Shown here: positions 1 to 56,599 of the stretch, piece after piece
Layout of the letters: every line of letters begins with the position of its first letter
Numbering within the stretch: position 1 is the first letter of the stretch
Origin: Bacteroidota bacterium
Lineage (GTDB): Bacteria; Bacteroidota; Bacteroidia; NS11-12g; UBA955
DNA length: 56,599 bases
Direction: 5' to 3'
Assembly (NCBI GenBank): GCA_018333525.1
Contig: JAGXTF010000080.1
Span: 1-56,599, forward strand
Made by a program: the position numbers and the translations under genes
The notes under the pieces: model-generated
What the model was told of the DNA's origin: nothing
Database searches by the model: none
The model's input: the letters and a program-made list of their open reading frames with translations, nothing else

Positions 1-219
1 CATTTCTACAATCAAACGTACTGAATCTTTTGGCTTTGAACCATAAATTTTCTTCCACTTTATTACATTGCTGTAACGAACCTGATATTCCCTGGAAACC
101 TCTGCGGCTGTGGTGTGTCCAAGTTCCATCTCGTTAACCTTCTTCTTTTTGAATTCTTCGCTAAACCGACGACGAATCCGCTCTTCAAGCGTTAATCTGA
201 ATTTTTCTACTGTTGCCAT
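1..219 (-). CDS. IS3-like transposase OrfA, N-terminal part (3' end outside window)
   Basis: The reverse strand encodes 73 uninterrupted codons from an ATG at 219 to the window edge. The product is very basic at first (ERIRRRFSEEFKKKKV), then has a helix-turn-helix pattern: residues resembling TAAEVSREYQV, followed by a recognition-helix-like stretch ending in VIKWKKIYG. This is the organisation of OrfA of IS3/IS911-type elements, where the HTH binds the element ends and a leucine zipper follows. The zipper and the catalytic OrfB would lie to the left of base 1 and cannot be seen. An orphan Tnp_1-family HTH remnant is the alternative. The family assignment is from pattern recognition only. 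Confidence 0.75.
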   Translation of the reverse strand, partial: MATVEKFRLTLEERIRRRFSEEFKKKKVNEMELGHTTAAEVSREYQVRYSNVIKWKKIYGSKPKDSVRLIVEM

Positions 220-283
220 TATTGTTGTGTTTTAAGTTGTGTTTTTTGCTCTTAAAACGGTCAACTTATTTCAGGCACCGACA
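1..283 (-). mobile_element. Insertion sequence, IS3-like, 5' end only
   Basis: Upstream of the transposase start on the minus strand lies a short leader. It ends, reading outward, at a TG-starting segment at 283 whose minus-strand sequence begins TGTCGGTGCCTGAAATAAG. IS3-family ends usually begin with TG, and this segment looks like a terminal inverted repeat sitting about 64 bp before orfA. The other end is outside the window, so neither the inverted repeat pair nor a target duplication can be confirmed. The boundary is inferred. Confidence 0.45.
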
Positions 284-729
284 TGTTTCTGTGAGATTTG
301 AAATAATGAATTTTATTTTATGAAAGTGGTAGGCCTAGTAGGATTTTGATCTGTGATTTCTGTGGATTCTGTGCGCCTCCTGGAATGAAAAAATGAAAAA
401 ATGAAGGGAATGAAAGAATGGAATACAGCTGCTGGCCTCAAGCCACTGGCCGCTGGCTCGATTCGTTTTTTGTGTGGGTTCCGTGCGCTTTTTTAATTAC
501 CGCTTCCGGCTTCCAGCTACCGGCCACCGGCTGTTTGCGAGTGAAACGAGTCCTTGTGTCGAACTGTTGTATTGGGATTATTTTTATAAATGAGTAATAA
601 ATAAAAACCTCATGCCTTTGCGATGAGCGCCACGTCCGTACCGGCACGGGCGGGAAGCTCCTTCGTGTCTTTGCGTTGAATAACGGACCTCCAGCTTTTC
701 TACTCTTGGTAACTCGGCCACTCGGTCAC
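284..729. other. Gene-free, repeat-rich spacer
   Basis: No credible gene is present in this stretch. It holds a purine-rich run of GAATGAAA-type units (about 382-421), GC-rich degenerate units built on CTGGC/CCGGC (about 425-460 and 499-535), and a tail of short imperfect repeats ending at 728. A 69-codon open frame over 438-647 is made of repeat sequence and is not believed to be a gene. Part of the spacer recurs at the right edge of the window. Confidence 0.6.
499..611. repeat. Dispersed intergenic repeat, left copy
   Basis: This block aligns base for base over long runs with 56400-56510. Shared words include CCGCTTCCGGCTTCCAGCT, CCACCGGCTG, CGAGTGAAACGAG, TTGTGTC and ATAAATGAGT. Both copies are in the same orientation and are preceded by a purine-rich AATGAAA-type run. 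The two copies are 56 kb apart and lie in gene-free DNA, one of them beside an insertion sequence. Nothing shows coding selection. The role is unknown. Confidence 0.75.
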
Positions 730-1443
730 TTAATAAAAATACTCATCTGATTTACCGAAGTTGCTCAGATTGAAGTGGTAACTGAAACCAAATTGTAAAA
801 ATCCACCGCGATAATTCAAAGGGAATTCTTTTAAAAATCCTTGTCCATAATTCACTTTTATGTTGGCATCAGTAGAAAAACTTTGGTTGTAAGTAACTGT
901 AAATTCATACCTGTCTCCGGTTTCGGTAGTACCTCCCAATCCAAAGCCTAAATAAAACATTGGGTAAAGGCGATTTATAGAAACATCTGTGGTTTTAAAA
1001 CTGGGTTTGGATGTTGAATTTTGCTTAAAAAGGCTGTCACTTCTTGTGGTATAGTTTAAAATCAATCCAGCTTTTTCATGAATAAAGTTGGTACCACTAA
1101 ATGCCTGACGGAACACCAATCCAACCGGTACGTTAAGTGAGTTGTATTTCTGAATGATGGATGGGCTTCCGGATAAGGTATCATTATTGATTTTATAGCC
1201 CTTATTTACCAGATTAAAACCCAAACTAACTGCTACAGACTTTTTGATATCGTAGCTGGCCTGTATGCCAATATTATATCCAATGCGATTTCTTCGGCTA
1301 AAATTTTGAGGAAAAGTATCAGCAACCCCAATTCTCGAAATATTGCCACCAAGGTTAAACCCGGCGGTCCATTTGTTTTGTGCCAGCAGGGCGGTTGATG
1401 CAGTCAGGATAAGGAGAAATGATAGAATATGTTTTTTTGACAT
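730..1443 (-). CDS. PorT-like outer-membrane beta-barrel protein
   Basis: This is a 237-residue protein with a clear N-terminal signal peptide (MSKKHILSFLLILTAS, cleavage probably after ALLAQ). The mature part alternates hydrophobic and polar residues, with aromatic-ended strands such as WTAGFNLGGNIS near the start and LQFGFSYHFNLS near the end. That is typical of the small outer_membrane_beta_barrel/PorT-like families of Bacteroidota. About eight strands can be sketched. It probably sits in the outer membrane; no substrate or partner can be named. It is transcribed divergently from the acyl-CoA reductase, with 97 bp between the starts. A good promoter match lies only 5 bp before the ATG. Confidence 0.75.
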   Translation of the reverse strand: MSKKHILSFLLILTASTALLAQNKWTAGFNLGGNISRIGVADTFPQNFSRRNRIGYNIGIQASYDIKKSVAVSLGFNLVNKGYKINNDTLSGSPSIIQKYNSLNVPVGLVFRQAFSGTNFIHEKAGLILNYTTRSDSLFKQNSTSKPSFKTTDVSINRLYPMFYLGFGLGGTTETGDRYEFTVTYNQSFSTDANIKVNYGQGFLKEFPLNYRGGFLQFGFSYHFNLSNFGKSDEYFY

Positions 1444-1448
1444 CGCTG

Positions 1449-1478
1449 CAAATTTATGATTTAATTATTGGCTGCAAA
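1449..1478 (-). promoter_or_regulatory. Bacteroidota-type promoter for the barrel gene
   Basis: On the minus strand TTTG (1475-1478) is followed after 18 bp by TAAATTTG (1449-1456), a full match to the TAnnTTTG -7 element at near-ideal spacing. The ATG at 1443 begins 5 bp after the -7 box, so the transcript would start at or next to the start codon. Confidence 0.55.
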
Positions 1479-1509
1479 CCATACGCAGTATCTATGTATA
1501 TTGTTACAT

Positions 1510-1526
1510 CAAAGCCAATGGCTTTG
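1510..1526. promoter_or_regulatory. Perfect 8-1-8 inverted repeat between divergent genes (operator candidate)
   Basis: CAAAGCCA, one spacer base, then TGGCTTTG. The site lies between the divergent barrel and acyl-CoA reductase genes and ends 2 bp before a -7-like box (1529-1536). Its dyad symmetry and position suit a dimeric regulator, but no regulator gene is adjacent, and a chance palindrome cannot be excluded. Confidence 0.35.
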
Positions 1527-1528
1527 GT

Positions 1529-1536
1529 TATTTTTG
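1529..1536 (+). promoter_or_regulatory. -7 element candidate for the acyl-CoA reductase gene
   Basis: TATTTTTG fits TAnnTTTG. The ATG begins 4 bp later. The nearest upstream TTG (1501-1503) is 25 bp away, longer than usual, so the -33 element is weak or absent. Confidence 0.3.
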
Positions 1537-1540
1537 CAAC

Positions 1541-2563
1541 ATGTTTGCATCTGAGGTGCTGCGCGCTTTTCGACTTTCCCTGCCCAATGAAAACAATGCG
1601 GAAGCATGGAATCATACCATTGAAAAGGCGTATGTGATGAATAAATGGTTTGAACCTGAAAATATCAGGCAAAGTTTGGGTCAATGGAACGAGGCTCTCT
1701 CTGATAAAAATGCAGAAGAATGGCTTTCAGCATATAAATGGAACAAGCCCAAATCACCATTAAAAATTGGAATTATCATGGCCGGGAATATTCCATTGGT
1801 TGGAATACATGATGCAATATGCGCTTTGGTGGCCGGCCACCATATTCAAGTTAAGTTTTCTTCCGAGGATGAAACACTCCCAAAATTCTGGTTGGAGCAA
1901 GCGGCTATTTATATGCCTGATTTAAAAAACCGTATGGTTTTTTCAGAAAATATGAAAGAAATAAATGCCGCAATAGCCACCGGAAGCAATAACTCTGCCA
2001 GATATTTTGAATATTATTTTAGAAATATTCCATCACTTTTGCGCAAAAACAGAAACAGTGTTGCCGTGCTTTCGGGAAATGAAACTCCAGAACAGTTAAG
2101 GGATTTGGGACATGATGTATTTGATTATTTCGGACTTGGATGCCGTAATATTACCCATTTATTATTACCGGAAAATTATGCGTTTAAACCATTGTTTGAT
2201 GCGTGGGAAGAATTTTATTTCCTGATAAACCACAACAAATACGTGAACAATTTCCATTACCATCGGGCATTGTTGTTAATGAATCTGGATCCTCATATGG
2301 ATAACGGATTTGTTTTATTGAAAGAAAGGCAGGATTTGTACAGCCCTGTTGGAATGCTCAACTATAGTTTTTATAAAAATTCAGATGAAATTGAAGCCTA
2401 CCTCAAAGAAAATGAGGAAGGAATTCAGTGTGTAGTTTCAGGTATACCGGAAATAAAAGGACTCGAATTTGGTCAAACCCAGAAAACACAATTGGGAGAC
2501 TACGCCGATAATATGGATACGCTGAAGTGGTTAATCGGATTGGAAAGCACTGCGAAGCAATAG
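1541..2563 (+). CDS. Acyl-CoA reductase, LuxC family
   Basis: This 340-residue protein is recognised as the LuxC-like acyl-CoA reductase of the aldehyde dehydrogenase superfamily, which reduces acyl-CoA or acyl-enzyme to the aldehyde using NADPH. Supporting stretches are WFEPENIRQSL near the N-terminus, the segment GIIMAGNIPLVGIHD (about residues 75-90), VLSGNETPEQLRDLG, and DYFGLGCRNITHLL around residue 200, which carries the expected nucleophilic Cys in a GLGCRN context. It is shorter than marine LuxC (about 480) but similar to Bacteroidota members. No luciferase (luxAB) or luxD/E gene is near, so bioluminescence is not implied; a role in aldehyde or lipid metabolism is more likely. Its 3' end overlaps the convergent arginase gene by 33 bp. 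Confidence 0.8.
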   Translation: MFASEVLRAFRLSLPNENNAEAWNHTIEKAYVMNKWFEPENIRQSLGQWNEALSDKNAEEWLSAYKWNKPKSPLKIGIIMAGNIPLVGIHDAICALVAGHHIQVKFSSEDETLPKFWLEQAAIYMPDLKNRMVFSENMKEINAAIATGSNNSARYFEYYFRNIPSLLRKNRNSVAVLSGNETPEQLRDLGHDVFDYFGLGCRNITHLLLPENYAFKPLFDAWEEFYFLINHNKYVNNFHYHRALLLMNLDPHMDNGFVLLKERQDLYSPVGMLNYSFYKNSDEIEAYLKENEEGIQCVVSGIPEIKGLEFGQTQKTQLGDYADNMDTLKWLIGLESTAKQ

Positions 2564-3478
2564 ATCAACGGCTTTAATCATAGCATTATTTTCTTCCAGA
2601 TCGGGATTGATTTCGGTAATTTCAAAAGCTGCAATTTTTGGATGATGCAAAAGTTGAAATACATCTCTTGCTTCATCCAACGTCAACCCGCCATCAACCG
2701 GGGTTCCGGTGCCTTTTGAAATTGTAGTATCCAGAGAATCCACATCAAAACTCACATAAATTTTATCGCAATTTTGCAAATGCTGTAAGCTGTTTTCCAG
2801 CACTTTCGGCATTCCAATTTTTCTGATGTCTTCCGGGGTATAAACTTTTATATTTAATTGGTCCGCAAGCGCTTTTTCTTCTTTTTCAAAACTTCGGATG
2901 CCGATGTAAACAATATGCTGGGGAAGTATTTTTGGAGATAAATTTGCGCTGCCCAGATGTTTTAGATTTTGCCACCATGCAATTTCGTCCTCATTGGGTT
3001 CATTCTTTTTTTGGTCCAAATTGTCATTGCCAACCAGCGCATTCAGTGCCATACCATGAATATTGCCTGAAGGTGTTGTGAATGGGGAATGAAGATCCAG
3101 ATGGGCGTCCACCCATAGAACACCAATTTTTTCCTGTTTAAAATGACTCGCAAATCCGGAAATAGTTCCTATTGCATTGCTGTGATCACCTGTAAAAATA
3201 AGGGGGAAGTAACCATGTTTTAGTGAATGCTCTACTCCGTCTGAGACTTTGGAAAGTGCTTTCGTCAGTATGTCAATATTATTTGCAAATGTAAATTTGG
3301 CTGCTGGTTTTAAGGTATTAAAATTCTGAATTTCAAATGATTTCGTGTTTGAAAGTTCAGGTATGTCATTTTGAATGAAATGCAATAATTCTTCGGGTCC
3401 TTTTCTTGCGCCAGATTTGCCTGCGCCCAGCTCTGATGCAGCTTTTATGATTTCAAGTTTCTTCTGATTCAAGGGCAT
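2531..3478 (-). CDS. Arginase/agmatinase-family ureohydrolase
   Basis: This 315-residue enzyme has all the manganese ligands of the ureohydrolase fold: H99 in TGDHS, D124/H126/D128 in VDAHLD, and D245/D247 in SFDVDSLD. It also has the downstream GTGTPVDGGL segment. The family hydrolyses guanidino groups (arginine, agmatine, formiminoglutamate) to urea or formamide products. The spacing and the GTPVxGGL motif favour true arginase, releasing ornithine and urea, but the substrate cannot be settled from motifs. The first family motif reads TGDHS instead of GGDHS. It is convergent with and overlaps the acyl-CoA reductase gene by 33 bp, which is unusually long for convergent neighbours here. Confidence 0.85.
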   Translation of the reverse strand: MPLNQKKLEIIKAASELGAGKSGARKGPEELLHFIQNDIPELSNTKSFEIQNFNTLKPAAKFTFANNIDILTKALSKVSDGVEHSLKHGYFPLIFTGDHSNAIGTISGFASHFKQEKIGVLWVDAHLDLHSPFTTPSGNIHGMALNALVGNDNLDQKKNEPNEDEIAWWQNLKHLGSANLSPKILPQHIVYIGIRSFEKEEKALADQLNIKVYTPEDIRKIGMPKVLENSLQHLQNCDKIYVSFDVDSLDTTISKGTGTPVDGGLTLDEARDVFQLLHHPKIAAFEITEINPDLEENNAMIKAVDLLLRSAFQSD

Positions 3479-3510
3479 AATAACAATGCGGGGGTGGACA
3501 AATGTACAGA

Positions 3511-5217
3511 TTACATTCGAATATCCGGCTTCGAAGGGTTTTTTCGTTCCCAGAGTAAATAGGCCCCCAGGTCCCTGTGTAATTTGAATTTTTCCTTAAA
3601 ATAATAATCCGGGTTGAAATCGCATTTTGTATAGATAAATATGGGTTTATCCATTTTTTTATCCATCATCCAAACCAATCTGGCCTGCCTGCCTGGTGCT
3701 TCAAATTCTTTAAGATCCATGGAATCTTGTTGCCACGGCCCTTTGAATTTATTGGGTCCAACTTGTGCATAAAACAATATAGCATAAGTTTTAAATCCCC
3801 ATGATTCAATATAAATATCTTTCCCTTTTTGGGATACGATTTCATTCAAATATTTGCCTTGCAGGCTGTTGTCAATTCTAGGAATTAAAATTCCAGAAAA
3901 TAAAATTCCAAAAATTGCAGTAATCGTAAATGGCCAATGCGCATGGGCTTTTCGAAAGTAAAGCAACCATATAAAAGAAGAGACAAGAAATAAAACACCG
4001 GGTATATATTCCCAACCTTGCCATCCATCGGGATTTGATATAATTGCATTTGCAAATACATCTTTCACATTTTGTGTAAAAAATTGATTTAAAGCAGGTT
4101 GAACAAATAATATTGGAATCAACACAAATACAATTCCCAGAATCACTACTACCAGTGCAAAGGGAAACATTAGCCAACCAGATATCCGCGTTCTGTTGGT
4201 ATGTAATTTGTATAACATATTTCCGGCAAACCATCCCAATGGAAACCAGCATAAACTGCTATAATGAATAATTTTGGTAGTTACCAGTGAAAAAATAACC
4301 AAAACTACCCAAAATAAAATACGCATGTAAGTGGACCATAATTTTTCATCCCCTGATGAATCGTCTGCACGAAAAAGTTGTGGTATGGCGAAAACAGACG
4401 CAGGAAAGCAGAGAAACAACAATACCAGAATATGATAGAACCAGGGCTGGTTGTGCCATTCCATTTGTCCTTTGGCAAGTAAAATCTGATACTGGTAGAA
4501 TTCTGTAAAAAACCAGGTACCGGAACGCAATAACTCCGGGATTACCCAAAGGGAAATAATCGCGAGAAAACCGAATAACGCGATTAAAAAATTATAAATA
4601 CCATTCCATACATATTTGGGATTCTGCATAAAACGGACCAACCATACAACTCCTCCAATTAGCAGTGCTACCGGACCTTTCGTGAGAACCGCAAGTCCAA
4701 AAAAAATGCCACAAAAAAGCATGGCTTTGCGTGGATTTAATTTGGACACAGCATCGGATTCTGCTGAAAATAATTGATAAATAGCGAGAAAAATAAATAG
4801 GTTAAATACCGGATCAATAATACCGGACCTGTAATAAATCGCCGGTGCAAGGCTCGCTCCATATGCCAATACCCAAAATATACCCGTAAAATGATTTCGA
4901 ATTTTGCATCCCAAATAATATAAAAAATTCAAGGTAATGATTCCAAATATTGCATTGGGTAATCGGGCAGAAAATTCATTTATACCAAAAATTTTCATGC
5001 AGAAAACCTGCATCCATATAAACAAAGGTGGTTTTTCCCAAAAAGGTTCAAAACCAATTTGTACCTGGTGATAATTGCCGGAAACTATCATTTCCCTCGC
5101 AGATTCAGCAAAGTTTATTTCATCCCAGTCAAATAAATGACTCGCAGATAAAAACGGCAAAAACATAAGAATTGCCACAATCGTAATAATAGTATGTACG
5201 GCAACTTTGCTTTTCAT
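3511..5217 (-). CDS. GT39/ArnT-like membrane glycosyltransferase
   Basis: This is a 568-residue polytopic membrane protein with about 11-12 hydrophobic segments. The N-terminal helix is followed by the periplasmic loop motif DWDE (residues 30-33) and a FAESAREM stretch, the signature of PMT/ArnT-type (GT-C fold) transferases that use polyprenyl-phosphate sugars. The sequences GINEFSARLPNAIFG and LTKGPVALLIGG also fit the family. It likely adds a sugar to lipid A or to another envelope acceptor on the periplasmic face. Its ATG overlaps the stop of the PAP2 phosphatase gene (ATGA, 5214-5217), so the two are co-translated. The acceptor and donor are unknown. Confidence 0.8.
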   Translation of the reverse strand: MKSKVAVHTIITIVAILMFLPFLSASHLFDWDEINFAESAREMIVSGNYHQVQIGFEPFWEKPPLFIWMQVFCMKIFGINEFSARLPNAIFGIITLNFLYYLGCKIRNHFTGIFWVLAYGASLAPAIYYRSGIIDPVFNLFIFLAIYQLFSAESDAVSKLNPRKAMLFCGIFFGLAVLTKGPVALLIGGVVWLVRFMQNPKYVWNGIYNFLIALFGFLAIISLWVIPELLRSGTWFFTEFYQYQILLAKGQMEWHNQPWFYHILVLLFLCFPASVFAIPQLFRADDSSGDEKLWSTYMRILFWVVLVIFSLVTTKIIHYSSLCWFPLGWFAGNMLYKLHTNRTRISGWLMFPFALVVVILGIVFVLIPILFVQPALNQFFTQNVKDVFANAIISNPDGWQGWEYIPGVLFLVSSFIWLLYFRKAHAHWPFTITAIFGILFSGILIPRIDNSLQGKYLNEIVSQKGKDIYIESWGFKTYAILFYAQVGPNKFKGPWQQDSMDLKEFEAPGRQARLVWMMDKKMDKPIFIYTKCDFNPDYYFKEKFKLHRDLGAYLLWERKNPSKPDIRM

Positions 5218-5840
5218 TTTAACCCTTTGTCCGGATATTTTTTATGTAACCATAAATAGATTCCCAAAATGCACAAAGCGATTAGTTCCCCTGCCATCAG
5301 ATCTCTAAGGTAATGTTGTCCGAGGTACATTCTGGAATAAGCTATGCATGCTGCGCATATAGCACAAAGTGCCTGTAACCAGGGATTTTTAGTCATAAAG
5401 CTTAAAAACCCAAAACCCATAAATGCGGCTGCAGTGTGCCCGCTTGGAAAACTGTTGTATTGGTGAATTACAATGTGATTTACCTGTTGCAGGGCCCCGA
5501 TGCCAACTTCAAGGCTGGGTCTTGGTTCGCGAAGTGCCATTTTGATGATCCAGACAGAAAGAGCTTCCAGGCCATAAAATCCGGCAACATAAAGCCCTGT
5601 TTTCCAATGTTTGGAATATGCAAGTACAATAGCTGCAACAACTACAGGCCATTCAGCAACTTTGGTCGCATATTCAAAGAAATAATCCAGAACAAAAGTT
5701 CGGTGTTCATTCGCCCAAAGTGTAGGAGATACTGGGTGTACAAACATTACAATTGGTACAGATACCAGAAGGAATCCAAGACTTACGTACCAAAATGTGC
5801 TAACACGTTTCAATTGGCGCAAAGATATTATGGACATCAT
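5214..5840 (-). CDS. PAP2-family lipid phosphatase
   Basis: This 208-residue integral membrane protein carries all three PAP2 motifs: K100-x6-RP (KMALREPRP), PSGH at 132-135, and S169-R170-x5-H176-x3-D180 (SRMYLGQHYLRD). Enzymes of this family remove phosphate from undecaprenyl diphosphate, phosphatidic acid or lipid A. It sits first in a two-gene unit with the GT39-like transferase, joined by a 4-bp overlap. That suggests the pair remodels a polyprenyl-linked sugar or lipid A: the transferase releases a polyprenyl phosphate or modifies a site that the phosphatase exposes. Two consecutive ATG codons (5840, 5837) are possible starts. Confidence 0.88.
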   Translation of the reverse strand: MMSIISLRQLKRVSTFWYVSLGFLLVSVPIVMFVHPVSPTLWANEHRTFVLDYFFEYATKVAEWPVVVAAIVLAYSKHWKTGLYVAGFYGLEALSVWIIKMALREPRPSLEVGIGALQQVNHIVIHQYNSFPSGHTAAAFMGFGFLSFMTKNPWLQALCAICAACIAYSRMYLGQHYLRDLMAGELIALCILGIYLWLHKKYPDKGLK

Positions 5841-6004
5841 TTTGAATTGGAAGCTTGGAAAATAATTACAGAAAAAAATAATTTCATTTCAAATGCTTAT
5901 GCAGCAATGGTTTTCAGTATTGTTGACGCTATTATTTTTATTCCTTTGCTTTTTTGAGTTGAAATCGCTTTTTTGCGACTTATTAGGATTGTGAATAGCA
6001 GAAA

Positions 6005-6409
6005 ATGACCATGTCAAAAGTGAAATCGCCAAATCGTGTAAAAATGGAACTGGAATATCCATTGCGGTCTTCCACCAACATTTTATACCAATATATATCA
6101 TCTCCATCCGGTCTACAGAGTTGGTTTGCAGATAATGTCCAGGTAAATCAGGGGAAATTCCTGTTTAAATGGGAAGATGGTACGGAAACCTTGACAGAAG
6201 TAATCAAAAACGTCACTAATAAATACATTCGATTTGCAATTGTGAATGCACCGGAAGATGAATTTATGGAATTTCGGGTAGCACAGGATGATATTACAGG
6301 AGATGTGGAACTCATCATCACCGAATTTGTGAATGAAGACGAAGAGGAAATGGCTGCATCCATTTGGGATTCAGCAGTAGATAATCTGAGGCACATTATT
6401 GGAGCCTAA
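6005..6409 (+). CDS. START-like (SRPBCC/AHSA1-type) domain protein
   Basis: This acidic 134-residue protein matches the START-like family common in Bacteroidota. YISSPSGLQSWFADNV near residue 35 and the following FKWEDGTE strand are hallmark stretches of the AHSA1/SRPBCC helix-grip fold. The domain forms a deep hydrophobic cavity; in this family the ligand is unknown. Two in-frame ATGs (6005 and 6011) are possible starts. The gene is divergent from the PAP2 gene across 164 bp, and its stop codon overlaps the convergent amidohydrolase stop. Confidence 0.75.
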   Translation: MTMSKVKSPNRVKMELEYPLRSSTNILYQYISSPSGLQSWFADNVQVNQGKFLFKWEDGTETLTEVIKNVTNKYIRFAIVNAPEDEFMEFRVAQDDITGDVELIITEFVNEDEEEMAASIWDSAVDNLRHIIGA

Positions 6410-7599
6410 TTGGCTTCCAATTCCTTCAAAGCCAGCCAGGCAAAGAGACCACAACCGTCTTCAAGTGCATTTTCATCTGCATCAAAAGAAGGATGGTGTA
6501 CAGAATGTATAATCCCCCTGCTTTCATTGCGAACTCCTAATCTGTAAAAACAACTGGGTACCTTCTGGGAATAATACGCAAAATCTTCAGCTGCCATCCA
6601 GATACCAAGTTCTTCAACATTGGATTCCCCCAGGTACATCGCTGCTTCATTCCGGCATCTGGCAGTTAATTCAGGTTCGTTCTTTAAAAACGGATAACCT
6701 TTCACAATTTTAAATTCCACACTGCCTCCCATGCTTTCTGCAATTCCCTTGGCCATATGTGTCATTTTTTCATGGGCTTCTTCGCGCCATTTTTCATCTA
6801 AGGTGCGAAAAGTACCTTCAAGTGTAACCTGAGATGGAATTACATTGGTTGCCCCATTCGCTATCACTTTTCCAAAACTGAGAACCGATGGTATGGCTGG
6901 GTTTGCTGTTCTGCTAACAATTTGTTGCAAGGCAACTATCATATGTGCCGAAATAAGTACCGGGTCAATATTAAAATGTGGCATCGCACCATGCCCGCCT
7001 TTGCCGTATACGGTAACATACAATTCATCGGTACTCGCCATGTACAATCCGGGTCTAAATCCTGTTTTTCCGGTTTCAATCTGTGGCATCACATGCTGCC
7101 CTATCATTACATCCACTTTGGGATCTTCCAAAACGCCATCGGCTATCATCAAACTCGCACCACCCGGTAGTTTTTCTTCTCCCGGCTGAAATACCAATTT
7201 GATGGTTCCCTCAAATTCATTCTCCAAAGATTTTAGAATTTTTGCTGCCCCTAACAAGGAAGTTGTATGCACATCATGTCCGCAAGCGTGCATTACGCCT
7301 TCATTTCTACTGCGATATGGGCGGTTGTCATCCACTTCGGTAATTGGAAGCGCATCCATGTCTGCTCGCAATCCCACAACTCTTTTCCCGGGGTTCTTGC
7401 CTTCAATAATCCCTACCACTCCGGTATTCGCAAGCCTTTTGGTAGCAATACCTTCAGCCTTTAGGAAGTTTTCCACAAAAGCGGAAGTTTCATATTCGTG
7501 AAAGGATAATTCAGGGTTCATATGGATGTGACGCCTGATTTCAATAAGGGAGGCTTTCAGGTCAGCGGCTTGTTTTTTTATACTTTCCTTGTTTGGCAT
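6406..7599 (-). CDS. M20 family amidohydrolase/peptidase (N-acyl-amino-acid hydrolase type)
   Basis: This 397-residue M20D-type metallohydrolase has the motifs GLRADMDALP around residue 80, HACGHD at 104-109 (zinc ligands C and H), FQPGEE with the catalytic glutamate, GKGGHGAMPH of the dimerisation/substrate domain, and WMAAEDFAYYSQ near the C-terminus. Members remove acyl, indole or carbamoyl groups from amino acids; IAA-amino-acid hydrolases and hippurate hydrolases are close relatives. No signal peptide is evident, so it is cytosolic. Its stop overlaps that of the START-like gene by 4 bp. The specific substrate is not deducible. Confidence 0.9.
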   Translation of the reverse strand: MPNKESIKKQAADLKASLIEIRRHIHMNPELSFHEYETSAFVENFLKAEGIATKRLANTGVVGIIEGKNPGKRVVGLRADMDALPITEVDDNRPYRSRNEGVMHACGHDVHTTSLLGAAKILKSLENEFEGTIKLVFQPGEEKLPGGASLMIADGVLEDPKVDVMIGQHVMPQIETGKTGFRPGLYMASTDELYVTVYGKGGHGAMPHFNIDPVLISAHMIVALQQIVSRTANPAIPSVLSFGKVIANGATNVIPSQVTLEGTFRTLDEKWREEAHEKMTHMAKGIAESMGGSVEFKIVKGYPFLKNEPELTARCRNEAAMYLGESNVEELGIWMAAEDFAYYSQKVPSCFYRLGVRNESRGIIHSVHHPSFDADENALEDGCGLFAWLALKELEAN

Positions 7600-7646
7600 G
7601 TGGATGGAGAATTCAAATAATAACTGAACTTTGCAAAGTTAAATAC

Positions 7647-8228
7647 ATGCGTCGGTTAATTTTAGTTTTGTCTTTGTCCGGATTAATTTGGATGACTTCC
7701 TGTGATAAATCTCAGAAGCATTTTAAAATAGATGCGTTGATGCGTTCCTATTTTTCATTTGGCAATGGAAGCACCTGGACATATTATTCCCTGAGTGATT
7801 CAGCGGATAAAGAGCAAATTGTGGTTCAGGATAGAACAGAGGGTAAAATGGTCTGGGATGCCTTTGATCAGGAGTTTATTCAGGTGGATCTTGCATCCGA
7901 TAAGGATAGTATTTACAAATTGCGGGTCATTGCGGATGATCAGAATACCAGCAGGGCAGTGATGTTTGTAAAAGATACTTTTTTCAAACATACCATGGAT
8001 TGGTCTTGTGCTTCAGGAATTTTGAGTGGAATTAAAGGCAGCGGTGACAGTTTCACCCTTCATCCTTCGATGACCATTGCGGGAAAAACTTATGCCAATG
8101 TGGTGGAGTTAAAACCTTTACACTCTGTTGTATATCGCAAAATATTTCTCGCACAGAATATCGGTATTGTGAGAAAGGAATTGCTTTCAGGCAAAACCTA
8201 TGTTTTAAAATCCTATTCCGTACAATAA
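7647..8228 (+). CDS. Predicted lipoprotein of unknown function
   Basis: This is a 193-residue protein. An upstream in-frame start at 7593 exists, but the ATG at 7647 gives a textbook lipoprotein signal: MRRLILVLSLSGLIW followed by MTSC with the acylated Cys at residue 19. It therefore probably sits on the inner or outer membrane. The mature part is rich in charged residues, with strands such as GSTWTYYSLSDSADKEQIVV, and contains one extra Cys. I do not recognise a family. It stands 9 bp before dnaG and is probably co-transcribed with it, without implying a shared function. Confidence 0.7.
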   Translation: MRRLILVLSLSGLIWMTSCDKSQKHFKIDALMRSYFSFGNGSTWTYYSLSDSADKEQIVVQDRTEGKMVWDAFDQEFIQVDLASDKDSIYKLRVIADDQNTSRAVMFVKDTFFKHTMDWSCASGILSGIKGSGDSFTLHPSMTIAGKTYANVVELKPLHSVVYRKIFLAQNIGIVRKELLSGKTYVLKSYSVQ

Positions 8229-8237
8229 ATTTGGGTC

Positions 8238-10169
8238 ATGATAGCCCCGAATTCACTGGAGCAACTGCTTCATGTAGCCGTGATCGAAGATGTGGTCGGG
8301 GATTATGTGAGTCTTAAAAAAGCAGGTAGCAGGTACAAGGGTTTATGCCCTTTTCACGATGAAAAGACACCTAGCTTTGTAGTAACCCCGGCACTCGGAA
8401 TTTATAAATGCTTCGGTTGTCAAAAAGGAGGAAATTCCTTGAATTTTCTCATGGAGATGGAAAACCTCACTTATGTGGAAGCTGCCCGTACCCTTGCAAA
8501 ACGGTATGGTATAGAGTTGATAGAAACTGGGCAGGCCGATTCGGAAGAATACCGGAATTCCCAAAAACTCAGAGAAAATATTCAGATTGTACTGGATTTT
8601 GCCCAACATTTTTTTGCCGAAAATCTTACAGAGACCGAAGAAGGTCGCACCATAGGTTTGGAATATTATAGGGAAAGGGGATTTACCGCAGAAACCATGA
8701 ATAAATGGGGGTTGGGGTTTAGCCCGTCCGGATGGGAAGTCCTTACCCAAAAGGCAAAAGAGGCAGGCTATTCTATGGAAAACATGGAATTGGCCGGGCT
8801 GGTGCGTAAAAAGGAAAATGGAGAATATTTTGATTTATTCCGCAACCGCGTAATATTTCCAATTCACAGTGTTTCGGGAAAAACCATTGCCTTTGCCGGA
8901 CGCAAAATGAGCAGTGCAGAGAATTCACCCAAATATGTGAATTCTCCCGAGACAGAACTTTACAAAAAAAGCGATGTTTTATATGGGATTTTTCAGGCTA
9001 AAAATGCCATCAAGCAACACAATAAGGTCTTTTTAACAGAGGGTTATACCGATGTTATTACACTCAGCCAATATGGAATTGAAAATGTGGTGGCAAGTTC
9101 CGGAACCGCTTTAACTCCCGGTCAAATTAAACTGGTAAGGCGTTTTACTCCCAATGTAACGGTAGTTTACGATGGAGATAAAGCAGGAATTAAAGCTTCA
9201 CTCCGAGGTATCAATTTGCTGCTTGCCGAAGATCTCAATGTTCGGGTAGTGCCATTGCCCGAAGGGGAAGACCCGGATTCTTATTGCAAAATGCTCGGTT
9301 CCGAAGCCTTTGCCAAATATCTGGAGGAAAATGAGGAGAATTTTATCTTTTTCAAGGCCAGATTGTTACTGGAAGGGGTAAAACATGACCCAATAAGGAA
9401 AACGGAAGCAGTCAGGGATATTTTAGACAGTCTGGCAGAGATCAGAGATCCATTAAAGCGAAATGCGTTGAATCATGAGTTGGCGCGTATTTGCGAAATG
9501 GACGAATCTCTGCTTGCAACTGAATTGAGCAAACTGGTTCGCAATAAATGGAGCGATACCGGACGTGAGATTATTGAGGAACTGCGGCAGATTACGGAAT
9601 CCGCCGGGGTTGATATGCCCAGAGAATCCTTTTCAGACATTAGTCAGGAACGCGCTTTACTAAAGTTATTGTTGTTACATGGAGATAAGGCATTTAACGA
9701 TGAAACCACGGTATATGGGTTTGTTATGAATGAATTGCAGGGGGATGAAATCATTGAATTTCACGATTCCTTGTGTTCCCAGATCATAGAAGCTTTCAAA
9801 AATCATGAATCCGGGGAATTTCCGGGGCAACAGTATTTCATTCAACATACAGATTCGGACATTGCAAACTGGGCTGCGGGAATATTGAGTGAAGGCCATG
9901 AACTTTCACCGGCGTATTTGGAAAATTATATCTACATTATCCATGAAAACGATAATTTCAAACAGGAGTTGGTGAGCATTTTTGTTCACTTGCGAAGGAA
10001 AAAGTTGGACAATATGCTTCGGCAGGCTATTGAAAAATTAAAAGAGGATGCCGAAAACACAGACGAAACAATGCTCTTAATTGAATATCTAAATACTGTG
10101 AAGATGCGTATTGCACAAGAAGTTGGTGGTGCAGTATTCCATTTTGGAACGAACAATGGTTCGGCGTAG
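8238..10169 (+). CDS. dnaG: DNA primase
   Basis: This 643-residue primase makes RNA primers at the replication fork for DNA polymerase III. The N-terminal CHC2 zinc finger is intact (C37, H40, C58, C61; motif CFGCQKGG). The TOPRIM core carries E268 (FLTEGYTD) and the D312/D314 pair in YDGDKAG, which bind catalytic metal. The C-terminal 200 residues form the DnaB-helicase-binding region and are less conserved. Length is normal for Bacteroidota. The start at 8238 aligns with the usual DnaG N-terminus. The gene is preceded closely by a lipoprotein gene rather than by the rpsU/rpoD neighbours seen in proteobacteria. Confidence 0.97.
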   Translation: MIAPNSLEQLLHVAVIEDVVGDYVSLKKAGSRYKGLCPFHDEKTPSFVVTPALGIYKCFGCQKGGNSLNFLMEMENLTYVEAARTLAKRYGIELIETGQADSEEYRNSQKLRENIQIVLDFAQHFFAENLTETEEGRTIGLEYYRERGFTAETMNKWGLGFSPSGWEVLTQKAKEAGYSMENMELAGLVRKKENGEYFDLFRNRVIFPIHSVSGKTIAFAGRKMSSAENSPKYVNSPETELYKKSDVLYGIFQAKNAIKQHNKVFLTEGYTDVITLSQYGIENVVASSGTALTPGQIKLVRRFTPNVTVVYDGDKAGIKASLRGINLLLAEDLNVRVVPLPEGEDPDSYCKMLGSEAFAKYLEENEENFIFFKARLLLEGVKHDPIRKTEAVRDILDSLAEIRDPLKRNALNHELARICEMDESLLATELSKLVRNKWSDTGREIIEELRQITESAGVDMPRESFSDISQERALLKLLLLHGDKAFNDETTVYGFVMNELQGDEIIEFHDSLCSQIIEAFKNHESGEFPGQQYFIQHTDSDIANWAAGILSEGHELSPAYLENYIYIIHENDNFKQELVSIFVHLRRKKLDNMLRQAIEKLKEDAENTDETMLLIEYLNTVKMRIAQEVGGAVFHFGTNNGSA

Positions 10170-10323
10170 TTTTCCACAACACTATATGCACATTGAGAAT
10201 ATTCCCTTGTAAAACAGGTAAATACCATGAGGTGGATTTGTGGACAATGGCTTGTAAGATATTGATTAATAGGTAATTGCAATGAAAAAATGACTTTGGT
10301 ACACTAATTGCAATTGGGCGGGT
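10170..10323. other. 154-bp intergenic region after dnaG
   Basis: AT-rich, no coding potential. It includes a short inverted pair, AATTGCAAT/ATTGCAATT-like words around 10274-10315, just before the next gene. No clear promoter or terminator is visible. Confidence 0.4.
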
Positions 10324-10896
10324 ATGAGAAAACTGCTAACAGCCGGCGTACTAACTTTGGTCATTGCCGCAACAGCAGCCAACCTGAATACGAACAGAAC
10401 TCCTTTGAAACAGGCAGAAGAAGAGAGAGATTCAGTTGTCATTGTCGGAGATACTTTAAGAGTGGATTCGATAACCTTATCCCTCCAAAAAATTCCCAAG
10501 GCTCAGGATTTGTATTCCGTGGCTAAAATTACAGTTGGCAAATGGGCCAAACTATTTACAGTTATTAAAATCGAAGAAAGTGGTGCCGATGGCAAAAACA
10601 GCTTTTATGCCCTGAAGTATAACAACCTCACAGGTATGCGCTGGCCGGGTAAAGGTCGTCAAACCACAGCTGTGGCTAAAGGTCACAACTCTTATGCTAT
10701 TTTTAACCATTGGCATGATTGCATGCTGGATTTCAAATTTTACATTGATATCATGGAAAAAAAGTATGTAACCAAATATGGTAAACAGCCGGAAACAGAA
10801 CTTGAAATGATCAATTTCATGCTAGGTTCATACAATCCTTATGGAGTTTGGAAACGTGATCTGGTGTGGTTGCTGAACCACTTTCATTACAAATAA
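10324..10896 (+). CDS. Glucosaminidase-like (GH73-type) exported protein
   Basis: This 190-residue protein has an N-terminal hydrophobic signal (MRKLLTAGVLTLVIAATAA) and a C-terminal domain resembling the mannosyl-glycoprotein endo-beta-N-acetylglucosaminidase/GH73 fold. An acidic IKIEESG stretch corresponds to the helix with the catalytic Glu. YNNLTGMRWPGK and a YAIFNHWHDCMLDFKFY segment match the family's NN-x-GM and Y-x-x-W-x-x-S/C-x-x-D-Y patterns. Such enzymes cleave the glycan strands of peptidoglycan. The gene stands alone, 2 bp from the convergent MFS gene. The call is from patterns and is moderately certain. Confidence 0.6.
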   Translation: MRKLLTAGVLTLVIAATAANLNTNRTPLKQAEEERDSVVIVGDTLRVDSITLSLQKIPKAQDLYSVAKITVGKWAKLFTVIKIEESGADGKNSFYALKYNNLTGMRWPGKGRQTTAVAKGHNSYAIFNHWHDCMLDFKFYIDIMEKKYVTKYGKQPETELEMINFMLGSYNPYGVWKRDLVWLLNHFHYK

Positions 10897-10898
10897 GG

Positions 10899-12071
10899 TT
10901 ATTGCGGATTTACCTTATTGTTTCGGTGATTGCCGATAAACCATATGCTGAATAGAAGACATGTGGCAAGGCAACCCGCTGAAGCAATAAAGATATTCCT
11001 GTATCCATTTTCGGTACCATTGAACAGGTAACCACCTCCAAGACTTCCAATAATTACGCCTATTTCCAAGGCTATAAATAACATTCCCAGAGCCCTGCCT
11101 TTGGTATGGCTGCTGCTATTGTCACCTGCCCATGCAAACAGACCAGGCGCATTAAAGCCCTGTCCGGTTCCATAAAATATACCGGATATCACAAACCAAA
11201 TTTTGCCATGGGTAAAGATTAACATTAGCAGGGAAATAAGTTGAAGGCTGCTTCCAATTGCGGTAGAAAATGGCCTACCCAGCCTGTCAGACAACCTGCC
11301 GCTAAAAATGCGAACCAACAGAGAAAATCCTACCGAAACAGAAAGAAAAACACCCTTATTGCTAAAGCCCGAAAAAACTGTAAAATCAGGCATGATGGTG
11401 AGAATTGCACCAAAAGGGATACAAATAAGCATCATTAAGAGTGCAGGTTTCCAGGATTTCCAATGAAATATCTTCTTCGATCTCTTGCCTGCATGCTGTC
11501 TGGCAGCCTTGTCTTCGGGTAGCTTTGAAAAAATATACATGGCTCCAATGGCCAATAACGATGAAGTGAGGTACATGCCAGACCGGCCGAATAAAAAAAC
11601 AAGAAGCGAACCGGTTATATAACCAAGAGAAGTACCCATATTGCTGAATAGTCCTTGCCAGCCAAGAGCTTCACCATGGCGATGGGAAGGAATAATATCC
11701 GTTGTATAAGCCGCAAAACCTGTGGGAGCAAAGCCAGTGGAAAAGCCGTGTAGTCCGCGAACCATAAAAAACAACCAAACCACCTGACTGATAGGATATA
11801 ACAAGCCGGCAACAATGCAAAATGCGGTTCCGCCCATCATGGCCCATTTTCTTCCTAATATATCGGTAACCAATCCGCTAAATGGCCTGGCCAACAATGC
11901 ACAAATGGAAAAAGAAGAAATAATCCATCCCAGGTATTTTGCACCACCAATTTTTCTTAGATGGTCGGGGAGCTCCGGAAGCATCAAATTATAGGAGAGG
12001 AAAAACAAAAGTGATCCAAAGCACATTAACCAGAATTCTCTGGAAAATTCCGATGGCTTATGTTTAGCCAT
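10899..12071 (-). CDS. MFS transporter
   Basis: This 390-residue major facilitator protein has about 12 hydrophobic helices. The loop between helices 2 and 3 reads GLVTDILGRKW, the MFS signature G-x-x-x-D-x-x-G-R-K/R, and is repeated in the second half as GRLSDRLGR. The ATG at 12071 is preferred over one at 12161, because it overlaps the nadE stop by only 8 bp and removes a 30-residue hydrophilic extension that lies entirely inside nadE. The substrate is unknown; drug or sugar efflux relatives share this form. The gene is probably translationally coupled to nadE. Confidence 0.85.
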   Translation of the reverse strand: MAKHKPSEFSREFWLMCFGSLLFFLSYNLMLPELPDHLRKIGGAKYLGWIISSFSICALLARPFSGLVTDILGRKWAMMGGTAFCIVAGLLYPISQVVWLFFMVRGLHGFSTGFAPTGFAAYTTDIIPSHRHGEALGWQGLFSNMGTSLGYITGSLLVFLFGRSGMYLTSSLLAIGAMYIFSKLPEDKAARQHAGKRSKKIFHWKSWKPALLMMLICIPFGAILTIMPDFTVFSGFSNKGVFLSVSVGFSLLVRIFSGRLSDRLGRPFSTAIGSSLQLISLLMLIFTHGKIWFVISGIFYGTGQGFNAPGLFAWAGDNSSSHTKGRALGMLFIALEIGVIIGSLGGGYLFNGTENGYRNIFIASAGCLATCLLFSIWFIGNHRNNKVNPQ

Positions 12072-13695
12072 ATTTCGCAACCAGCGGTATCCTTCTTCCG
12101 GAGCCGAAAGCTTTTCCGGAAACCCGGAGAATGGGTGGCGACTGGTACCTTTTGTATTCATTCCGGTTAACCAGTTGAATCACGCGATCCACGACAGCCG
12201 GTTCATAACCCAAACTTTTTATTTCATCGCGCCCACGGCGCTCTTCAATAAATAAATTTAAAATTTCATCGAGTAAAGAATATTCCGGAAGCGAGTCACT
12301 GTCCTTTTGACCCGGTCTCAATTCCGCACTTGGTGCCTTATCTATAATTTGCTGGGGAATTATTTCTCCATTTCTGTTTATGTAATTAGCCAAAGCATAA
12401 ACTTTCATTTTATAAACATCACCCAATGGGCTGAGACCGCCGCACATATCGCCGTACAAGGTGCTGTAGCCAACCGCCATTTCACTTTTGTTACTAGTAT
12501 TTAAAAGAATATGTCCAAATTTATTGCTCAATGCCATTAAAAGTATTCCGCGAATTCGGGCTTGTAAATTTTCTTCAGTAACATCGAAAGGTTTGTCCTG
12601 AAAGGATTCGGAGAGACTTTGTACTAAAGAATGATAAGTGTCCGCAATAGAAATAATATTGGTTTTATTTCCCAAATTTCCACTTAATAATTCTGCGTCG
12701 GTAATAGAACCTTCCGATGAAAATTCCGACGGCATTAAAACCGGAAATACATTTTCTGCGCCAAGTGCTTCTGTTGCCAATGCCTGAACAACAGCGCTGT
12801 CAATGCCTCCGCTGCTTCCAAGTATTGCGGTTTTAAAACCCATTTTTGAAAAATATTCGCGAATTCCAAAAACAATTGCATCATGAAGGGTGGAAATATA
12901 TTCCGGAAAAAATGGTTCAATTTTATTCCCTTTCAAATCTCCATCTGCATATTCCACATATACCATTTTTTCCTGAAAATATGGCAATTCCGCAATGGTA
13001 TCACCAGCCGCATTCAGTGCCTGACTGTCGCCATCAAAAATTAAATCGGTATGCACACCAACCTGATTTACATAACAAACCGGAAGTGAAAAACGGGAAA
13101 TATTTCCTGCAAAAACCTGATCTCTTACCGCAGCTTTACCCAAATGAAATGGGGATGCTGAAGGATGTAAAATTAATTCGGCACCGGCATTTTTCAAGCG
13201 CTGAACAGGGGATTCTTTGTATTCAAAATCATTATAAATATCCCAAAAATCCTCACAAATTGCGATACCCAATTTTACATTTTTATATTCAATAATCTCT
13301 GTGTGGTCGGCCGGTTCAAAGTACCTGGCTTCATTAAAAATATCATATGTTGGTAGCAGTGTTTTGCAAATTACATGGCTTATTTTTCCGTTCTGCATAA
13401 AACAGGCTACATTTTGTAGCGAGCGACCTTTTCCCGGGTTTCGCATCACTCCGCCTACAACAGCTGCAATTCCCTGACAGCTTTGAGCTACAGCTTCCAA
13501 ACTGGATTCACATTTTTCTACAAACCAGTCGTAATCCAATAAATCATCGGGCATATAGCCGCAAACGGCTAATTCAGAAAACAAAACCAAATCCGCTCCT
13601 GATTTTTTTGCCTCTTGAATGGCATCAGAAATTTTTAGGGTATTCTGCTCAAAATCACCAATGGTGTAATTGAGTTGTGCAAGGCATATTTTCAT
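12064..13695 (-). CDS. nadE: Glutamine-dependent NAD(+) synthetase
   Basis: This 543-residue two-domain enzyme converts deamido-NAD to NAD with glutamine as ammonia donor. The N-terminal nitrilase-type glutaminase has the triad E41 (FSELAVCGY), K111 (ICKTLLP) and C147 (AICEDFWD). The C-terminal synthetase has the PP-loop SGGIDS at 295-300. Length is normal for the glutamine-dependent type. The start at 13695 fits the usual MKICLAQLNY-type N-terminus. The downstream MFS gene begins within its last codons (8-bp overlap). The upstream neighbour on the same strand is the PorT-like barrel, 18 bp away. Confidence 0.96.
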   Translation of the reverse strand: MKICLAQLNYTIGDFEQNTLKISDAIQEAKKSGADLVLFSELAVCGYMPDDLLDYDWFVEKCESSLEAVAQSCQGIAAVVGGVMRNPGKGRSLQNVACFMQNGKISHVICKTLLPTYDIFNEARYFEPADHTEIIEYKNVKLGIAICEDFWDIYNDFEYKESPVQRLKNAGAELILHPSASPFHLGKAAVRDQVFAGNISRFSLPVCYVNQVGVHTDLIFDGDSQALNAAGDTIAELPYFQEKMVYVEYADGDLKGNKIEPFFPEYISTLHDAIVFGIREYFSKMGFKTAILGSSGGIDSAVVQALATEALGAENVFPVLMPSEFSSEGSITDAELLSGNLGNKTNIISIADTYHSLVQSLSESFQDKPFDVTEENLQARIRGILLMALSNKFGHILLNTSNKSEMAVGYSTLYGDMCGGLSPLGDVYKMKVYALANYINRNGEIIPQQIIDKAPSAELRPGQKDSDSLPEYSLLDEILNLFIEERRGRDEIKSLGYEPAVVDRVIQLVNRNEYKRYQSPPILRVSGKAFGSGRRIPLVAKYG

Positions 13696-13713
13696 TACAT
13701 ACCTCTGTGCACC

Positions 13714-14535
13714 TTAGAAATAAATCCCGGCTTGTATGCCCAGGTAATTGTTTCTGCCTTTTACACCTTTATCCCAGAACAAATCAGTGATTCCGTTGTC
13801 GAAACGCAAACCAAGAGAAGCAGTGGTTTTGCCGCTGATTTGAAATTCAACACCTGCACCTAAAATCATGGAAGCTCGCAATGCAATAATATTATCTTCA
13901 AATGCACCTTTTTTGCCATTGCCGTCAAAATCCAGGGCATCGTTGCTGTTGCTATTTGGAGAATGACTGGTAGTGCCATCCTCATAGAATTTCTCCACAG
14001 TGTTGGTAGTTACCTTGTTCTGAATGAGAAATCCTGGAGAAATTCCGAATTGACCCCAATAAACAAAATTTCCAATTTCATTGGTTTTTAGTTTGAGGGT
14101 AATGGGCAATTGAACATATTGCAATTTATAGTCAAACTCCGCTTTGGTAAAGGGTTGACCAGGTACATTGCTGTTGTATAACGTATCCATTGCTGCAATT
14201 TTTCCTGGCGTGGTGGAAACTATTAATTCTGTTCCCAGCCAATAGGATGCATTTCCGCCAATATTGAAGTCAGCCATGATGCCATAAGAAATACCCAGGC
14301 CGGTTCCATTGCTTTTCATTCTTCCTTCCATTACTTTAATCCAATTGAAATTTGGACTTATTTTGAACCCGAATCTGGCTTTGCGCAATTCTAATTCACC
14401 TGACTTCTGCATAGAAGAAAAGTTGCTGAAATTATCAAATTTGTCAGACTGTGTGTAGGCTGGATTCTGCATTCCACAGAATATCATGGCACCCAACAAC
14501 AAAGTATTGTTTATTTGCGTTCTCATATTTCTCAT
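13714..14535 (-). CDS. PorT-like outer-membrane beta-barrel protein
   Basis: From the ATG at 14535 this is a 273-residue protein with a signal peptide (MRNMRTQINNTLLLGAMIF, cleavage near AYTQS). The body shows the outer_membrane_beta_barrel pattern: FGFKISPNFNWIKV, ASYWLGTELIVS, a periplasmic/extracellular loop rich in N and S, and a final strand NYLGIQAGIYF ending in an aromatic residue. PorT/Sov-type barrels assist T9SS secretion, but this small family is wide and a T9SS role is only suggested by its neighbour, gldB. An in-frame extension to 14703 would overlap gldB and lacks a signal peptide. A second ATG lies at 14526. Confidence 0.72.
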   Translation of the reverse strand: MRNMRTQINNTLLLGAMIFCGMQNPAYTQSDKFDNFSNFSSMQKSGELELRKARFGFKISPNFNWIKVMEGRMKSNGTGLGISYGIMADFNIGGNASYWLGTELIVSTTPGKIAAMDTLYNSNVPGQPFTKAEFDYKLQYVQLPITLKLKTNEIGNFVYWGQFGISPGFLIQNKVTTNTVEKFYEDGTTSHSPNSNSNDALDFDGNGKKGAFEDNIIALRASMILGAGVEFQISGKTTASLGLRFDNGITDLFWDKGVKGRNNYLGIQAGIYF

Positions 14536-15580
14536 GCAAACTAAATCATTTTTGCTGAAAACATTTACAGTTGTTATTGCCATTGTACTGCTGTGTACAA
14601 CAGGTTGCACAGGTGATCGGGCAAAATTCGATGAAGTACAACCGGCAATTGTAAATAATTTTACAACTGACCTCAATAAAATTGCAGCACCAAATGCCAA
14701 CATTTATGCGGTTTATTCCAAACTCAAAAAGGAATACGGCCGGTTTTTTCAGGTCTGGACTAATGAAATTATGGATCTGGGAAAATATGGAAGTGGTGAT
14801 TCTGCGCAAGCTGAACTGCTACAACGTTTTGCCGGAAATAACCGCAAAGTTTTTCTGGCCATGTTAAAACATTATGAAAAATATCCGGAAATAAACAATC
14901 AGATCAACGATGCTTTAGGGCATACCCAACAGTTGATTGGAGATAAATCACCATACCGCATCGTTTCTTATTTTTCGCAATTCAGCGATTACAGAACATT
15001 TATTGATACTATGGGAAAAACCACGGTGGTAGCATATAGTGCGGAAATGTTCCTGGACGATACTTTCCCATTGTATAAAATGCTCGAAGTTCCTGATTTT
15101 TATAATCGCTATAACGCCACTGAACAATTGCCTGCCATGTTGGTTTGGAATTATCTGAAAGCGAAATACGAATCGGAATTTCCCTCCAAAAACATGCTGG
15201 ATGAAGCTGTTTTTAATGGCAAAATTTGGTATACTATGGAACGGGTTTTTGGTGAAAAGGAACTTTGGAAAAACCTGGGATATACAGAAATGGAATGGAA
15301 AAAGATGGTAGAAGAAGAAGGCCAGATATGGCGCCATTACGTCAATGAAAATATGTTGTTTAATTCTAATTTTAACGCCTATAAAAGGTATTTTATTTAT
15401 GGCAACCACACCTTTGGAAGCGGCATTCCTCCGGATTGCCCGCCATTAATCGGAAACTTTACTGGTTATAGAATTGTTAAAGCATTTATGAAAGAAAAAA
15501 ATATGTCTTTAAAAGAATTATGGGCATTTAAAGATGCCGCAGATTTGTATCGAAAATCTACTTATAACCCAATCCGGTAA
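14534..15580 (+). CDS. gldB: Gliding motility lipoprotein GldB-like
   Basis: This 348-residue protein, from the ATG at 14534, has a lipoprotein-type signal (MQTKSFLLKTFTVVIAI, then CTTGC with Cys25). The C-terminal half shows the GldB-family stretch GNFTGYRIVKAFMKEKNMSL; the family is also related to zinc-metalloprotease-like DUF2268 folds. GldB is required for gliding motility in Flavobacterium and is thought to act at the envelope with the T9SS. The start codon lies inside the CATG shared with the divergent PorT-like gene. The stop overlaps the start of the thioesterase by 1 base, suggesting an operon. Confidence 0.72.
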   Translation: MQTKSFLLKTFTVVIAIVLLCTTGCTGDRAKFDEVQPAIVNNFTTDLNKIAAPNANIYAVYSKLKKEYGRFFQVWTNEIMDLGKYGSGDSAQAELLQRFAGNNRKVFLAMLKHYEKYPEINNQINDALGHTQQLIGDKSPYRIVSYFSQFSDYRTFIDTMGKTTVVAYSAEMFLDDTFPLYKMLEVPDFYNRYNATEQLPAMLVWNYLKAKYESEFPSKNMLDEAVFNGKIWYTMERVFGEKELWKNLGYTEMEWKKMVEEEGQIWRHYVNENMLFNSNFNAYKRYFIYGNHTFGSGIPPDCPPLIGNFTGYRIVKAFMKEKNMSLKELWAFKDAADLYRKSTYNPIR

Positions 15581-16011
15581 TGGACCATTTACACAAGTAT
15601 ATCAACAGCAGGCTGCGTACCAATCATTTCATCAAACATATGGGAATTGAACTGGTTTCTATCTCTAAAGGTGAAGCTGCATTAAAAATTCACATCGAAA
15701 ATTATCATTTGCAACAAAATGGCTTTACACACGGTGGCGTAACTGCTACCCTTTGTGATGTTGCTACCGGAATTGCAGCTTATACTATGGCACCTGAAGG
15801 GAAAAATGTCGTTACGGCCGATCTTAAAATTAGTTACCTGCATCCCTCCACTGCAAATATGATTGTAGCCAAGGGACGTGTACGAAAAGCGGGAAATCTG
15901 ATGTTTTTCTGCGATGCTGATGTTTTTGATATTACAGAAGAAGGGGAGAGGCTTGTTGCCACTGCTACAGCCATCATGGTAGCAGTGGATATTCCTCTTG
16001 CTGCATCCTAA
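15580..16011 (+). CDS. PaaI-type hotdog-fold thioesterase
   Basis: This 143-residue 4HBT/PaaI-family acyl-CoA thioesterase has the diagnostic segment NGFTHGGVTATLCDVATGIAA around residues 47-67, in which HGG and the following acidic residue (D) form the active site, and a strand LKISYLHPS that packs the hotdog sheet. It hydrolyses thioesters, typically aromatic or short acyl-CoA. It is translationally coupled to gldB (TAATG overlap), a pairing seen in some Bacteroidota. The true substrate is unknown. Confidence 0.88.
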   Translation: MDHLHKYINSRLRTNHFIKHMGIELVSISKGEAALKIHIENYHLQQNGFTHGGVTATLCDVATGIAAYTMAPEGKNVVTADLKISYLHPSTANMIVAKGRVRKAGNLMFFCDADVFDITEEGERLVATATAIMVAVDIPLAAS

Positions 16012-16080
16012 CCATTTGCGTTCCAATGTGTATATTTAAATGAAAATCAACGCAAATCCTTTTTGCGACGGTTTTTGCAT

Positions 16081-18597
16081 ATGTGTATTTTTGAAGATTC
16101 TGGTTTGAAAAAATTATTCTTGTTATGTCTGTTCGCGGGATTATCCTGCCTTGCCTCTGCCCAGATATATGGTATCAGAGGTAAGATTTTTGCTGAAGAA
16201 ACTATTGAACCTCTGGCTTTTGCCAATTTTTATTTTGGTACAACCGGTAAGGGGTTCTATTCAGATTTTGAAGGGAATTTTGAGTATCATTCGGACCATT
16301 TTCCATCTGATACGCTGCTGGTTCAATATTCCGGTTATAAAGAGCGAATGTTTTTGCTAACCTCTGATTCTATGAATGTATTTGAAATTGAAATGGTTCG
16401 TTCGGTTGTACAAACCGGTGAAGTATTAATTCATTCCAGGGATAATCCGGCACTAAAGTGGATTGCACTTGCACAAGACAGGCGCAAAGAAAACAATCCG
16501 GATAAATTGCCATTTTATGAGTGCGAAACATTTACAAAAAATACCATTGCAGTCAATAATATTTCGGCCCGCCTGCGAAATGGGAAACTGGGAAGTGAAA
16601 TAGGACCGCTCTTCGACACCATTAGTTATATCAGTGGAGATAAAACCAAATCTGTTCTACCTGTTTTTCTGTCTGAAGTTATCAGCGATTATTTTTTTAA
16701 CCGAAATCCATATTTATCCAAAGAAATAATAAAGGCTAGCAGACTAAAGGGAATTGGAGTTCAGGACGGAACATTTATTTCCCAGGTTTTGGGTAGCACT
16801 TTTGTAAATTATAACTTTTATCAAAATACATTGGTTGTGGTGGATAAAGGTATTATGAGTCCCATTGCAGAAGGTTCTACTGCAATTTATAATTATAAAA
16901 TTGTCAATGTAGATCGAAGTACCGGTAGGCGGATTTTTCAAATACAATGTGAACCGCGCAATGCGAAAGACCTCGCCTTCAGCGGCTTTATCTGGATAGA
17001 AGATTCCACCGGAGGTTTGGTGCGTCTTTCACTGGAACTCAACAATACTGCGAATATCAACTATATAGAAAAATTGCGCATTACACAGGAATATATTGCG
17101 ACAGAAAAAGGTGCATTTTTTTGTAACAATGCCAGAGTAGTTGTCGATGCAGCAGAAGTGAATACCAAAGCAGCCGGAGTCGTAGCCACAACTACTATCA
17201 CTGCACGAAATATCCGGGTAAACGTGGAGCATCCCCCTAAATTTTTTGAAACCCGGGTTACCATAGCGCCGGGAGCATTCGACCACTCCGATACTTTTTG
17301 GGAAGCACATCGGCATTATCCCATGAATCCGGCGGAGATCAGAATAGCAAATAAAATTGATACACTGGTTAACCTACCCAGAATCAGAACATATGTGGAT
17401 GTTGTAAATTTTTTAGTGGATGGATATAAGAATTATGGTCTTGTAGATTTGGGGCCATATTATAGCCTGGTTAGTTACAACCAGATGGAAGGCCTGCGTT
17501 TGAGACTGGGTTTTAGGACATCGGTAAAATTTAGCAGAAATTGGGTAATTGAGGGCTTTGGCGCATATGGTTTTCAGGATGAAAGATGGAAATACAGCAT
17601 CAAAGCCGAGCGTATTCTCAATCGCAAAAGATGGACAAAACTGGGTGTTTTATACCGAAAGGATGTGGAGCAAATTGGGATCACAGATAACGACAATTAC
17701 AGCACCGGATTATTTACTGCGTTTAATTTATTGGGTAGCAATAACCTCAATTTTAACAGAGATATGCGCCTCATGTTCGGCACTGATATTAGAAATGGAC
17801 TGCGAGTGAATCTCACGCTGGGCAATCGATTGTATGAATTTCAAAAGGTGGGGAATTATAATTTCGCATGGTACCCAAAATTTCCGGATACTACTTTAAT
17901 ATCGCAGAGTTTTATCAATTCTACGCTGAATTTAACTGTGCGTTACGCACCTCGAAATTATTTTCTGCAGAATGACAATCGGAGGGTGAATTTTAGTGGT
18001 ATCGGACCGGAATGGTATGGTACATGGATTCAGGGAATACCCAATTTTCTTGGGTCTTCATTTAGTTATACCCGTTTGATTTTGGGCCTGAACTACAACA
18101 AAGTGTGGGGCGTGATGGGAAGAACTGCATTTAATGTGGAAGGAAGCCGGGTTTTTGGAACCTTGCCATATCCTCTTTTAACCGTGTATATAGGCAATCA
18201 AAGTTTTATTTATAACACCGGTGCATATAATCAGATGCGCATTTTTGAGTTCATTACCGATCGCAGTATTTCAGCGAGTTTCGAACATCATTTTAATGGT
18301 TTTTTCTTTAATCGTGTGCCCTTATTAAAGCGATTAAAATGGCGTGAAATATTCGGATCCAAAGCTATTTACGGCACCCTGGCAGATAAAAACTTTTTAA
18401 TTATTCCTCAAAAAATAAATGAAGGCCCGGTAACACAATTTAAAACTTTTACAAATAAACCATATTCTGAAATTAGCTGCGGAATAGAAAATATTTTCAA
18501 AATAATTCGCGTAGATGCCGTATGGAGGCTAACTTACAGGAACGAACCAAGAGTTCGTAATTTTGGGGTAAAAGTAAGTATTGGCTTAGCCTTCTGA
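16081..18597 (+). CDS. DUF5686-type carboxypeptidase-regulatory/outer-membrane protein
   Basis: This is an 838-residue envelope protein. After the signal peptide (LKKLFLLCLFAGLSCLASAQ) comes a CarboxypepD_reg-like beta-sandwich (IRGKIFAEETIEPLAFANFY, about residues 30-110). Then comes a long region with many beta-strand-like aromatic segments (FYQNTLVVVDKG, WIEGFGAYGFQD) and a beta-barrel-like C-terminus ending in NFGVKVSIGLAF. This layout is characteristic of the DUF5686 family of Bacteroidota, in which a barrel-like domain follows the sandwich. Its function is not established. The start could be the ATG at 16081 or a TTG at 16105 that begins the signal peptide directly. The 3' end overlaps the response regulator gene by 12 bp. 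Confidence 0.75.
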   Translation: MCIFEDSGLKKLFLLCLFAGLSCLASAQIYGIRGKIFAEETIEPLAFANFYFGTTGKGFYSDFEGNFEYHSDHFPSDTLLVQYSGYKERMFLLTSDSMNVFEIEMVRSVVQTGEVLIHSRDNPALKWIALAQDRRKENNPDKLPFYECETFTKNTIAVNNISARLRNGKLGSEIGPLFDTISYISGDKTKSVLPVFLSEVISDYFFNRNPYLSKEIIKASRLKGIGVQDGTFISQVLGSTFVNYNFYQNTLVVVDKGIMSPIAEGSTAIYNYKIVNVDRSTGRRIFQIQCEPRNAKDLAFSGFIWIEDSTGGLVRLSLELNNTANINYIEKLRITQEYIATEKGAFFCNNARVVVDAAEVNTKAAGVVATTTITARNIRVNVEHPPKFFETRVTIAPGAFDHSDTFWEAHRHYPMNPAEIRIANKIDTLVNLPRIRTYVDVVNFLVDGYKNYGLVDLGPYYSLVSYNQMEGLRLRLGFRTSVKFSRNWVIEGFGAYGFQDERWKYSIKAERILNRKRWTKLGVLYRKDVEQIGITDNDNYSTGLFTAFNLLGSNNLNFNRDMRLMFGTDIRNGLRVNLTLGNRLYEFQKVGNYNFAWYPKFPDTTLISQSFINSTLNLTVRYAPRNYFLQNDNRRVNFSGIGPEWYGTWIQGIPNFLGSSFSYTRLILGLNYNKVWGVMGRTAFNVEGSRVFGTLPYPLLTVYIGNQSFIYNTGAYNQMRIFEFITDRSISASFEHHFNGFFFNRVPLLKRLKWREIFGSKAIYGTLADKNFLIIPQKINEGPVTQFKTFTNKPYSEISCGIENIFKIIRVDAVWRLTYRNEPRVRNFGVKVSIGLAF

Positions 18598-19302
18598 TTG
18601 ACTTTTTACATCGTTAAATTTATATCCAACGCCTCGCATACTCTGAAAAAATGTCGGTTTTTTAACGTCCTTTTCAAAGTATTTACGAAATGCAAGAATA
18701 AAATTATCAATGGTTCTTGTAGAAGGGTATACATTATAACCCCAAACAGTTTGCAGTATTTTTTCTCTGCTCACCACCTGTCCTTTGTTCTCAATTAATA
18801 ATTTAAGAAGCATGGATTCTTTCTTGGTCAACATGAAATTTCCTTGCGTGCCTTTTGCTTCAAAGCTTTCAAAATTCACGTAATTATCTCCGAATTTGTA
18901 TTCGGTTAAATTAAAAGGATTTTCATTTTTTGGAGCTGCACGACCAATAAGTTTCTGCACGCGGAGCAATAACTCTTCCAAGTTGAATGGCTTGGTAAGG
19001 TAATCGTCTCCACCTTTCTTTAAACCCGCAATTCGGTCTTGCGTAGTATTTCGCGCAGAGAGAAATAAAATAGGAACTTCGGCATTGTTCAAACGGATGT
19101 TTTCTGTGGCTGTTAATCCATCCACATGGGGTAACATAACATCCATTATTATAAGGTCAAAGCTCTCCTCCTTAATGCGTTGTAATGCTTCAACTCCATC
19201 GCGGGCGTGAGAAACCTTGTAGCCTTCGTTCTCGAGATTAAGTTTTACAAGGTCAGCTATGTCGTGTTCATCTTCAACTAGTAAAATTCTGTACTGCTTC
19301 AT
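18586..19302 (-). CDS. OmpR/PhoB-family response regulator
   Basis: This 238-residue two-domain regulator has a receiver domain with the phospho-acceptor D54 (IIMDVMLP), acidic pocket E10/D11, and K104 (TKPF). It is followed by a winged-helix DNA-binding domain, ending in the family's GVGYKF signature. Phosphorylation by the cognate kinase is expected to activate DNA binding. The kinase gene lies 18 bp upstream on the same strand, so the two form one operon. The target genes are unknown. The 3' end overlaps the DUF5686 gene by 12 bp on the opposite strand. Confidence 0.93.
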   Translation of the reverse strand: MKQYRILLVEDEHDIADLVKLNLENEGYKVSHARDGVEALQRIKEESFDLIIMDVMLPHVDGLTATENIRLNNAEVPILFLSARNTTQDRIAGLKKGGDDYLTKPFNLEELLLRVQKLIGRAAPKNENPFNLTEYKFGDNYVNFESFEAKGTQGNFMLTKKESMLLKLLIENKGQVVSREKILQTVWGYNVYPSTRTIDNFILAFRKYFEKDVKKPTFFQSMRGVGYKFNDVKSQSEG

Positions 19303-19320
19303 ATTAAATATTGGTTAGGG

Positions 19321-20496
19321 TTAAACTTTGTTCCTGAATACAATTTTAAACACTGTTCCTCTTGGAATATTGTCTTCTATCGAAATTATTGCTTTGTGCT
19401 GACGTAAAATTTTGGATACCAAATACAAACCAAGTCCGGAACCTGCACTACTTCTTGTATTTTCATCTCCAATTCTATAAAATTTTCTAAAAATTTTACG
19501 CTTTTCTGTATTGGGAATTCCAATTCCTTCATCTATTACTTTTAATGCCACCCTGCCGCGGTCCACATAGGTGAAAATAAAGATCCTTTCCATGCCGGGT
19601 GTGCTGTATTTTATTGCGTTAGTGATAAGGTTACTCAATGCCATTCCCAGTTGATCCCTGTCACCGGTAATGGCCAAATCAGGTTCAAAGTGTAAATTAA
19701 TACTAATGGATTCCGGAAATGAATTTTTCAATTCATATACTGTTTCTTCAACCAGTTCCTGTAAAACCAATACTTGCTCTACATGATATCTGGTAAGGCT
19801 TTCCAATCTTGTTAACATCAAAACATGGTCCATCATTTTGCCGAGTCTTGCAAGATTTTTATCTGCCATTTGCAATAGTTTTTTTAACTTGGTATCTGAA
19901 TCTTTCAGCTCTTTTTCTGCTGTTTGTATCGCCAATTTCGCACTTGCAACAGGTGTTTTTAATTCATGTGTTACAGCAAGTAAAAAATTATTTTGTTGTT
20001 GGTTTACATCTAAAATACGATTTAAAAATAAAAACATTGCGATAGAAATAAATAACATTATTGCACCCATTGTCGCGCCTTCACCTATCCACCCGGCCTT
20101 TCTGCGATTGGTTTTTTCTTCTTCCCGTTTGATTACTTCAGGTTTAATAAATACTTTAAAACTTTTGTTCAATTCTGTATTTGGAAAAAATCGAATATCG
20201 TAATTTGGAAATTTTCCAAGCACATATTCACGCAATGCAAATGTATCCGTAAAAAGGATTTTGCCCTGATATTTACTCTGCATTCCCGCTTCAGATGCAA
20301 AACGGCCGTGAATCATATTATGGCTCGTCTCTCCGGCTGCATGTATACTATCCGTAGAAAGTATTTCCATTTGCATGGCTTTTTCCTGATTTCCATATTT
20401 AACCAGAGAATAAGTCCACCAAAAGAAAGCAGCAAACATATATAGTGTTACAAAGGTGATGGTGAGATTAAGCTTTGTTTTAGGAGTTAATTTCAT
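19321..20496 (-). CDS. Membrane sensor histidine kinase
   Basis: This 391-residue kinase has two transmembrane helices (about 9-30 and 139-159) flanking a periplasmic sensor region of about 105 residues with no recognised fold. A HisKA helix follows with the phosphorylated H177 (AVTHELKTPVASAK). The HATPase domain has the N box (NLITNAIKYS), the G1 box (DEGIGIP) and the G2 box (GSGLGLYLV). It pairs with the response regulator encoded 18 bp downstream. The stimulus is unknown. The gene is divergent from the GlcD-like oxidase with 77 bp between the starts. Confidence 0.92.
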   Translation of the reverse strand: MKLTPKTKLNLTITFVTLYMFAAFFWWTYSLVKYGNQEKAMQMEILSTDSIHAAGETSHNMIHGRFASEAGMQSKYQGKILFTDTFALREYVLGKFPNYDIRFFPNTELNKSFKVFIKPEVIKREEEKTNRRKAGWIGEGATMGAIMLFISIAMFLFLNRILDVNQQQNNFLLAVTHELKTPVASAKLAIQTAEKELKDSDTKLKKLLQMADKNLARLGKMMDHVLMLTRLESLTRYHVEQVLVLQELVEETVYELKNSFPESISINLHFEPDLAITGDRDQLGMALSNLITNAIKYSTPGMERIFIFTYVDRGRVALKVIDEGIGIPNTEKRKIFRKFYRIGDENTRSSAGSGLGLYLVSKILRQHKAIISIEDNIPRGTVFKIVFRNKV

Positions 20497-20573
20497 GCCG
20501 GTGAAATTCTGTCTGACAATAATATGTAAGGTATGACCTAAAATTGGTTATTTTGGAAAGTTTTTACAATTTC

Positions 20574-21962
20574 ATGTTTCAATTACCTGATAATGAATTA
20601 ATTATTGCGCTGCGCCATATTTTGGGAGATGCGCATGTGCTTACCTCCGATTTAGAACCATACGGCAGCGATTATACCGAGGATTTTTATTTTCCTCCAG
20701 CCATAGTGGTGGTACCGGCAGATGCCCTTCAAATTTCTGAGGTACTCGCTTTATGTAATAGCCGTAACATTCCGGTTTATACGCGGGGGGCAGGAACAGG
20801 CCTTTCAGGAGGTGCTTTACCAGTGTTGCCGGGTGTGGTTTTGCTCACCAAAAGGCTAAATCGAATTCTTCAAATAGATTTGGATAATTTTCAGGCAATT
20901 GTAGAACCCGGAGTAATCAACGAGGATTTTCGAAATGCCGTGGAAGAACTCGGATTGTTTTATCCACCGGATCCTGCAAGTAAAGGCAGCTGTTCTTTAG
21001 GTGGAAATATTGCACATGGAAGTGGTGGCCCAAAAGCAGTAAAATATGGAACAACCAGAGATTATGTACTGAATTTGGAAGTAGTGTTACCCGACGGAAA
21101 TATCATTTGGACAGGAGCCAATACCGTAAAAAACAGTACAGGTTTAAACCTTACTCAACTGATGGTTGGAAGTGAAGGTTTGTTGGGTGTAGTAACCAAA
21201 ATTGTTTTCAGGCTTATTGCCAAACCCAAATTTGACCAATTGTTTCTGATTCCGTTTGCTGAAGCTGAAGATGCAGCAAAAACGGTTAATGAAGTATTGC
21301 TATCCGGAGTAACGCCTTCATCCCTGGAGCTTATGGAGTCTTCTGGCGTGGATATCTCGTCCAAAGCAACCCAAACCCCTTTTCCCATGAGGAAGGATGC
21401 CACTTTTTATATGTTATTGGAGTTGGATGGAGATGATGCTGCCAAGCTCTTTGAGGATGCAGAGCGTTTGTTGCCTGTATTGGAAAAATGTGGAGCCTTG
21501 GATGTTTTACATGCAGATAGCGCCGATTTAAAGGAGCAATGGTGGAAAGTGCGCAGGTCAATTGGGGAAACTGTAAAATCTGCTTCTGTTTATAAGGAAG
21601 AAGATACAGTAGTGCCCCGTGCTGCTTTGCCTGAACTATTAAAAGCGGTAAAAGAGATTGGCACCAGATATGGATTTGACTCGGTGTGTTACGGGCACGC
21701 CGGCGATGGCAACCTGCATGTGAACATTCTGAAAAACAATCTGAGTGATGAAGCATGGCAACAGGATGTGCCCAAGGGGATTCGCGAAATATTTGAGGTT
21801 TGTAAGCGATTGGGGGGCACTATCAGTGGAGAGCATGGTGTCGGCCTGGTTCAGGCTGAATATCTGGATATTGTATTTAGCGAAAGCCATATGAAACTGA
21901 TGCGTGGCATTAAAAACACCTTTGATCCCAAAAAAATATTAAACCCCGGAAAGTGGCTTTGA
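20574..21962 (+). CDS. FAD-linked oxidase, GlcD/lactate dehydrogenase type
   Basis: This 462-residue flavoprotein has a FAD_binding_4 domain (RGAGTGLSGGALP near residue 80, and SLGGNIAHGSGGPKAVKYG) and the FAD-linked oxidase C-terminal domain (CYGHAGDGNLHVNI, then SGEHGVG). These match the GlcD/DLD family, which oxidises 2-hydroxy acids such as glycolate or D-lactate. The associated iron-sulfur subunits (GlcE/F) are not next to it, so it may act alone as a D-lactate or 2-hydroxyglutarate dehydrogenase. An in-frame TTG lies at 20544, but the ATG at 20574 gives the usual N-terminus. Residue-level substrate choice cannot be read here. Confidence 0.88.
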   Translation: MFQLPDNELIIALRHILGDAHVLTSDLEPYGSDYTEDFYFPPAIVVVPADALQISEVLALCNSRNIPVYTRGAGTGLSGGALPVLPGVVLLTKRLNRILQIDLDNFQAIVEPGVINEDFRNAVEELGLFYPPDPASKGSCSLGGNIAHGSGGPKAVKYGTTRDYVLNLEVVLPDGNIIWTGANTVKNSTGLNLTQLMVGSEGLLGVVTKIVFRLIAKPKFDQLFLIPFAEAEDAAKTVNEVLLSGVTPSSLELMESSGVDISSKATQTPFPMRKDATFYMLLELDGDDAAKLFEDAERLLPVLEKCGALDVLHADSADLKEQWWKVRRSIGETVKSASVYKEEDTVVPRAALPELLKAVKEIGTRYGFDSVCYGHAGDGNLHVNILKNNLSDEAWQQDVPKGIREIFEVCKRLGGTISGEHGVGLVQAEYLDIVFSESHMKLMRGIKNTFDPKKILNPGKWL

Positions 21963-22002
21963 GTATGGTTTTTTGACAATTTTATCGAAGGAATTCCCCT
22001 AT

Positions 22003-22020
22003 CATTTTTTGCAAAAAATG
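22003..22020. terminator. 18-bp AT-rich palindrome after glcD-like gene
   Basis: CATTTTTT followed by GC and AAAAAATG forms a perfect palindrome 40 bp after the stop codon. Without a GC-rich stem or a run of T after it, terminator function is uncertain. Confidence 0.25.
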
Positions 22021-22027
22021 CAAAAAC

Positions 22028-22059
22028 TTTGGAGGTATGGGAACTTATCCACATATTTG
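22028..22059 (+). promoter_or_regulatory. Promoter candidate for the tandem T9SS genes
   Basis: TTTG (22028-22031), 20 bp, then CATATTTG (22052-22059), one mismatch from TAnnTTTG. It lies 48 bp before the ATG of the first surface-protein gene. Confidence 0.4.
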
Positions 22060-22107
22060 AAGTTACAAATCGCAATCCTGGAGGGCTCGATTTAAACCTT
22101 ATTAAAA

Positions 22108-23220
22108 ATGAAAACACGCAAACTAGCCGTGGTTGTTGGCAGTGCAACACGGAGTTGGATTCGCGCAACGATCTTAATGCCATTCATTTGGACTTTTGGA
22201 GTTCAAAGTGCAACAGTTTATACGTCTACGGGCGGTACAAGTGGAACCCCAAAATATTGGTCCAATTCCGGAACCTGGAGTGCTACCGGAACCGGTGCTC
22301 CACGGGTTTATTTAATTCGATCAGGAGACCATGTGTTTTTTGACACCAGCAACAATTCGCCCTATATAGATACTGTTTTGGTTATGGGAGATTTGTATAT
22401 GAACAATAACGTTTCCATGACTTTTACCAGTTCCGGGGCTATTGGATTAATAGGCACAAATTCAACCATTTCAGGAGGCAGTAACAACTCTTTATTCGTT
22501 TGGAATGGGACTTCGGCTTTTATTACCGGACCCTTTACGGCCGCCAACATTATTTCTAATGGACCAAGATATGCTACTGCCAGTAGTGCTTTAGCATCCG
22601 GTGGTAATGCGCAGGCTGCATTTGTAATGGGAACATTGCCGGTAGATATTACCGAATTTTATACTTCATGTTCGGATAATACCATTCAAGTGCATTGGAA
22701 TACAATCAATGAAAATGAACTGGCGTATTTCGATGTTTTACAGAGTAAAGATGGGAAAGACTGGAAATCTGTCGCAAAAATGGATGCCTTGGCTTCTGCT
22801 TCGGGTGCAAGTAATTATACTGCGGACATCAAATTGGAGGCAAACATTCAAAATGCGAAAGACCTGGAAAAGAACAAATACTATTTTAAATTAAAAATGG
22901 TAGACGTAAATGGGAATTACAGATTTTCAGAATCCATTGTAGCGAATTGCAAATTCATACAGGCGAATAATTGGGCAATTGATGTTTCTCCTAATCCGGC
23001 AGAAGAGACTCCTGTGTTGAGTTTAACTGCTTTGAATCCTGGAGAAATTAATGTGGAAATCTATACCGGAGATGGTAAATTATTGCGAAATATGTCCGTT
23101 ACGGGAGATTTTAAAAACCAAATTCACTCGTATACATTGAAGGATTTAGATCCCGGAATCTATCGCATTCGTGCCATGAGTAACAATACTGTTCAATCTT
23201 ACAGCTTTGTAAAATTGTAA
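22108..23220 (+). CDS. T9SS-secreted surface protein, copy 1 of tandem pair
   Basis: This is a 370-residue exported protein. Residues 1-35 hold a long n-region and a hydrophobic signal core. Residues about 36-175 form a Thr/Ser/Asn/Gly-rich domain with regular strands (VYLIRSGDHVFFD, STISGGSNNSLF) that looks like a short beta-roll. A FN3-like module follows from about 178 (LPVDITEF). The last 80 residues are a T9SS type A sorting domain (VSPNPAEETPV to SYSFVKL), which directs passage through the outer membrane and is normally cleaved. The following gene is a paralogue. The biological role is unknown; adhesion or surface structure is a guess. No catalytic motif is visible. Confidence 0.75.
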   Translation: MKTRKLAVVVGSATRSWIRATILMPFIWTFGVQSATVYTSTGGTSGTPKYWSNSGTWSATGTGAPRVYLIRSGDHVFFDTSNNSPYIDTVLVMGDLYMNNNVSMTFTSSGAIGLIGTNSTISGGSNNSLFVWNGTSAFITGPFTAANIISNGPRYATASSALASGGNAQAAFVMGTLPVDITEFYTSCSDNTIQVHWNTINENELAYFDVLQSKDGKDWKSVAKMDALASASGASNYTADIKLEANIQNAKDLEKNKYYFKLKMVDVNGNYRFSESIVANCKFIQANNWAIDVSPNPAEETPVLSLTALNPGEINVEIYTGDGKLLRNMSVTGDFKNQIHSYTLKDLDPGIYRIRAMSNNTVQSYSFVKL

Positions 23221-23236
23221 AAAACCAGGACAATTG

Positions 23237-23270
23237 AAAGGCGATTTCTAAAAAAGGAATCGCCTTTTTT
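23237..23270 (+). terminator. Rho-independent terminator
   Basis: AAAGGCGATT (23237-23246) pairs perfectly with AATCGCCTTT (23258-23267), with an 11-nt loop and a run of seven T at 23265-23271. It lies 17 bp after the first T9SS gene and should end its transcript before the paralogue. Confidence 0.85.
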
Positions 23271-23280
23271 TGTTTTTATT

Positions 23281-23491
23281 TTATTAAAAATGTGCGGTTT
23301 TTTGTACGGTTTGATAAAATATGTAAAACTCGGGTTTGCGTGAGCGAATTCTGAATAAAAGGTTCAGTTCATTTAGGTTATTGCCCTATTCATACGGGTT
23401 TTTAGTTCATTCATAAATTGGTGGGCTGTCTCCATTTCTGCAAGGGTAGTATTGAAATTGAAATAAGATACTACTACAACCCTCTGAAAAA
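23281..23491. other. Intergenic region between the tandem paralogues
   Basis: AT-rich spacer after the terminator with no gene. No confident promoter is seen, although the second paralogue needs its own because of the terminator upstream. Confidence 0.4.
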
Positions 23492-24553
23492 ATGATTCGA
23501 AAAAAATTGCCACTTTTTTTAATGGTGTTATTGCCATTGCAACTTTATAGCCTTACAACAAAAACATCAACCGGCGGTACATCGTCTTCCCCATTAAACT
23601 GGTCAAATTCAGGTTCATGGAACAGCAGCGGCTCCGGCACTCCAATGGTTTATATCATCCGGTCCGGAGATTATATTCAGTTCGATGCTAACAATTCTTC
23701 GCCATATGTAGATTCGGTATATATATACGGGAATCTGATATTGGTGAATAATAAAGTGATGACCTTAAATAGTACCGGTGTTTTGCAATTAATGAATAGT
23801 ACTGCTACAATTTCAGGAGGTAGTAACAACACACAATTCCAATGGAATGGCACTTCAGCAGTTCTAACCGGGCCATTTACATCAAGTAATATAGTAACCA
23901 ACGGTCCAAGATATGCAACTGCCTCCTCCGTAATTGCTGCAAGTGGCAATATTCAAAGCTCATTTGTTGCAGGTATTTTACCGATTATTTTAGCGGAATG
24001 GGAAATTAAAAATACCGGGGATTTATTGTCATTTTCCTGGCACGCAACCTTAGAATCCAATGAGGTTCTATTTGTAATAAAACACAGCACAGATTTGAAT
24101 AACTGGTATGAAGTGTTACAATTAAATGCCAATGCAGACAGTTTAAATCCGGGCTGGTATGAATGCTCCATTCCCAAAAATAAAATTCAGAATTTCAGAG
24201 AAAAAGGTAATTATTTTGTATTAGATATCCTCGCTGCCGGTGAACCAATATATCGAAGCAGCCCCATTCATTTTCAAAATACGGATTTGGATAAAAGTTC
24301 CATTTTAAATATCAATATTACTTCAAATCCGGCTTCAGAAGACCCATTGGTTGAAGTTTATTCAATCAACTCCGGTGTTGTTGAATTAAATATTTGCACA
24401 TTATCCGGTGCAACCATAAAGCAATGCCATTTGAATTTTGAAGAAAATGTAATACATCAAACCATGATTCTGCGGGACATAAATCCCGGCACCTATATTT
24501 TACGGGCATCAATTGCAAACATCAGTACCAGCATGAAACTGGTTCGTCAATAA
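23492..24553 (+). CDS. T9SS-secreted surface protein, copy 2 of tandem pair
   Basis: This 353-residue paralogue of the preceding gene has a signal peptide (MIRKKLPLFLMVLLPLQLYS) followed directly by the same beta-rich domain. KTSTGGTSSSPLNWSNSGSW, IIRSGDYIQFD, ATISGGSNNTQF and NGPRYATASS all align with copy 1. The FN3-like middle (LPIILAEWEI) and the C-terminal sorting domain (from SNPASEDP to STSMKLVRQ) have diverged much more. The PNP motif typical of the sorting domain reads SNP here, but a T9SS-like end is still likely. Its stop is 2 bp from the convergent GH3 gene. The function is unknown. Confidence 0.7.
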   Translation: MIRKKLPLFLMVLLPLQLYSLTTKTSTGGTSSSPLNWSNSGSWNSSGSGTPMVYIIRSGDYIQFDANNSSPYVDSVYIYGNLILVNNKVMTLNSTGVLQLMNSTATISGGSNNTQFQWNGTSAVLTGPFTSSNIVTNGPRYATASSVIAASGNIQSSFVAGILPIILAEWEIKNTGDLLSFSWHATLESNEVLFVIKHSTDLNNWYEVLQLNANADSLNPGWYECSIPKNKIQNFREKGNYFVLDILAAGEPIYRSSPIHFQNTDLDKSSILNINITSNPASEDPLVEVYSINSGVVELNICTLSGATIKQCHLNFEENVIHQTMILRDINPGTYILRASIANISTSMKLVRQ

Positions 24554-24555
24554 AA

Positions 24556-27453
24556 CTACTTTTTTAGAGAGGAATAAACAATTTCAATTGCTCGGGTTCT
24601 GATATTTAGCTCGAGCAATTTTTTGTTGTTTTCATTCGGATACGTGCGGTTGCTCAGAAAAATAAATACAATATTATTTTCCGGATCTGCCCATGCCCAA
24701 TTGCCTGTAAATCCGCTATGCCCGTAAAGCGCTAAAGGTACAATTTCAGAAATATTCGCTTTTTCCCCTGGTAACGCGTTTGGCTTGTCAAATCCAAGAC
24801 CTCTATGGGTTTTTTTATGCCCCTTTTTTGTAAATTCTTTAATGGTATTTTCCTTTAAGCACTTTGTATTTCCAACGGATCCATTATTCAATAGCATTTC
24901 AAATAATACTGCCATTTCAGATGAATTGGAAAACAATCCTGCATTTCCTGCGATTCCTCCAAGCATTGCGGAAGCCGGATCATGTACATAACCCTGTACT
25001 CTTTGATTGCGGAAATAATTGTCTTCCACAGTAGGGGCAATTTCAGATTCGTAATAGGTACCTGCAGGTAAAAATAAAGTACGTTGCAAATGCAAAGGCG
25101 CATAGAAATATTTATTGGCGAATTGGGATATATTCATACCGCTTACTTTTTCTACAATTCTTGCGGCGATTATCATCCCCAAATCGCTGTATCTGTAAAC
25201 TCCTTTTTTCTCCAGGCGACACGCAACAATTTCTTTCCAAACTTCTTGCTCAAAAGCCGGATCCATCCAAAAACTATCCGCGAGTTTTACGGTATGGCCG
25301 GAGTCATAATTGGATACAAAAACCCCAGGTTTTACCATAGCATTTTTGTAAAAAGGAATCCATGCAGGCAACCCCGATTCATGCAATAACAATTGTCTCA
25401 GAGTGAGCTTTTCTTTATTGGTACCCTTTAGTTCAGGTAAATAGTGCGAAATAGCTGCATCCAGCCGGATATCGCCAGTTTCGTATAATTTCATTAAACA
25501 TAAAGTGGTAGCAGCAACTTTTGTAACCGATGCCAAATCATACAAATCCGTATTTTTAACTGGGCGTAAACTGTCGTAGTAAAAGCTTCCCCATGATCGG
25601 TTATATACCGCTTTACCATCTTTCAAAACCAACATTTGTCCGCCCGGAGATGCATGTTCTTTTTGAGCAAAGGCCAGTAATTTATCCAGATCTTCGGTAA
25701 AATCTTTTTGAAATCCTGCGATTAAAGGTGATTTTTCTTCGAATATATTTTTTACATTTTCTCTGGTGCTTACACCCTGGTCCAGATAGTAACCTTTATA
25801 TGCCATAGCCGGAAGTTTGCCATGAGAATATTTTTCACCGAATAATATATCTGCCGCAGCTTTCTGATATATTTCTCCATCTTCATATGCTACCAGAACA
25901 CATTTGAGATTTGGAATATTTTTAAGCACATATACATTGCCAAATACCACAACTGTTACGGGCATTTGATCTGCCAGTTTGTAGATATTCTGTACGAGTT
26001 GCTGGGGCAACAATTGTGATTTTTTACCCCATAAATTTTGTTCGTGTATGCTAATAATGGCTTCATCAAAATGGGCTAAAATGGAATCAGACATTTTAGC
26101 GAAAACATCATATCCGGAATCGCGATAGGTAAAAAATAATTCCGCTTTTTGAAATTCATTTATTGCATCGCCAAATATGTAATTTCCGGATTTTCCTATG
26201 CTCCATTGCGCAATTTTTCTTTTGGTATTTCTGGGTAAGGGCAGGCGATATTCAGAATCAGTTACCACTGTTATAGCGGCTTCTGCAACTTTTTCGGATA
26301 TAGATTCGGCTTCCCGATTCCAGGTTTGAATATCGCGGTCGGAAAGATCCATATGTTTATATTGATCCAATCCGGAGAGCATTTTAAAGAATAAAACTTT
26401 GCGCGCATGTTCTGCTATTTCAGCGCTATCCAGATAACCGGAATTTACCTGTTCCAAAATCACTTCAATAGCTTTTGGTACATCTTCCGGGCATAATAGA
26501 ATGTCATTTCCGGCTTTGATTGCAGCAGCTTCTGCATACCCGATTCCATAAAATCTGGAAATAGCTTTCATATTTAATGCGTCTGTAAAAACCAATCCCT
26601 GAAAGCCCATTTCCTTTTTTAGTAATCCATTAACTATTGCAGGGCTCATGGAACTGGGACGATGCGCCACGGTATCTAATGCAGGTATTTCCAGGTGAGC
26701 TACCATGGCAGACATGACGCCGGCCTTAAATAAATTGGCAAATGGTCTTAATTCCACATCTTCGAGTCTTGCCAAATCGTGGCCAATGTATGGCAGTTCA
26801 AGGTGGGAATCTCCTTTGGAATCACCGTGCCCGGGAAAATGTTTGGCACAGGCCATAATACCGGCATCCTGCATACCCCGCATCAATAATTCACCTGAAT
26901 GTTCCACTTGTGCAGTACTCTCGCCAAAGCTTCGAAAACCAATAATTGGATTTTCCGGATTGGTGTTAACATCTACATCCGGAGCAAAGTTTACATGAAT
27001 ACCGAGCATTTTGCACTGTTTCCCAATCAGGTAACCGGTTTCATAGGTCAGAGAGTCTTTACCCGCTGCGCCCAGTGTCATATTAAAAGGAAATTTATTG
27101 ACACCCTGCAAACGCATGGCCAATCCCCATTCTCCGTCAATACCAATTAGTAATGGAATTGTGCTCAATTGCTGGTAATAATTGGTGTAATAGGCCTGTG
27201 CCATGGGGGCACCCTGAAAAAAGATCAAGCCCCCGATTTGATTTTCCAAAATCAGTTTCTCTATCATTTCGGCATGCTCGGGTCCCTTGTTGGAATACGC
27301 GCTGATCATCATTAATTGGGCAATTTGCTGCCTGAGATTCATATGCGACAACAAACTGTCCGACCATGGATGGTGGTAATTTCCCTGAGTCCATTGCTGG
27401 GAGGAAAGAAGCGAAAATCTAATAAAAAGTAACAGAATGAAGGCCTTACGCAT
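24556..27453 (-). CDS. Exported GH3 beta-N-acetylglucosaminidase fused to a serine beta-lactamase-fold domain
   Basis: This 965-residue fusion has an N-terminal signal peptide. The GH3 part (about 30-560) carries KHFPGHG at 204-210 and GDSH at 214-217, the NagZ-type His/Asp loop, and nucleophile D291 (VFTDALNMKAI). It should cleave N-acetylglucosamine from peptidoglycan fragments. The C-terminal part (about 590-965) has SVTK with S642/K645, Y755-S-D and HSG at 912-914, the triad of class C beta-lactamase/esterase-like enzymes (peptidases or transacylases). The pairing is known in Bacteroidota and suits muropeptide turnover in the periplasm. The specific reaction of the serine domain is not known. 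It converges on the T9SS gene with a 2-bp gap. Confidence 0.88.
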   Translation of the reverse strand: MRKAFILLLFIRFSLLSSQQWTQGNYHHPWSDSLLSHMNLRQQIAQLMMISAYSNKGPEHAEMIEKLILENQIGGLIFFQGAPMAQAYYTNYYQQLSTIPLLIGIDGEWGLAMRLQGVNKFPFNMTLGAAGKDSLTYETGYLIGKQCKMLGIHVNFAPDVDVNTNPENPIIGFRSFGESTAQVEHSGELLMRGMQDAGIMACAKHFPGHGDSKGDSHLELPYIGHDLARLEDVELRPFANLFKAGVMSAMVAHLEIPALDTVAHRPSSMSPAIVNGLLKKEMGFQGLVFTDALNMKAISRFYGIGYAEAAAIKAGNDILLCPEDVPKAIEVILEQVNSGYLDSAEIAEHARKVLFFKMLSGLDQYKHMDLSDRDIQTWNREAESISEKVAEAAITVVTDSEYRLPLPRNTKRKIAQWSIGKSGNYIFGDAINEFQKAELFFTYRDSGYDVFAKMSDSILAHFDEAIISIHEQNLWGKKSQLLPQQLVQNIYKLADQMPVTVVVFGNVYVLKNIPNLKCVLVAYEDGEIYQKAAADILFGEKYSHGKLPAMAYKGYYLDQGVSTRENVKNIFEEKSPLIAGFQKDFTEDLDKLLAFAQKEHASPGGQMLVLKDGKAVYNRSWGSFYYDSLRPVKNTDLYDLASVTKVAATTLCLMKLYETGDIRLDAAISHYLPELKGTNKEKLTLRQLLLHESGLPAWIPFYKNAMVKPGVFVSNYDSGHTVKLADSFWMDPAFEQEVWKEIVACRLEKKGVYRYSDLGMIIAARIVEKVSGMNISQFANKYFYAPLHLQRTLFLPAGTYYESEIAPTVEDNYFRNQRVQGYVHDPASAMLGGIAGNAGLFSNSSEMAVLFEMLLNNGSVGNTKCLKENTIKEFTKKGHKKTHRGLGFDKPNALPGEKANISEIVPLALYGHSGFTGNWAWADPENNIVFIFLSNRTYPNENNKKLLELNIRTRAIEIVYSSLKK

Positions 27454-27715
27454 ATCTCAAATCACAAAGGAACTACCTGAATAACGAAGTAAAGAGCAAA
27501 ACCTTTGCCGCGATTGTGGATATTGGTCAAATATTGCATCCAGGAAGAAAGATTCCAATTTCATGAAACTTCCATGGCTTTATCACTCAGAATCAGTGCG
27601 TTCGGGCAGCAATTGTATTAATTTTGAAAAAAAATCAGATTCGAGGCCGCGTTTATTAACCGGGATTTGTCTAAAGCTACAAATCGGCACATGCGGATGC
27701 ACGAACACCGAAAGG
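27454..27715. other. Divergent intergenic region before the sigma-factor operon
   Basis: No gene is present. The open frame reaching upstream of the sigma start to 27563 has no sigma-factor features in its first 51 codons and is taken as leader sequence. A TAnnTTTG-type box, TAATTTTG, lies at 27619-27626, about 90 bp before the start. Confidence 0.45.
27619..27626 (+). promoter_or_regulatory. -7 element candidate for the sigma operon
   Basis: TAATTTTG matches TAnnTTTG. No clear TTTG -33 element is present at the right spacing, so this is only a candidate. An autoregulated ECF promoter could look different. Confidence 0.3.
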
Positions 27716-28246
27716 ATGACAGAGAAAGAACTGGTAGATGGCTGTATCAAGGAAGACCGGATTTGCCAGCGTTTTCTTTGGGACAAATACGCGCCAAAGC
27801 TCCTTTCTATTGGAATCAGGTATTGTAAATCCCGCGAAGATGCCGAAGATGTATTGATGGAAGCATTTGTAAAAATATTTGATAAGATCGGAGAATTTCG
27901 ATTTCAGAGTTCACTTGAAACCTGGATGAGAAGGGTAATGGTGAATACCAGTATTAACAAAATCCGGTCTACCAAAATTACAGATACTATTGATAATGAA
28001 CATTTGGAAATTGCATTTAATGACAGGGCATTCGAACTCATGAATGCCAGAGAATTGTTGCAATTGCTGGAAAAGCTCCCCGTGGGCTACCGAACGGTGT
28101 TCAACCTGTATGCAATTGAAGGTTATTCCCATAAAGAAATAGCCGATGAACTTGGAATAGACGAAGGAACTAGCCGATCGCAGCTGGCTAAAGCGAGAAA
28201 AGCGCTGCAAGAATTAATTGAAAAAAACGAGCAAGTAAGGTTATGA
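27716..28246 (+). CDS. ECF-type RNA polymerase sigma factor
   Basis: This 176-residue sigma-70 family protein has region 2 (about 25-95: FLWDKYAPKLLSIGIRYCKSREDAEDVLMEAF) and region 4 (about 115-170: LPVGYRTVFNLYAIEGYSHKEIADELGIDEGTSRSQL, a helix-turn-helix). The ATG at 27716 is chosen because upstream codons show no family similarity and AAAGG lies just before it. The stop overlaps the next start as ATGA (28243-28246). The next gene has the form of a membrane-anchored anti-sigma protein, so the factor is likely held inactive at the membrane and released by an envelope signal. Its target promoters are not known. Confidence 0.9.
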   Translation: MTEKELVDGCIKEDRICQRFLWDKYAPKLLSIGIRYCKSREDAEDVLMEAFVKIFDKIGEFRFQSSLETWMRRVMVNTSINKIRSTKITDTIDNEHLEIAFNDRAFELMNARELLQLLEKLPVGYRTVFNLYAIEGYSHKEIADELGIDEGTSRSQLAKARKALQELIEKNEQVRL

Positions 28247-29514
28247 GTAACCTGGAAAATAATATTAAAAATAAGCTTTACAACCTGGAAACTCCTCTGG
28301 GAGGGAATGTGAGTTTCGAAAAGGTGATGGCAATGAGAACCAAGGAACGCGGAAATATTTGGTGGAAACCTACATTGATGGTAGCCAGTATTTTAGGTGT
28401 TGTATCTCTTACAGGGTACTATTTCTATCAAAAGTATAGCAATCCGTCTGAAACTGTTTCCCAAATTTCTGACAGCAAAAATCAGGGTTCTTCGGATGTT
28501 GGCGATAAATCCAACAATCCGGTTGCTTCTGAAAAATCGCCAACTCAAAATTCAATGGAAAATGCTTCCATTTCTGCATCTGAAATGCAAAATGCAAATG
28601 CAGGTTCTGGTAAAAGGGCCATTTATCCTGCTCGCCGCAACCGGGATTTAATTCCATCAGAGGGTCCAATTGAAAATCCTGTTGAAAGAGAAGTTGCCGG
28701 TAACATTACTGAAAATATATGGACAGACTGGAGCGGACTTCATAGTTTCGGATTGCACGAAAAATGGGAGAAATACAGTCTTGCATCCAATGATAAAAGA
28801 CTCAAATACAAGCACAAACGGGTAGATAATAAAGATCCAAAAGTTTTACCGGAAATCGAATTGATGATGGCTACCGGAAACAGAAATGTGAAAGAATATG
28901 CCACATTAAACAGTTATGCTGTTCGCGGAATTCACCGTTACACCCAATTTTCAGCATCTGCTTTATGGGATCTGGGCAAGGGATGGAAAGCCGGAGCCGG
29001 TGTGGGATATAGCCAATTTGCAGGTAACGGGGAGTGGAGAAATTTATACCCTGTTACTACCCAAAAAGTGCGTATAGATACCACCATCATCGTTCAACCT
29101 GGTTTCCCGGATAAACAGGTGATAACCAGAGATACTACTTACGTTACAACTAACGAAATTCAAACAGGCAAACTGTCTTATACCCTAAGTAAAATTAGCA
29201 TTCCATTGAGTTTTCAATATTATTTGGGACGTGGAACCACCTTGTTCCGATTAAATGGAACTGTAGCTCCAGGCTGGCTTTCAGCAGAAAATGGTCAAAT
29301 TTTTAGCAAAGAAGACAGCAGAAATACCACAGGTTCAATCAATCAAATGACATTGGACGGCAGGCTGGGTATGGGTCTTTATTATGTATTGAACAAACGC
29401 ACAGCAATTATTATTGAACCAGGTGCCACCTACCAATCCGTACTTGGACATGGTTGGAATACATACAACCGCATTGGTTTCGGAATGGGATTTGGATTGA
29501 TGATTAAGCTCTAA
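28243..29514 (+). CDS. Candidate dual-membrane-spanning anti-sigma factor (TM anchor plus C-terminal beta-barrel)
   Basis: This is a 423-residue protein with an unusual order of parts. Residues 1-40 are hydrophilic and acidic-basic (cytosolic); 43-62 form one transmembrane helix (WWKPTLMVASILGVVSLTGYY region). Residues 63 to about 200 are a Ser/Asn/Gln-rich, low-complexity linker able to cross the periplasm, and about 203-423 resemble an eight-stranded outer-membrane barrel (LNSYAVRGIHRYTQFSASALW, LSYTLSKISIPLSFQYYLG, final NRIGFGMGFGLMIKL). There is no cleavable signal peptide. The gene overlaps the sigma gene by 4 bp. Known dual membrane-spanning anti-sigma factors (Dma) of Bacteroides have this plan. 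Binding to the sigma factor is inferred, not seen. Confidence 0.72.
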   Translation: MSNLENNIKNKLYNLETPLGGNVSFEKVMAMRTKERGNIWWKPTLMVASILGVVSLTGYYFYQKYSNPSETVSQISDSKNQGSSDVGDKSNNPVASEKSPTQNSMENASISASEMQNANAGSGKRAIYPARRNRDLIPSEGPIENPVEREVAGNITENIWTDWSGLHSFGLHEKWEKYSLASNDKRLKYKHKRVDNKDPKVLPEIELMMATGNRNVKEYATLNSYAVRGIHRYTQFSASALWDLGKGWKAGAGVGYSQFAGNGEWRNLYPVTTQKVRIDTTIIVQPGFPDKQVITRDTTYVTTNEIQTGKLSYTLSKISIPLSFQYYLGRGTTLFRLNGTVAPGWLSAENGQIFSKEDSRNTTGSINQMTLDGRLGMGLYYVLNKRTAIIIEPGATYQSVLGHGWNTYNRIGFGMGFGLMIKL

Positions 29515-29523
29515 TTTTGCTGG

Positions 29524-31044
29524 ATGTTATCCAGAAGTCTGAAAGTACTTTTACTTCTTCTTATCAGCCGTTCGGCATCTTCTCAGAACGGCGTTTTTTT
29601 GAAGAATGCAGGAGATGCTACTTTTAGGTTAAGCCACTTACCCGGCCTTGGGAATAGCAATTTTAAAGCTGTAGAATATCCTGTTTCCAGTGGTAATTAT
29701 GCACTGAATAGACTTGATTTTTGGATTACCGGCATTGATCAAACAGGAGATACGGTTGCATTATGTTCCGATATTTTTTCTAATAAATCGGCCTGGGTCT
29801 CGGGGCCAACGTCCATTTCCGGAAATAGAATGCATGTGGATTCCGCCGAATGGAAATCATTTATTTCTGTAAATGCTTCTGAAATTAATTACCATAAATC
29901 CCATTATCTGGATGGAAACTATGTTGTACCCTCCGGGATAGCTTTCTGGCCTGCAGCGTATAATGTGAGTGGTTTCCCTAAAGTGTTGGCGGCATTTGCA
30001 GATGCCAACCAGAATGGGGTTTACGAATATAAATCCGGCGATTATCCATATGTCCCGGGTGCTGAAAATGTTTTTACAATGGGCAGTGATTCTACTCTTT
30101 TGCTCAGAAACAGCGGAATTTCATCTCATTTGGATATGGCTACGCTTTGGTTTCTTTCGGAAAAATCTGACAGTAGTCCAAATACCATATTTTTCAGAAA
30201 TGTGATTTGCAATAGGGGAACTGAAACAATAAACGGACTCAAAGTGAGCGCTGTGGCCGCTATGCAGATAGGGATGCCCAATGACAATTTCCTTTCTACA
30301 GATGTAGAAAACGGAAGTATTGTGGGAATTAATGCAGCCGGTAATGATGGCATTTATGGAAATACCTGGCCTGCTGTGGCGGTGGGCTGGCTTTCTGAAA
30401 AACCTCTGAAATCCATTTATTTTGATCCCGGATCGGATGCAGTGAATGGCAAACCGGTTCATGCCAGTGATTTTTATAATTTGAGCAATGGTTATTGGAA
30501 AACAGGCAAATTTCTCTCTTTCGGTGGTTCAGGGCTTGACGGCTCAGTACCAGCATCATTCGTTTACAGCAATGGCACGGATATAGGTCAGAGTAATAAA
30601 GATTGGGATGAAACTCCCGGTACAGCTGGAGTCAGAACAGGTTTGATTTCAACTGGCTGGAATGAACTAAAAGGGAATACCTGCAAAGCAGTAGATGGAT
30701 TTGTTAAAATAATTCCCAATGCTCCGGATTCAGCTTCGCTGCGTACCAGTTTGAAATCCACGAGAAATTTTTATGAAAAATCGGAATTCAATGTCGGAAT
30801 AAAATACAACCCTAAACCTATGCCGGGTTTTAATTTGTATCCCAATCCAGTCGGTAAAGGACAGGTATTGTTTTTAGATGGATTGACTAAGGGTGCAAAA
30901 TTGGAAATTTTTGGATTTTCCGGATTAAGAATTGCATATGAAAAACCCACCGGAAATTCAATTATTTTGAATTTGCCCGCCGGAATTTATATAGTAAAAG
31001 CCGATGGTTATTTACCTCAGATTCTTTGCATTTCCGGCAATTAA
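29524..31044 (+). CDS. T9SS-secreted protein in the sigma/anti-sigma operon
   Basis: This 506-residue exported protein starts 9 bp after the anti-sigma-like gene and so belongs to its operon. A signal peptide (MLSRSLKVLLLLLISRSAS, cleavage before QNGV) precedes a large globular part with many Gly, Ser and Asn, including DANQNGVYEYKSGDYP, which resembles a calcium-binding-like loop. The last 70 residues (GFNLYPNPVGKGQ to PQILCISGN) form a type A sorting domain. It should pass through the T9SS and reside on the surface or be released. Being the final gene of the sigma unit, it might be a regulated product or part of the sensing circuit. No enzymatic motif is visible. Confidence 0.72.
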   Translation: MLSRSLKVLLLLLISRSASSQNGVFLKNAGDATFRLSHLPGLGNSNFKAVEYPVSSGNYALNRLDFWITGIDQTGDTVALCSDIFSNKSAWVSGPTSISGNRMHVDSAEWKSFISVNASEINYHKSHYLDGNYVVPSGIAFWPAAYNVSGFPKVLAAFADANQNGVYEYKSGDYPYVPGAENVFTMGSDSTLLLRNSGISSHLDMATLWFLSEKSDSSPNTIFFRNVICNRGTETINGLKVSAVAAMQIGMPNDNFLSTDVENGSIVGINAAGNDGIYGNTWPAVAVGWLSEKPLKSIYFDPGSDAVNGKPVHASDFYNLSNGYWKTGKFLSFGGSGLDGSVPASFVYSNGTDIGQSNKDWDETPGTAGVRTGLISTGWNELKGNTCKAVDGFVKIIPNAPDSASLRTSLKSTRNFYEKSEFNVGIKYNPKPMPGFNLYPNPVGKGQVLFLDGLTKGAKLEIFGFSGLRIAYEKPTGNSIILNLPAGIYIVKADGYLPQILCISGN

Positions 31045-32124
31045 TCAGGCCGGTTCACCCAATTCCTGTTCTACCTTTTGCATCCAACCGAAAACATCTT
31101 CAGATTGGCCATAACGAATGCCATCTAAAAGGGATTTCAAGGATGAAGAAATACTCGTATCTCCCTGAGCCATTACATCAAAAAAGTGATGGTTATGTCC
31201 AAAACCAACCAGATTTATGAGTGTTGCCGCGGTTCCGGTAATAAAGAGTTCTTTCAAATTGCCATTGTGAAATTCCTTTTTCAATTCCAATATGGAAAGT
31301 GGTCTTTCTTCCACTTCATATCCCATGTGGTTCAATAATTTAATTGCACTATCCCGGGTGATACCTGCAAGCAGGTTTTCTGATAAATCCGGAGTGACAA
31401 TATTTTTTCCGATAACGGCAAAGAAATTGGTTGTGCCTGTTTCTTCCACAAATTCATGGGTAACAGGATCTGTCCAAAGTACCTGATCAAAGCCTTCTTC
31501 CTGCGCCTTTTTGGTTGCGAAAAGTGAACCGCCATAATTTCCTGAACACTTTGCAAATCCGGTGCCACCAGGGGCTGAACGACTATAATGTTCTTCCACT
31601 TTAACACGAAGAGGGTTATTATAATATGGACCAACAGGACAGCAAAAAATGATGAATTTGTATTTTTCTGAAGGACGCACACCAACGTGCTCGTCAGTTG
31701 CGAACATAAATGGACGAATATATAAACTGGAACCATCGGTACCCGGAACCCATTGTCGGTCAATATCCACCAATGCGGTTAATCCCTGCATAAAAATATC
31801 TTCCGGCAATTCCGGCATTACCATTCGTTTGGCTGAAGTATTTAAGCGTTTCCAGTTTTCCTTTGGGCGAAAAAGCCAAACTTCTCCTGAAGCGGAAAAT
31901 GCTTTCATGCCTTCAAAAATAGCCTGACCATAATGCAGGGCACTGGTAGCAGGGCTTAACTGAATCTGGCTATATGGTTCGATTCTCAGGTCTGTCCAGT
32001 TTTTCCCATCATAATCCGCAACAAACATATGGTCAGTAAAAATTTTACCAAATCCAATATTGTGCGGATCGAATTCCGCAAGCCTGCTATTTTGAGTCTT
32101 GTAAATATTAATTTTGTGCGCCAT
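31045..32124 (-). CDS. ilvE: Branched-chain amino acid aminotransferase
   Basis: This 359-residue class IV PLP aminotransferase catalyses the last step in leucine, isoleucine and valine synthesis and the first in their degradation. The large (eukaryote-like) BCAT form is shown by LHYGQAIFEGMKAF, YIRPFMFATDEHVGVRPS, and FAKCSGNYGGSLFATKKAQ, with K192 (G-x-x-K-x-x-GNY context) the likely PLP lysine. FVEETGTTNFFAVIG and the GITRDSAI substrate loop are also intact. It stops directly against the stop of the T9SS gene (31044/31045). Its start is only 33 bp from the divergent unknown gene. No other ilv/leu genes are in the window. Confidence 0.95.
   Translation of the reverse strand: MAHKINIYKTQNSRLAEFDPHNIGFGKIFTDHMFVADYDGKNWTDLRIEPYSQIQLSPATSALHYGQAIFEGMKAFSASGEVWLFRPKENWKRLNTSAKRMVMPELPEDIFMQGLTALVDIDRQWVPGTDGSSLYIRPFMFATDEHVGVRPSEKYKFIIFCCPVGPYYNNPLRVKVEEHYSRSAPGGTGFAKCSGNYGGSLFATKKAQEEGFDQVLWTDPVTHEFVEETGTTNFFAVIGKNIVTPDLSENLLAGITRDSAIKLLNHMGYEVEERPLSILELKKEFHNGNLKELFITGTAATLINLVGFGHNHHFFDVMAQGDTSISSSLKSLLDGIRYGQSEDVFGWMQKVEQELGEPA
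32109..32116 (+). promoter_or_regulatory. -7 element candidate inside the 5' end of ilvE, for the divergent gene
   Basis: TAATTTTG fits TAnnTTTG and lies 41 bp before the ATG at 32158. A TTTG is found 14 bp upstream (32091-32094), shorter than normal spacing. It would lie within the first codons of ilvE on the opposite strand. Confidence 0.33.
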
Positions 32125-32157
32125 CAGCGGGGCGAAATTAATTTAAATCGAACATTT

Positions 32158-32649
32158 ATGGAGGAAAACGGCATGTTTGTGGATAATCCTTTAGAGCTCA
32201 CAGCTTTGTATGGGGATGGTATTTTTTTGATAACGGAAAATTCCGGTAGTAATTTTCATTATACCGGTGGAGGAAATTTGGGAATCCTGAATGTGCTTTA
32301 TTACGATCAGCGGGGAATTCCAACAAATGCTTCCAATGTTCTGAATAAATTGATGGGGGCGGTTAAAATTCAAGGCAAGAATTTGAGTAGTGCCGATTAC
32401 TCCGTAATCAATGCTGCGGATGTACTGGCAGATGACAGGCTCGCTGAGATTATTGCCGATTACCAGCCAAAAGCGGTTATACTTTGGTCAGATGAATGGA
32501 TTTCACCACAACCAGCACCTGCTTTCTATAGTGAAAGTCTTTTTACAGATGTGCGTTTTCTGAGGTGCCATTCTTTGCAATCTATTGTTGCAGACGAAGA
32601 TCGAAAAAGGGAATGTTGGGTTTCCATAAAAAGATTTTTCGGTTTTTGA
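32158..32649 (+). CDS. Conserved-looking hypothetical protein
   Basis: This 163-residue soluble protein is read from the ATG at 32158. An in-frame extension to 32029 lies inside ilvE and lacks features. It contains a Gly-rich beginning (HYTGGGNLGILNVLYYDQR), a helix-rich middle and the C-terminal DEDRKRECWVSIKRFFGF. That end, with W-x-x-IK-x-x-FG, resembles a group of 150-200-residue Bacteroidota proteins of unknown function (my recall, not checked). No signal peptide or helix of membrane type is visible. The tight 33-bp spacing with ilvE suggests shared regulatory DNA. Confidence 0.6.
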   Translation: MEENGMFVDNPLELTALYGDGIFLITENSGSNFHYTGGGNLGILNVLYYDQRGIPTNASNVLNKLMGAVKIQGKNLSSADYSVINAADVLADDRLAEIIADYQPKAVILWSDEWISPQPAPAFYSESLFTDVRFLRCHSLQSIVADEDRKRECWVSIKRFFGF

Positions 32650-32870
32650 AATGGAAACCGAATAAAAAGTGCATAACAGTAAACCTTACGCGTCTCTGTT
32701 TATTTGGATTTGTAAGTATTTGATTTATATATATTTGCATTAGGAGGGGTTCTCCATAATCACTTATCAGTTTTTGACTGCACGCAGGCAACATAAAATG
32801 ACCTTATAATGTCATAACTATTATCGGATATTTCAGTTAAATTTGAAGTATCTCCATAAACCTCCATCGG
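32650..32870. other. 221-bp intergenic region before the gliding-protein pair
   Basis: AT-rich with no gene. TAnnTTTG-like TAAATTTG lies at 32838-32845, 25 bp before the ATG of the giant protein. No clear terminator is visible. Confidence 0.4.
32838..32845 (+). promoter_or_regulatory. -7 element candidate for the gliding-protein operon
   Basis: TAAATTTG is a full match to TAnnTTTG; a convincing -33 TTTG is not found at the usual spacing. Confidence 0.35.
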
Positions 32871-35800
32871 ATGAAGAGAATCTTACTATCAGTCATTTTT
32901 TTATTCCTTTCCTTTTCAGCAATTAAGCTCAGGGCAGACCATGTAATGGGTGCCGATATGAGTTACAAGTGTCTGGGTAATGGTAAATATAAAATTATTA
33001 TCGTTTTTTACCGCGATTGCCGCGGTGCTGCTGCACCTCCCAGCTGGAGTATCCTGAGCTGGTATGTGGGACAAAATGGTGGAAACTCCTGTGGCGGAGG
33101 TTCTTCTGGATTTCAGAATTTTCAACGGACCGGTATCCGCGATATCACCCCACGCTGTTCCACGGCCAATAAGCCCTGTAGCCCGCAAAATACAGACTAT
33201 ACCGGTGAAGGCGTAGAGGAGCATACTTATGAAACTGAAATTGATATTACCAAAACCCCTTTTGCAGGTGTTGTTGGAAAATCATCCAGTTGCTGTGAAC
33301 TAACTATTGCATATAATCAATGCTGCAGAAATGAAGCAATCACCACCGGGGCAACCTGGCAGGACTTCTGGACCACCTGTGTAATTAATGTCTGCAATAT
33401 TTCCAAATCCGACAACAAGTGCAATACTTCACCCAAGCTTACAAACGCGCCAATTGCATATGCCTGTTGTAACCAGCCCTATTACTTCAATAATGGTGCA
33501 TCGGATACTGTTGATTACGATTCACTTTCATACCGTCTTGCACCTGCCTTGCGCGGTGTACCAGCCAATTCAGTAACTTATTCAACCCCGTTTTCATATA
33601 AATATCCATTAACCCCATATTGTGTTCCTGCTACCAAAATTGATTGTCCGCCAAACCTGAAAACTGATCCGCCGCGCGGCTTTTTTCTGGATACCAGCAC
33701 AGGTGACCTTGTATTTACTCCAACCAAATGTGATGAAGTAGCAATCCTCTGTTTGGAGATTACCGAATGGCGAAAGGATACTTTGGGTAAATACATATGG
33801 GTTGGAAAAACCCGAAGGGATATACAGATCATTGTGAAGGATGATTGCGGTTATAATAAAACGCCTAAAATCACAGGTCCTACGGTAAATAAAGTTTGTG
33901 AAGGCGACAAAATATGCTTTGATATCGAAGGGAAAGACGAAACCTTTACACCTTACCAAACCATTCCGGATACTGTTCAGATGAAGTGGAACAATGGTAT
34001 TCCCGGTGGAACTTTCACCATAAAAAATCCCTCTGACAGGGAAAAAACTGCACAGTTCTGCTGGCAAACCAAAGTTGGGCAGGCAAGTGAAATTGCATAT
34101 GCTTTTACAGTTACTGCAACCGATGACCACTGCCCAAAACCATCACTTTCAACCCGTGGTTTTAAAGTGAAGGTGAACTTCCGTGCTTTTGATACACGCA
34201 AATACACCATTCTCAAATGTGGCAGGTTTGCTTATGAAGCCAAATTGCCTGAAGGATTCAGAGGTGTGGCGCAGTATAAATGGAGCTTCCGCGATAGTAA
34301 CGGAAACAATGAATTTTACTTTTCCAGTAAAAAGTCGGACACTATGACTTTCTATAAAGGTGGAAGGTATATAGTAGTGCACACAGTTAACAACAGCGAC
34401 AATTGTCCCACTATTTACAGAGATACCATAGACATTCCGAATCCTCCAACAGCGGTGCTGGCAACTAAAGATACTTTTGCCTGCTACAAAACCAAACTTG
34501 TGCTGGAGGCCAGTGTATTATATGCCAAATTGCCTTACAAATATTATTGGACTCGTCCTTTATTGCATATGTCTGGGGATACTTTCAACTCCATAACTCT
34601 GGGCAGTGTAGATCGCGATTCCACCATTATGGTTCAGGTTACTGATGGCGATGGATGCAATTTTTGGGATACTGCTACAGTATTTGTGAAGCCATTGCCA
34701 AATAATCCTGGTATTGCGGATCAGCGAATATGCACTTATCAGCAGGCAACCTTTGATGCACAGCACGCGGATACCATGTATTACCTCTGGAATACAGGGG
34801 ATACTACACGAAATATTACCAATCATATTGCCGGGGATTATATCGTCACTATTACTGATACCATTTGGGGTTGTCAGATGACAGATACTGCACATCTCTT
34901 TGTGAATGATACGGTAGTTTCATTGGCTGGTTCAGATAAAATCATTTGTAACAATGACAAGTATGATATTATTGCAAACCATAGAAATGCATCTTTAATT
35001 CCGGTTTATCAGTGGACGGATTTAAAAACCGGTACTGTGCTTGGTTCTAATCAAAAATATACGGTTCAGCCCAAGAATACCAACTCCACTGGTGGTTCCG
35101 CACAGTTTTTTACATATGAATTATTTACTAAAGTAACCCAGGTTGGTGTGACATGCGAACACAGAGATACAATGTCTATCAAAGTGAATACGCTGCCTTT
35201 GGTTTCATGGACAAAAAATCCGTTGGATCAGAAATGTCATGACTACGGGGATATTCGTCTGGATCCGTTTATCAACAGACCTTTGAATTCGCTTTGGAAG
35301 CAGGGAAATATCATGGTTTGGGGCACTAAAACCGGGTATGGATATAAATCCGGTTTGAACAACAATGGATTGTTGGATAGCATTAATTATGATGCGCATT
35401 ATTTCAGAACCAAGAAAATAAACAATGCAACAGAACTCAATGGTGGTAAGAATATAGAAGATGTCATTACCCTTTGGTTTAAAGATACCAATGGTTGCAT
35501 CAATACAGCGACAACACGCCAGCGCATCAATGGAAACCCAATTATAATACTCGACACCAGTATTTATTGTCAGGATAAAGGATGGGCCAAAATGGACAGC
35601 AGTGTTATTTCTCCGAAAACTAAATTCGGAAACAAACAATCCTGGCAAGTATTGCAGGTTCCAAGCGGGGTAGACCCGTCACTGGTATTGGTGGATAACA
35701 GTTTTGGTGCAGGAACGGATTGGGAATTGCATTTTGGAAATCCCACACAAGATTTTTATGCAGGAAATTATATTTTGAAATTCTCTGTTACAGATCAGGT

Positions 35801-37514
35801 TACCGGTTGCTTTGATACCGATACCACTATGGTTAAAATCATTACTGAACCAAATGTGGCGGTTTCTCCACCAAGTTTGGTTTGTTTGAATTGGGATACT
35901 CTGGACCTCAGAGATTACATAAAACTCAATGGATTCAAACCAAATATCAATACGAATAACTGGTTCACAATTTTAGAATACAAAAATCAACGCAACCACC
36001 CGAAGGTAACAAGTACCGTTCTGGATAAGGGTTATATGTTTTTACCTGCTAGTGGCGGTGGTACCTGGCTAATTAAATTCAGTTCAGATGAAACAGGTTG
36101 CTTGCGCGAAGACAGCTTCTTTGTAGATGTAATTGATACTCCAAGTGCTACATTGCTGCCACCAATTACCGTCTGCAGCAGCGGCACTCCTTTAGATCTG
36201 AACAGCAGGATTACCAATGTACAGCCTAGTTCCTCAACAGTGGTTTGGTCTGGTTGGAACGTAAGTCCCGGTTCCAGTTTATTTCCTCCAAAAAGTAAAG
36301 ACAGTGCAACATTGGAAGGACCATATGCAATGTTTTTGGAGTTAACCAACAGCAGCGGATGTAAAGGACATTATACTTATCCGGTAACTGTTCGCAGCCA
36401 GCCCGAAGTGAAAATCACTTCCAACAAACCATTAACGGCTTGTCAAAGAACTCCGGTTAATGTTACAAGTACTTCAAAATACAGCGACCAGAACAATGTA
36501 AATTGGGTGGGGATAAACGGTGCTGATGGAAATATCAGCAATCCCGCTGCACAAAATATCGTTTATGTTCATGGAAATCAGGATAGCATAAATAATTATG
36601 CCTGGTTGAAAGTAAGTACAGTTGCAATTCCAAATGAAGTATGTCCGCAGGCAGTGGATTCGATTCAAATTATTTTGCATCCATATCCGGCACCGGTGAT
36701 GACAAGCCCGTTTGACAGTTGTGTTCCATTTACATTGAATTTCTATGGTTCAGAATCCAAGAATATTCCGCTATCTCAATTGTCTTGGGATTGGGATTTT
36801 GGAAATAGCATTACCAGTGCTGTTCAGAACCCAACCGGCATAGCTTTTAGTCAATCCGGTAAATATACAGTTACCTTAAAAGTCACCAATGATGTGGGTC
36901 CATGTGCAACAACTATTAGTGAACCTGATTTTGTTGAGGCATATCCAAATCCTGTTGCCGATTTTACAACAGATCCAGCGTTCAAAACTACTGTTGCATT
37001 GCCGAAATTCACCATGCGCAATCTGAGTACTTTGGATCAGGCTATATTTAACGGCAGCATGTCTTACCAATGGGATTTTGGCGATCCTTTAACTGATCCA
37101 AATGATGTGAGTAATCTTGAAAATCCGAAATATGCTTATGGTAAAGATACCAATACCTATTACATCACTTTGCTCGTTACATCCAACCATGGTTGCGTTT
37201 CTACCATAACAAAGTCTGTTGTTATTGGTCCGGATATTATTGTATTTATTCCGGATGTTTTTACTCCGGAAGGTTCTGGTCCGGGAAGAAATGAAACATT
37301 CATGATTTCAGCTCTTAATTTCAAAACCATGAAGTTGCTGATCTTTAACCGCTGGGGAGAAAAACTTTATGAAACTACGGATGTTACCAAAGGGTGGGAC
37401 GGAAGATCCAATGGTGAAATTTGTCCGGATGGTGTTTATATTTACAAAATTCAGGTGGAGGCCCCTGATGGAAAAATTTATAATTATGATGGAACTGTAA
37501 CCCTTATGAGATAG
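32871..37514 (+). CDS. Giant surface protein with gliding-motility-associated (type B) C-terminal domain
   Basis: This is a 1547-residue exported protein with signal peptide MKRILLSVIFLFLSFSA. The N-terminal domain begins with HVMGADMSYKCLGNGKY and YRDCRG. It holds three vicinal Cys pairs (C141/142, C151/152, C199/200) and ends around ITEWRKDTLGKYIW. Many Ig/PKD-like modules follow, among them WDWDFGNSITSAVQNP and YQWDFGDPLTD near residues 1300-1440. The final 90 residues (FIPDVFTPEGSGPG to YDGTVTLMR) are the gliding-associated C-terminal domain that targets T9SS cargo to the surface. It is likely an adhesin-like component of motility or attachment; no role is proven. The next gene is a related protein that starts on its stop codon. 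Confidence 0.88.
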   Translation: MKRILLSVIFLFLSFSAIKLRADHVMGADMSYKCLGNGKYKIIIVFYRDCRGAAAPPSWSILSWYVGQNGGNSCGGGSSGFQNFQRTGIRDITPRCSTANKPCSPQNTDYTGEGVEEHTYETEIDITKTPFAGVVGKSSSCCELTIAYNQCCRNEAITTGATWQDFWTTCVINVCNISKSDNKCNTSPKLTNAPIAYACCNQPYYFNNGASDTVDYDSLSYRLAPALRGVPANSVTYSTPFSYKYPLTPYCVPATKIDCPPNLKTDPPRGFFLDTSTGDLVFTPTKCDEVAILCLEITEWRKDTLGKYIWVGKTRRDIQIIVKDDCGYNKTPKITGPTVNKVCEGDKICFDIEGKDETFTPYQTIPDTVQMKWNNGIPGGTFTIKNPSDREKTAQFCWQTKVGQASEIAYAFTVTATDDHCPKPSLSTRGFKVKVNFRAFDTRKYTILKCGRFAYEAKLPEGFRGVAQYKWSFRDSNGNNEFYFSSKKSDTMTFYKGGRYIVVHTVNNSDNCPTIYRDTIDIPNPPTAVLATKDTFACYKTKLVLEASVLYAKLPYKYYWTRPLLHMSGDTFNSITLGSVDRDSTIMVQVTDGDGCNFWDTATVFVKPLPNNPGIADQRICTYQQATFDAQHADTMYYLWNTGDTTRNITNHIAGDYIVTITDTIWGCQMTDTAHLFVNDTVVSLAGSDKIICNNDKYDIIANHRNASLIPVYQWTDLKTGTVLGSNQKYTVQPKNTNSTGGSAQFFTYELFTKVTQVGVTCEHRDTMSIKVNTLPLVSWTKNPLDQKCHDYGDIRLDPFINRPLNSLWKQGNIMVWGTKTGYGYKSGLNNNGLLDSINYDAHYFRTKKINNATELNGGKNIEDVITLWFKDTNGCINTATTRQRINGNPIIILDTSIYCQDKGWAKMDSSVISPKTKFGNKQSWQVLQVPSGVDPSLVLVDNSFGAGTDWELHFGNPTQDFYAGNYILKFSVTDQVTGCFDTDTTMVKIITEPNVAVSPPSLVCLNWDTLDLRDYIKLNGFKPNINTNNWFTILEYKNQRNHPKVTSTVLDKGYMFLPASGGGTWLIKFSSDETGCLREDSFFVDVIDTPSATLLPPITVCSSGTPLDLNSRITNVQPSSSTVVWSGWNVSPGSSLFPPKSKDSATLEGPYAMFLELTNSSGCKGHYTYPVTVRSQPEVKITSNKPLTACQRTPVNVTSTSKYSDQNNVNWVGINGADGNISNPAAQNIVYVHGNQDSINNYAWLKVSTVAIPNEVCPQAVDSIQIILHPYPAPVMTSPFDSCVPFTLNFYGSESKNIPLSQLSWDWDFGNSITSAVQNPTGIAFSQSGKYTVTLKVTNDVGPCATTISEPDFVEAYPNPVADFTTDPAFKTTVALPKFTMRNLSTLDQAIFNGSMSYQWDFGDPLTDPNDVSNLENPKYAYGKDTNTYYITLLVTSNHGCVSTITKSVVIGPDIIVFIPDVFTPEGSGPGRNETFMISALNFKTMKLLIFNRWGEKLYETTDVTKGWDGRSNGEICPDGVYIYKIQVEAPDGKIYNYDGTVTLMR

Positions 37515-40500
37515 TGCTCAGAAAGCTTTCATATCATTGGCATAATGCCATTAAAACCCTGCTATTTGTGGCGGGGTTTGGTGTTTATGGCGGTATCCAG
37601 GCTAAGCATATCCTTGGAGGTGAAATTTCCTACACCCATATTTCTGGTAATAAATATAAGTTTACCGCGCATATATATCGCAATTGCAACGAATGTGAAT
37701 TCAATACATTGAATTGTCTGGATATTAAAAATCTGGATATTTATGTAAGCCCTGAAGAGTTGGGTTTTGCAAAAAAATTGGGAACCATTCCAATTTCAAA
37801 AGTTTCCAAAAAAGATGTTACTCCTCTATGTAAATCGGCAAGTTCGGTATGCACCGGAGGATCTTTCTCCCATGGAATTGAAGAATTGATTTATGAGGGA
37901 ACGTATAATTTTGATACCATAATTGACTATTGCAAATTGGAAATTGGATTGCGCGTAGATTCAAGATTGGATGCGTACAACCAATCCATTAGTGAAGCAT
38001 ACTATAATTTTACGAGAATTAATATTTGCAACTATATCAACAATAACAGTCCGCAATTTCTATCTCCAACCTTTTATATATTGCCATTAAATCAAAGTTT
38101 TACTTACAATATTTTGGCAAGAGATTCGGATGGAGATTCACTGTCATATAAGTTTTCCAAAGCGCAGAAAGGCTGGAATTCCAATTGCACTTACCCTTCT
38201 GTTTATAGCGCTGCAAAACCAATCGATGTAAATTGTTCAAGTTCATGTGACCTGAATAAAAATACATGGCCGATAGATGGAATAGGAATAGAATCTAATT
38301 CAGGATGGATGGGTTTTACTCCAATTACCCAAAGTCAAACAGGATTTGTTGTTGTTGAAGTTACCGAATGGAGGAAAATTAATGGCAACTGGGCAGTGGT
38401 TGGAGTTAGCAGAAGAGATATGCAGGTAATCGTAGTGGATTTAAATAACAATCCTCCAAAAATTACTACTTCTGCATTTGAATATTTTGCTTGTAGTGAA
38501 ACCGATTTTTCTTTGGACTTTGGTATTCTCGATGCTATTTATTCAGGACTTAAAGATTCCGTTTCATTTTCAGTTTTTTCAGATTTACCGGGAGGTAATC
38601 AAGCAAAAGTTGGAAATTCCAAAAATCAGTTTGACGCATTATATACAGTTCCAATCACCAGAAATCTTATTCGAAGTAACCCTTATTATTTAACTATAGT
38701 CGCAACAGATAATCATTGTCCTGTGGTTGCAAGTACTTATAAAACTATTTCCATTAAAGTAACCGGAGTTCCGGATCCCGTCTCACAGGTGAGTTTTAAG
38801 GAATGCAACAAAGTGGAATTCAAAACCCAGGCATCGGGTTCGGAATACAAACATTTCTGGCATTTATTCAGTGGCAATTCGCTTTTGGAATCTAAGCATG
38901 GTGGCAATGGATATTTTGAAGTGCCAAACCCTGGTAAATATTACATCAGACATCAGGTGGAAAATACCAATACAGGTTGTCGGACTGAAACGGTAGACAG
39001 TATTGATGTACCATACTTTTCGCTGATGACTACCGGATTTTCCTGGCCTGATAACGTATGTCAAAATGAAGATTTTATTCTGAAAAAGAATTTCAATGGT
39101 GGAACAGCTGAATTTTATTATTGGTGGAATGGAATTCTTGGCACAGATTCATTTAAAATCAATATCAATAAACCAACAGTTTTTGAATTGTCTGTGAAGG
39201 ATAAAAATGGATGCAGGTATCAGTATTCCAAAGAAATCAAAATCTTTACCCCTGTAACTTTAAGCCCAAATGATACCGCAATGTGTTTACCCGCATCTGG
39301 TAAAGCGGTTAGTTTGAATAATCGCATTTCCATTACACCGGTTACCATCCTAAATCAATACAAATTTGAATATTTGGGTAGCAATGGAAATGTTACTACA
39401 TCAAATGGGAAATATTATTTTGCACCGGCTTCATCCGGCGACCACCTATTTAACTTTTTTTATACAGATGGCAATCTATGCCATTATGATGCCTCGTTTA
39501 CCATAAAGGTAGTAGATATTGTTCAAACAGGAATTCAAAGTCCTGCATCTGCCTGTAGCAACGAAAATAAACTGGATATCAACCAAATTACTTCCTGTAC
39601 ATTAAAGGATGGGATTTGGAAATCCAATACTGCCCCTGCAGCGGTTAGTGATGGATATTTCGATCCGAAAAAATCAGGTGCAGGTACATTTGATCTGGTT
39701 TTTGAAAAGGATTTAAATGGTTGTTTGTTGCATGACACAACAGAAATTGTGATACATAAAGCACCAGGTGTTTTTATCGTAAAACCAATGGATTCAGTAT
39801 TCTGTTCTACCCAAAATAATTTTACATTAGGTGCAATTCCTGTAGGTGGAGTGTGGCAAAATGATGTGAATGCACCAATGCCAAATATGGTTTCTCCGTC
39901 CGATTTAGCCTCAAAAAGTTTGAATCGGGCAACATATATTTACACTTATACGGATAAAATAAACGGATGCAAATCAACGGATAAGGTAACATTATATGTC
40001 AACCCGGCTGTGGAATATTCGCTATTACCGGGATATGAAATGTGTGCAAATTCTCAATTGCAAATTGATCCAAAAATTACAAATTCTTCCGGTATTCAAA
40101 TGAGTGGTTACCATCCGGATTTAGTGGTGAAGAGGGTAGATGATGCATATGTATTTTACAGCAGTAATGTAAAACAAAAAGTACTTGCGTCATACGTGTT
40201 CACTATAAAAGGTTATGAGGCCTGTCCGGATAAAACGGCTAATGTAGATATATCCATTAAGCCAATTCCGGAGATTGAAATTGAAGCAAAACCAGCACAG
40301 GGTTGTGTGCCTTTTTATTCTATTTTATCTGCGGAGAATAAAAATCCGAATGTAAAACCTTCCAGATATTATTGGAAAGAAGGAGCAGACTGGAATGAAG
40401 GATCCTTATTTAAGGCTATTGTTTTAAATACTGAAGGTGTTTATGCTTATGAGGTAAAAGCATCTGCTGAAGGGTGTTTTAGTGAAATTGCAAGAATTTC

Positions 40501-41062
40501 TGTTGAGGCATTTCAGACACCTGTTGCGCGATTTGAAACAGAGCCAAAAAACAGAACTGTATCTGCAGACTTTACACAACTTACTTTTTCAGATATAAGT
40601 AGTTCAAAAGTGCCTTATGTGAGATATTGGAATTTTGAAAGAGGTTCTCCAGCAACCAGCGACAAACAACGTGTTTCTGTTGACTTTCCGAAAGATACAG
40701 GTCTTTATGGGGTGAAATTATTATTGGTGACAGATCAGGGATGTCAGGCATCAGATTTCAAAAATATTCGCGTAAGACCGGGATTGCAGTTCTTTGTTCC
40801 AAATGCATTTACTCCGGATAGCAAAGGACCATATCAAAATGAAATGTTTCAGGTGGTGATGGATTCTGCATCTATGTTTCATTTAACCATACGCAACCGA
40901 TGGGGTCAATTAATGTTCTCTTCCATTAGCCAATTTTCGGGCTGGGATGGAACTTATTTGAATGAAAAAGCTCCGGCGGGTGTCTATGTGTGGGAGGTAG
41001 AAGCAAATACCATATACGGCAATTACGTAAAGAAATCCGGCACCGTTTCTTTATTGCGTTAA
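37514..41062 (+). CDS. Giant surface protein with gliding-motility-associated C-terminal domain, paralogue
   Basis: This 1182-residue protein begins at a GTG (37514-37516) overlapping the TAG of the preceding gene by one base. The signal peptide has a longer n-region (MLRKLSYHWHNAIKTLLFVAGF). The mature N-terminus, AKHILGGEISYTHISGNKYK, aligns with the HVMGADMSY start of the first gene, and VTEWRKINGNWAVV matches its ITEWRKDTLGKYIW. The middle carries Ig/PKD-like repeats; the C-terminal 90 residues (FVPNAFTPDSKGP to KKSGTVSLLR) are again the gliding-associated domain. The two are therefore tandem paralogues that are translationally coupled. The function is probably surface adhesion or motility. 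Confidence 0.85.
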   Translation: MLRKLSYHWHNAIKTLLFVAGFGVYGGIQAKHILGGEISYTHISGNKYKFTAHIYRNCNECEFNTLNCLDIKNLDIYVSPEELGFAKKLGTIPISKVSKKDVTPLCKSASSVCTGGSFSHGIEELIYEGTYNFDTIIDYCKLEIGLRVDSRLDAYNQSISEAYYNFTRINICNYINNNSPQFLSPTFYILPLNQSFTYNILARDSDGDSLSYKFSKAQKGWNSNCTYPSVYSAAKPIDVNCSSSCDLNKNTWPIDGIGIESNSGWMGFTPITQSQTGFVVVEVTEWRKINGNWAVVGVSRRDMQVIVVDLNNNPPKITTSAFEYFACSETDFSLDFGILDAIYSGLKDSVSFSVFSDLPGGNQAKVGNSKNQFDALYTVPITRNLIRSNPYYLTIVATDNHCPVVASTYKTISIKVTGVPDPVSQVSFKECNKVEFKTQASGSEYKHFWHLFSGNSLLESKHGGNGYFEVPNPGKYYIRHQVENTNTGCRTETVDSIDVPYFSLMTTGFSWPDNVCQNEDFILKKNFNGGTAEFYYWWNGILGTDSFKININKPTVFELSVKDKNGCRYQYSKEIKIFTPVTLSPNDTAMCLPASGKAVSLNNRISITPVTILNQYKFEYLGSNGNVTTSNGKYYFAPASSGDHLFNFFYTDGNLCHYDASFTIKVVDIVQTGIQSPASACSNENKLDINQITSCTLKDGIWKSNTAPAAVSDGYFDPKKSGAGTFDLVFEKDLNGCLLHDTTEIVIHKAPGVFIVKPMDSVFCSTQNNFTLGAIPVGGVWQNDVNAPMPNMVSPSDLASKSLNRATYIYTYTDKINGCKSTDKVTLYVNPAVEYSLLPGYEMCANSQLQIDPKITNSSGIQMSGYHPDLVVKRVDDAYVFYSSNVKQKVLASYVFTIKGYEACPDKTANVDISIKPIPEIEIEAKPAQGCVPFYSILSAENKNPNVKPSRYYWKEGADWNEGSLFKAIVLNTEGVYAYEVKASAEGCFSEIARISVEAFQTPVARFETEPKNRTVSADFTQLTFSDISSSKVPYVRYWNFERGSPATSDKQRVSVDFPKDTGLYGVKLLLVTDQGCQASDFKNIRVRPGLQFFVPNAFTPDSKGPYQNEMFQVVMDSASMFHLTIRNRWGQLMFSSISQFSGWDGTYLNEKAPAGVYVWEVEANTIYGNYVKKSGTVSLLR

Positions 41063-41071
41063 TTCTGACTC

Positions 41072-42463
41072 TCAGGCAGCTTTTAATCGTTTGTCTTTCA
41101 AGCGCTGCAACAAAATAAATCCGATTGCAAAAAAGACAATCAAAGCCAAAACGGAATTTTGCATTCCTTTTTCGGGAGAATGTTGTTCTACATAAGCAAA
41201 TATAAACAGGCCAATAACCATAGAAAATTTCTCAGTAATATCATAGAAACTGAAAAATGAAGCATGGTCTATGGTGTTTTCAGGTATTAGTTTGCCATAA
41301 GTGCTTCGACTCAAACTCTGAATACCACCCATAACGGCACCTACGAAAAATGCCAGCACATAAAAACCTGCAACGGCTTTATCGCGGTCAATATTTTTAT
41401 ATTCTGCATCGTACCATGCACCAATGCAAATTCCAACCCAGATTATCAGTGTAATTCCAAGAGAGAATTTATTGCCTTTTTTGCGTGAAATAAAAGAGAA
41501 AAAATAACTTCCCGCAATTCCAATAAATTGAATAATCAAAATAACCGGAATTAGCTGAGATGCCGGCATATTAAGGAGTTTAGCGCCGAAATACGCAGCA
41601 ACCAACATCACTGTTTGAACCCCCATACTATAAAATAAAAATGCAAAAAGGAAGCGATTTATACTCTTGCTTTTTCTAACCTGTTTAAATACTTTTTGAA
41701 TTTCATGAAAGCCTTTAAAGATGGATTCATCTTTAAGTTTCGGTTTCGGTTCTTTTACTTTTGTAAAAAAAATCTGCGCAAAACCCATCCACCAAATTGC
41801 TATCAAAATAAAGCAAATGCGCGTGGCCTGACCCTTGTCTATACCCAGTGATTCGCTAAAGCCCTGAATAAAAACCAGACATAAAATCAGCATCAAACTG
41901 CTGCCCAAATATCCAAATGAGAAGCCTTTTGCGCTTGTTTTATCCATGTTTTCCGGTGATGCTATTTCCGGTAAAAAAGAATTGTAAAATACCAAACTGC
42001 TCCAGAATCCCAGACTCGCAAAAAATATGGAAACAATGCCCCAGGGGAAAGTTTCCGGTTCTTTGGTAAGCAAATATAAACTGGCGCAAGAAAGCGCTCC
42101 CAGATAGCAGAAGAACCGCATAAAGTTCTTTTTATTGCCACGACTGTCTGCAATACCGGAAAGGAGAGGAGAGAGAAAACAAATTACCAAAAAGGACAGG
42201 GCTAGAGCGTAATTGCTGATAACAGTGTTCTTAAATGTACTTCCCAGAAATACTACATTGTCATCAATGATATCTCCGGCACTATTTTTTTTTGTAGTAA
42301 CTGCCGTGTAATAAATTGGGAAAATAGCAGAAGAAATAACCAGTGGATACACACTATTGGCCCAATCGTACATGGCCCAGGCAGTGGTCGTTTTTTTGTT
42401 GTCTTTTTCCGGGAGATGTCCGGTTTCAGTCTCTAATGCTTCAGCGAAAGCGGTTTGTGTCAT
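41072..42463 (-). CDS. UMF1-type MFS transporter
   Basis: This 463-residue membrane protein, from the ATG at 42463, has about 12 helices. An in-frame TTG at 42475 is less likely as start. It matches the UMF1/Atg22-like MFS family: WAMYDWANSVYPLVISS at the N-terminus is the family signature, and GFSFGYLGSSL and the GGIQSLSRSTYGKLIP segment agree. Relatives include the yeast vacuolar amino-acid effluxer Atg22 and many bacterial homologues of unknown substrate. It lies 10 bp from the convergent gliding-protein gene and 51 bp downstream of clpX on the same strand. The substrate cannot be told. Confidence 0.88.
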   Translation of the reverse strand: MTQTAFAEALETETGHLPEKDNKKTTTAWAMYDWANSVYPLVISSAIFPIYYTAVTTKKNSAGDIIDDNVVFLGSTFKNTVISNYALALSFLVICFLSPLLSGIADSRGNKKNFMRFFCYLGALSCASLYLLTKEPETFPWGIVSIFFASLGFWSSLVFYNSFLPEIASPENMDKTSAKGFSFGYLGSSLMLILCLVFIQGFSESLGIDKGQATRICFILIAIWWMGFAQIFFTKVKEPKPKLKDESIFKGFHEIQKVFKQVRKSKSINRFLFAFLFYSMGVQTVMLVAAYFGAKLLNMPASQLIPVILIIQFIGIAGSYFFSFISRKKGNKFSLGITLIIWVGICIGAWYDAEYKNIDRDKAVAGFYVLAFFVGAVMGGIQSLSRSTYGKLIPENTIDHASFFSFYDITEKFSMVIGLFIFAYVEQHSPEKGMQNSVLALIVFFAIGFILLQRLKDKRLKAA

Positions 42464-42514
42464 AAATACCTGCAAAAATGCTAAGCAAGTATATAGGATT
42501 TAATTGATTCCTGA

Positions 42515-43762
42515 TCAGGCAGCCTTAAAAATTGCTTTATGTTTTTCCCACTGTCCGCTGGCATCGTTCAATGAAATCCGCAATTTTTTAACACCTTTTT
42601 TACCCGGTATTTCATACATATGATCCAGCAAAATAGCTTCGCAAATTCCTCGCAAACCCCTTGCCCCAAGCTCAAATTCAAATGCTTTGTCAACAATAAA
42701 GTCTATCACTTCATCATCAAAAGAAAGTTGAATTCCTTCCAATTCAAACAATTTCATGTATTGTTTTATTAAGGCATTTTTGGGCTTGGTAAGAATATTG
42801 TGCAGCGCATCCTTGTCCAGAGGTGTCAATGCTGTTATTACCGGAAGTCTTCCAATTATTTCGGGTATCAAACCAAATTTTTTCAAATCGGCCGGTGAAA
42901 CATGTTTTAAAATTTCTGATTTTTCCAGTTTGTCAATTCCAAAAACTTTAAATCCTACAGCATTGTTCTGTACCCTGCGTGAAATAATATTTTCAATTCC
43001 ATCAAAGGCACCGCCGCATATAAACAGAATATTGGAAGTGTCCAGCTTGGTGTATTTCTGATCCGGGTGTTTGCGTCCACCTTCCGGTGCAACATGCGCC
43101 ACAGTACCTTCCAGAATTTTCAATAGACCTTGTTGTACGCCTTCTCCGCTTACATCGCGGGTAATAGAAGGATTATCGGATTTGCGACTGATTTTATCAA
43201 TTTCATCCAGATAAATAATACCGCGTTCCGCAGCCTTCACATCGTAATTTGCAACCTGGAGCAATCTGCTGAGAATACTCTCCACATCATCACCTACATA
43301 ACCTGCTTCGGTTAATACGGTTGCATCGGCTATGCAAAATGGAACATTCAGGTATTTGGCTAAAGTTCTTGCAAGAAGTGTTTTGCCAGTTCCTGTTTCT
43401 CCAACGAGAAGGATGTTACTTTTCTCAATTTCCACATCTGCCGTTTTCTTCAGATTCAAAATTCTTTTGTAATGGTTGTATACCGCAACAGACATTACTT
43501 TTTTGGTGTCGTCCTGTCCGATTACGTATTCATCCAAATGACCTTTTATTTCAGCCGGTGTGGGAAGACTGATGTTAAATCCATCAGATGCATCTTCTTT
43601 TTTAGCAGTAGATCCTGGTTGAAAGCCGAGTTCTTCTTCTACAATTTTGTGGGCTTGTTCTGCGCAATTTTCACAGATATGGCCTTCCAGTCCACTGATC
43701 AGTAAAACGGTTTCCTCTTTTTTGCGACCGCAGAAAGAGCAAGTCTGTTCTTTGGTTTTCAT
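42515..43762 (-). CDS. clpX: ATP-dependent Clp protease ATP-binding subunit ClpX
   Basis: This 415-residue AAA+ unfoldase feeds ssrA- and other-tagged proteins to ClpP. The N-terminal zinc-binding domain is intact (C8, C11, C30, C33: CSFCGR and ICENC). The AAA module has Walker A GETGTGKT, Walker B IIYLDEID, and the pore loop region GYVGDD. An IGF-type ClpP-docking loop is not obvious by eye in its usual place, but [14 protein letters not shown] is conserved. It lies 9 bp downstream of clpP, a standard clpP-clpX order. Length is normal. Confidence 0.97.
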
Positions 43763-43771
43763 TTTCGCAAA

Positions 43772-44476
43772 TTATTTAGAATTCCTGCCCAATACTTCAT
43801 CAATCATCCCATAGGCTTTTGCTTCTTCTGCAGTCATCCAGAAATCGCGGTCGCCATCCTTTTCAATTTCATCATAGCTTTTACCAGAGTGGTTTGCCAA
43901 AATATCGTATAGTTCTTTTTTGAGTTTATTGATTTCGCGATAAGTGATTTCTATGTCTGATGCCTGACCCTGAGCGCCACCCAAAGGCTGGTGAATCATT
44001 ATTCTGGAGTGGGGAAGTGCAGTTCTTTTACCTTTTTCTCCGGCTGCCATCAATACTGCTGCCATACTTGCAGCCATACCTGTACAAATGGTTGCCACAT
44101 CGCTGGTAATAAACTGCATGGTATCATAAATTGCCAAACCTGCATAAACACTTCCACCAGGGCTATTCACATAAATCTGAATATCGCGGTTTGGATTGGT
44201 GCTTTGTAAAAACAATAACTGGCCCATGATAATATTGGAGACATCTTCATAAATGGGAACACCCAAAAATATAATACGGTCCATCATCAGCCTGGAAAAG
44301 ATATCCATGGCTACTGCATTCATCTGTCTCTCCTCAATAATGTTCGGAGTCATTCCGGTGACATTGGGGACTATCATATTTCTGGGAACGGAAGCATCAA
44401 TGTATTTGTCTACATAAATGCTGTTCAGCCCCAGGTGTTTTACAGCGTACTTTCTAAATTCTTTTCCGTGATCCAT
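43772..44476 (-). CDS. clpP: ATP-dependent Clp protease proteolytic subunit
   Basis: This 234-residue serine protease forms the ClpXP barrel. The catalytic triad is S137 (TGMAASMAAV), H162 (MIHQP) and, by alignment, D211 in the segment before FWMTAEEA. IYVNSPGGSV and the GAQGQASDIEI loop are conserved. The N-terminal 40 residues extend beyond E. coli ClpP and may include a propeptide. The gene lies between tig (91 bp upstream, hairpin in the gap) and clpX (9 bp downstream). Confidence 0.97.
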   Translation of the reverse strand: MDHGKEFRKYAVKHLGLNSIYVDKYIDASVPRNMIVPNVTGMTPNIIEERQMNAVAMDIFSRLMMDRIIFLGVPIYEDVSNIIMGQLLFLQSTNPNRDIQIYVNSPGGSVYAGLAIYDTMQFITSDVATICTGMAASMAAVLMAAGEKGKRTALPHSRIMIHQPLGGAQGQASDIEITYREINKLKKELYDILANHSGKSYDEIEKDGDRDFWMTAEEAKAYGMIDEVLGRNSK

Positions 44477-44527
44477 TTGATTGTGTTTATTGGTTTAACA
44501 GTTTAGTGTTTCAATTGTTTAAAAGCC

Positions 44528-44542
44528 TCTGGTAAAACCAGA
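44528..44542 (-). terminator. Short hairpin between tig and clpP
   Basis: TCTGGT, AAA loop, ACCAGA forms a 6-bp stem. On the minus strand it is followed by GGCTTTT. It could be a weak terminator or attenuator in the tig-clpP gap; the stem is short, so confidence is low. Confidence 0.3.
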
Positions 44543-44566
44543 TTTATAAAACCCGAAAATGCAGTT

Positions 44567-45952
44567 TTATTCAGCGTGTTCGTGTTTGTGCGAATTTACG
44601 TGCTTGAAATAATCCTCCACTGAAATTTTTATGGGTTCCAGGGTTATCATATTTTTAACTGCGTCATAAGCTTTTCTGTAAATTACACGGTCTGCCATTT
44701 GCTGTACAAATTCTCTTTCTCCCATGCGTTGGTTGATGGTATTGTCCAGAAAATTATCATCAGGCATCATGGTTAGTCCATATTGGCGATATAATCCCAT
44801 GTAATAAATTCTCGCTTCTTCGCGAATGTCTGCTTCTGTTGGCTCAATATTGGCTGCTTCTGCAATTTTATCTACAACCAGTCTGCGGTGTAAAGCTGCT
44901 CTTTCCTGTGCATATTTTTCCTCAATATCTTCCGCGTTGTACTGTTCCGGTTTGGTCGCTACCAGCCAACGTTTTAAGAATTCGTCGGGCAATTGCATCT
45001 GGTGCTTGTCAAGAATCAAATGACCAATTTCATGATCCAGCCACAAATCGCTTTCATTCTTATAATAATTTTCGAGATTGGATTTTATTCTGGCTCTGTA
45101 TTCTTCTTCATTTGCAGGGAAATCCTCAGGACCAAATACTTCTTTATAATAATCTTCATTAATCTCTGCCATGGTGCGGCGTTTTATATCCGTAACCACC
45201 AATTCAAAATTCATGTTCAGGTCTTTAACTCCTTCTTTCTGAATTCCAAGAGTGTTGCTGATAACGGTATCATTGTTATTGAACAATTGAAAAATATTCA
45301 CCTGAAATTTGGCAGCTTTTGAAACGCCAATTAATGTTTGTTTCAATGCAGCATCTTCAATCAGGTTTGCAACCAGACTTGCAGGTTTCTCTGCAATACC
45401 TCCTTCGAATGCAACTCCTTCATCATTTAATTCGGTCAGGTTGCAATAGATGATGTCTTCTGCTTCAGAAACTTCCACATCTTCCATTTTACCATAACGC
45501 TTTCTCGCATATTCAATATCCTCATCAATTTCTTTTTCACCTACCTCAATTTGAAAATTGGTCAATTTGTCCTTGGCTGAAATATTCAACTCCAAAGCAG
45601 GAGCCAAACCCAGATCAAATGCAAATTTGAAATTTTCTTTACCTTCAATATCGATATCGCTTGGAACACGCTCGCTGGAAATGGGGTAACCCAAAATGTC
45701 CAGTTTGTTTTCCTGTATATATTCGTTTAATGCGTCGCTGGCTTTTTTCTGAATTTCATCTGCCAAAATGGATCTGCCATATAATTTCTTAACCATTCCA
45801 AGAGGTGCTTTACCTGGACGAAAACCTTTTACTGCAACATTTTTTTGAACCTTGCGCAGTTCTTTTTCTACATTCTCTTCGTAGTCTTGTTTTTCCAGAT
45901 CGATGATTACGGTTGTGTTCAAATCATCGAGTTTGTCTATTGATATATTCAC
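44567..45952 (-). CDS. tig: Trigger factor (peptidyl-prolyl cis-trans isomerase)
   Basis: This 461-residue ribosome-associated chaperone has the N-terminal ribosome-binding domain with GFRPGKAPLGMVKKLYG (the GFRxGKxP signature), the central FKBP-like region, and a C-terminal arm (about 250-430) that cradles nascent chains. The C-terminus is His/Glu-rich (HVNSHKHEHAE). The start codon is GTG at 45950-45952. The gene leads clpP and clpX on the same strand, the usual proteostasis order, though an internal hairpin may partly separate them. The FKBP part is divergent, as is common in Bacteroidota. Confidence 0.95.
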   Translation of the reverse strand: MNISIDKLDDLNTTVIIDLEKQDYEENVEKELRKVQKNVAVKGFRPGKAPLGMVKKLYGRSILADEIQKKASDALNEYIQENKLDILGYPISSERVPSDIDIEGKENFKFAFDLGLAPALELNISAKDKLTNFQIEVGEKEIDEDIEYARKRYGKMEDVEVSEAEDIIYCNLTELNDEGVAFEGGIAEKPASLVANLIEDAALKQTLIGVSKAAKFQVNIFQLFNNNDTVISNTLGIQKEGVKDLNMNFELVVTDIKRRTMAEINEDYYKEVFGPEDFPANEEEYRARIKSNLENYYKNESDLWLDHEIGHLILDKHQMQLPDEFLKRWLVATKPEQYNAEDIEEKYAQERAALHRRLVVDKIAEAANIEPTEADIREEARIYYMGLYRQYGLTMMPDDNFLDNTINQRMGEREFVQQMADRVIYRKAYDAVKNMITLEPIKISVEDYFKHVNSHKHEHAE

Positions 45953-46018
45953 GGTTGTGTTTCTTTATGAAATAATTGTGCCTTTGTTTTAAAAATGACA
46001 AATGGTCATATGGAACGC

Positions 46019-46044
46019 GAAATGAAGTCCTGGGACTTCATTTC
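46019..46044 (-). terminator. Perfect 12-bp hairpin just after tRNA-Leu
   Basis: GAAATGAAGTCC, two bases, GGACTTCATTTC. It begins 3 bp beyond the encoded CCA end of the tRNA. There is no T run on the minus strand, so it may act as a processing or 3'-end-forming hairpin rather than a classical terminator. Confidence 0.45.
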
Positions 46045-46047
46045 ATT

Positions 46048-46132
46048 TGGTGCACACGGAGGGACTCGAACCCACACACCTTTCGGCGCCAGATCCTAAG
46101 TCTGGTGCGGCTACCAATTACGCCACGTGTGC
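46048..46132 (-). tRNA. tRNA-Leu (anticodon TAG)
   Basis: The cloverleaf is readable on the minus strand: acceptor GCACACG pairs with CGTGTGC, a D-arm contains TTGGTAG, and the anticodon stem CCAGA/TCTGG encloses loop CTTAGGA with anticodon TAG. A long variable arm (type II, as expected for Leu) and T-loop TTCGAGT follow. Discriminator A and CCA are encoded. The T-stem (GTGGG/CCCTC) contains one T-T mismatch, which is unusual. Confidence 0.93.
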
Positions 46133-46225
46133 TTTTAGGATCTAAAATTGAGACAATCGGTACGAGAACCGCTCTCCCAAAGGGCTGCAAAGGTATTGAA
46201 ACAAAGCCGGATTTAAAACCCTGAA
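46133..46225. other. Intergenic region before tRNA-Leu
   Basis: No gene. A CGGT...ACCG hairpin-like word lies near 46158-46172. It would carry the tRNA promoter, which is not evident. Confidence 0.35.
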
Positions 46226-48526
46226 TTAAAAAAGAGTTACTTTATAGGTAAATTTCCTCTTATCGGCCAATTCTACCGTCACATTAAAAAAGTCTTTGTC
46301 GGTGAGTTTTTTGGTATCTATTTCCAATGTCATTACCAATGTATTCAACAACATACCGGGGATAGGGTCGTAGGTAACGCCATAAGACGGACTTTCTCCG
46401 TTTTTATCTGTAATGGTAACTTTGGCGTCTGTCAAATTCGCAGCCATGGAGAAACTCCATTTTTCAAATACCAGCATTTTCGGGCAATATCCTGCAGGAG
46501 GCCAAGCCACAAAATGGGTTTTGTAATAAGCGGAATCAGGTGCTCCACCCAGGTCTAAAAGCCAGAATACACTATTGTCTTCAGCGCTTCCAAAGCCCAT
46601 GTCCAATGCTTCCGGATTTAGAATGGACCTGCGATTCACAAGCTCGGCACTTTTGGAATCGTCCATAAAAATGGTAACACATTGCGCCGGATTGCTTTCT
46701 CTTATTCCCTGAGCAACGGCTACAGCTTCTTTGGCACCGTCGGTATAACACAAATGGGTTTCACGTGTTGGTTCCCTGGTAAACATGGGTTTGCCATAAA
46801 ACATAACCGCAGCTTCCTGACATTTCTGAACCCGTTCATGAGATAAATTCATGGGCAATTGAATCCCTGCATTTTGCCTGTAATAATTTACGCGATGCAA
46901 TACTCTGTACAGTGTGCTGTCAGGCAAGCGACCGGCACGGCATGAGGCTCCTTCGCCATTCCATCCGGTATTCGCATATTTTTTATTTTTAACAGTAGTA
47001 TAATAAATTCTGGTTTCAGAATATCTTTTTTGAAAGTCTGTCTTTACCAATTTTTGCTGGAGATAATCCAATTGTGTGGTTTGTGGAAATTCATTGCGCA
47101 AACGGTTAAAATAGGTCCAGCAATCGTACATTTTTTCTTCGGATATACTACTGTCTGTAATGGAAATTAAGTTCTTTTGCAACATTGGTTTCAATGTTTT
47201 ATCCAAGGGGAAATCTGCAATTACGGCATCGTTCATTTCCAATAAATTGGAAAGTTCTCCTCTGTGTCGTGGCTTTTTCATCCAGTTATTGAAATAGGCA
47301 AGCCTGTATTTTTTAAAATTTTTATTCCATGGAAATTCGCCTAATGCATCCGTATACATCATAGAAATTAGCCTTCTGGAAACAGAATCGGCCGGATTTT
47401 TCAAAAAACTCTCTGCAATTTTCTCTGTCCATTCCGGTACATTATTTACACGTACAAATAATTTCTTGAAACAAAATGGAACGGTATTTTTGGTATTTGT
47501 ACGCAGATAATAGTCCAGGCATTTAAATAAAAATAAATTGTAATCTGCAATTAAAAATTCATCGTATCCATTTTTAATACCGGACTTTACTTCTGTGTTC
47601 TTTGCTGCGTAAAACGCATCCATCAGGCTGTCTGCACCATCATACGGACGGGTTTGGGTAATCCCCATCAACTGGGTGAGATAATAATAATTTTGTTGTC
47701 TTAAAAAGAAGGAATCCGATGGGAAAAAAGTAAGACCCCGGTCTACCAAAGCAATAAAATCTGTAGTGAGTTCATACCGTCCCATTTCAATTAAAAAGGA
47801 TTTCAGAATACTGCTTTCATTGTAGGAAAGCACCCTGTTTTTGGGATAAACGGATAAACCCATTTCTGTATAAAAAAGAGCACTGTCAATCTGGTTTTTT
47901 CCCAGAAAATAATTGCTCATGATTTCAAATGGTTCACGAATAAAAGTACCATCCCCCCATCCTTCGGATTTTGCACCATAATTCCATCTGGTAACCTCTC
48001 TCAAAATGCGCAAGGCATCCATTTCCTTGTGGTCTCCCCAATAGCTCATTCCCAACATTCCAAAGGCGATCGTATCACCTGTAAGGTCGTAGCTGTTCTT
48101 ATACATTTGTATGGCTTTAGCCCAGCTATTTTTGGCGAAGTTTGCCATAGCTTCCCTGTTGTTGCGATCCACAATTTTCTGCATGGTAGCTTCATAATCC
48201 GCATAATAATTGTTTTCCTTGTCGTGTTGACGCGCTTTTACAGCACTCTTCACCGCATCTTTATCGTAGGAATATTTATCCCCCTGATATTTCGGATTCA
48301 GGCTCAATTCATATTCAGCACAGGCTTTCAGATAGTACCATTCAGCAGCGGTTTTGTCCTTGTCTATTCCTTTTTTCGCAGCGCTTAAAACCTTGCTGTA
48401 ACTCTTGGAGGCAAGTGATTTCCTCGCGGAGAGGATTTGTTTGTCTTGCGCAAATACAGTGGTAACGCCGTAAAGCATAATGGATACAAGAAGCCAGATT
48501 CTTTTGTTTATGGTTGGATGCATCAT
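46226..48526 (-). CDS. Secreted TPR-like protein with C-terminal CAP (SCP/PR1-like) domain
   Basis: This is a 766-residue exported protein with signal peptide (NKRIWLLVSIMLYGVTTVFA) and two tandem ATG starts (48526, 48523). The long helical region from about 30 to 500 shows TPR/SEL1-like pairs (AEWYYLKACAEYEL, WAKAIQMYKNSYDLTGD). From about 540 comes a segment like the CAP domain: VNYYRQNAGIQLPM, VQKCQEAAVMFYG, then HLCYTDGA and RRSILNPEALDMGFG, which parallels the CAP C-terminal strand. CAP proteins are extracellular and often bind lipids or act as proteases. The CAP call is by pattern and may be a divergent member. It is far longer than ordinary bacterial CAP proteins. Confidence 0.62.
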   Translation of the reverse strand: MMHPTINKRIWLLVSIMLYGVTTVFAQDKQILSARKSLASKSYSKVLSAAKKGIDKDKTAAEWYYLKACAEYELSLNPKYQGDKYSYDKDAVKSAVKARQHDKENNYYADYEATMQKIVDRNNREAMANFAKNSWAKAIQMYKNSYDLTGDTIAFGMLGMSYWGDHKEMDALRILREVTRWNYGAKSEGWGDGTFIREPFEIMSNYFLGKNQIDSALFYTEMGLSVYPKNRVLSYNESSILKSFLIEMGRYELTTDFIALVDRGLTFFPSDSFFLRQQNYYYLTQLMGITQTRPYDGADSLMDAFYAAKNTEVKSGIKNGYDEFLIADYNLFLFKCLDYYLRTNTKNTVPFCFKKLFVRVNNVPEWTEKIAESFLKNPADSVSRRLISMMYTDALGEFPWNKNFKKYRLAYFNNWMKKPRHRGELSNLLEMNDAVIADFPLDKTLKPMLQKNLISITDSSISEEKMYDCWTYFNRLRNEFPQTTQLDYLQQKLVKTDFQKRYSETRIYYTTVKNKKYANTGWNGEGASCRAGRLPDSTLYRVLHRVNYYRQNAGIQLPMNLSHERVQKCQEAAVMFYGKPMFTREPTRETHLCYTDGAKEAVAVAQGIRESNPAQCVTIFMDDSKSAELVNRRSILNPEALDMGFGSAEDNSVFWLLDLGGAPDSAYYKTHFVAWPPAGYCPKMLVFEKWSFSMAANLTDAKVTITDKNGESPSYGVTYDPIPGMLLNTLVMTLEIDTKKLTDKDFFNVTVELADKRKFTYKVTLF

Positions 48527-48589
48527 TTTAAGCGGTTTGGCAAAATAAAGAATTCCGAATTAAAGGCAATTGCAATGTGCATAAATACG

Positions 48590-50470
48590 TCATGAAGATA
48601 ACTCAATCCAGCGATTCATATATGTTTCATGTTCCGCATCCAGCCTTTGTAATTCGGCACTCCACTGTATCAATTCTTCATGGTCTGCACTTCCCTGGTC
48701 TAAAAGTTGAAGCAATGCCTTCTTTCTTTCTTCAATTACATTCATTTTATTTTCTGCCTCTTCCAATTCCCTTTGTTCCTTAAAACTGAGTTTCCCTTTG
48801 GGTTTATTTTCTGTTTTTTTATCCGGAACCGCCGATTCTTTTTTCTGTTCCGCCTTTGTCTCTTGTTTTTTCAGGGCTTTCCATTCTTTATAATCCGTGT
48901 AATTGCCTGGAAAATCCATAATTCCACCATCACCGGTAAAAACAAAAACATGGTCTGCAACTCTGTCCATAAAATATCTGTCATGGCTTACCAAAACTAC
49001 CGATCCCCTGAAGTTCTCCAAAAATTCTTCCAATACATTCAGGGTTTCAATATCCAGATCATTGGTAGGTTCATCTAAAACGAGAAAATTGGGATTTTGC
49101 AACAATATCTTCAATAGTTGTAACCTTTTCCTTTCTCCTCCACTCAATTTTTGAATCAATTTGTATTGATCCTGAGGAGGAAACTTAAAACGCGTTAGAA
49201 ACTGGCTGGCTGAAACTTTGGACCCATCTGCAAGTTCAATATTCGGAGCAATATCATTCACCACGTCAATTAATCTTTTGTTCATTTCGGTAGCCGGTAA
49301 ATCTTCTTCCTGGCTGTAATAACCTATTGCAGTATTTTCTCCAATAACTACATCTCCTTTGTCAGGATGCAATTGGCCTGTAAGCAAACGCAATAATGTG
49401 GTTTTACCACATCCGTTCTGACCGATGATTCCTACCTTTTCTCCCTTTTGAAAATAATGTCTGAAATGGTCAATAATTGTTTTTTCGCCAATTGTTTTTC
49501 CAATTCCCCGGGCTTCTAAAATCTTACCGCCCTGCCTTCGGTCTTTAATTTCCAGTTGAATTTTTTCATCCGTTTTTTTACCGCTTATTTTTTCTTTTAA
49601 ATCTTCAAATGCAGTTATTCTGGATTTGGATTTGGTACCTCTGGCTTTTGGCATGCGGCGCATCCATTCCAGTTCTTTCCGAAACAAATTCTTGTCTTTT
49701 TCCAATTCTGCTGCCATATTTTCTTCTCTTTCACTTTTCTTTTCCAGAAAATAGGCATAGTTGCCGGAGTATTTATACAGATTTCCTCTTTCCAACTCAA
49801 TAATCTGATTGGAAATTCCATCCAGGAAATAGCGATCATGGGTTACCACCAAAAGGGTTTCAAATTGGTCATGTATCAGTTGCTGCAACCACTCTACCGT
49901 ATCCATATCCAAATGGTTGGTAGGCTCATCCAAAATGAGCACATCCGGTTCCTCCGCCAGAATTTTTGCAAGAGCCACTCGTTTTTTTTGTCCCCCACTC
50001 AAATATTTTACAGCTTGATGCATCAAATCACCAATTCCCAATCTGGAAATAATTTCCTTTACCCGGGCTTCATAGCTCCAAGCATCGTGTAAATGCATAT
50101 CTGTAGAAATTACATCCAGTTTTTTGAGGTATTCTTCTGAATCATCGGCATGTTCCAGAAGTGCCTCGTATTCTTTAATTAGTCCGGTAAGCTTGTGTTT
50201 ATTGTTGAATACGTTGTCGAATACATCCTTTTCTTCTTCCAACTCCGGATTTTGCCCCAGATAACCAATATTGGTTTCTTTTCGCACGCTCACATTACCG
50301 GTTTCAGGGGGCATTATTCCTGCAAGTATTTTTAACAGCGTGCTTTTGCCTGTACCATTTACACCTATCAGGCCAAATTTATCGCCTTTGGAAATCCCGA
50401 AATTGAGGTTGGTAAATAGTATTTTATCTCCTGCACTGTAAGAAATATTATCGGCCGAAAGCAAGTTCAC
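48590..50470 (-). CDS. ABC-F family ATPase (Uup/EttA-like)
   Basis: This 626-residue soluble protein has two ABC ATPase domains in one chain without membrane segments. The first has GVNGTGKST, LSGGQKKRVAL and LDEPTNHLD; the second has GQNGCGKTT, LSGGERKRLQL and LDEPTNDLD. The inter-domain linker (residues about 235-300) is charged, and the C-terminal 90 residues form a Lys/Glu-rich coiled coil of Uup type. ABC-F proteins act on ribosomes (translation regulation, stalled ribosomes) or, for Uup, on branched DNA. No antibiotic resistance role is implied. The start codon is GTG (50468-50470). Confidence 0.92.
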   Translation of the reverse strand: MNLLSADNISYSAGDKILFTNLNFGISKGDKFGLIGVNGTGKSTLLKILAGIMPPETGNVSVRKETNIGYLGQNPELEEEKDVFDNVFNNKHKLTGLIKEYEALLEHADDSEEYLKKLDVISTDMHLHDAWSYEARVKEIISRLGIGDLMHQAVKYLSGGQKKRVALAKILAEEPDVLILDEPTNHLDMDTVEWLQQLIHDQFETLLVVTHDRYFLDGISNQIIELERGNLYKYSGNYAYFLEKKSEREENMAAELEKDKNLFRKELEWMRRMPKARGTKSKSRITAFEDLKEKISGKKTDEKIQLEIKDRRQGGKILEARGIGKTIGEKTIIDHFRHYFQKGEKVGIIGQNGCGKTTLLRLLTGQLHPDKGDVVIGENTAIGYYSQEEDLPATEMNKRLIDVVNDIAPNIELADGSKVSASQFLTRFKFPPQDQYKLIQKLSGGERKRLQLLKILLQNPNFLVLDEPTNDLDIETLNVLEEFLENFRGSVVLVSHDRYFMDRVADHVFVFTGDGGIMDFPGNYTDYKEWKALKKQETKAEQKKESAVPDKKTENKPKGKLSFKEQRELEEAENKMNVIEERKKALLQLLDQGSADHEELIQWSAELQRLDAEHETYMNRWIELSS

Positions 50471-50570
50471 AGGGCAAAGGTAGGGATTGCTTTGCTAGCA
50501 GAAGTGGAAAGACGGAATAAATACAAGGATAAATGCGGGGAAAAATATTTAATTTTACCCCCAAAAAATA

Positions 50571-51572
50571 ATGAGAAAAATACAATTACTTCTGTTGGTT
50601 TTTTGTTTTCAGTCCATTTCTGATTTAAGATCACAAAGCACATTGCCTGAAATATCCCTGAACTATTCTGTTTATACCTCACCTTCGGTAACCCAGGGAA
50701 TTCCATTTTTTGCTTCTTATACCAAAGATAGTGCTGTATTGGATTCCATTATTCTCAGTGAATCATACTACACAGTATATCGAACCCGGTATGTTTCTGC
50801 AACAAATTACACTATGGATACTTTCTTATTAAAGCAAAATAAAGACAATTTATTTTTTACAGGTAAAATACCGCACAGTGCGAATTCAACTGCTGCATAT
50901 GTTCAGGACAAAATGATTTTTGACTTTAGCAAAGCTAAGGGGGATACAGTTTCGGTGAATTTGAATCCATCGGACGCGGCTACCAGTGACAGGTATCTGG
51001 TTGACAGCGTAAAATATTTAAAATACAAGGATGGAAAAGCGCATAAAACCATTTATTATCATTGGATAGAAAATAATTATTTTCAAAACAGTTTTCAATT
51101 TTCTGATAAAAACTATGCCATGCAGGGGATTGGATTTTCATGTGGATTTATTCCAATCAACACCACGTCAGAATATCAGAATAAATGCTCCGGATTTATT
51201 TTGCAATGTGAAGCTGATACGGAAAGATACCACCACAATATCGGGTTTTTAAAGAATGCCCCTTTTCATTATTGTGGAAACGACAAAGTATTTCGCGACA
51301 GCTTTTTTCATTTGGTTTCTCTAGGAAAAAAGTCTTTTGAAAAGCCTCAAATAAAAGTATTTCCCAATCCTTCTTCTTCCGGATTTACCATTGCCAGCGT
51401 GGAAGAAGGTACTGTATATGAAATTTATTCATTAACAGGAGCAAAATTGGAAATGGGAACGGTAAAAATTGGAAATATTATTGGCAATAATTTGCCGGCA
51501 GGGACATTCCAATTGCGTGTGATAACGCAACAAGGAATTGTGTATTCGAAATTAATGGTGATTAGGGAATAG
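50571..51572 (+). CDS. T9SS-secreted protein of unknown function
   Basis: This 333-residue exported protein has signal peptide MRKIQLLLLVFCFQSI followed by a beta-rich body with many Tyr, Ser and Thr. The last 75 residues (KVFPNPSSSGFTI, YEIYSLTGAKLEMG, LPAGTFQLRVITQQGIVYSKLMVIRE) form a type A sorting domain. It is probably displayed on or released from the cell. It resembles the common Bacteroidota T9SS proteins of unknown function; the body matches nothing I recognise. It stands alone, with a GC-rich hairpin 4 bp beyond the stop. Confidence 0.75.
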   Translation: MRKIQLLLLVFCFQSISDLRSQSTLPEISLNYSVYTSPSVTQGIPFFASYTKDSAVLDSIILSESYYTVYRTRYVSATNYTMDTFLLKQNKDNLFFTGKIPHSANSTAAYVQDKMIFDFSKAKGDTVSVNLNPSDAATSDRYLVDSVKYLKYKDGKAHKTIYYHWIENNYFQNSFQFSDKNYAMQGIGFSCGFIPINTTSEYQNKCSGFILQCEADTERYHHNIGFLKNAPFHYCGNDKVFRDSFFHLVSLGKKSFEKPQIKVFPNPSSSGFTIASVEEGTVYEIYSLTGAKLEMGTVKIGNIIGNNLPAGTFQLRVITQQGIVYSKLMVIRE

Positions 51573-51575
51573 GGC

Positions 51576-51646
51576 GGTTTGGGGCGCTTCCTGCAGGAAG
51601 CGCCAAGGTCCCAAACCCGTAACTCGCCGGCCTGCTCCGGTTTTTT
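51576..51646 (+). terminator. GC-rich hairpin element after the T9SS gene
   Basis: A perfect 22-bp palindrome at 51583-51604 (arms GGCGCTTCCTG / CAGGAAGCGCC) is flanked by GGTTTGG (51576-51582) and CCAAACC (51611-51617). A small CCGG...CCGG stem followed by six T (51641-51646) completes it. The second part could terminate the upstream transcript. The long palindrome is GC-richer than its surroundings and may be a dispersed repeat. Confidence 0.5.
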
Positions 51647-51692
51647 GTCATCCATAATTATTTGTTAGATTTGGGATAAAAAGGAATAGAAA

Positions 51693-52433
51693 TTATTTCA
51701 ATTTCACATAAATATGTTTGATGTTCTTATTCGCGGCTTCTCTTTCGTCGATAATAAATTTATTGGTACTTTTAATAAGTGGCAATAATTTTTGAAAGCC
51801 ATAATTTCTTGCATCAAAATCCGGTTTTTTCCTAAGGATGAAATTACCGAGTTCTCCCAAAAAAGCCCATCCGCTTTCATCTGCCAGGTCGTTTACGCTT
51901 TCTGAAAGCAGCTCAATGAGTTCATTATCCACTTTGTTTAAAGGTGATGATTCTGGTTTTGCGGGTGACTTTTTGGTGTATTCTTTATTCGGTTTTGTAT
52001 TTGCTTTTAATATTTCTATATAAAGAAATTTATCGCATGCAGTAATAAAAGGTTTGGGAGTTTTCTTTTCGCCAATGCCTATTACCTTCATACCTGCTTC
52101 GCGCAGTCTGGTTGCCAATCTGGTAAAATCACTGTCGGATGAAACAATGCAAAAGCCGTCTACTCTTTCGCTATAGAGAATATCCATGGCGTCGATAATC
52201 AGGGCGCTGTCGCTGGAATTTTTACCAACGGTATAGCTGTATTGTTGAATCGGGGTAATTGCATGTTCCAGCAAAACGCTTTTCCAGCCGGTTAAAGTGG
52301 GTTTTGTCCAGTCGGCATAAATTCGTTTTATAGTAGGTGTTCCATTTTTAGAAACTTCTTCCAGCATTTCGCGTATGGAAGCATATGGCACATTGTCGGC
52401 ATCAATAAGAACCGCAAGTCTAAGGTCGTTCAT
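51693..52433 (-). CDS. NYN (PIN-like nuclease) domain protein with C-terminal OST-HTH/LOTUS domain
   Basis: This is a 246-residue soluble protein. Residues 1-150 form the NYN domain (LabA/DUF88-type PIN fold): LAVLIDADN at the start, KNSSDSALIIDAMDILY, and IVSSDSDFTRLATRLREAG carry the conserved acidic residues that bind metal. Residues about 165-245 (NELIELLSESVNDLADESGWAFLGELGNFI...YGFQKLLPLI) match the OST-HTH/LOTUS fold, an RNA-binding winged helix. The two together suggest RNA binding and cleavage. It is monocistronic; no defence genes are near. A signal peptide is absent. A known family architecture, but its target is not known. Confidence 0.82.
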   Translation of the reverse strand: MNDLRLAVLIDADNVPYASIREMLEEVSKNGTPTIKRIYADWTKPTLTGWKSVLLEHAITPIQQYSYTVGKNSSDSALIIDAMDILYSERVDGFCIVSSDSDFTRLATRLREAGMKVIGIGEKKTPKPFITACDKFLYIEILKANTKPNKEYTKKSPAKPESSPLNKVDNELIELLSESVNDLADESGWAFLGELGNFILRKKPDFDARNYGFQKLLPLIKSTNKFIIDEREAANKNIKHIYVKLK

Positions 52434-52888
52434 GTTTTTTAATTTTAGGATAAATGCAATAGGTGGTGTAGAATTCTGATGTTCCGGAAAAATTAAGTGG
52501 AACCTGGAGACTCACATCGCTTGGAGTCATTTATGTAGTGCAAAGATAGCACAAAATTCCGGGAATGGAAGGGTGAGGTGGGGCAACGGCATTCTTCATC
52601 ATGAAATTGTGGATTTGGCGCACTTTTTAGGGACTTAAATATGTCGTCTCTGGAGAGGGAGGCTTATTCCAGGATATAAGCGGTTGGTGGTCTGTTGTTC
52701 TCCTTCGTCGAACCAAACAGACATGAGCACCAACCGCGGATTGTGTTTCTTTTTCAGGTAAGGGGATATCTTTGGTTGGTCCTCTTGACTCGCCGGCGAA
52801 GCGCGAGGCGACCAACCACTATTCGTCAAAATGTGAATAGGAGAGGAGTCTCATAAAGAAATCATAACTCAAATTAAAATAGTAATTT
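52434..52888. other. 455-bp gene-free region containing a hairpin-rich repeat
   Basis: The region holds copy 1 of the dispersed repeat at 52679-52820 and AT-rich flanks. Open frames in it read through the repeat and are not believed. A -7-like box for the NYN gene is not evident. Confidence 0.5.
52679..52820. repeat. Hairpin-rich dispersed element, copy 1
   Basis: This element of about 142 bp contains two hairpins. Hairpin A (52680-52737) has a 10-bp outer stem GCGGTTGGTG/CACCAACCGC, an inner 7-bp stem GTCTGTT/AACAGAC, and GTTC/GAAC. Hairpin B has stem TGGTTGGTC (52773-52781) / GACCAACCA (52810-52818) with an inner CTCGC/GCGAG. The ends AGCGGTTG and CAACCACT are near-perfect inverted repeats. 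A second copy in the same orientation lies at 54258-54400. GC content is higher than its surroundings. It could be a BIME/REP-like or MITE-like element. Confidence 0.75.
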
Positions 52889-54175
52889 TTACCTATGATT
52901 TTCAGAATTTGCACGTATAAATTCAAATTCTTCACCCCAATAGGTGATTTTATTTTTGACGCTCCATCCTTTACATTCTGTGACTAATGGGCTTGAATTT
53001 GTTGTTGAATCTTTCAAGCCAAGATCTGAAAATGGGTCAGGTCCAACATAAAAATGTTCGGATTCCGGCAGATAAAAATTTAATAACTTGCTCAATTTTA
53101 CTTCGATTTCCGGAGTTACATTTTTCATACTCAATGAGGTACATTGGTGTTTGTACTGTATAAAATACTCACTCACGCCACCGCTCATTACATTTGTATT
53201 GTCGAAAAATAGATATTTACCTTCAAAGCCATGAATGATTTTCAAAATGGAATCCTGAAATGCTCCATTTGTTGGGATGGAGTGCCACTTTCGTCTCTCC
53301 TTCCAAGTGGTATCTCCTGTAGCAAAATCAATGTATTCCACTTCATCGGTTTTTCGCATCAGGCCATATTGAAGTATAGAATCCAATATTATTATCTTAA
53401 TATGTGTGGGATAGAATTGATTTGACCCCAAGCCCAATTGGTTATAAGTAAATAAAAAACCATGGAAAGAATCCATTGTTGAACGATTCAATGGAAAGGT
53501 GTCTTCCTCAAATGGGGTAAACAAATCTGGATTTTGGATTATGTCGTCTACGTATTTCTGAATCATTTCACTTTGTCTTATGCTATCTTCTAGTTTTTTC
53601 TTTAACCTTTCAGACAAAAATGTACCGAGATTCAAATTGGGTATCAAATTTTTGTTAAATTCCAGTAGTTGAAAGGTTTTTTGATTGGGTATTGTCAATT
53701 CGAGTTTTCCACTTAATGCAATTCCTCCATTTTTTCTGGTCAAATTTAAATTGCCATTAATGGGATCCGGAGTAGTCCCCGATCCATAGCCATTTATATA
53801 ACGAAATGAAATTTTCCAGGATGGCATTTGAATTTGATATGAATCTGTAAAGTCTGGAATTTCGAATACAATTTGCAAAGAACCGGAAGCATATTTTTCA
53901 TGTAATAAGTCGCTTGATGACATTTCCATAATCAATAACGAGTTGCTCACTGAAGGAAGGATATCGGATGTCATCAGCCATCCATAAGTTTGTGGCAAAG
54001 ATGCCTTTTCAATAAAGCATAAAGTTGTATAAGGAAGAAATACCGTACTATCGGGCCAGGCAATTTTTCTTTCTATTTTAGGGGTTAAGGTTTTATCATA
54101 GTTATGCTTTTGAGCCAAAATTTGTGAAATACTCAATTGAAATAGGACAAAAAGAATAAAACAAAATCTCTGCAT
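52889..54175 (-). CDS. Orphan exported protein of unknown function
   Basis: This 428-residue protein has a signal peptide (MQRFCFILFVLFQLSISQILA, cleaved near AQK). The body contains two Trp/Ser-rich beta stretches (SWKISFRYINGYG) and Gly/Asp loops, a coiled-coil-like Lys/Glu section at about 187-205 and the C-terminal YWGEEFEFIR. No family or catalytic motif is recognised, and the C-terminus lacks a T9SS sorting domain. The gene has no co-directional neighbour close by and lies between the two hairpin repeats (ends 68 and 82 bp away). This may be chance or may mark an inserted cargo. Base composition looks similar to its surroundings. Confidence 0.6.
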   Translation of the reverse strand: MQRFCFILFVLFQLSISQILAQKHNYDKTLTPKIERKIAWPDSTVFLPYTTLCFIEKASLPQTYGWLMTSDILPSVSNSLLIMEMSSSDLLHEKYASGSLQIVFEIPDFTDSYQIQMPSWKISFRYINGYGSGTTPDPINGNLNLTRKNGGIALSGKLELTIPNQKTFQLLEFNKNLIPNLNLGTFLSERLKKKLEDSIRQSEMIQKYVDDIIQNPDLFTPFEEDTFPLNRSTMDSFHGFLFTYNQLGLGSNQFYPTHIKIIILDSILQYGLMRKTDEVEYIDFATGDTTWKERRKWHSIPTNGAFQDSILKIIHGFEGKYLFFDNTNVMSGGVSEYFIQYKHQCTSLSMKNVTPEIEVKLSKLLNFYLPESEHFYVGPDPFSDLGLKDSTTNSSPLVTECKGWSVKNKITYWGEEFEFIRANSENHR

Positions 54176-54467
54176 AGAATATAGACGAAATCTTTATACA
54201 ATCGTTGTTTTAGTATTCAAATATTCCTTATTCTCAAAATTATGTATTGAGGAATGAGTGGTTGCTCAATCCTTATTTTACTTCGTCGAATCTAACTGGT
54301 ATGATCAACCAACCGCGGATTCGACTTCTTTGTCTGGAACGGGGATATACCGTGGTTGGTCCTCTTGACTCGCTGGCGAAGCGCGAGTCGACCAACCACT
54401 AATATATAATATTTAAATGTCTTAATTTCAATCGGATTACCAGTTTCAAACAGACCAATCCATTATT
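54176..54467. other. Intergenic region with repeat copy 2
   Basis: Nothing coding. The repeat at 54258-54400 fills about half; the rest is AT-rich. No clear promoter is visible for the orphan gene, which starts at 54175. Confidence 0.45.
54258..54400. repeat. Hairpin-rich dispersed element, copy 2
   Basis: Same order of words as copy 1: CTTCGTCGAA, CAACCGCGGATT, GGGGATAT, then the conserved B hairpin. Hairpin B is perfect here: GTGGTTGGTC (54352-54361) pairs with GACCAACCAC (54390-54399), and inner GACTCGC (54367-54373) pairs with GCGAGTC (54383-54389). The element starts AGTGGTTG and ends CAACCACT, an exact 8-bp terminal inverted repeat. Hairpin A is degraded compared with copy 1 (TGGTTG/CAACCA only). 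Confidence 0.75.
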
Positions 54468-55439
54468 TTATTCCTCAGCTTTTACATGCAATAAAATGTT
54501 CCCCACCTTGGTTCCGGATTCAGCGTGTTTATATGCTTCAACAATATTTTCCAAAGGATATTCACTATCGATTAATGGTTTGAATTTTCCTTTTTCAGCC
54601 AGATCTTTTATATATAGAATATCGTCTTTGGTGCAGGTTGGAATTGGAAATAATACTTTCTTACCGCCAAATAAAGGGGTAATCAATGCGAGAAAAATAT
54701 TCTGCCAGTTTTTGCCTAATTCGGTGGAAATATAAATACCTTTTTCCAGCAATAATGGTTTGCATGCACCAAAAGAGGTTTTTCCTACCGAATCAAAAAT
54801 AAAATGAAAACGGTGTTGTAATTTGGTGAAATCTTCTTTCTGATAATCTACCACTATGTCGACACCCAAGGCTCGAATAAGCTCCACATTTTGGGAATTA
54901 CATACTGCCACTACAAAGTTTCCCATGGCTTTTAATATCTGAACTGCAGCAGAGCCAATTGCTCCTGTTGCGCCGTACACCATTATATTCTGTCCTCCGG
55001 TAATTTTTGCCGCTCGTATATCGCGTAGTGCATAGTGTGCCCCTTCCGTTAATGCTGCGCAAGTTGCAAAATCCAAATTTTCCGGAACAGTAGCAACAGC
55101 TGCATTTTCATCCATCAACAGGTATTCAGCGTGAGCACCAAATGTTTTGTCGTTATATCCAAATACCCTATCGCCGGTTTTGAATAATTTTACATTTTTT
55201 CCAATTGCGGAAATTTCTCCGCAAAATTCATTTCCCAACACCGGAAGTTTGGGATTCCATAGACCGCTGAATAATCTCGAAATTACGTATTCTGCACTTC
55301 TAAAGCCACAATCCGTGCGGTTAACAGTTGCAGTATGTACCTGAATTAAAATCTCATTTTCCTTGGGAACCGGTTTTGGGATTTCTGCAATTTGCACCAC
55401 TTCCGGCGGGCCATATTTTTTATAGACTGCAGCTTTCAC
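54468..55439 (-). CDS. Quinone oxidoreductase-like alcohol dehydrogenase (MDR family)
   Basis: This 323-residue medium-chain dehydrogenase/reductase has the N-terminal GroES-like domain (VNRTDCGFRS, LGNEFCGEISAIG) and the Rossmann NADP-binding motif GATGAIGSAAVQ. The zinc-binding Cys cluster of classic ADHs is absent, so it fits the quinone-oxidoreductase or enoyl-reductase subgroup that uses NADPH. It starts at a GTG overlapping the stop of the SnoaL-like gene (GTGA, 55436-55439), so the two are co-translated. The substrate is unknown. Confidence 0.88.
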   Translation of the reverse strand: MKAAVYKKYGPPEVVQIAEIPKPVPKENEILIQVHTATVNRTDCGFRSAEYVISRLFSGLWNPKLPVLGNEFCGEISAIGKNVKLFKTGDRVFGYNDKTFGAHAEYLLMDENAAVATVPENLDFATCAALTEGAHYALRDIRAAKITGGQNIMVYGATGAIGSAAVQILKAMGNFVVAVCNSQNVELIRALGVDIVVDYQKEDFTKLQHRFHFIFDSVGKTSFGACKPLLLEKGIYISTELGKNWQNIFLALITPLFGGKKVLFPIPTCTKDDILYIKDLAEKGKFKPLIDSEYPLENIVEAYKHAESGTKVGNILLHVKAEE

Positions 55440-55789
55440 GTTGGATTTAAGTTCATTAAATAGGAAGTGAGCTGTTTGATTTTGGAATTTTCAAAAATAA
55501 ATACATCGCAAAAAACGGCATCCAGCCAGCCACCAGCCTTAAACTCACATTTCACTGTGCCTTCAGCAATTACTACATTTCCCTCTTCCACCATTTGAAT
55601 GATAGAAATAATAGGCCTTCCAACAAATGCATCATTCAGAATTTCCCCGCGGAATTCTTCGATGCCATTTTTGCGATAATGGCCGGGCATAATCCATACA
55701 ACTTCCTTTGTAAGACAACCGAGAATTTTGTCATAATCCCCTTCATTAAAGCCCTCCATATAAGTTTGAACAATAGGTTTGTTGCTCAT
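55436..55789 (-). CDS. SnoaL/NTF2-like small protein
   Basis: This 117-residue protein of the SnoaL-like cone-shaped alpha+beta barrel family shows MEGFNEGDYDKILGCLTKEVVWIMPGH, the typical N-terminal helix and first strand, and a central YRKNGIEEFRG turn. NTF2-like proteins bind small hydrophobic ligands or act as isomerases/hydrolases; no catalytic set is clear. It is coupled to the quinone-oxidoreductase gene and may supply or protect its substrate. Confidence 0.8.
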   Translation of the reverse strand: MSNKPIVQTYMEGFNEGDYDKILGCLTKEVVWIMPGHYRKNGIEEFRGEILNDAFVGRPIISIIQMVEEGNVVIAEGTVKCEFKAGGWLDAVFCDVFIFENSKIKQLTSYLMNLNPT

Positions 55790-55895
55790 AGTTTAGAACA
55801 AATATGTAGAAAAAAAGAATAAGAACTTTAATATGGAATTCAATTTGACTCTCCGATTGTCTCTTTTTCGAACAAAGTTTAGGATTATCGGAAAA

Positions 55896-56213
55896 CTAGC
55901 CGGGTACGTTGGGAACAATATTCTTTAAGTCTCCGCTTCCGGTTGAAAACGAAATATTCAGGTATACAATTCTGTCCTGCATTTTAATTTCCGCAAGAGC
56001 TTCAAACGCGTCCAGTTTCATAATACGACATAAGGCTTCGTACAGCGGTTGCAACCTTTGTTCTTCCAATTCCAGCGTAATCGAAATCGCTAAATCAGAA
56101 AAGGTCTTGAATTCCAAAATGCTGCCATACTTCAAAATAGTTTCTTCTATTTCATTGATCAAAACATGCCGTTCGAGATGGCTATAGGCTGTCCAGAATA
56201 TGGGGCTTATCAT
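55896..56213 (-). CDS. Small hypothetical protein
   Basis: This 105-residue acidic soluble protein has an N-terminal stretch (MISPIFWTAYSHLERHV) followed by alternating helix and strand-like segments (ILEFKTFSDLAISITLELEE, MQDRIVYLNISFSTGSGD). It looks like a two-layer alpha/beta domain but I do not recognise the family. It is read from the same strand as the oxidoreductase pair with a 106-bp gap. The absence of frameshifts and the amphipathic pattern support a real gene; the repeat DNA to its right does not. Confidence 0.5.
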   Translation of the reverse strand: MISPIFWTAYSHLERHVLINEIEETILKYGSILEFKTFSDLAISITLELEEQRLQPLYEALCRIMKLDAFEALAEIKMQDRIVYLNISFSTGSGDLKNIVPNVPG

Positions 56214-56287
56214 GATGCGAAATTAGATTTTGTTAGAATTCTTTAACCGGAAGTAATACACTTTTATTGGTGATTTATTTTAAGAAG

Positions 56288-56315
56288 GCCGCAAGCCGCA
56301 AGCCGCAAGCCGCGA
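56288..56315. repeat. Short tandem array of GCCGCAA, four units
   Basis: Four 7-bp units GCCGCAA, GCCGCAA, GCCGCAA, GCCGCGA. It lies just after the small hypothetical gene's promoter region and is GC-rich in an AT-rich setting. Confidence 0.7.
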
Positions 56316-56399
56316 GCTGAGTGTGCGGTTCATTTGTTGAAATGTGCTTCTTATTTAATGAAAGAAATGAAAGAATTAAGAAAATGAAAAAATGGAATA

Positions 56400-56510
56400 C
56401 CGCTTCCGGCTTCCAGCTTCCTGCCACCGGCTGCTTTCGAGTGAAACGAGCCATTGTGTCTACCTGTTGCAACGAGTTACTAATGATAAATGAGTTAATA
56501 AAAACATCTC
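56400..56510. repeat. Dispersed intergenic repeat, right copy
   Basis: Second copy of the repeat at 499-611, sharing the order CCGCTTCCGGCTTCCAGCT, CCACCGGCTG, CGAGTGAAACGAG and ATAAATGAGT. The CTGGCCTCAAGCC word lies before the core in the left copy and after it in the right copy, suggesting a longer alternating array outside the window. Confidence 0.7.
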
Positions 56511-56599
56511 CGTGTTCTTTGTGCAAAGCAAAGCGCCTTTGTGTTCCGTGTTGTTTTTTTTTTGCTACTGGCCTCAAGCCGCTGGCTACTGGCTCTTAG

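Follow-up and report, generated by a model that had tools for sequence, protein, structure and literature searches.

The window, that is, the whole stretch of 56,599 nucleotides analysed here, carries a three-gene unit that probably encodes a Dma-type sigma/anti-sigma switch specialised for surface proteins of the type IX secretion system (T9SS). Computed support for such a switch comes from the gene order and its conservation, from the predicted architecture of the middle protein and its homology to Dma2 of Bacteroides, and from a promoter together with the place of this promoter before T9SS cargo genes. The sigma gene, a Dma-like gene and a cargo gene follow one another on the + strand as three intact open reading frames (Table 1); the start of the second overlaps the end of the first by 4 bp, and the third begins 9 bp after the second. 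An earlier note on this DNA had described a sigma factor, an anti-sigma-like protein and a T9SS client as a single unit, and the intact frames, the close spacing and the recurring adjacency of these genes bear this out. The new element, which goes beyond that observation, is the placing of the cargo gene and of genes for giant T9SS proteins under one predicted sigma promoter.

Table 1. Predicted features of the sigma–Dma–cargo unit and of the giant genes, in positions of the window
Feature	Position	Strand	Basis
Predicted autoregulatory ECF promoter, GGCCGCG-N16-TGTCTA	27645..27673	+	42 bp before sigma ATG; PWM 19.5
ECF sigma factor, 176 aa	27716..28246	+	Sigma70_r2 4.6e-12, Sigma70_r4_2 1.6e-18, both far over cut-off
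Dma-type dual-membrane-spanning anti-sigma-like protein, 423 aa	28243..29514	+	AlphaFold2 model; profile match to Bacteroides Dma2
Predicted cytosolic anti-sigma segment, residues 1-40	28243..28362	+	helices 2-13 and 25-34 in model; Dma2 alignment
Single TM helix, residues 41-65	28363..28437	+	AlphaFold2 model
Disordered S/N/E/K-rich periplasmic tether, residues 66-197	28438..28833	+	pLDDT < 50 throughout; composition
8-stranded outer-membrane beta-barrel, residues 204-422	28852..29508	+	pLDDT mostly 85-95; VIA-align
Predicted extracellular beta-hairpin, residues 263-308, candidate sensor	29029..29166	+	strands 248-283 and 291-319; conserved length
T9SS type A cargo, 506 aa	29524..31044	+	signal peptide ~residues 1-21, C-terminal sorting domain 438-492
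Second predicted promoter of same sigma, GGCAACA-N16-TGTCAT	32787..32815	+	55 bp before giant 1; PWM 16.2
Giant surface protein 1, 1547 aa, PKD repeats + T9SS type B sorting domain	32871..37514	+	PKD_4 3.2e-19, CHU_C 3.9e-15, TIGR04131 43.8 bits
Giant surface protein 2, 1182 aa, CHU_C type IX signal	37514..41062	+	CHU_C 3.5e-9

Architecture of the Dma-like protein and its neighbours

The Dma-like protein was modelled with AlphaFold2 on an alignment of 20 relatives. The order of parts read earlier from the sequence, with a TM helix at residues 43-62, a linker and a barrel at 203-423, proved right to within a few residues, since the model places the helix at 41-65 and the strands at 204-422. Residues 1-40 are among the best conserved regions of the protein, and relatives carry a hydrophobic segment at the position that matches the TM helix. 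The C-terminal region does model as a barrel: when compared with solved 8-stranded outer-membrane barrels by VIA-align and Foldseek, it matches NspA (Z 14.8 over 152 residues, rmsd 3.4), followed by OprF (Z 14.4), PagL (14.2) and OmpA (13.6). Searched by sequence, the window protein has no Pfam match at E-values up to 1, nor any match to FecR-type NCBIfam models, and a PDB sequence search returned nothing convincing for it; its relatives match OMP_b-brl and OMP_b-brl_2.

An ECF sigma gene in tandem with the gene of a one-TM anti-sigma-like protein might suggest FecI/FecR-type signalling through a TonB-dependent transducer. However, the second gene has no FecR domain match, the unit contains no TonB-dependent receptor, and the barrel is carried by the anti-sigma protein itself. 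We therefore reject this type of signalling on architecture and give it next to no probability.

The architecture is instead that of Dma2, which consists of an anti-sigma segment, a TM helix, a disordered tether and a barrel and is encoded beside an ECF21 sigma factor (PMC13088901). By description (PMC13088901; PNAS 2024 paper cited there), Dma1/Das1 and Dma2/Das2 of B. thetaiotaomicron have this plan in common with the window protein, including the adjacent ECF sigma gene. Two Bacteroides-like dma2 loci were found via DUF4943, the family of the gene adjoining dma2, and both have the published order of sigma gene, Dma-like gene, gene for a DUF4943 protein, gene for another secreted protein and nitronate-monooxygenase-like gene. 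The genome that contains the window is a draft of 3.7 Mb and belongs to the same class as these Bacteroides-like genomes. An HMM of the window's Dma family matches Dma2 of both loci (E 7.4e-9 and 1e-7; E-values of such home-made HMMs refer to small gene sets), and hhalign of the family against the Dma2 pair aligns residues 1-62 (96%, E 4.7e-9). Homology is detectable between the sigma factors as well, that of the window being 36% identical to the sigma factor of the Bacteroides dma2 locus (Das2-type). On its modelled architecture and its N-terminal homology, the window protein is a Dma, for which an anti-sigma role is predicted; the match to the Dma plan that the earlier note had claimed is thus upheld by both the model and the profile comparison. 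Three properties set the window system apart from Dma of B. thetaiotaomicron. The partner gene encodes T9SS cargo, whereas DUF4943/DUF4858 proteins are found in the B. thetaiotaomicron loci; the predicted regulon consists of giant T9SS proteins, in contrast to OMV and PUL functions; and a long conserved hairpin, absent from the Dma2 sequences examined, extends from the barrel.

In the model this hairpin is formed by two strands that far exceed the thickness of the membrane and, given a barrel N-terminus in the periplasm, it would point outside the cell. Its tip is conserved (I283, P286, P289, V293, D297 and T298), and in 22 of 26 members the invariant G253 and the invariant P321 stand 67-69 residues apart; beyond this, the members share just 14-32% identity with the window protein. 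These properties bear on a different reading of the barrel, according to which it would report on outer-membrane assembly: its failed insertion would slacken or cleave the chain, free the sigma factor and evoke an envelope-stress response. The domain being a plain 8-stranded barrel agrees with such a role, as does the influence of known Dma proteins on vesiculation (PMC13088901). A sensor of this kind would, however, have no need of a hairpin whose length is fixed and whose tip is conserved, and the regulon that we found consists of surface cargo, not of chaperones or assembly factors. We regard an assembly reporter as unlikely.

The third gene had been read as encoding a T9SS-exported protein, and its type A sorting domain together with the presence of the secretion system in this genome (SprA/TIGR04189 match, 2206 bits) supports this. 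The sorting domain scores 27.3 bits with TIGR04183 against the NCBIfam cut-off of 23, and the signal peptide, judged by eye, is of the Sec type. Por_Secre_tail is matched by all nine aligned cargo members, the window member being under the Pfam cut-off on its own. In a PDB search with the cargo profile the sorting domain matches 8glk, with no confident match besides this domain, and the structure model of the cargo is poor (mean pLDDT 55) and not usable.

Conservation of the unit

The sigma and dma genes are adjacent in all relatives where both are visible. In the same taxonomic order, cargo orthologues lie directly behind the dma gene in 29 of 29 loci, and the sigma gene precedes these pairs wherever the contig reaches, one contig stopping short. 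This count is not circular, because about half of the 29 loci came from a search seeded with the cargo gene and not with dma. Outside the two families, in a class-wide sample, 10 of the 13 best cargo homologues again follow a Dma gene, at a spacing of 3-56 bp; these 10 come from four further families. The order of the genes, whose conservation in relatives the earlier note had set as a test, is therefore kept both in the order and beyond it. The linkage of Dma and cargo is deep and is kept where the giant genes are not adjacent, which suggests that the cargo is more than an output.

At the same time, the cargo is not essential to the switch, since in 18 loci belonging to the window's family sigma and dma occur with no cargo gene behind them. 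These loci agree with a reading in which the cargo is an output only, while the switch senses some other surface cue (a glycan, a surface or the state of the envelope) and turns on both the cargo and the giants. The cargo does have the same promoter logic as the giants, and a glycan, not yet identified, has been proposed by the Dma2 authors as the signal (PMC13088901). We consider this a serious possibility, only a little short of an even chance. What stands against it is, first, that the Dma–cargo pair persists in other families although no giants follow the cargo there, a linkage closer than a plain output would call for, and second, the distribution of shortened hairpins. Such hairpins occur in five members (L033, L035, L036, L043 and L050), all of which lack the cargo gene, although this pattern may reflect just two evolutionary events. 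The shortening fits a contact between cargo and hairpin, but we take it as a lead only.

In many relatives sigma, dma, cargo, giant 1 (~1550 aa) and giant 2 (~1200 aa) form one unbroken run, and the order of the two giants is preserved. In the window an inverted gene (31045-32124) and a small gene stand between the unit and the giants. Giant 2 is probably co-transcribed with giant 1, as it overlaps the stop of the latter. By reading of its sequence, the inverted gene encodes a branched-chain aminotransferase. SprB-type gliding adhesins and other T9SS type B proteins are likewise giant repeat proteins with a CHU_C/TIGR04131 sorting domain, but the giants of the window differ by description from the SprB type, as they share an N-terminal domain peculiar to them and have a sigma promoter dedicated to them. 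To our knowledge, the control of expression of giant T9SS surface proteins is largely undescribed.

A predicted promoter shared by the unit and giant genes

A bipartite ECF-type motif before the sigma gene was first noticed by reading upstream regions side by side. Of 59 loci, 41 carry the pattern GGCMRCR-N16-TGTCWW before the sigma gene, between positions -58 and -88 relative to its start, while shuffles give a mean of 0.24. It also bears on the start of the sigma gene in the window, whose frame has its first ATG at 27563: as the predicted promoter sits downstream of this ATG, the start at 27716 given in the earlier note is supported. A position weight matrix (PWM) was trained on 36 sigma promoters of relatives, none of them from this genome. 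Over 113,142 window positions it ranks the sigma promoter first and the site before giant 1 second. Given these ranks, giant 1, split from the operon, appears to have its own copy of the promoter, an arrangement repeated in the nearest relative (G008), and we predict that it is a member of the regulon. The third-ranked match, at 42801, falls within the ClpX gene (42515-43762) and was dismissed as chance.

Sites elsewhere in the genome come from a pattern search rather than from a genome-wide PWM scan. The strict pattern has 10 matches in the whole 3.7-Mb genome, against 3 for the reversed control; two of the 10 are those before sigma and giant 1 in the window. Sites also stand before two further giant genes of this genome (G000; contigs C56 and C94), before a 705-aa T9SS type B gene (G000:C75), for which a relative has a site at equal distance (G008:C16), and before a gene (G000:C13) whose 759-aa product weakly matches T9SS type A. 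One genome of the neighbouring family (G047) has a site before a PorP/SprF gene. The matches at C45, C79, C94:10517 and C106 of this genome are inside open reading frames and were taken as chance.

When 141 giant-family places in 34 genomes were crossed with 208 pattern sites, 26 sites in 17 genomes were found within 300 bp upstream of giant genes on the same strand, where 0.05 would be expected; this expectation assumes uniform placement of sites, while promoter-like sequence clusters upstream, so the true value is somewhat higher, though far below 26. The window's family accounts for 24 of the 26. In this genome 7 of 11 giant-family places have no strict motif (one of them, on C12, is preceded at 70 bp by a near match that scores 11.7), and the regulon therefore covers just part of the giant family. 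A five-gene giant cluster near SprA (G000:C59) was likewise checked for the promoter, and none was found. The earlier suggestion that the cargo might be a regulated product gains support from these data, as its gene belongs to an operon predicted to be autoregulated and the same promoter is found before other T9SS cargo genes.

ECF promoters can overlap, and with 22 ECF-type matches over cut-off in this genome, 19 of which were scored, the motif might be read by another ECF sigma factor that has the window sigma as one of its targets. Among the 19 scored genes, however, the window sigma alone carries the motif: none of the 18 others has it (best 6.0 versus 19.5). The motif also precedes sigma orthologues across two families, with weaker forms before related sigma genes elsewhere. 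As no other scored ECF sigma gene carries it, the window sigma is the likely reader of the promoter, and we find reading by a different sigma factor quite improbable.

A proposed switch and its relation to known systems

In the Dma-type switch that we favour, the N-terminal segment of Dma would hold the ECF sigma factor in the cytosol. The chain would cross the inner membrane once, pass the periplasm as a disordered tether and end in an 8-stranded barrel in the outer membrane, with the hairpin outside. A change at the surface would travel along this single chain and free the sigma factor, which would then transcribe its own operon (sigma, Dma and cargo) via GGCMRCR-N16-TGTCWW and, via the same promoter, the separate genes of giant PKD/type-B T9SS proteins. 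The cargo, once exported by the T9SS, may come back to the barrel or the hairpin, either as a feedback ligand or to signal that secretion is working. The parts of this scheme that we infer are the binding and release of the sigma factor, the placement of Dma in both membranes, the direction in which the signal runs and any contact of the cargo with the barrel. Taken further, one protein, Dma, could act as a switch across the whole envelope and gauge T9SS export: the cargo would dock on the hairpin and, via the tether, set the activity of a sigma factor dedicated to the giants. We put this forward tentatively, as a possible and somewhat doubtful extension. If true, the cell would sense the state of secretion at its surface and pass it directly to transcription.

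Transfer of a surface signal to an ECF sigma factor via an inner-membrane protein with one TM helix is likewise found in FecI/FecR/FecA, but there the envelope is bridged with two proteins, while one chain is predicted for the window system. In Porphyromonas gingivalis, too, an ECF sigma factor is tied to the T9SS and fed by a surface CTD protein: PorA, a T9SS CTD protein, feeds into the activity of SigP (PMC7712824). Compared by description, the PorXY-SigP signal passes through a two-component system and targets genes of the T9SS machine, whereas the window system is predicted to use an anti-sigma barrel and to target cargo genes. In a limited literature collection, in which one paper contains both terms, we found no publication that links Dma proteins with type IX secretion as a regulatory circuit.

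The signal for Dma2 was left open in the paper describing it (PMC13088901). A conserved partner protein, a conserved predicted surface hairpin and a readable promoter make the question of the Dma ligand testable, and the locus would open a way to the regulation of giant T9SS surface proteins.

Surroundings of the sigma–dma–cargo unit

The glycosidase gene divergent from the ECF sigma gene has a counterpart of ∼960–1070 aa at the equivalent position in many relatives, and two more proteins are encoded shortly upstream of the unit.

Coordinates of the features discussed
Feature	Location	Strand	Description
GH3 glycosidase	window, 24556-27453	-	965 aa, fused beta-lactamase-like domain
Upstream proteins	window, 22108-23220 and 23492-24553		weak T9SS type A sorting domains
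Cargo-type paralogue	G000:C89:23830-25023 and similar places		∼1300 aa
Short ORF, L258	G009:C2:453437		∼34 aa
Short ORF, L259	G001:C105:3721		∼34 aa
Giant-family run, L235	G000:C59:29500-48500		5 genes in tandem

Cargo-type proteins and the Dma hairpin

The paralogue with a cargo-type domain was found in nearly all genomes of the order. At L034 and L038 (G016 and G029), sigma–dma lacks cargo and is followed by genes identified by eye as encoding an ArsR-like protein, a small protein with a C-terminal GGGCC and a low-molecular-weight phosphatase/arsenate-reductase-like fusion. The conserved predicted extracellular hairpin of Dma (residues 263–308) is shorter at loci L033, L035, L036, L043 and L050, a shortening confined to relatives without the cargo gene.

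Promoter motif, short ORFs and the giant family

Both short ORFs lie downstream of the promoter motif, share a C-terminal QKAAG(V/N) and are possibly a conserved small protein belonging to the regulon. The giant-family run is situated a short way ahead of SprA, and the predicted sigma promoter was found at none of its five genes (0/5), implying that at least two modes of regulation act on this family of T9SS surface proteins.
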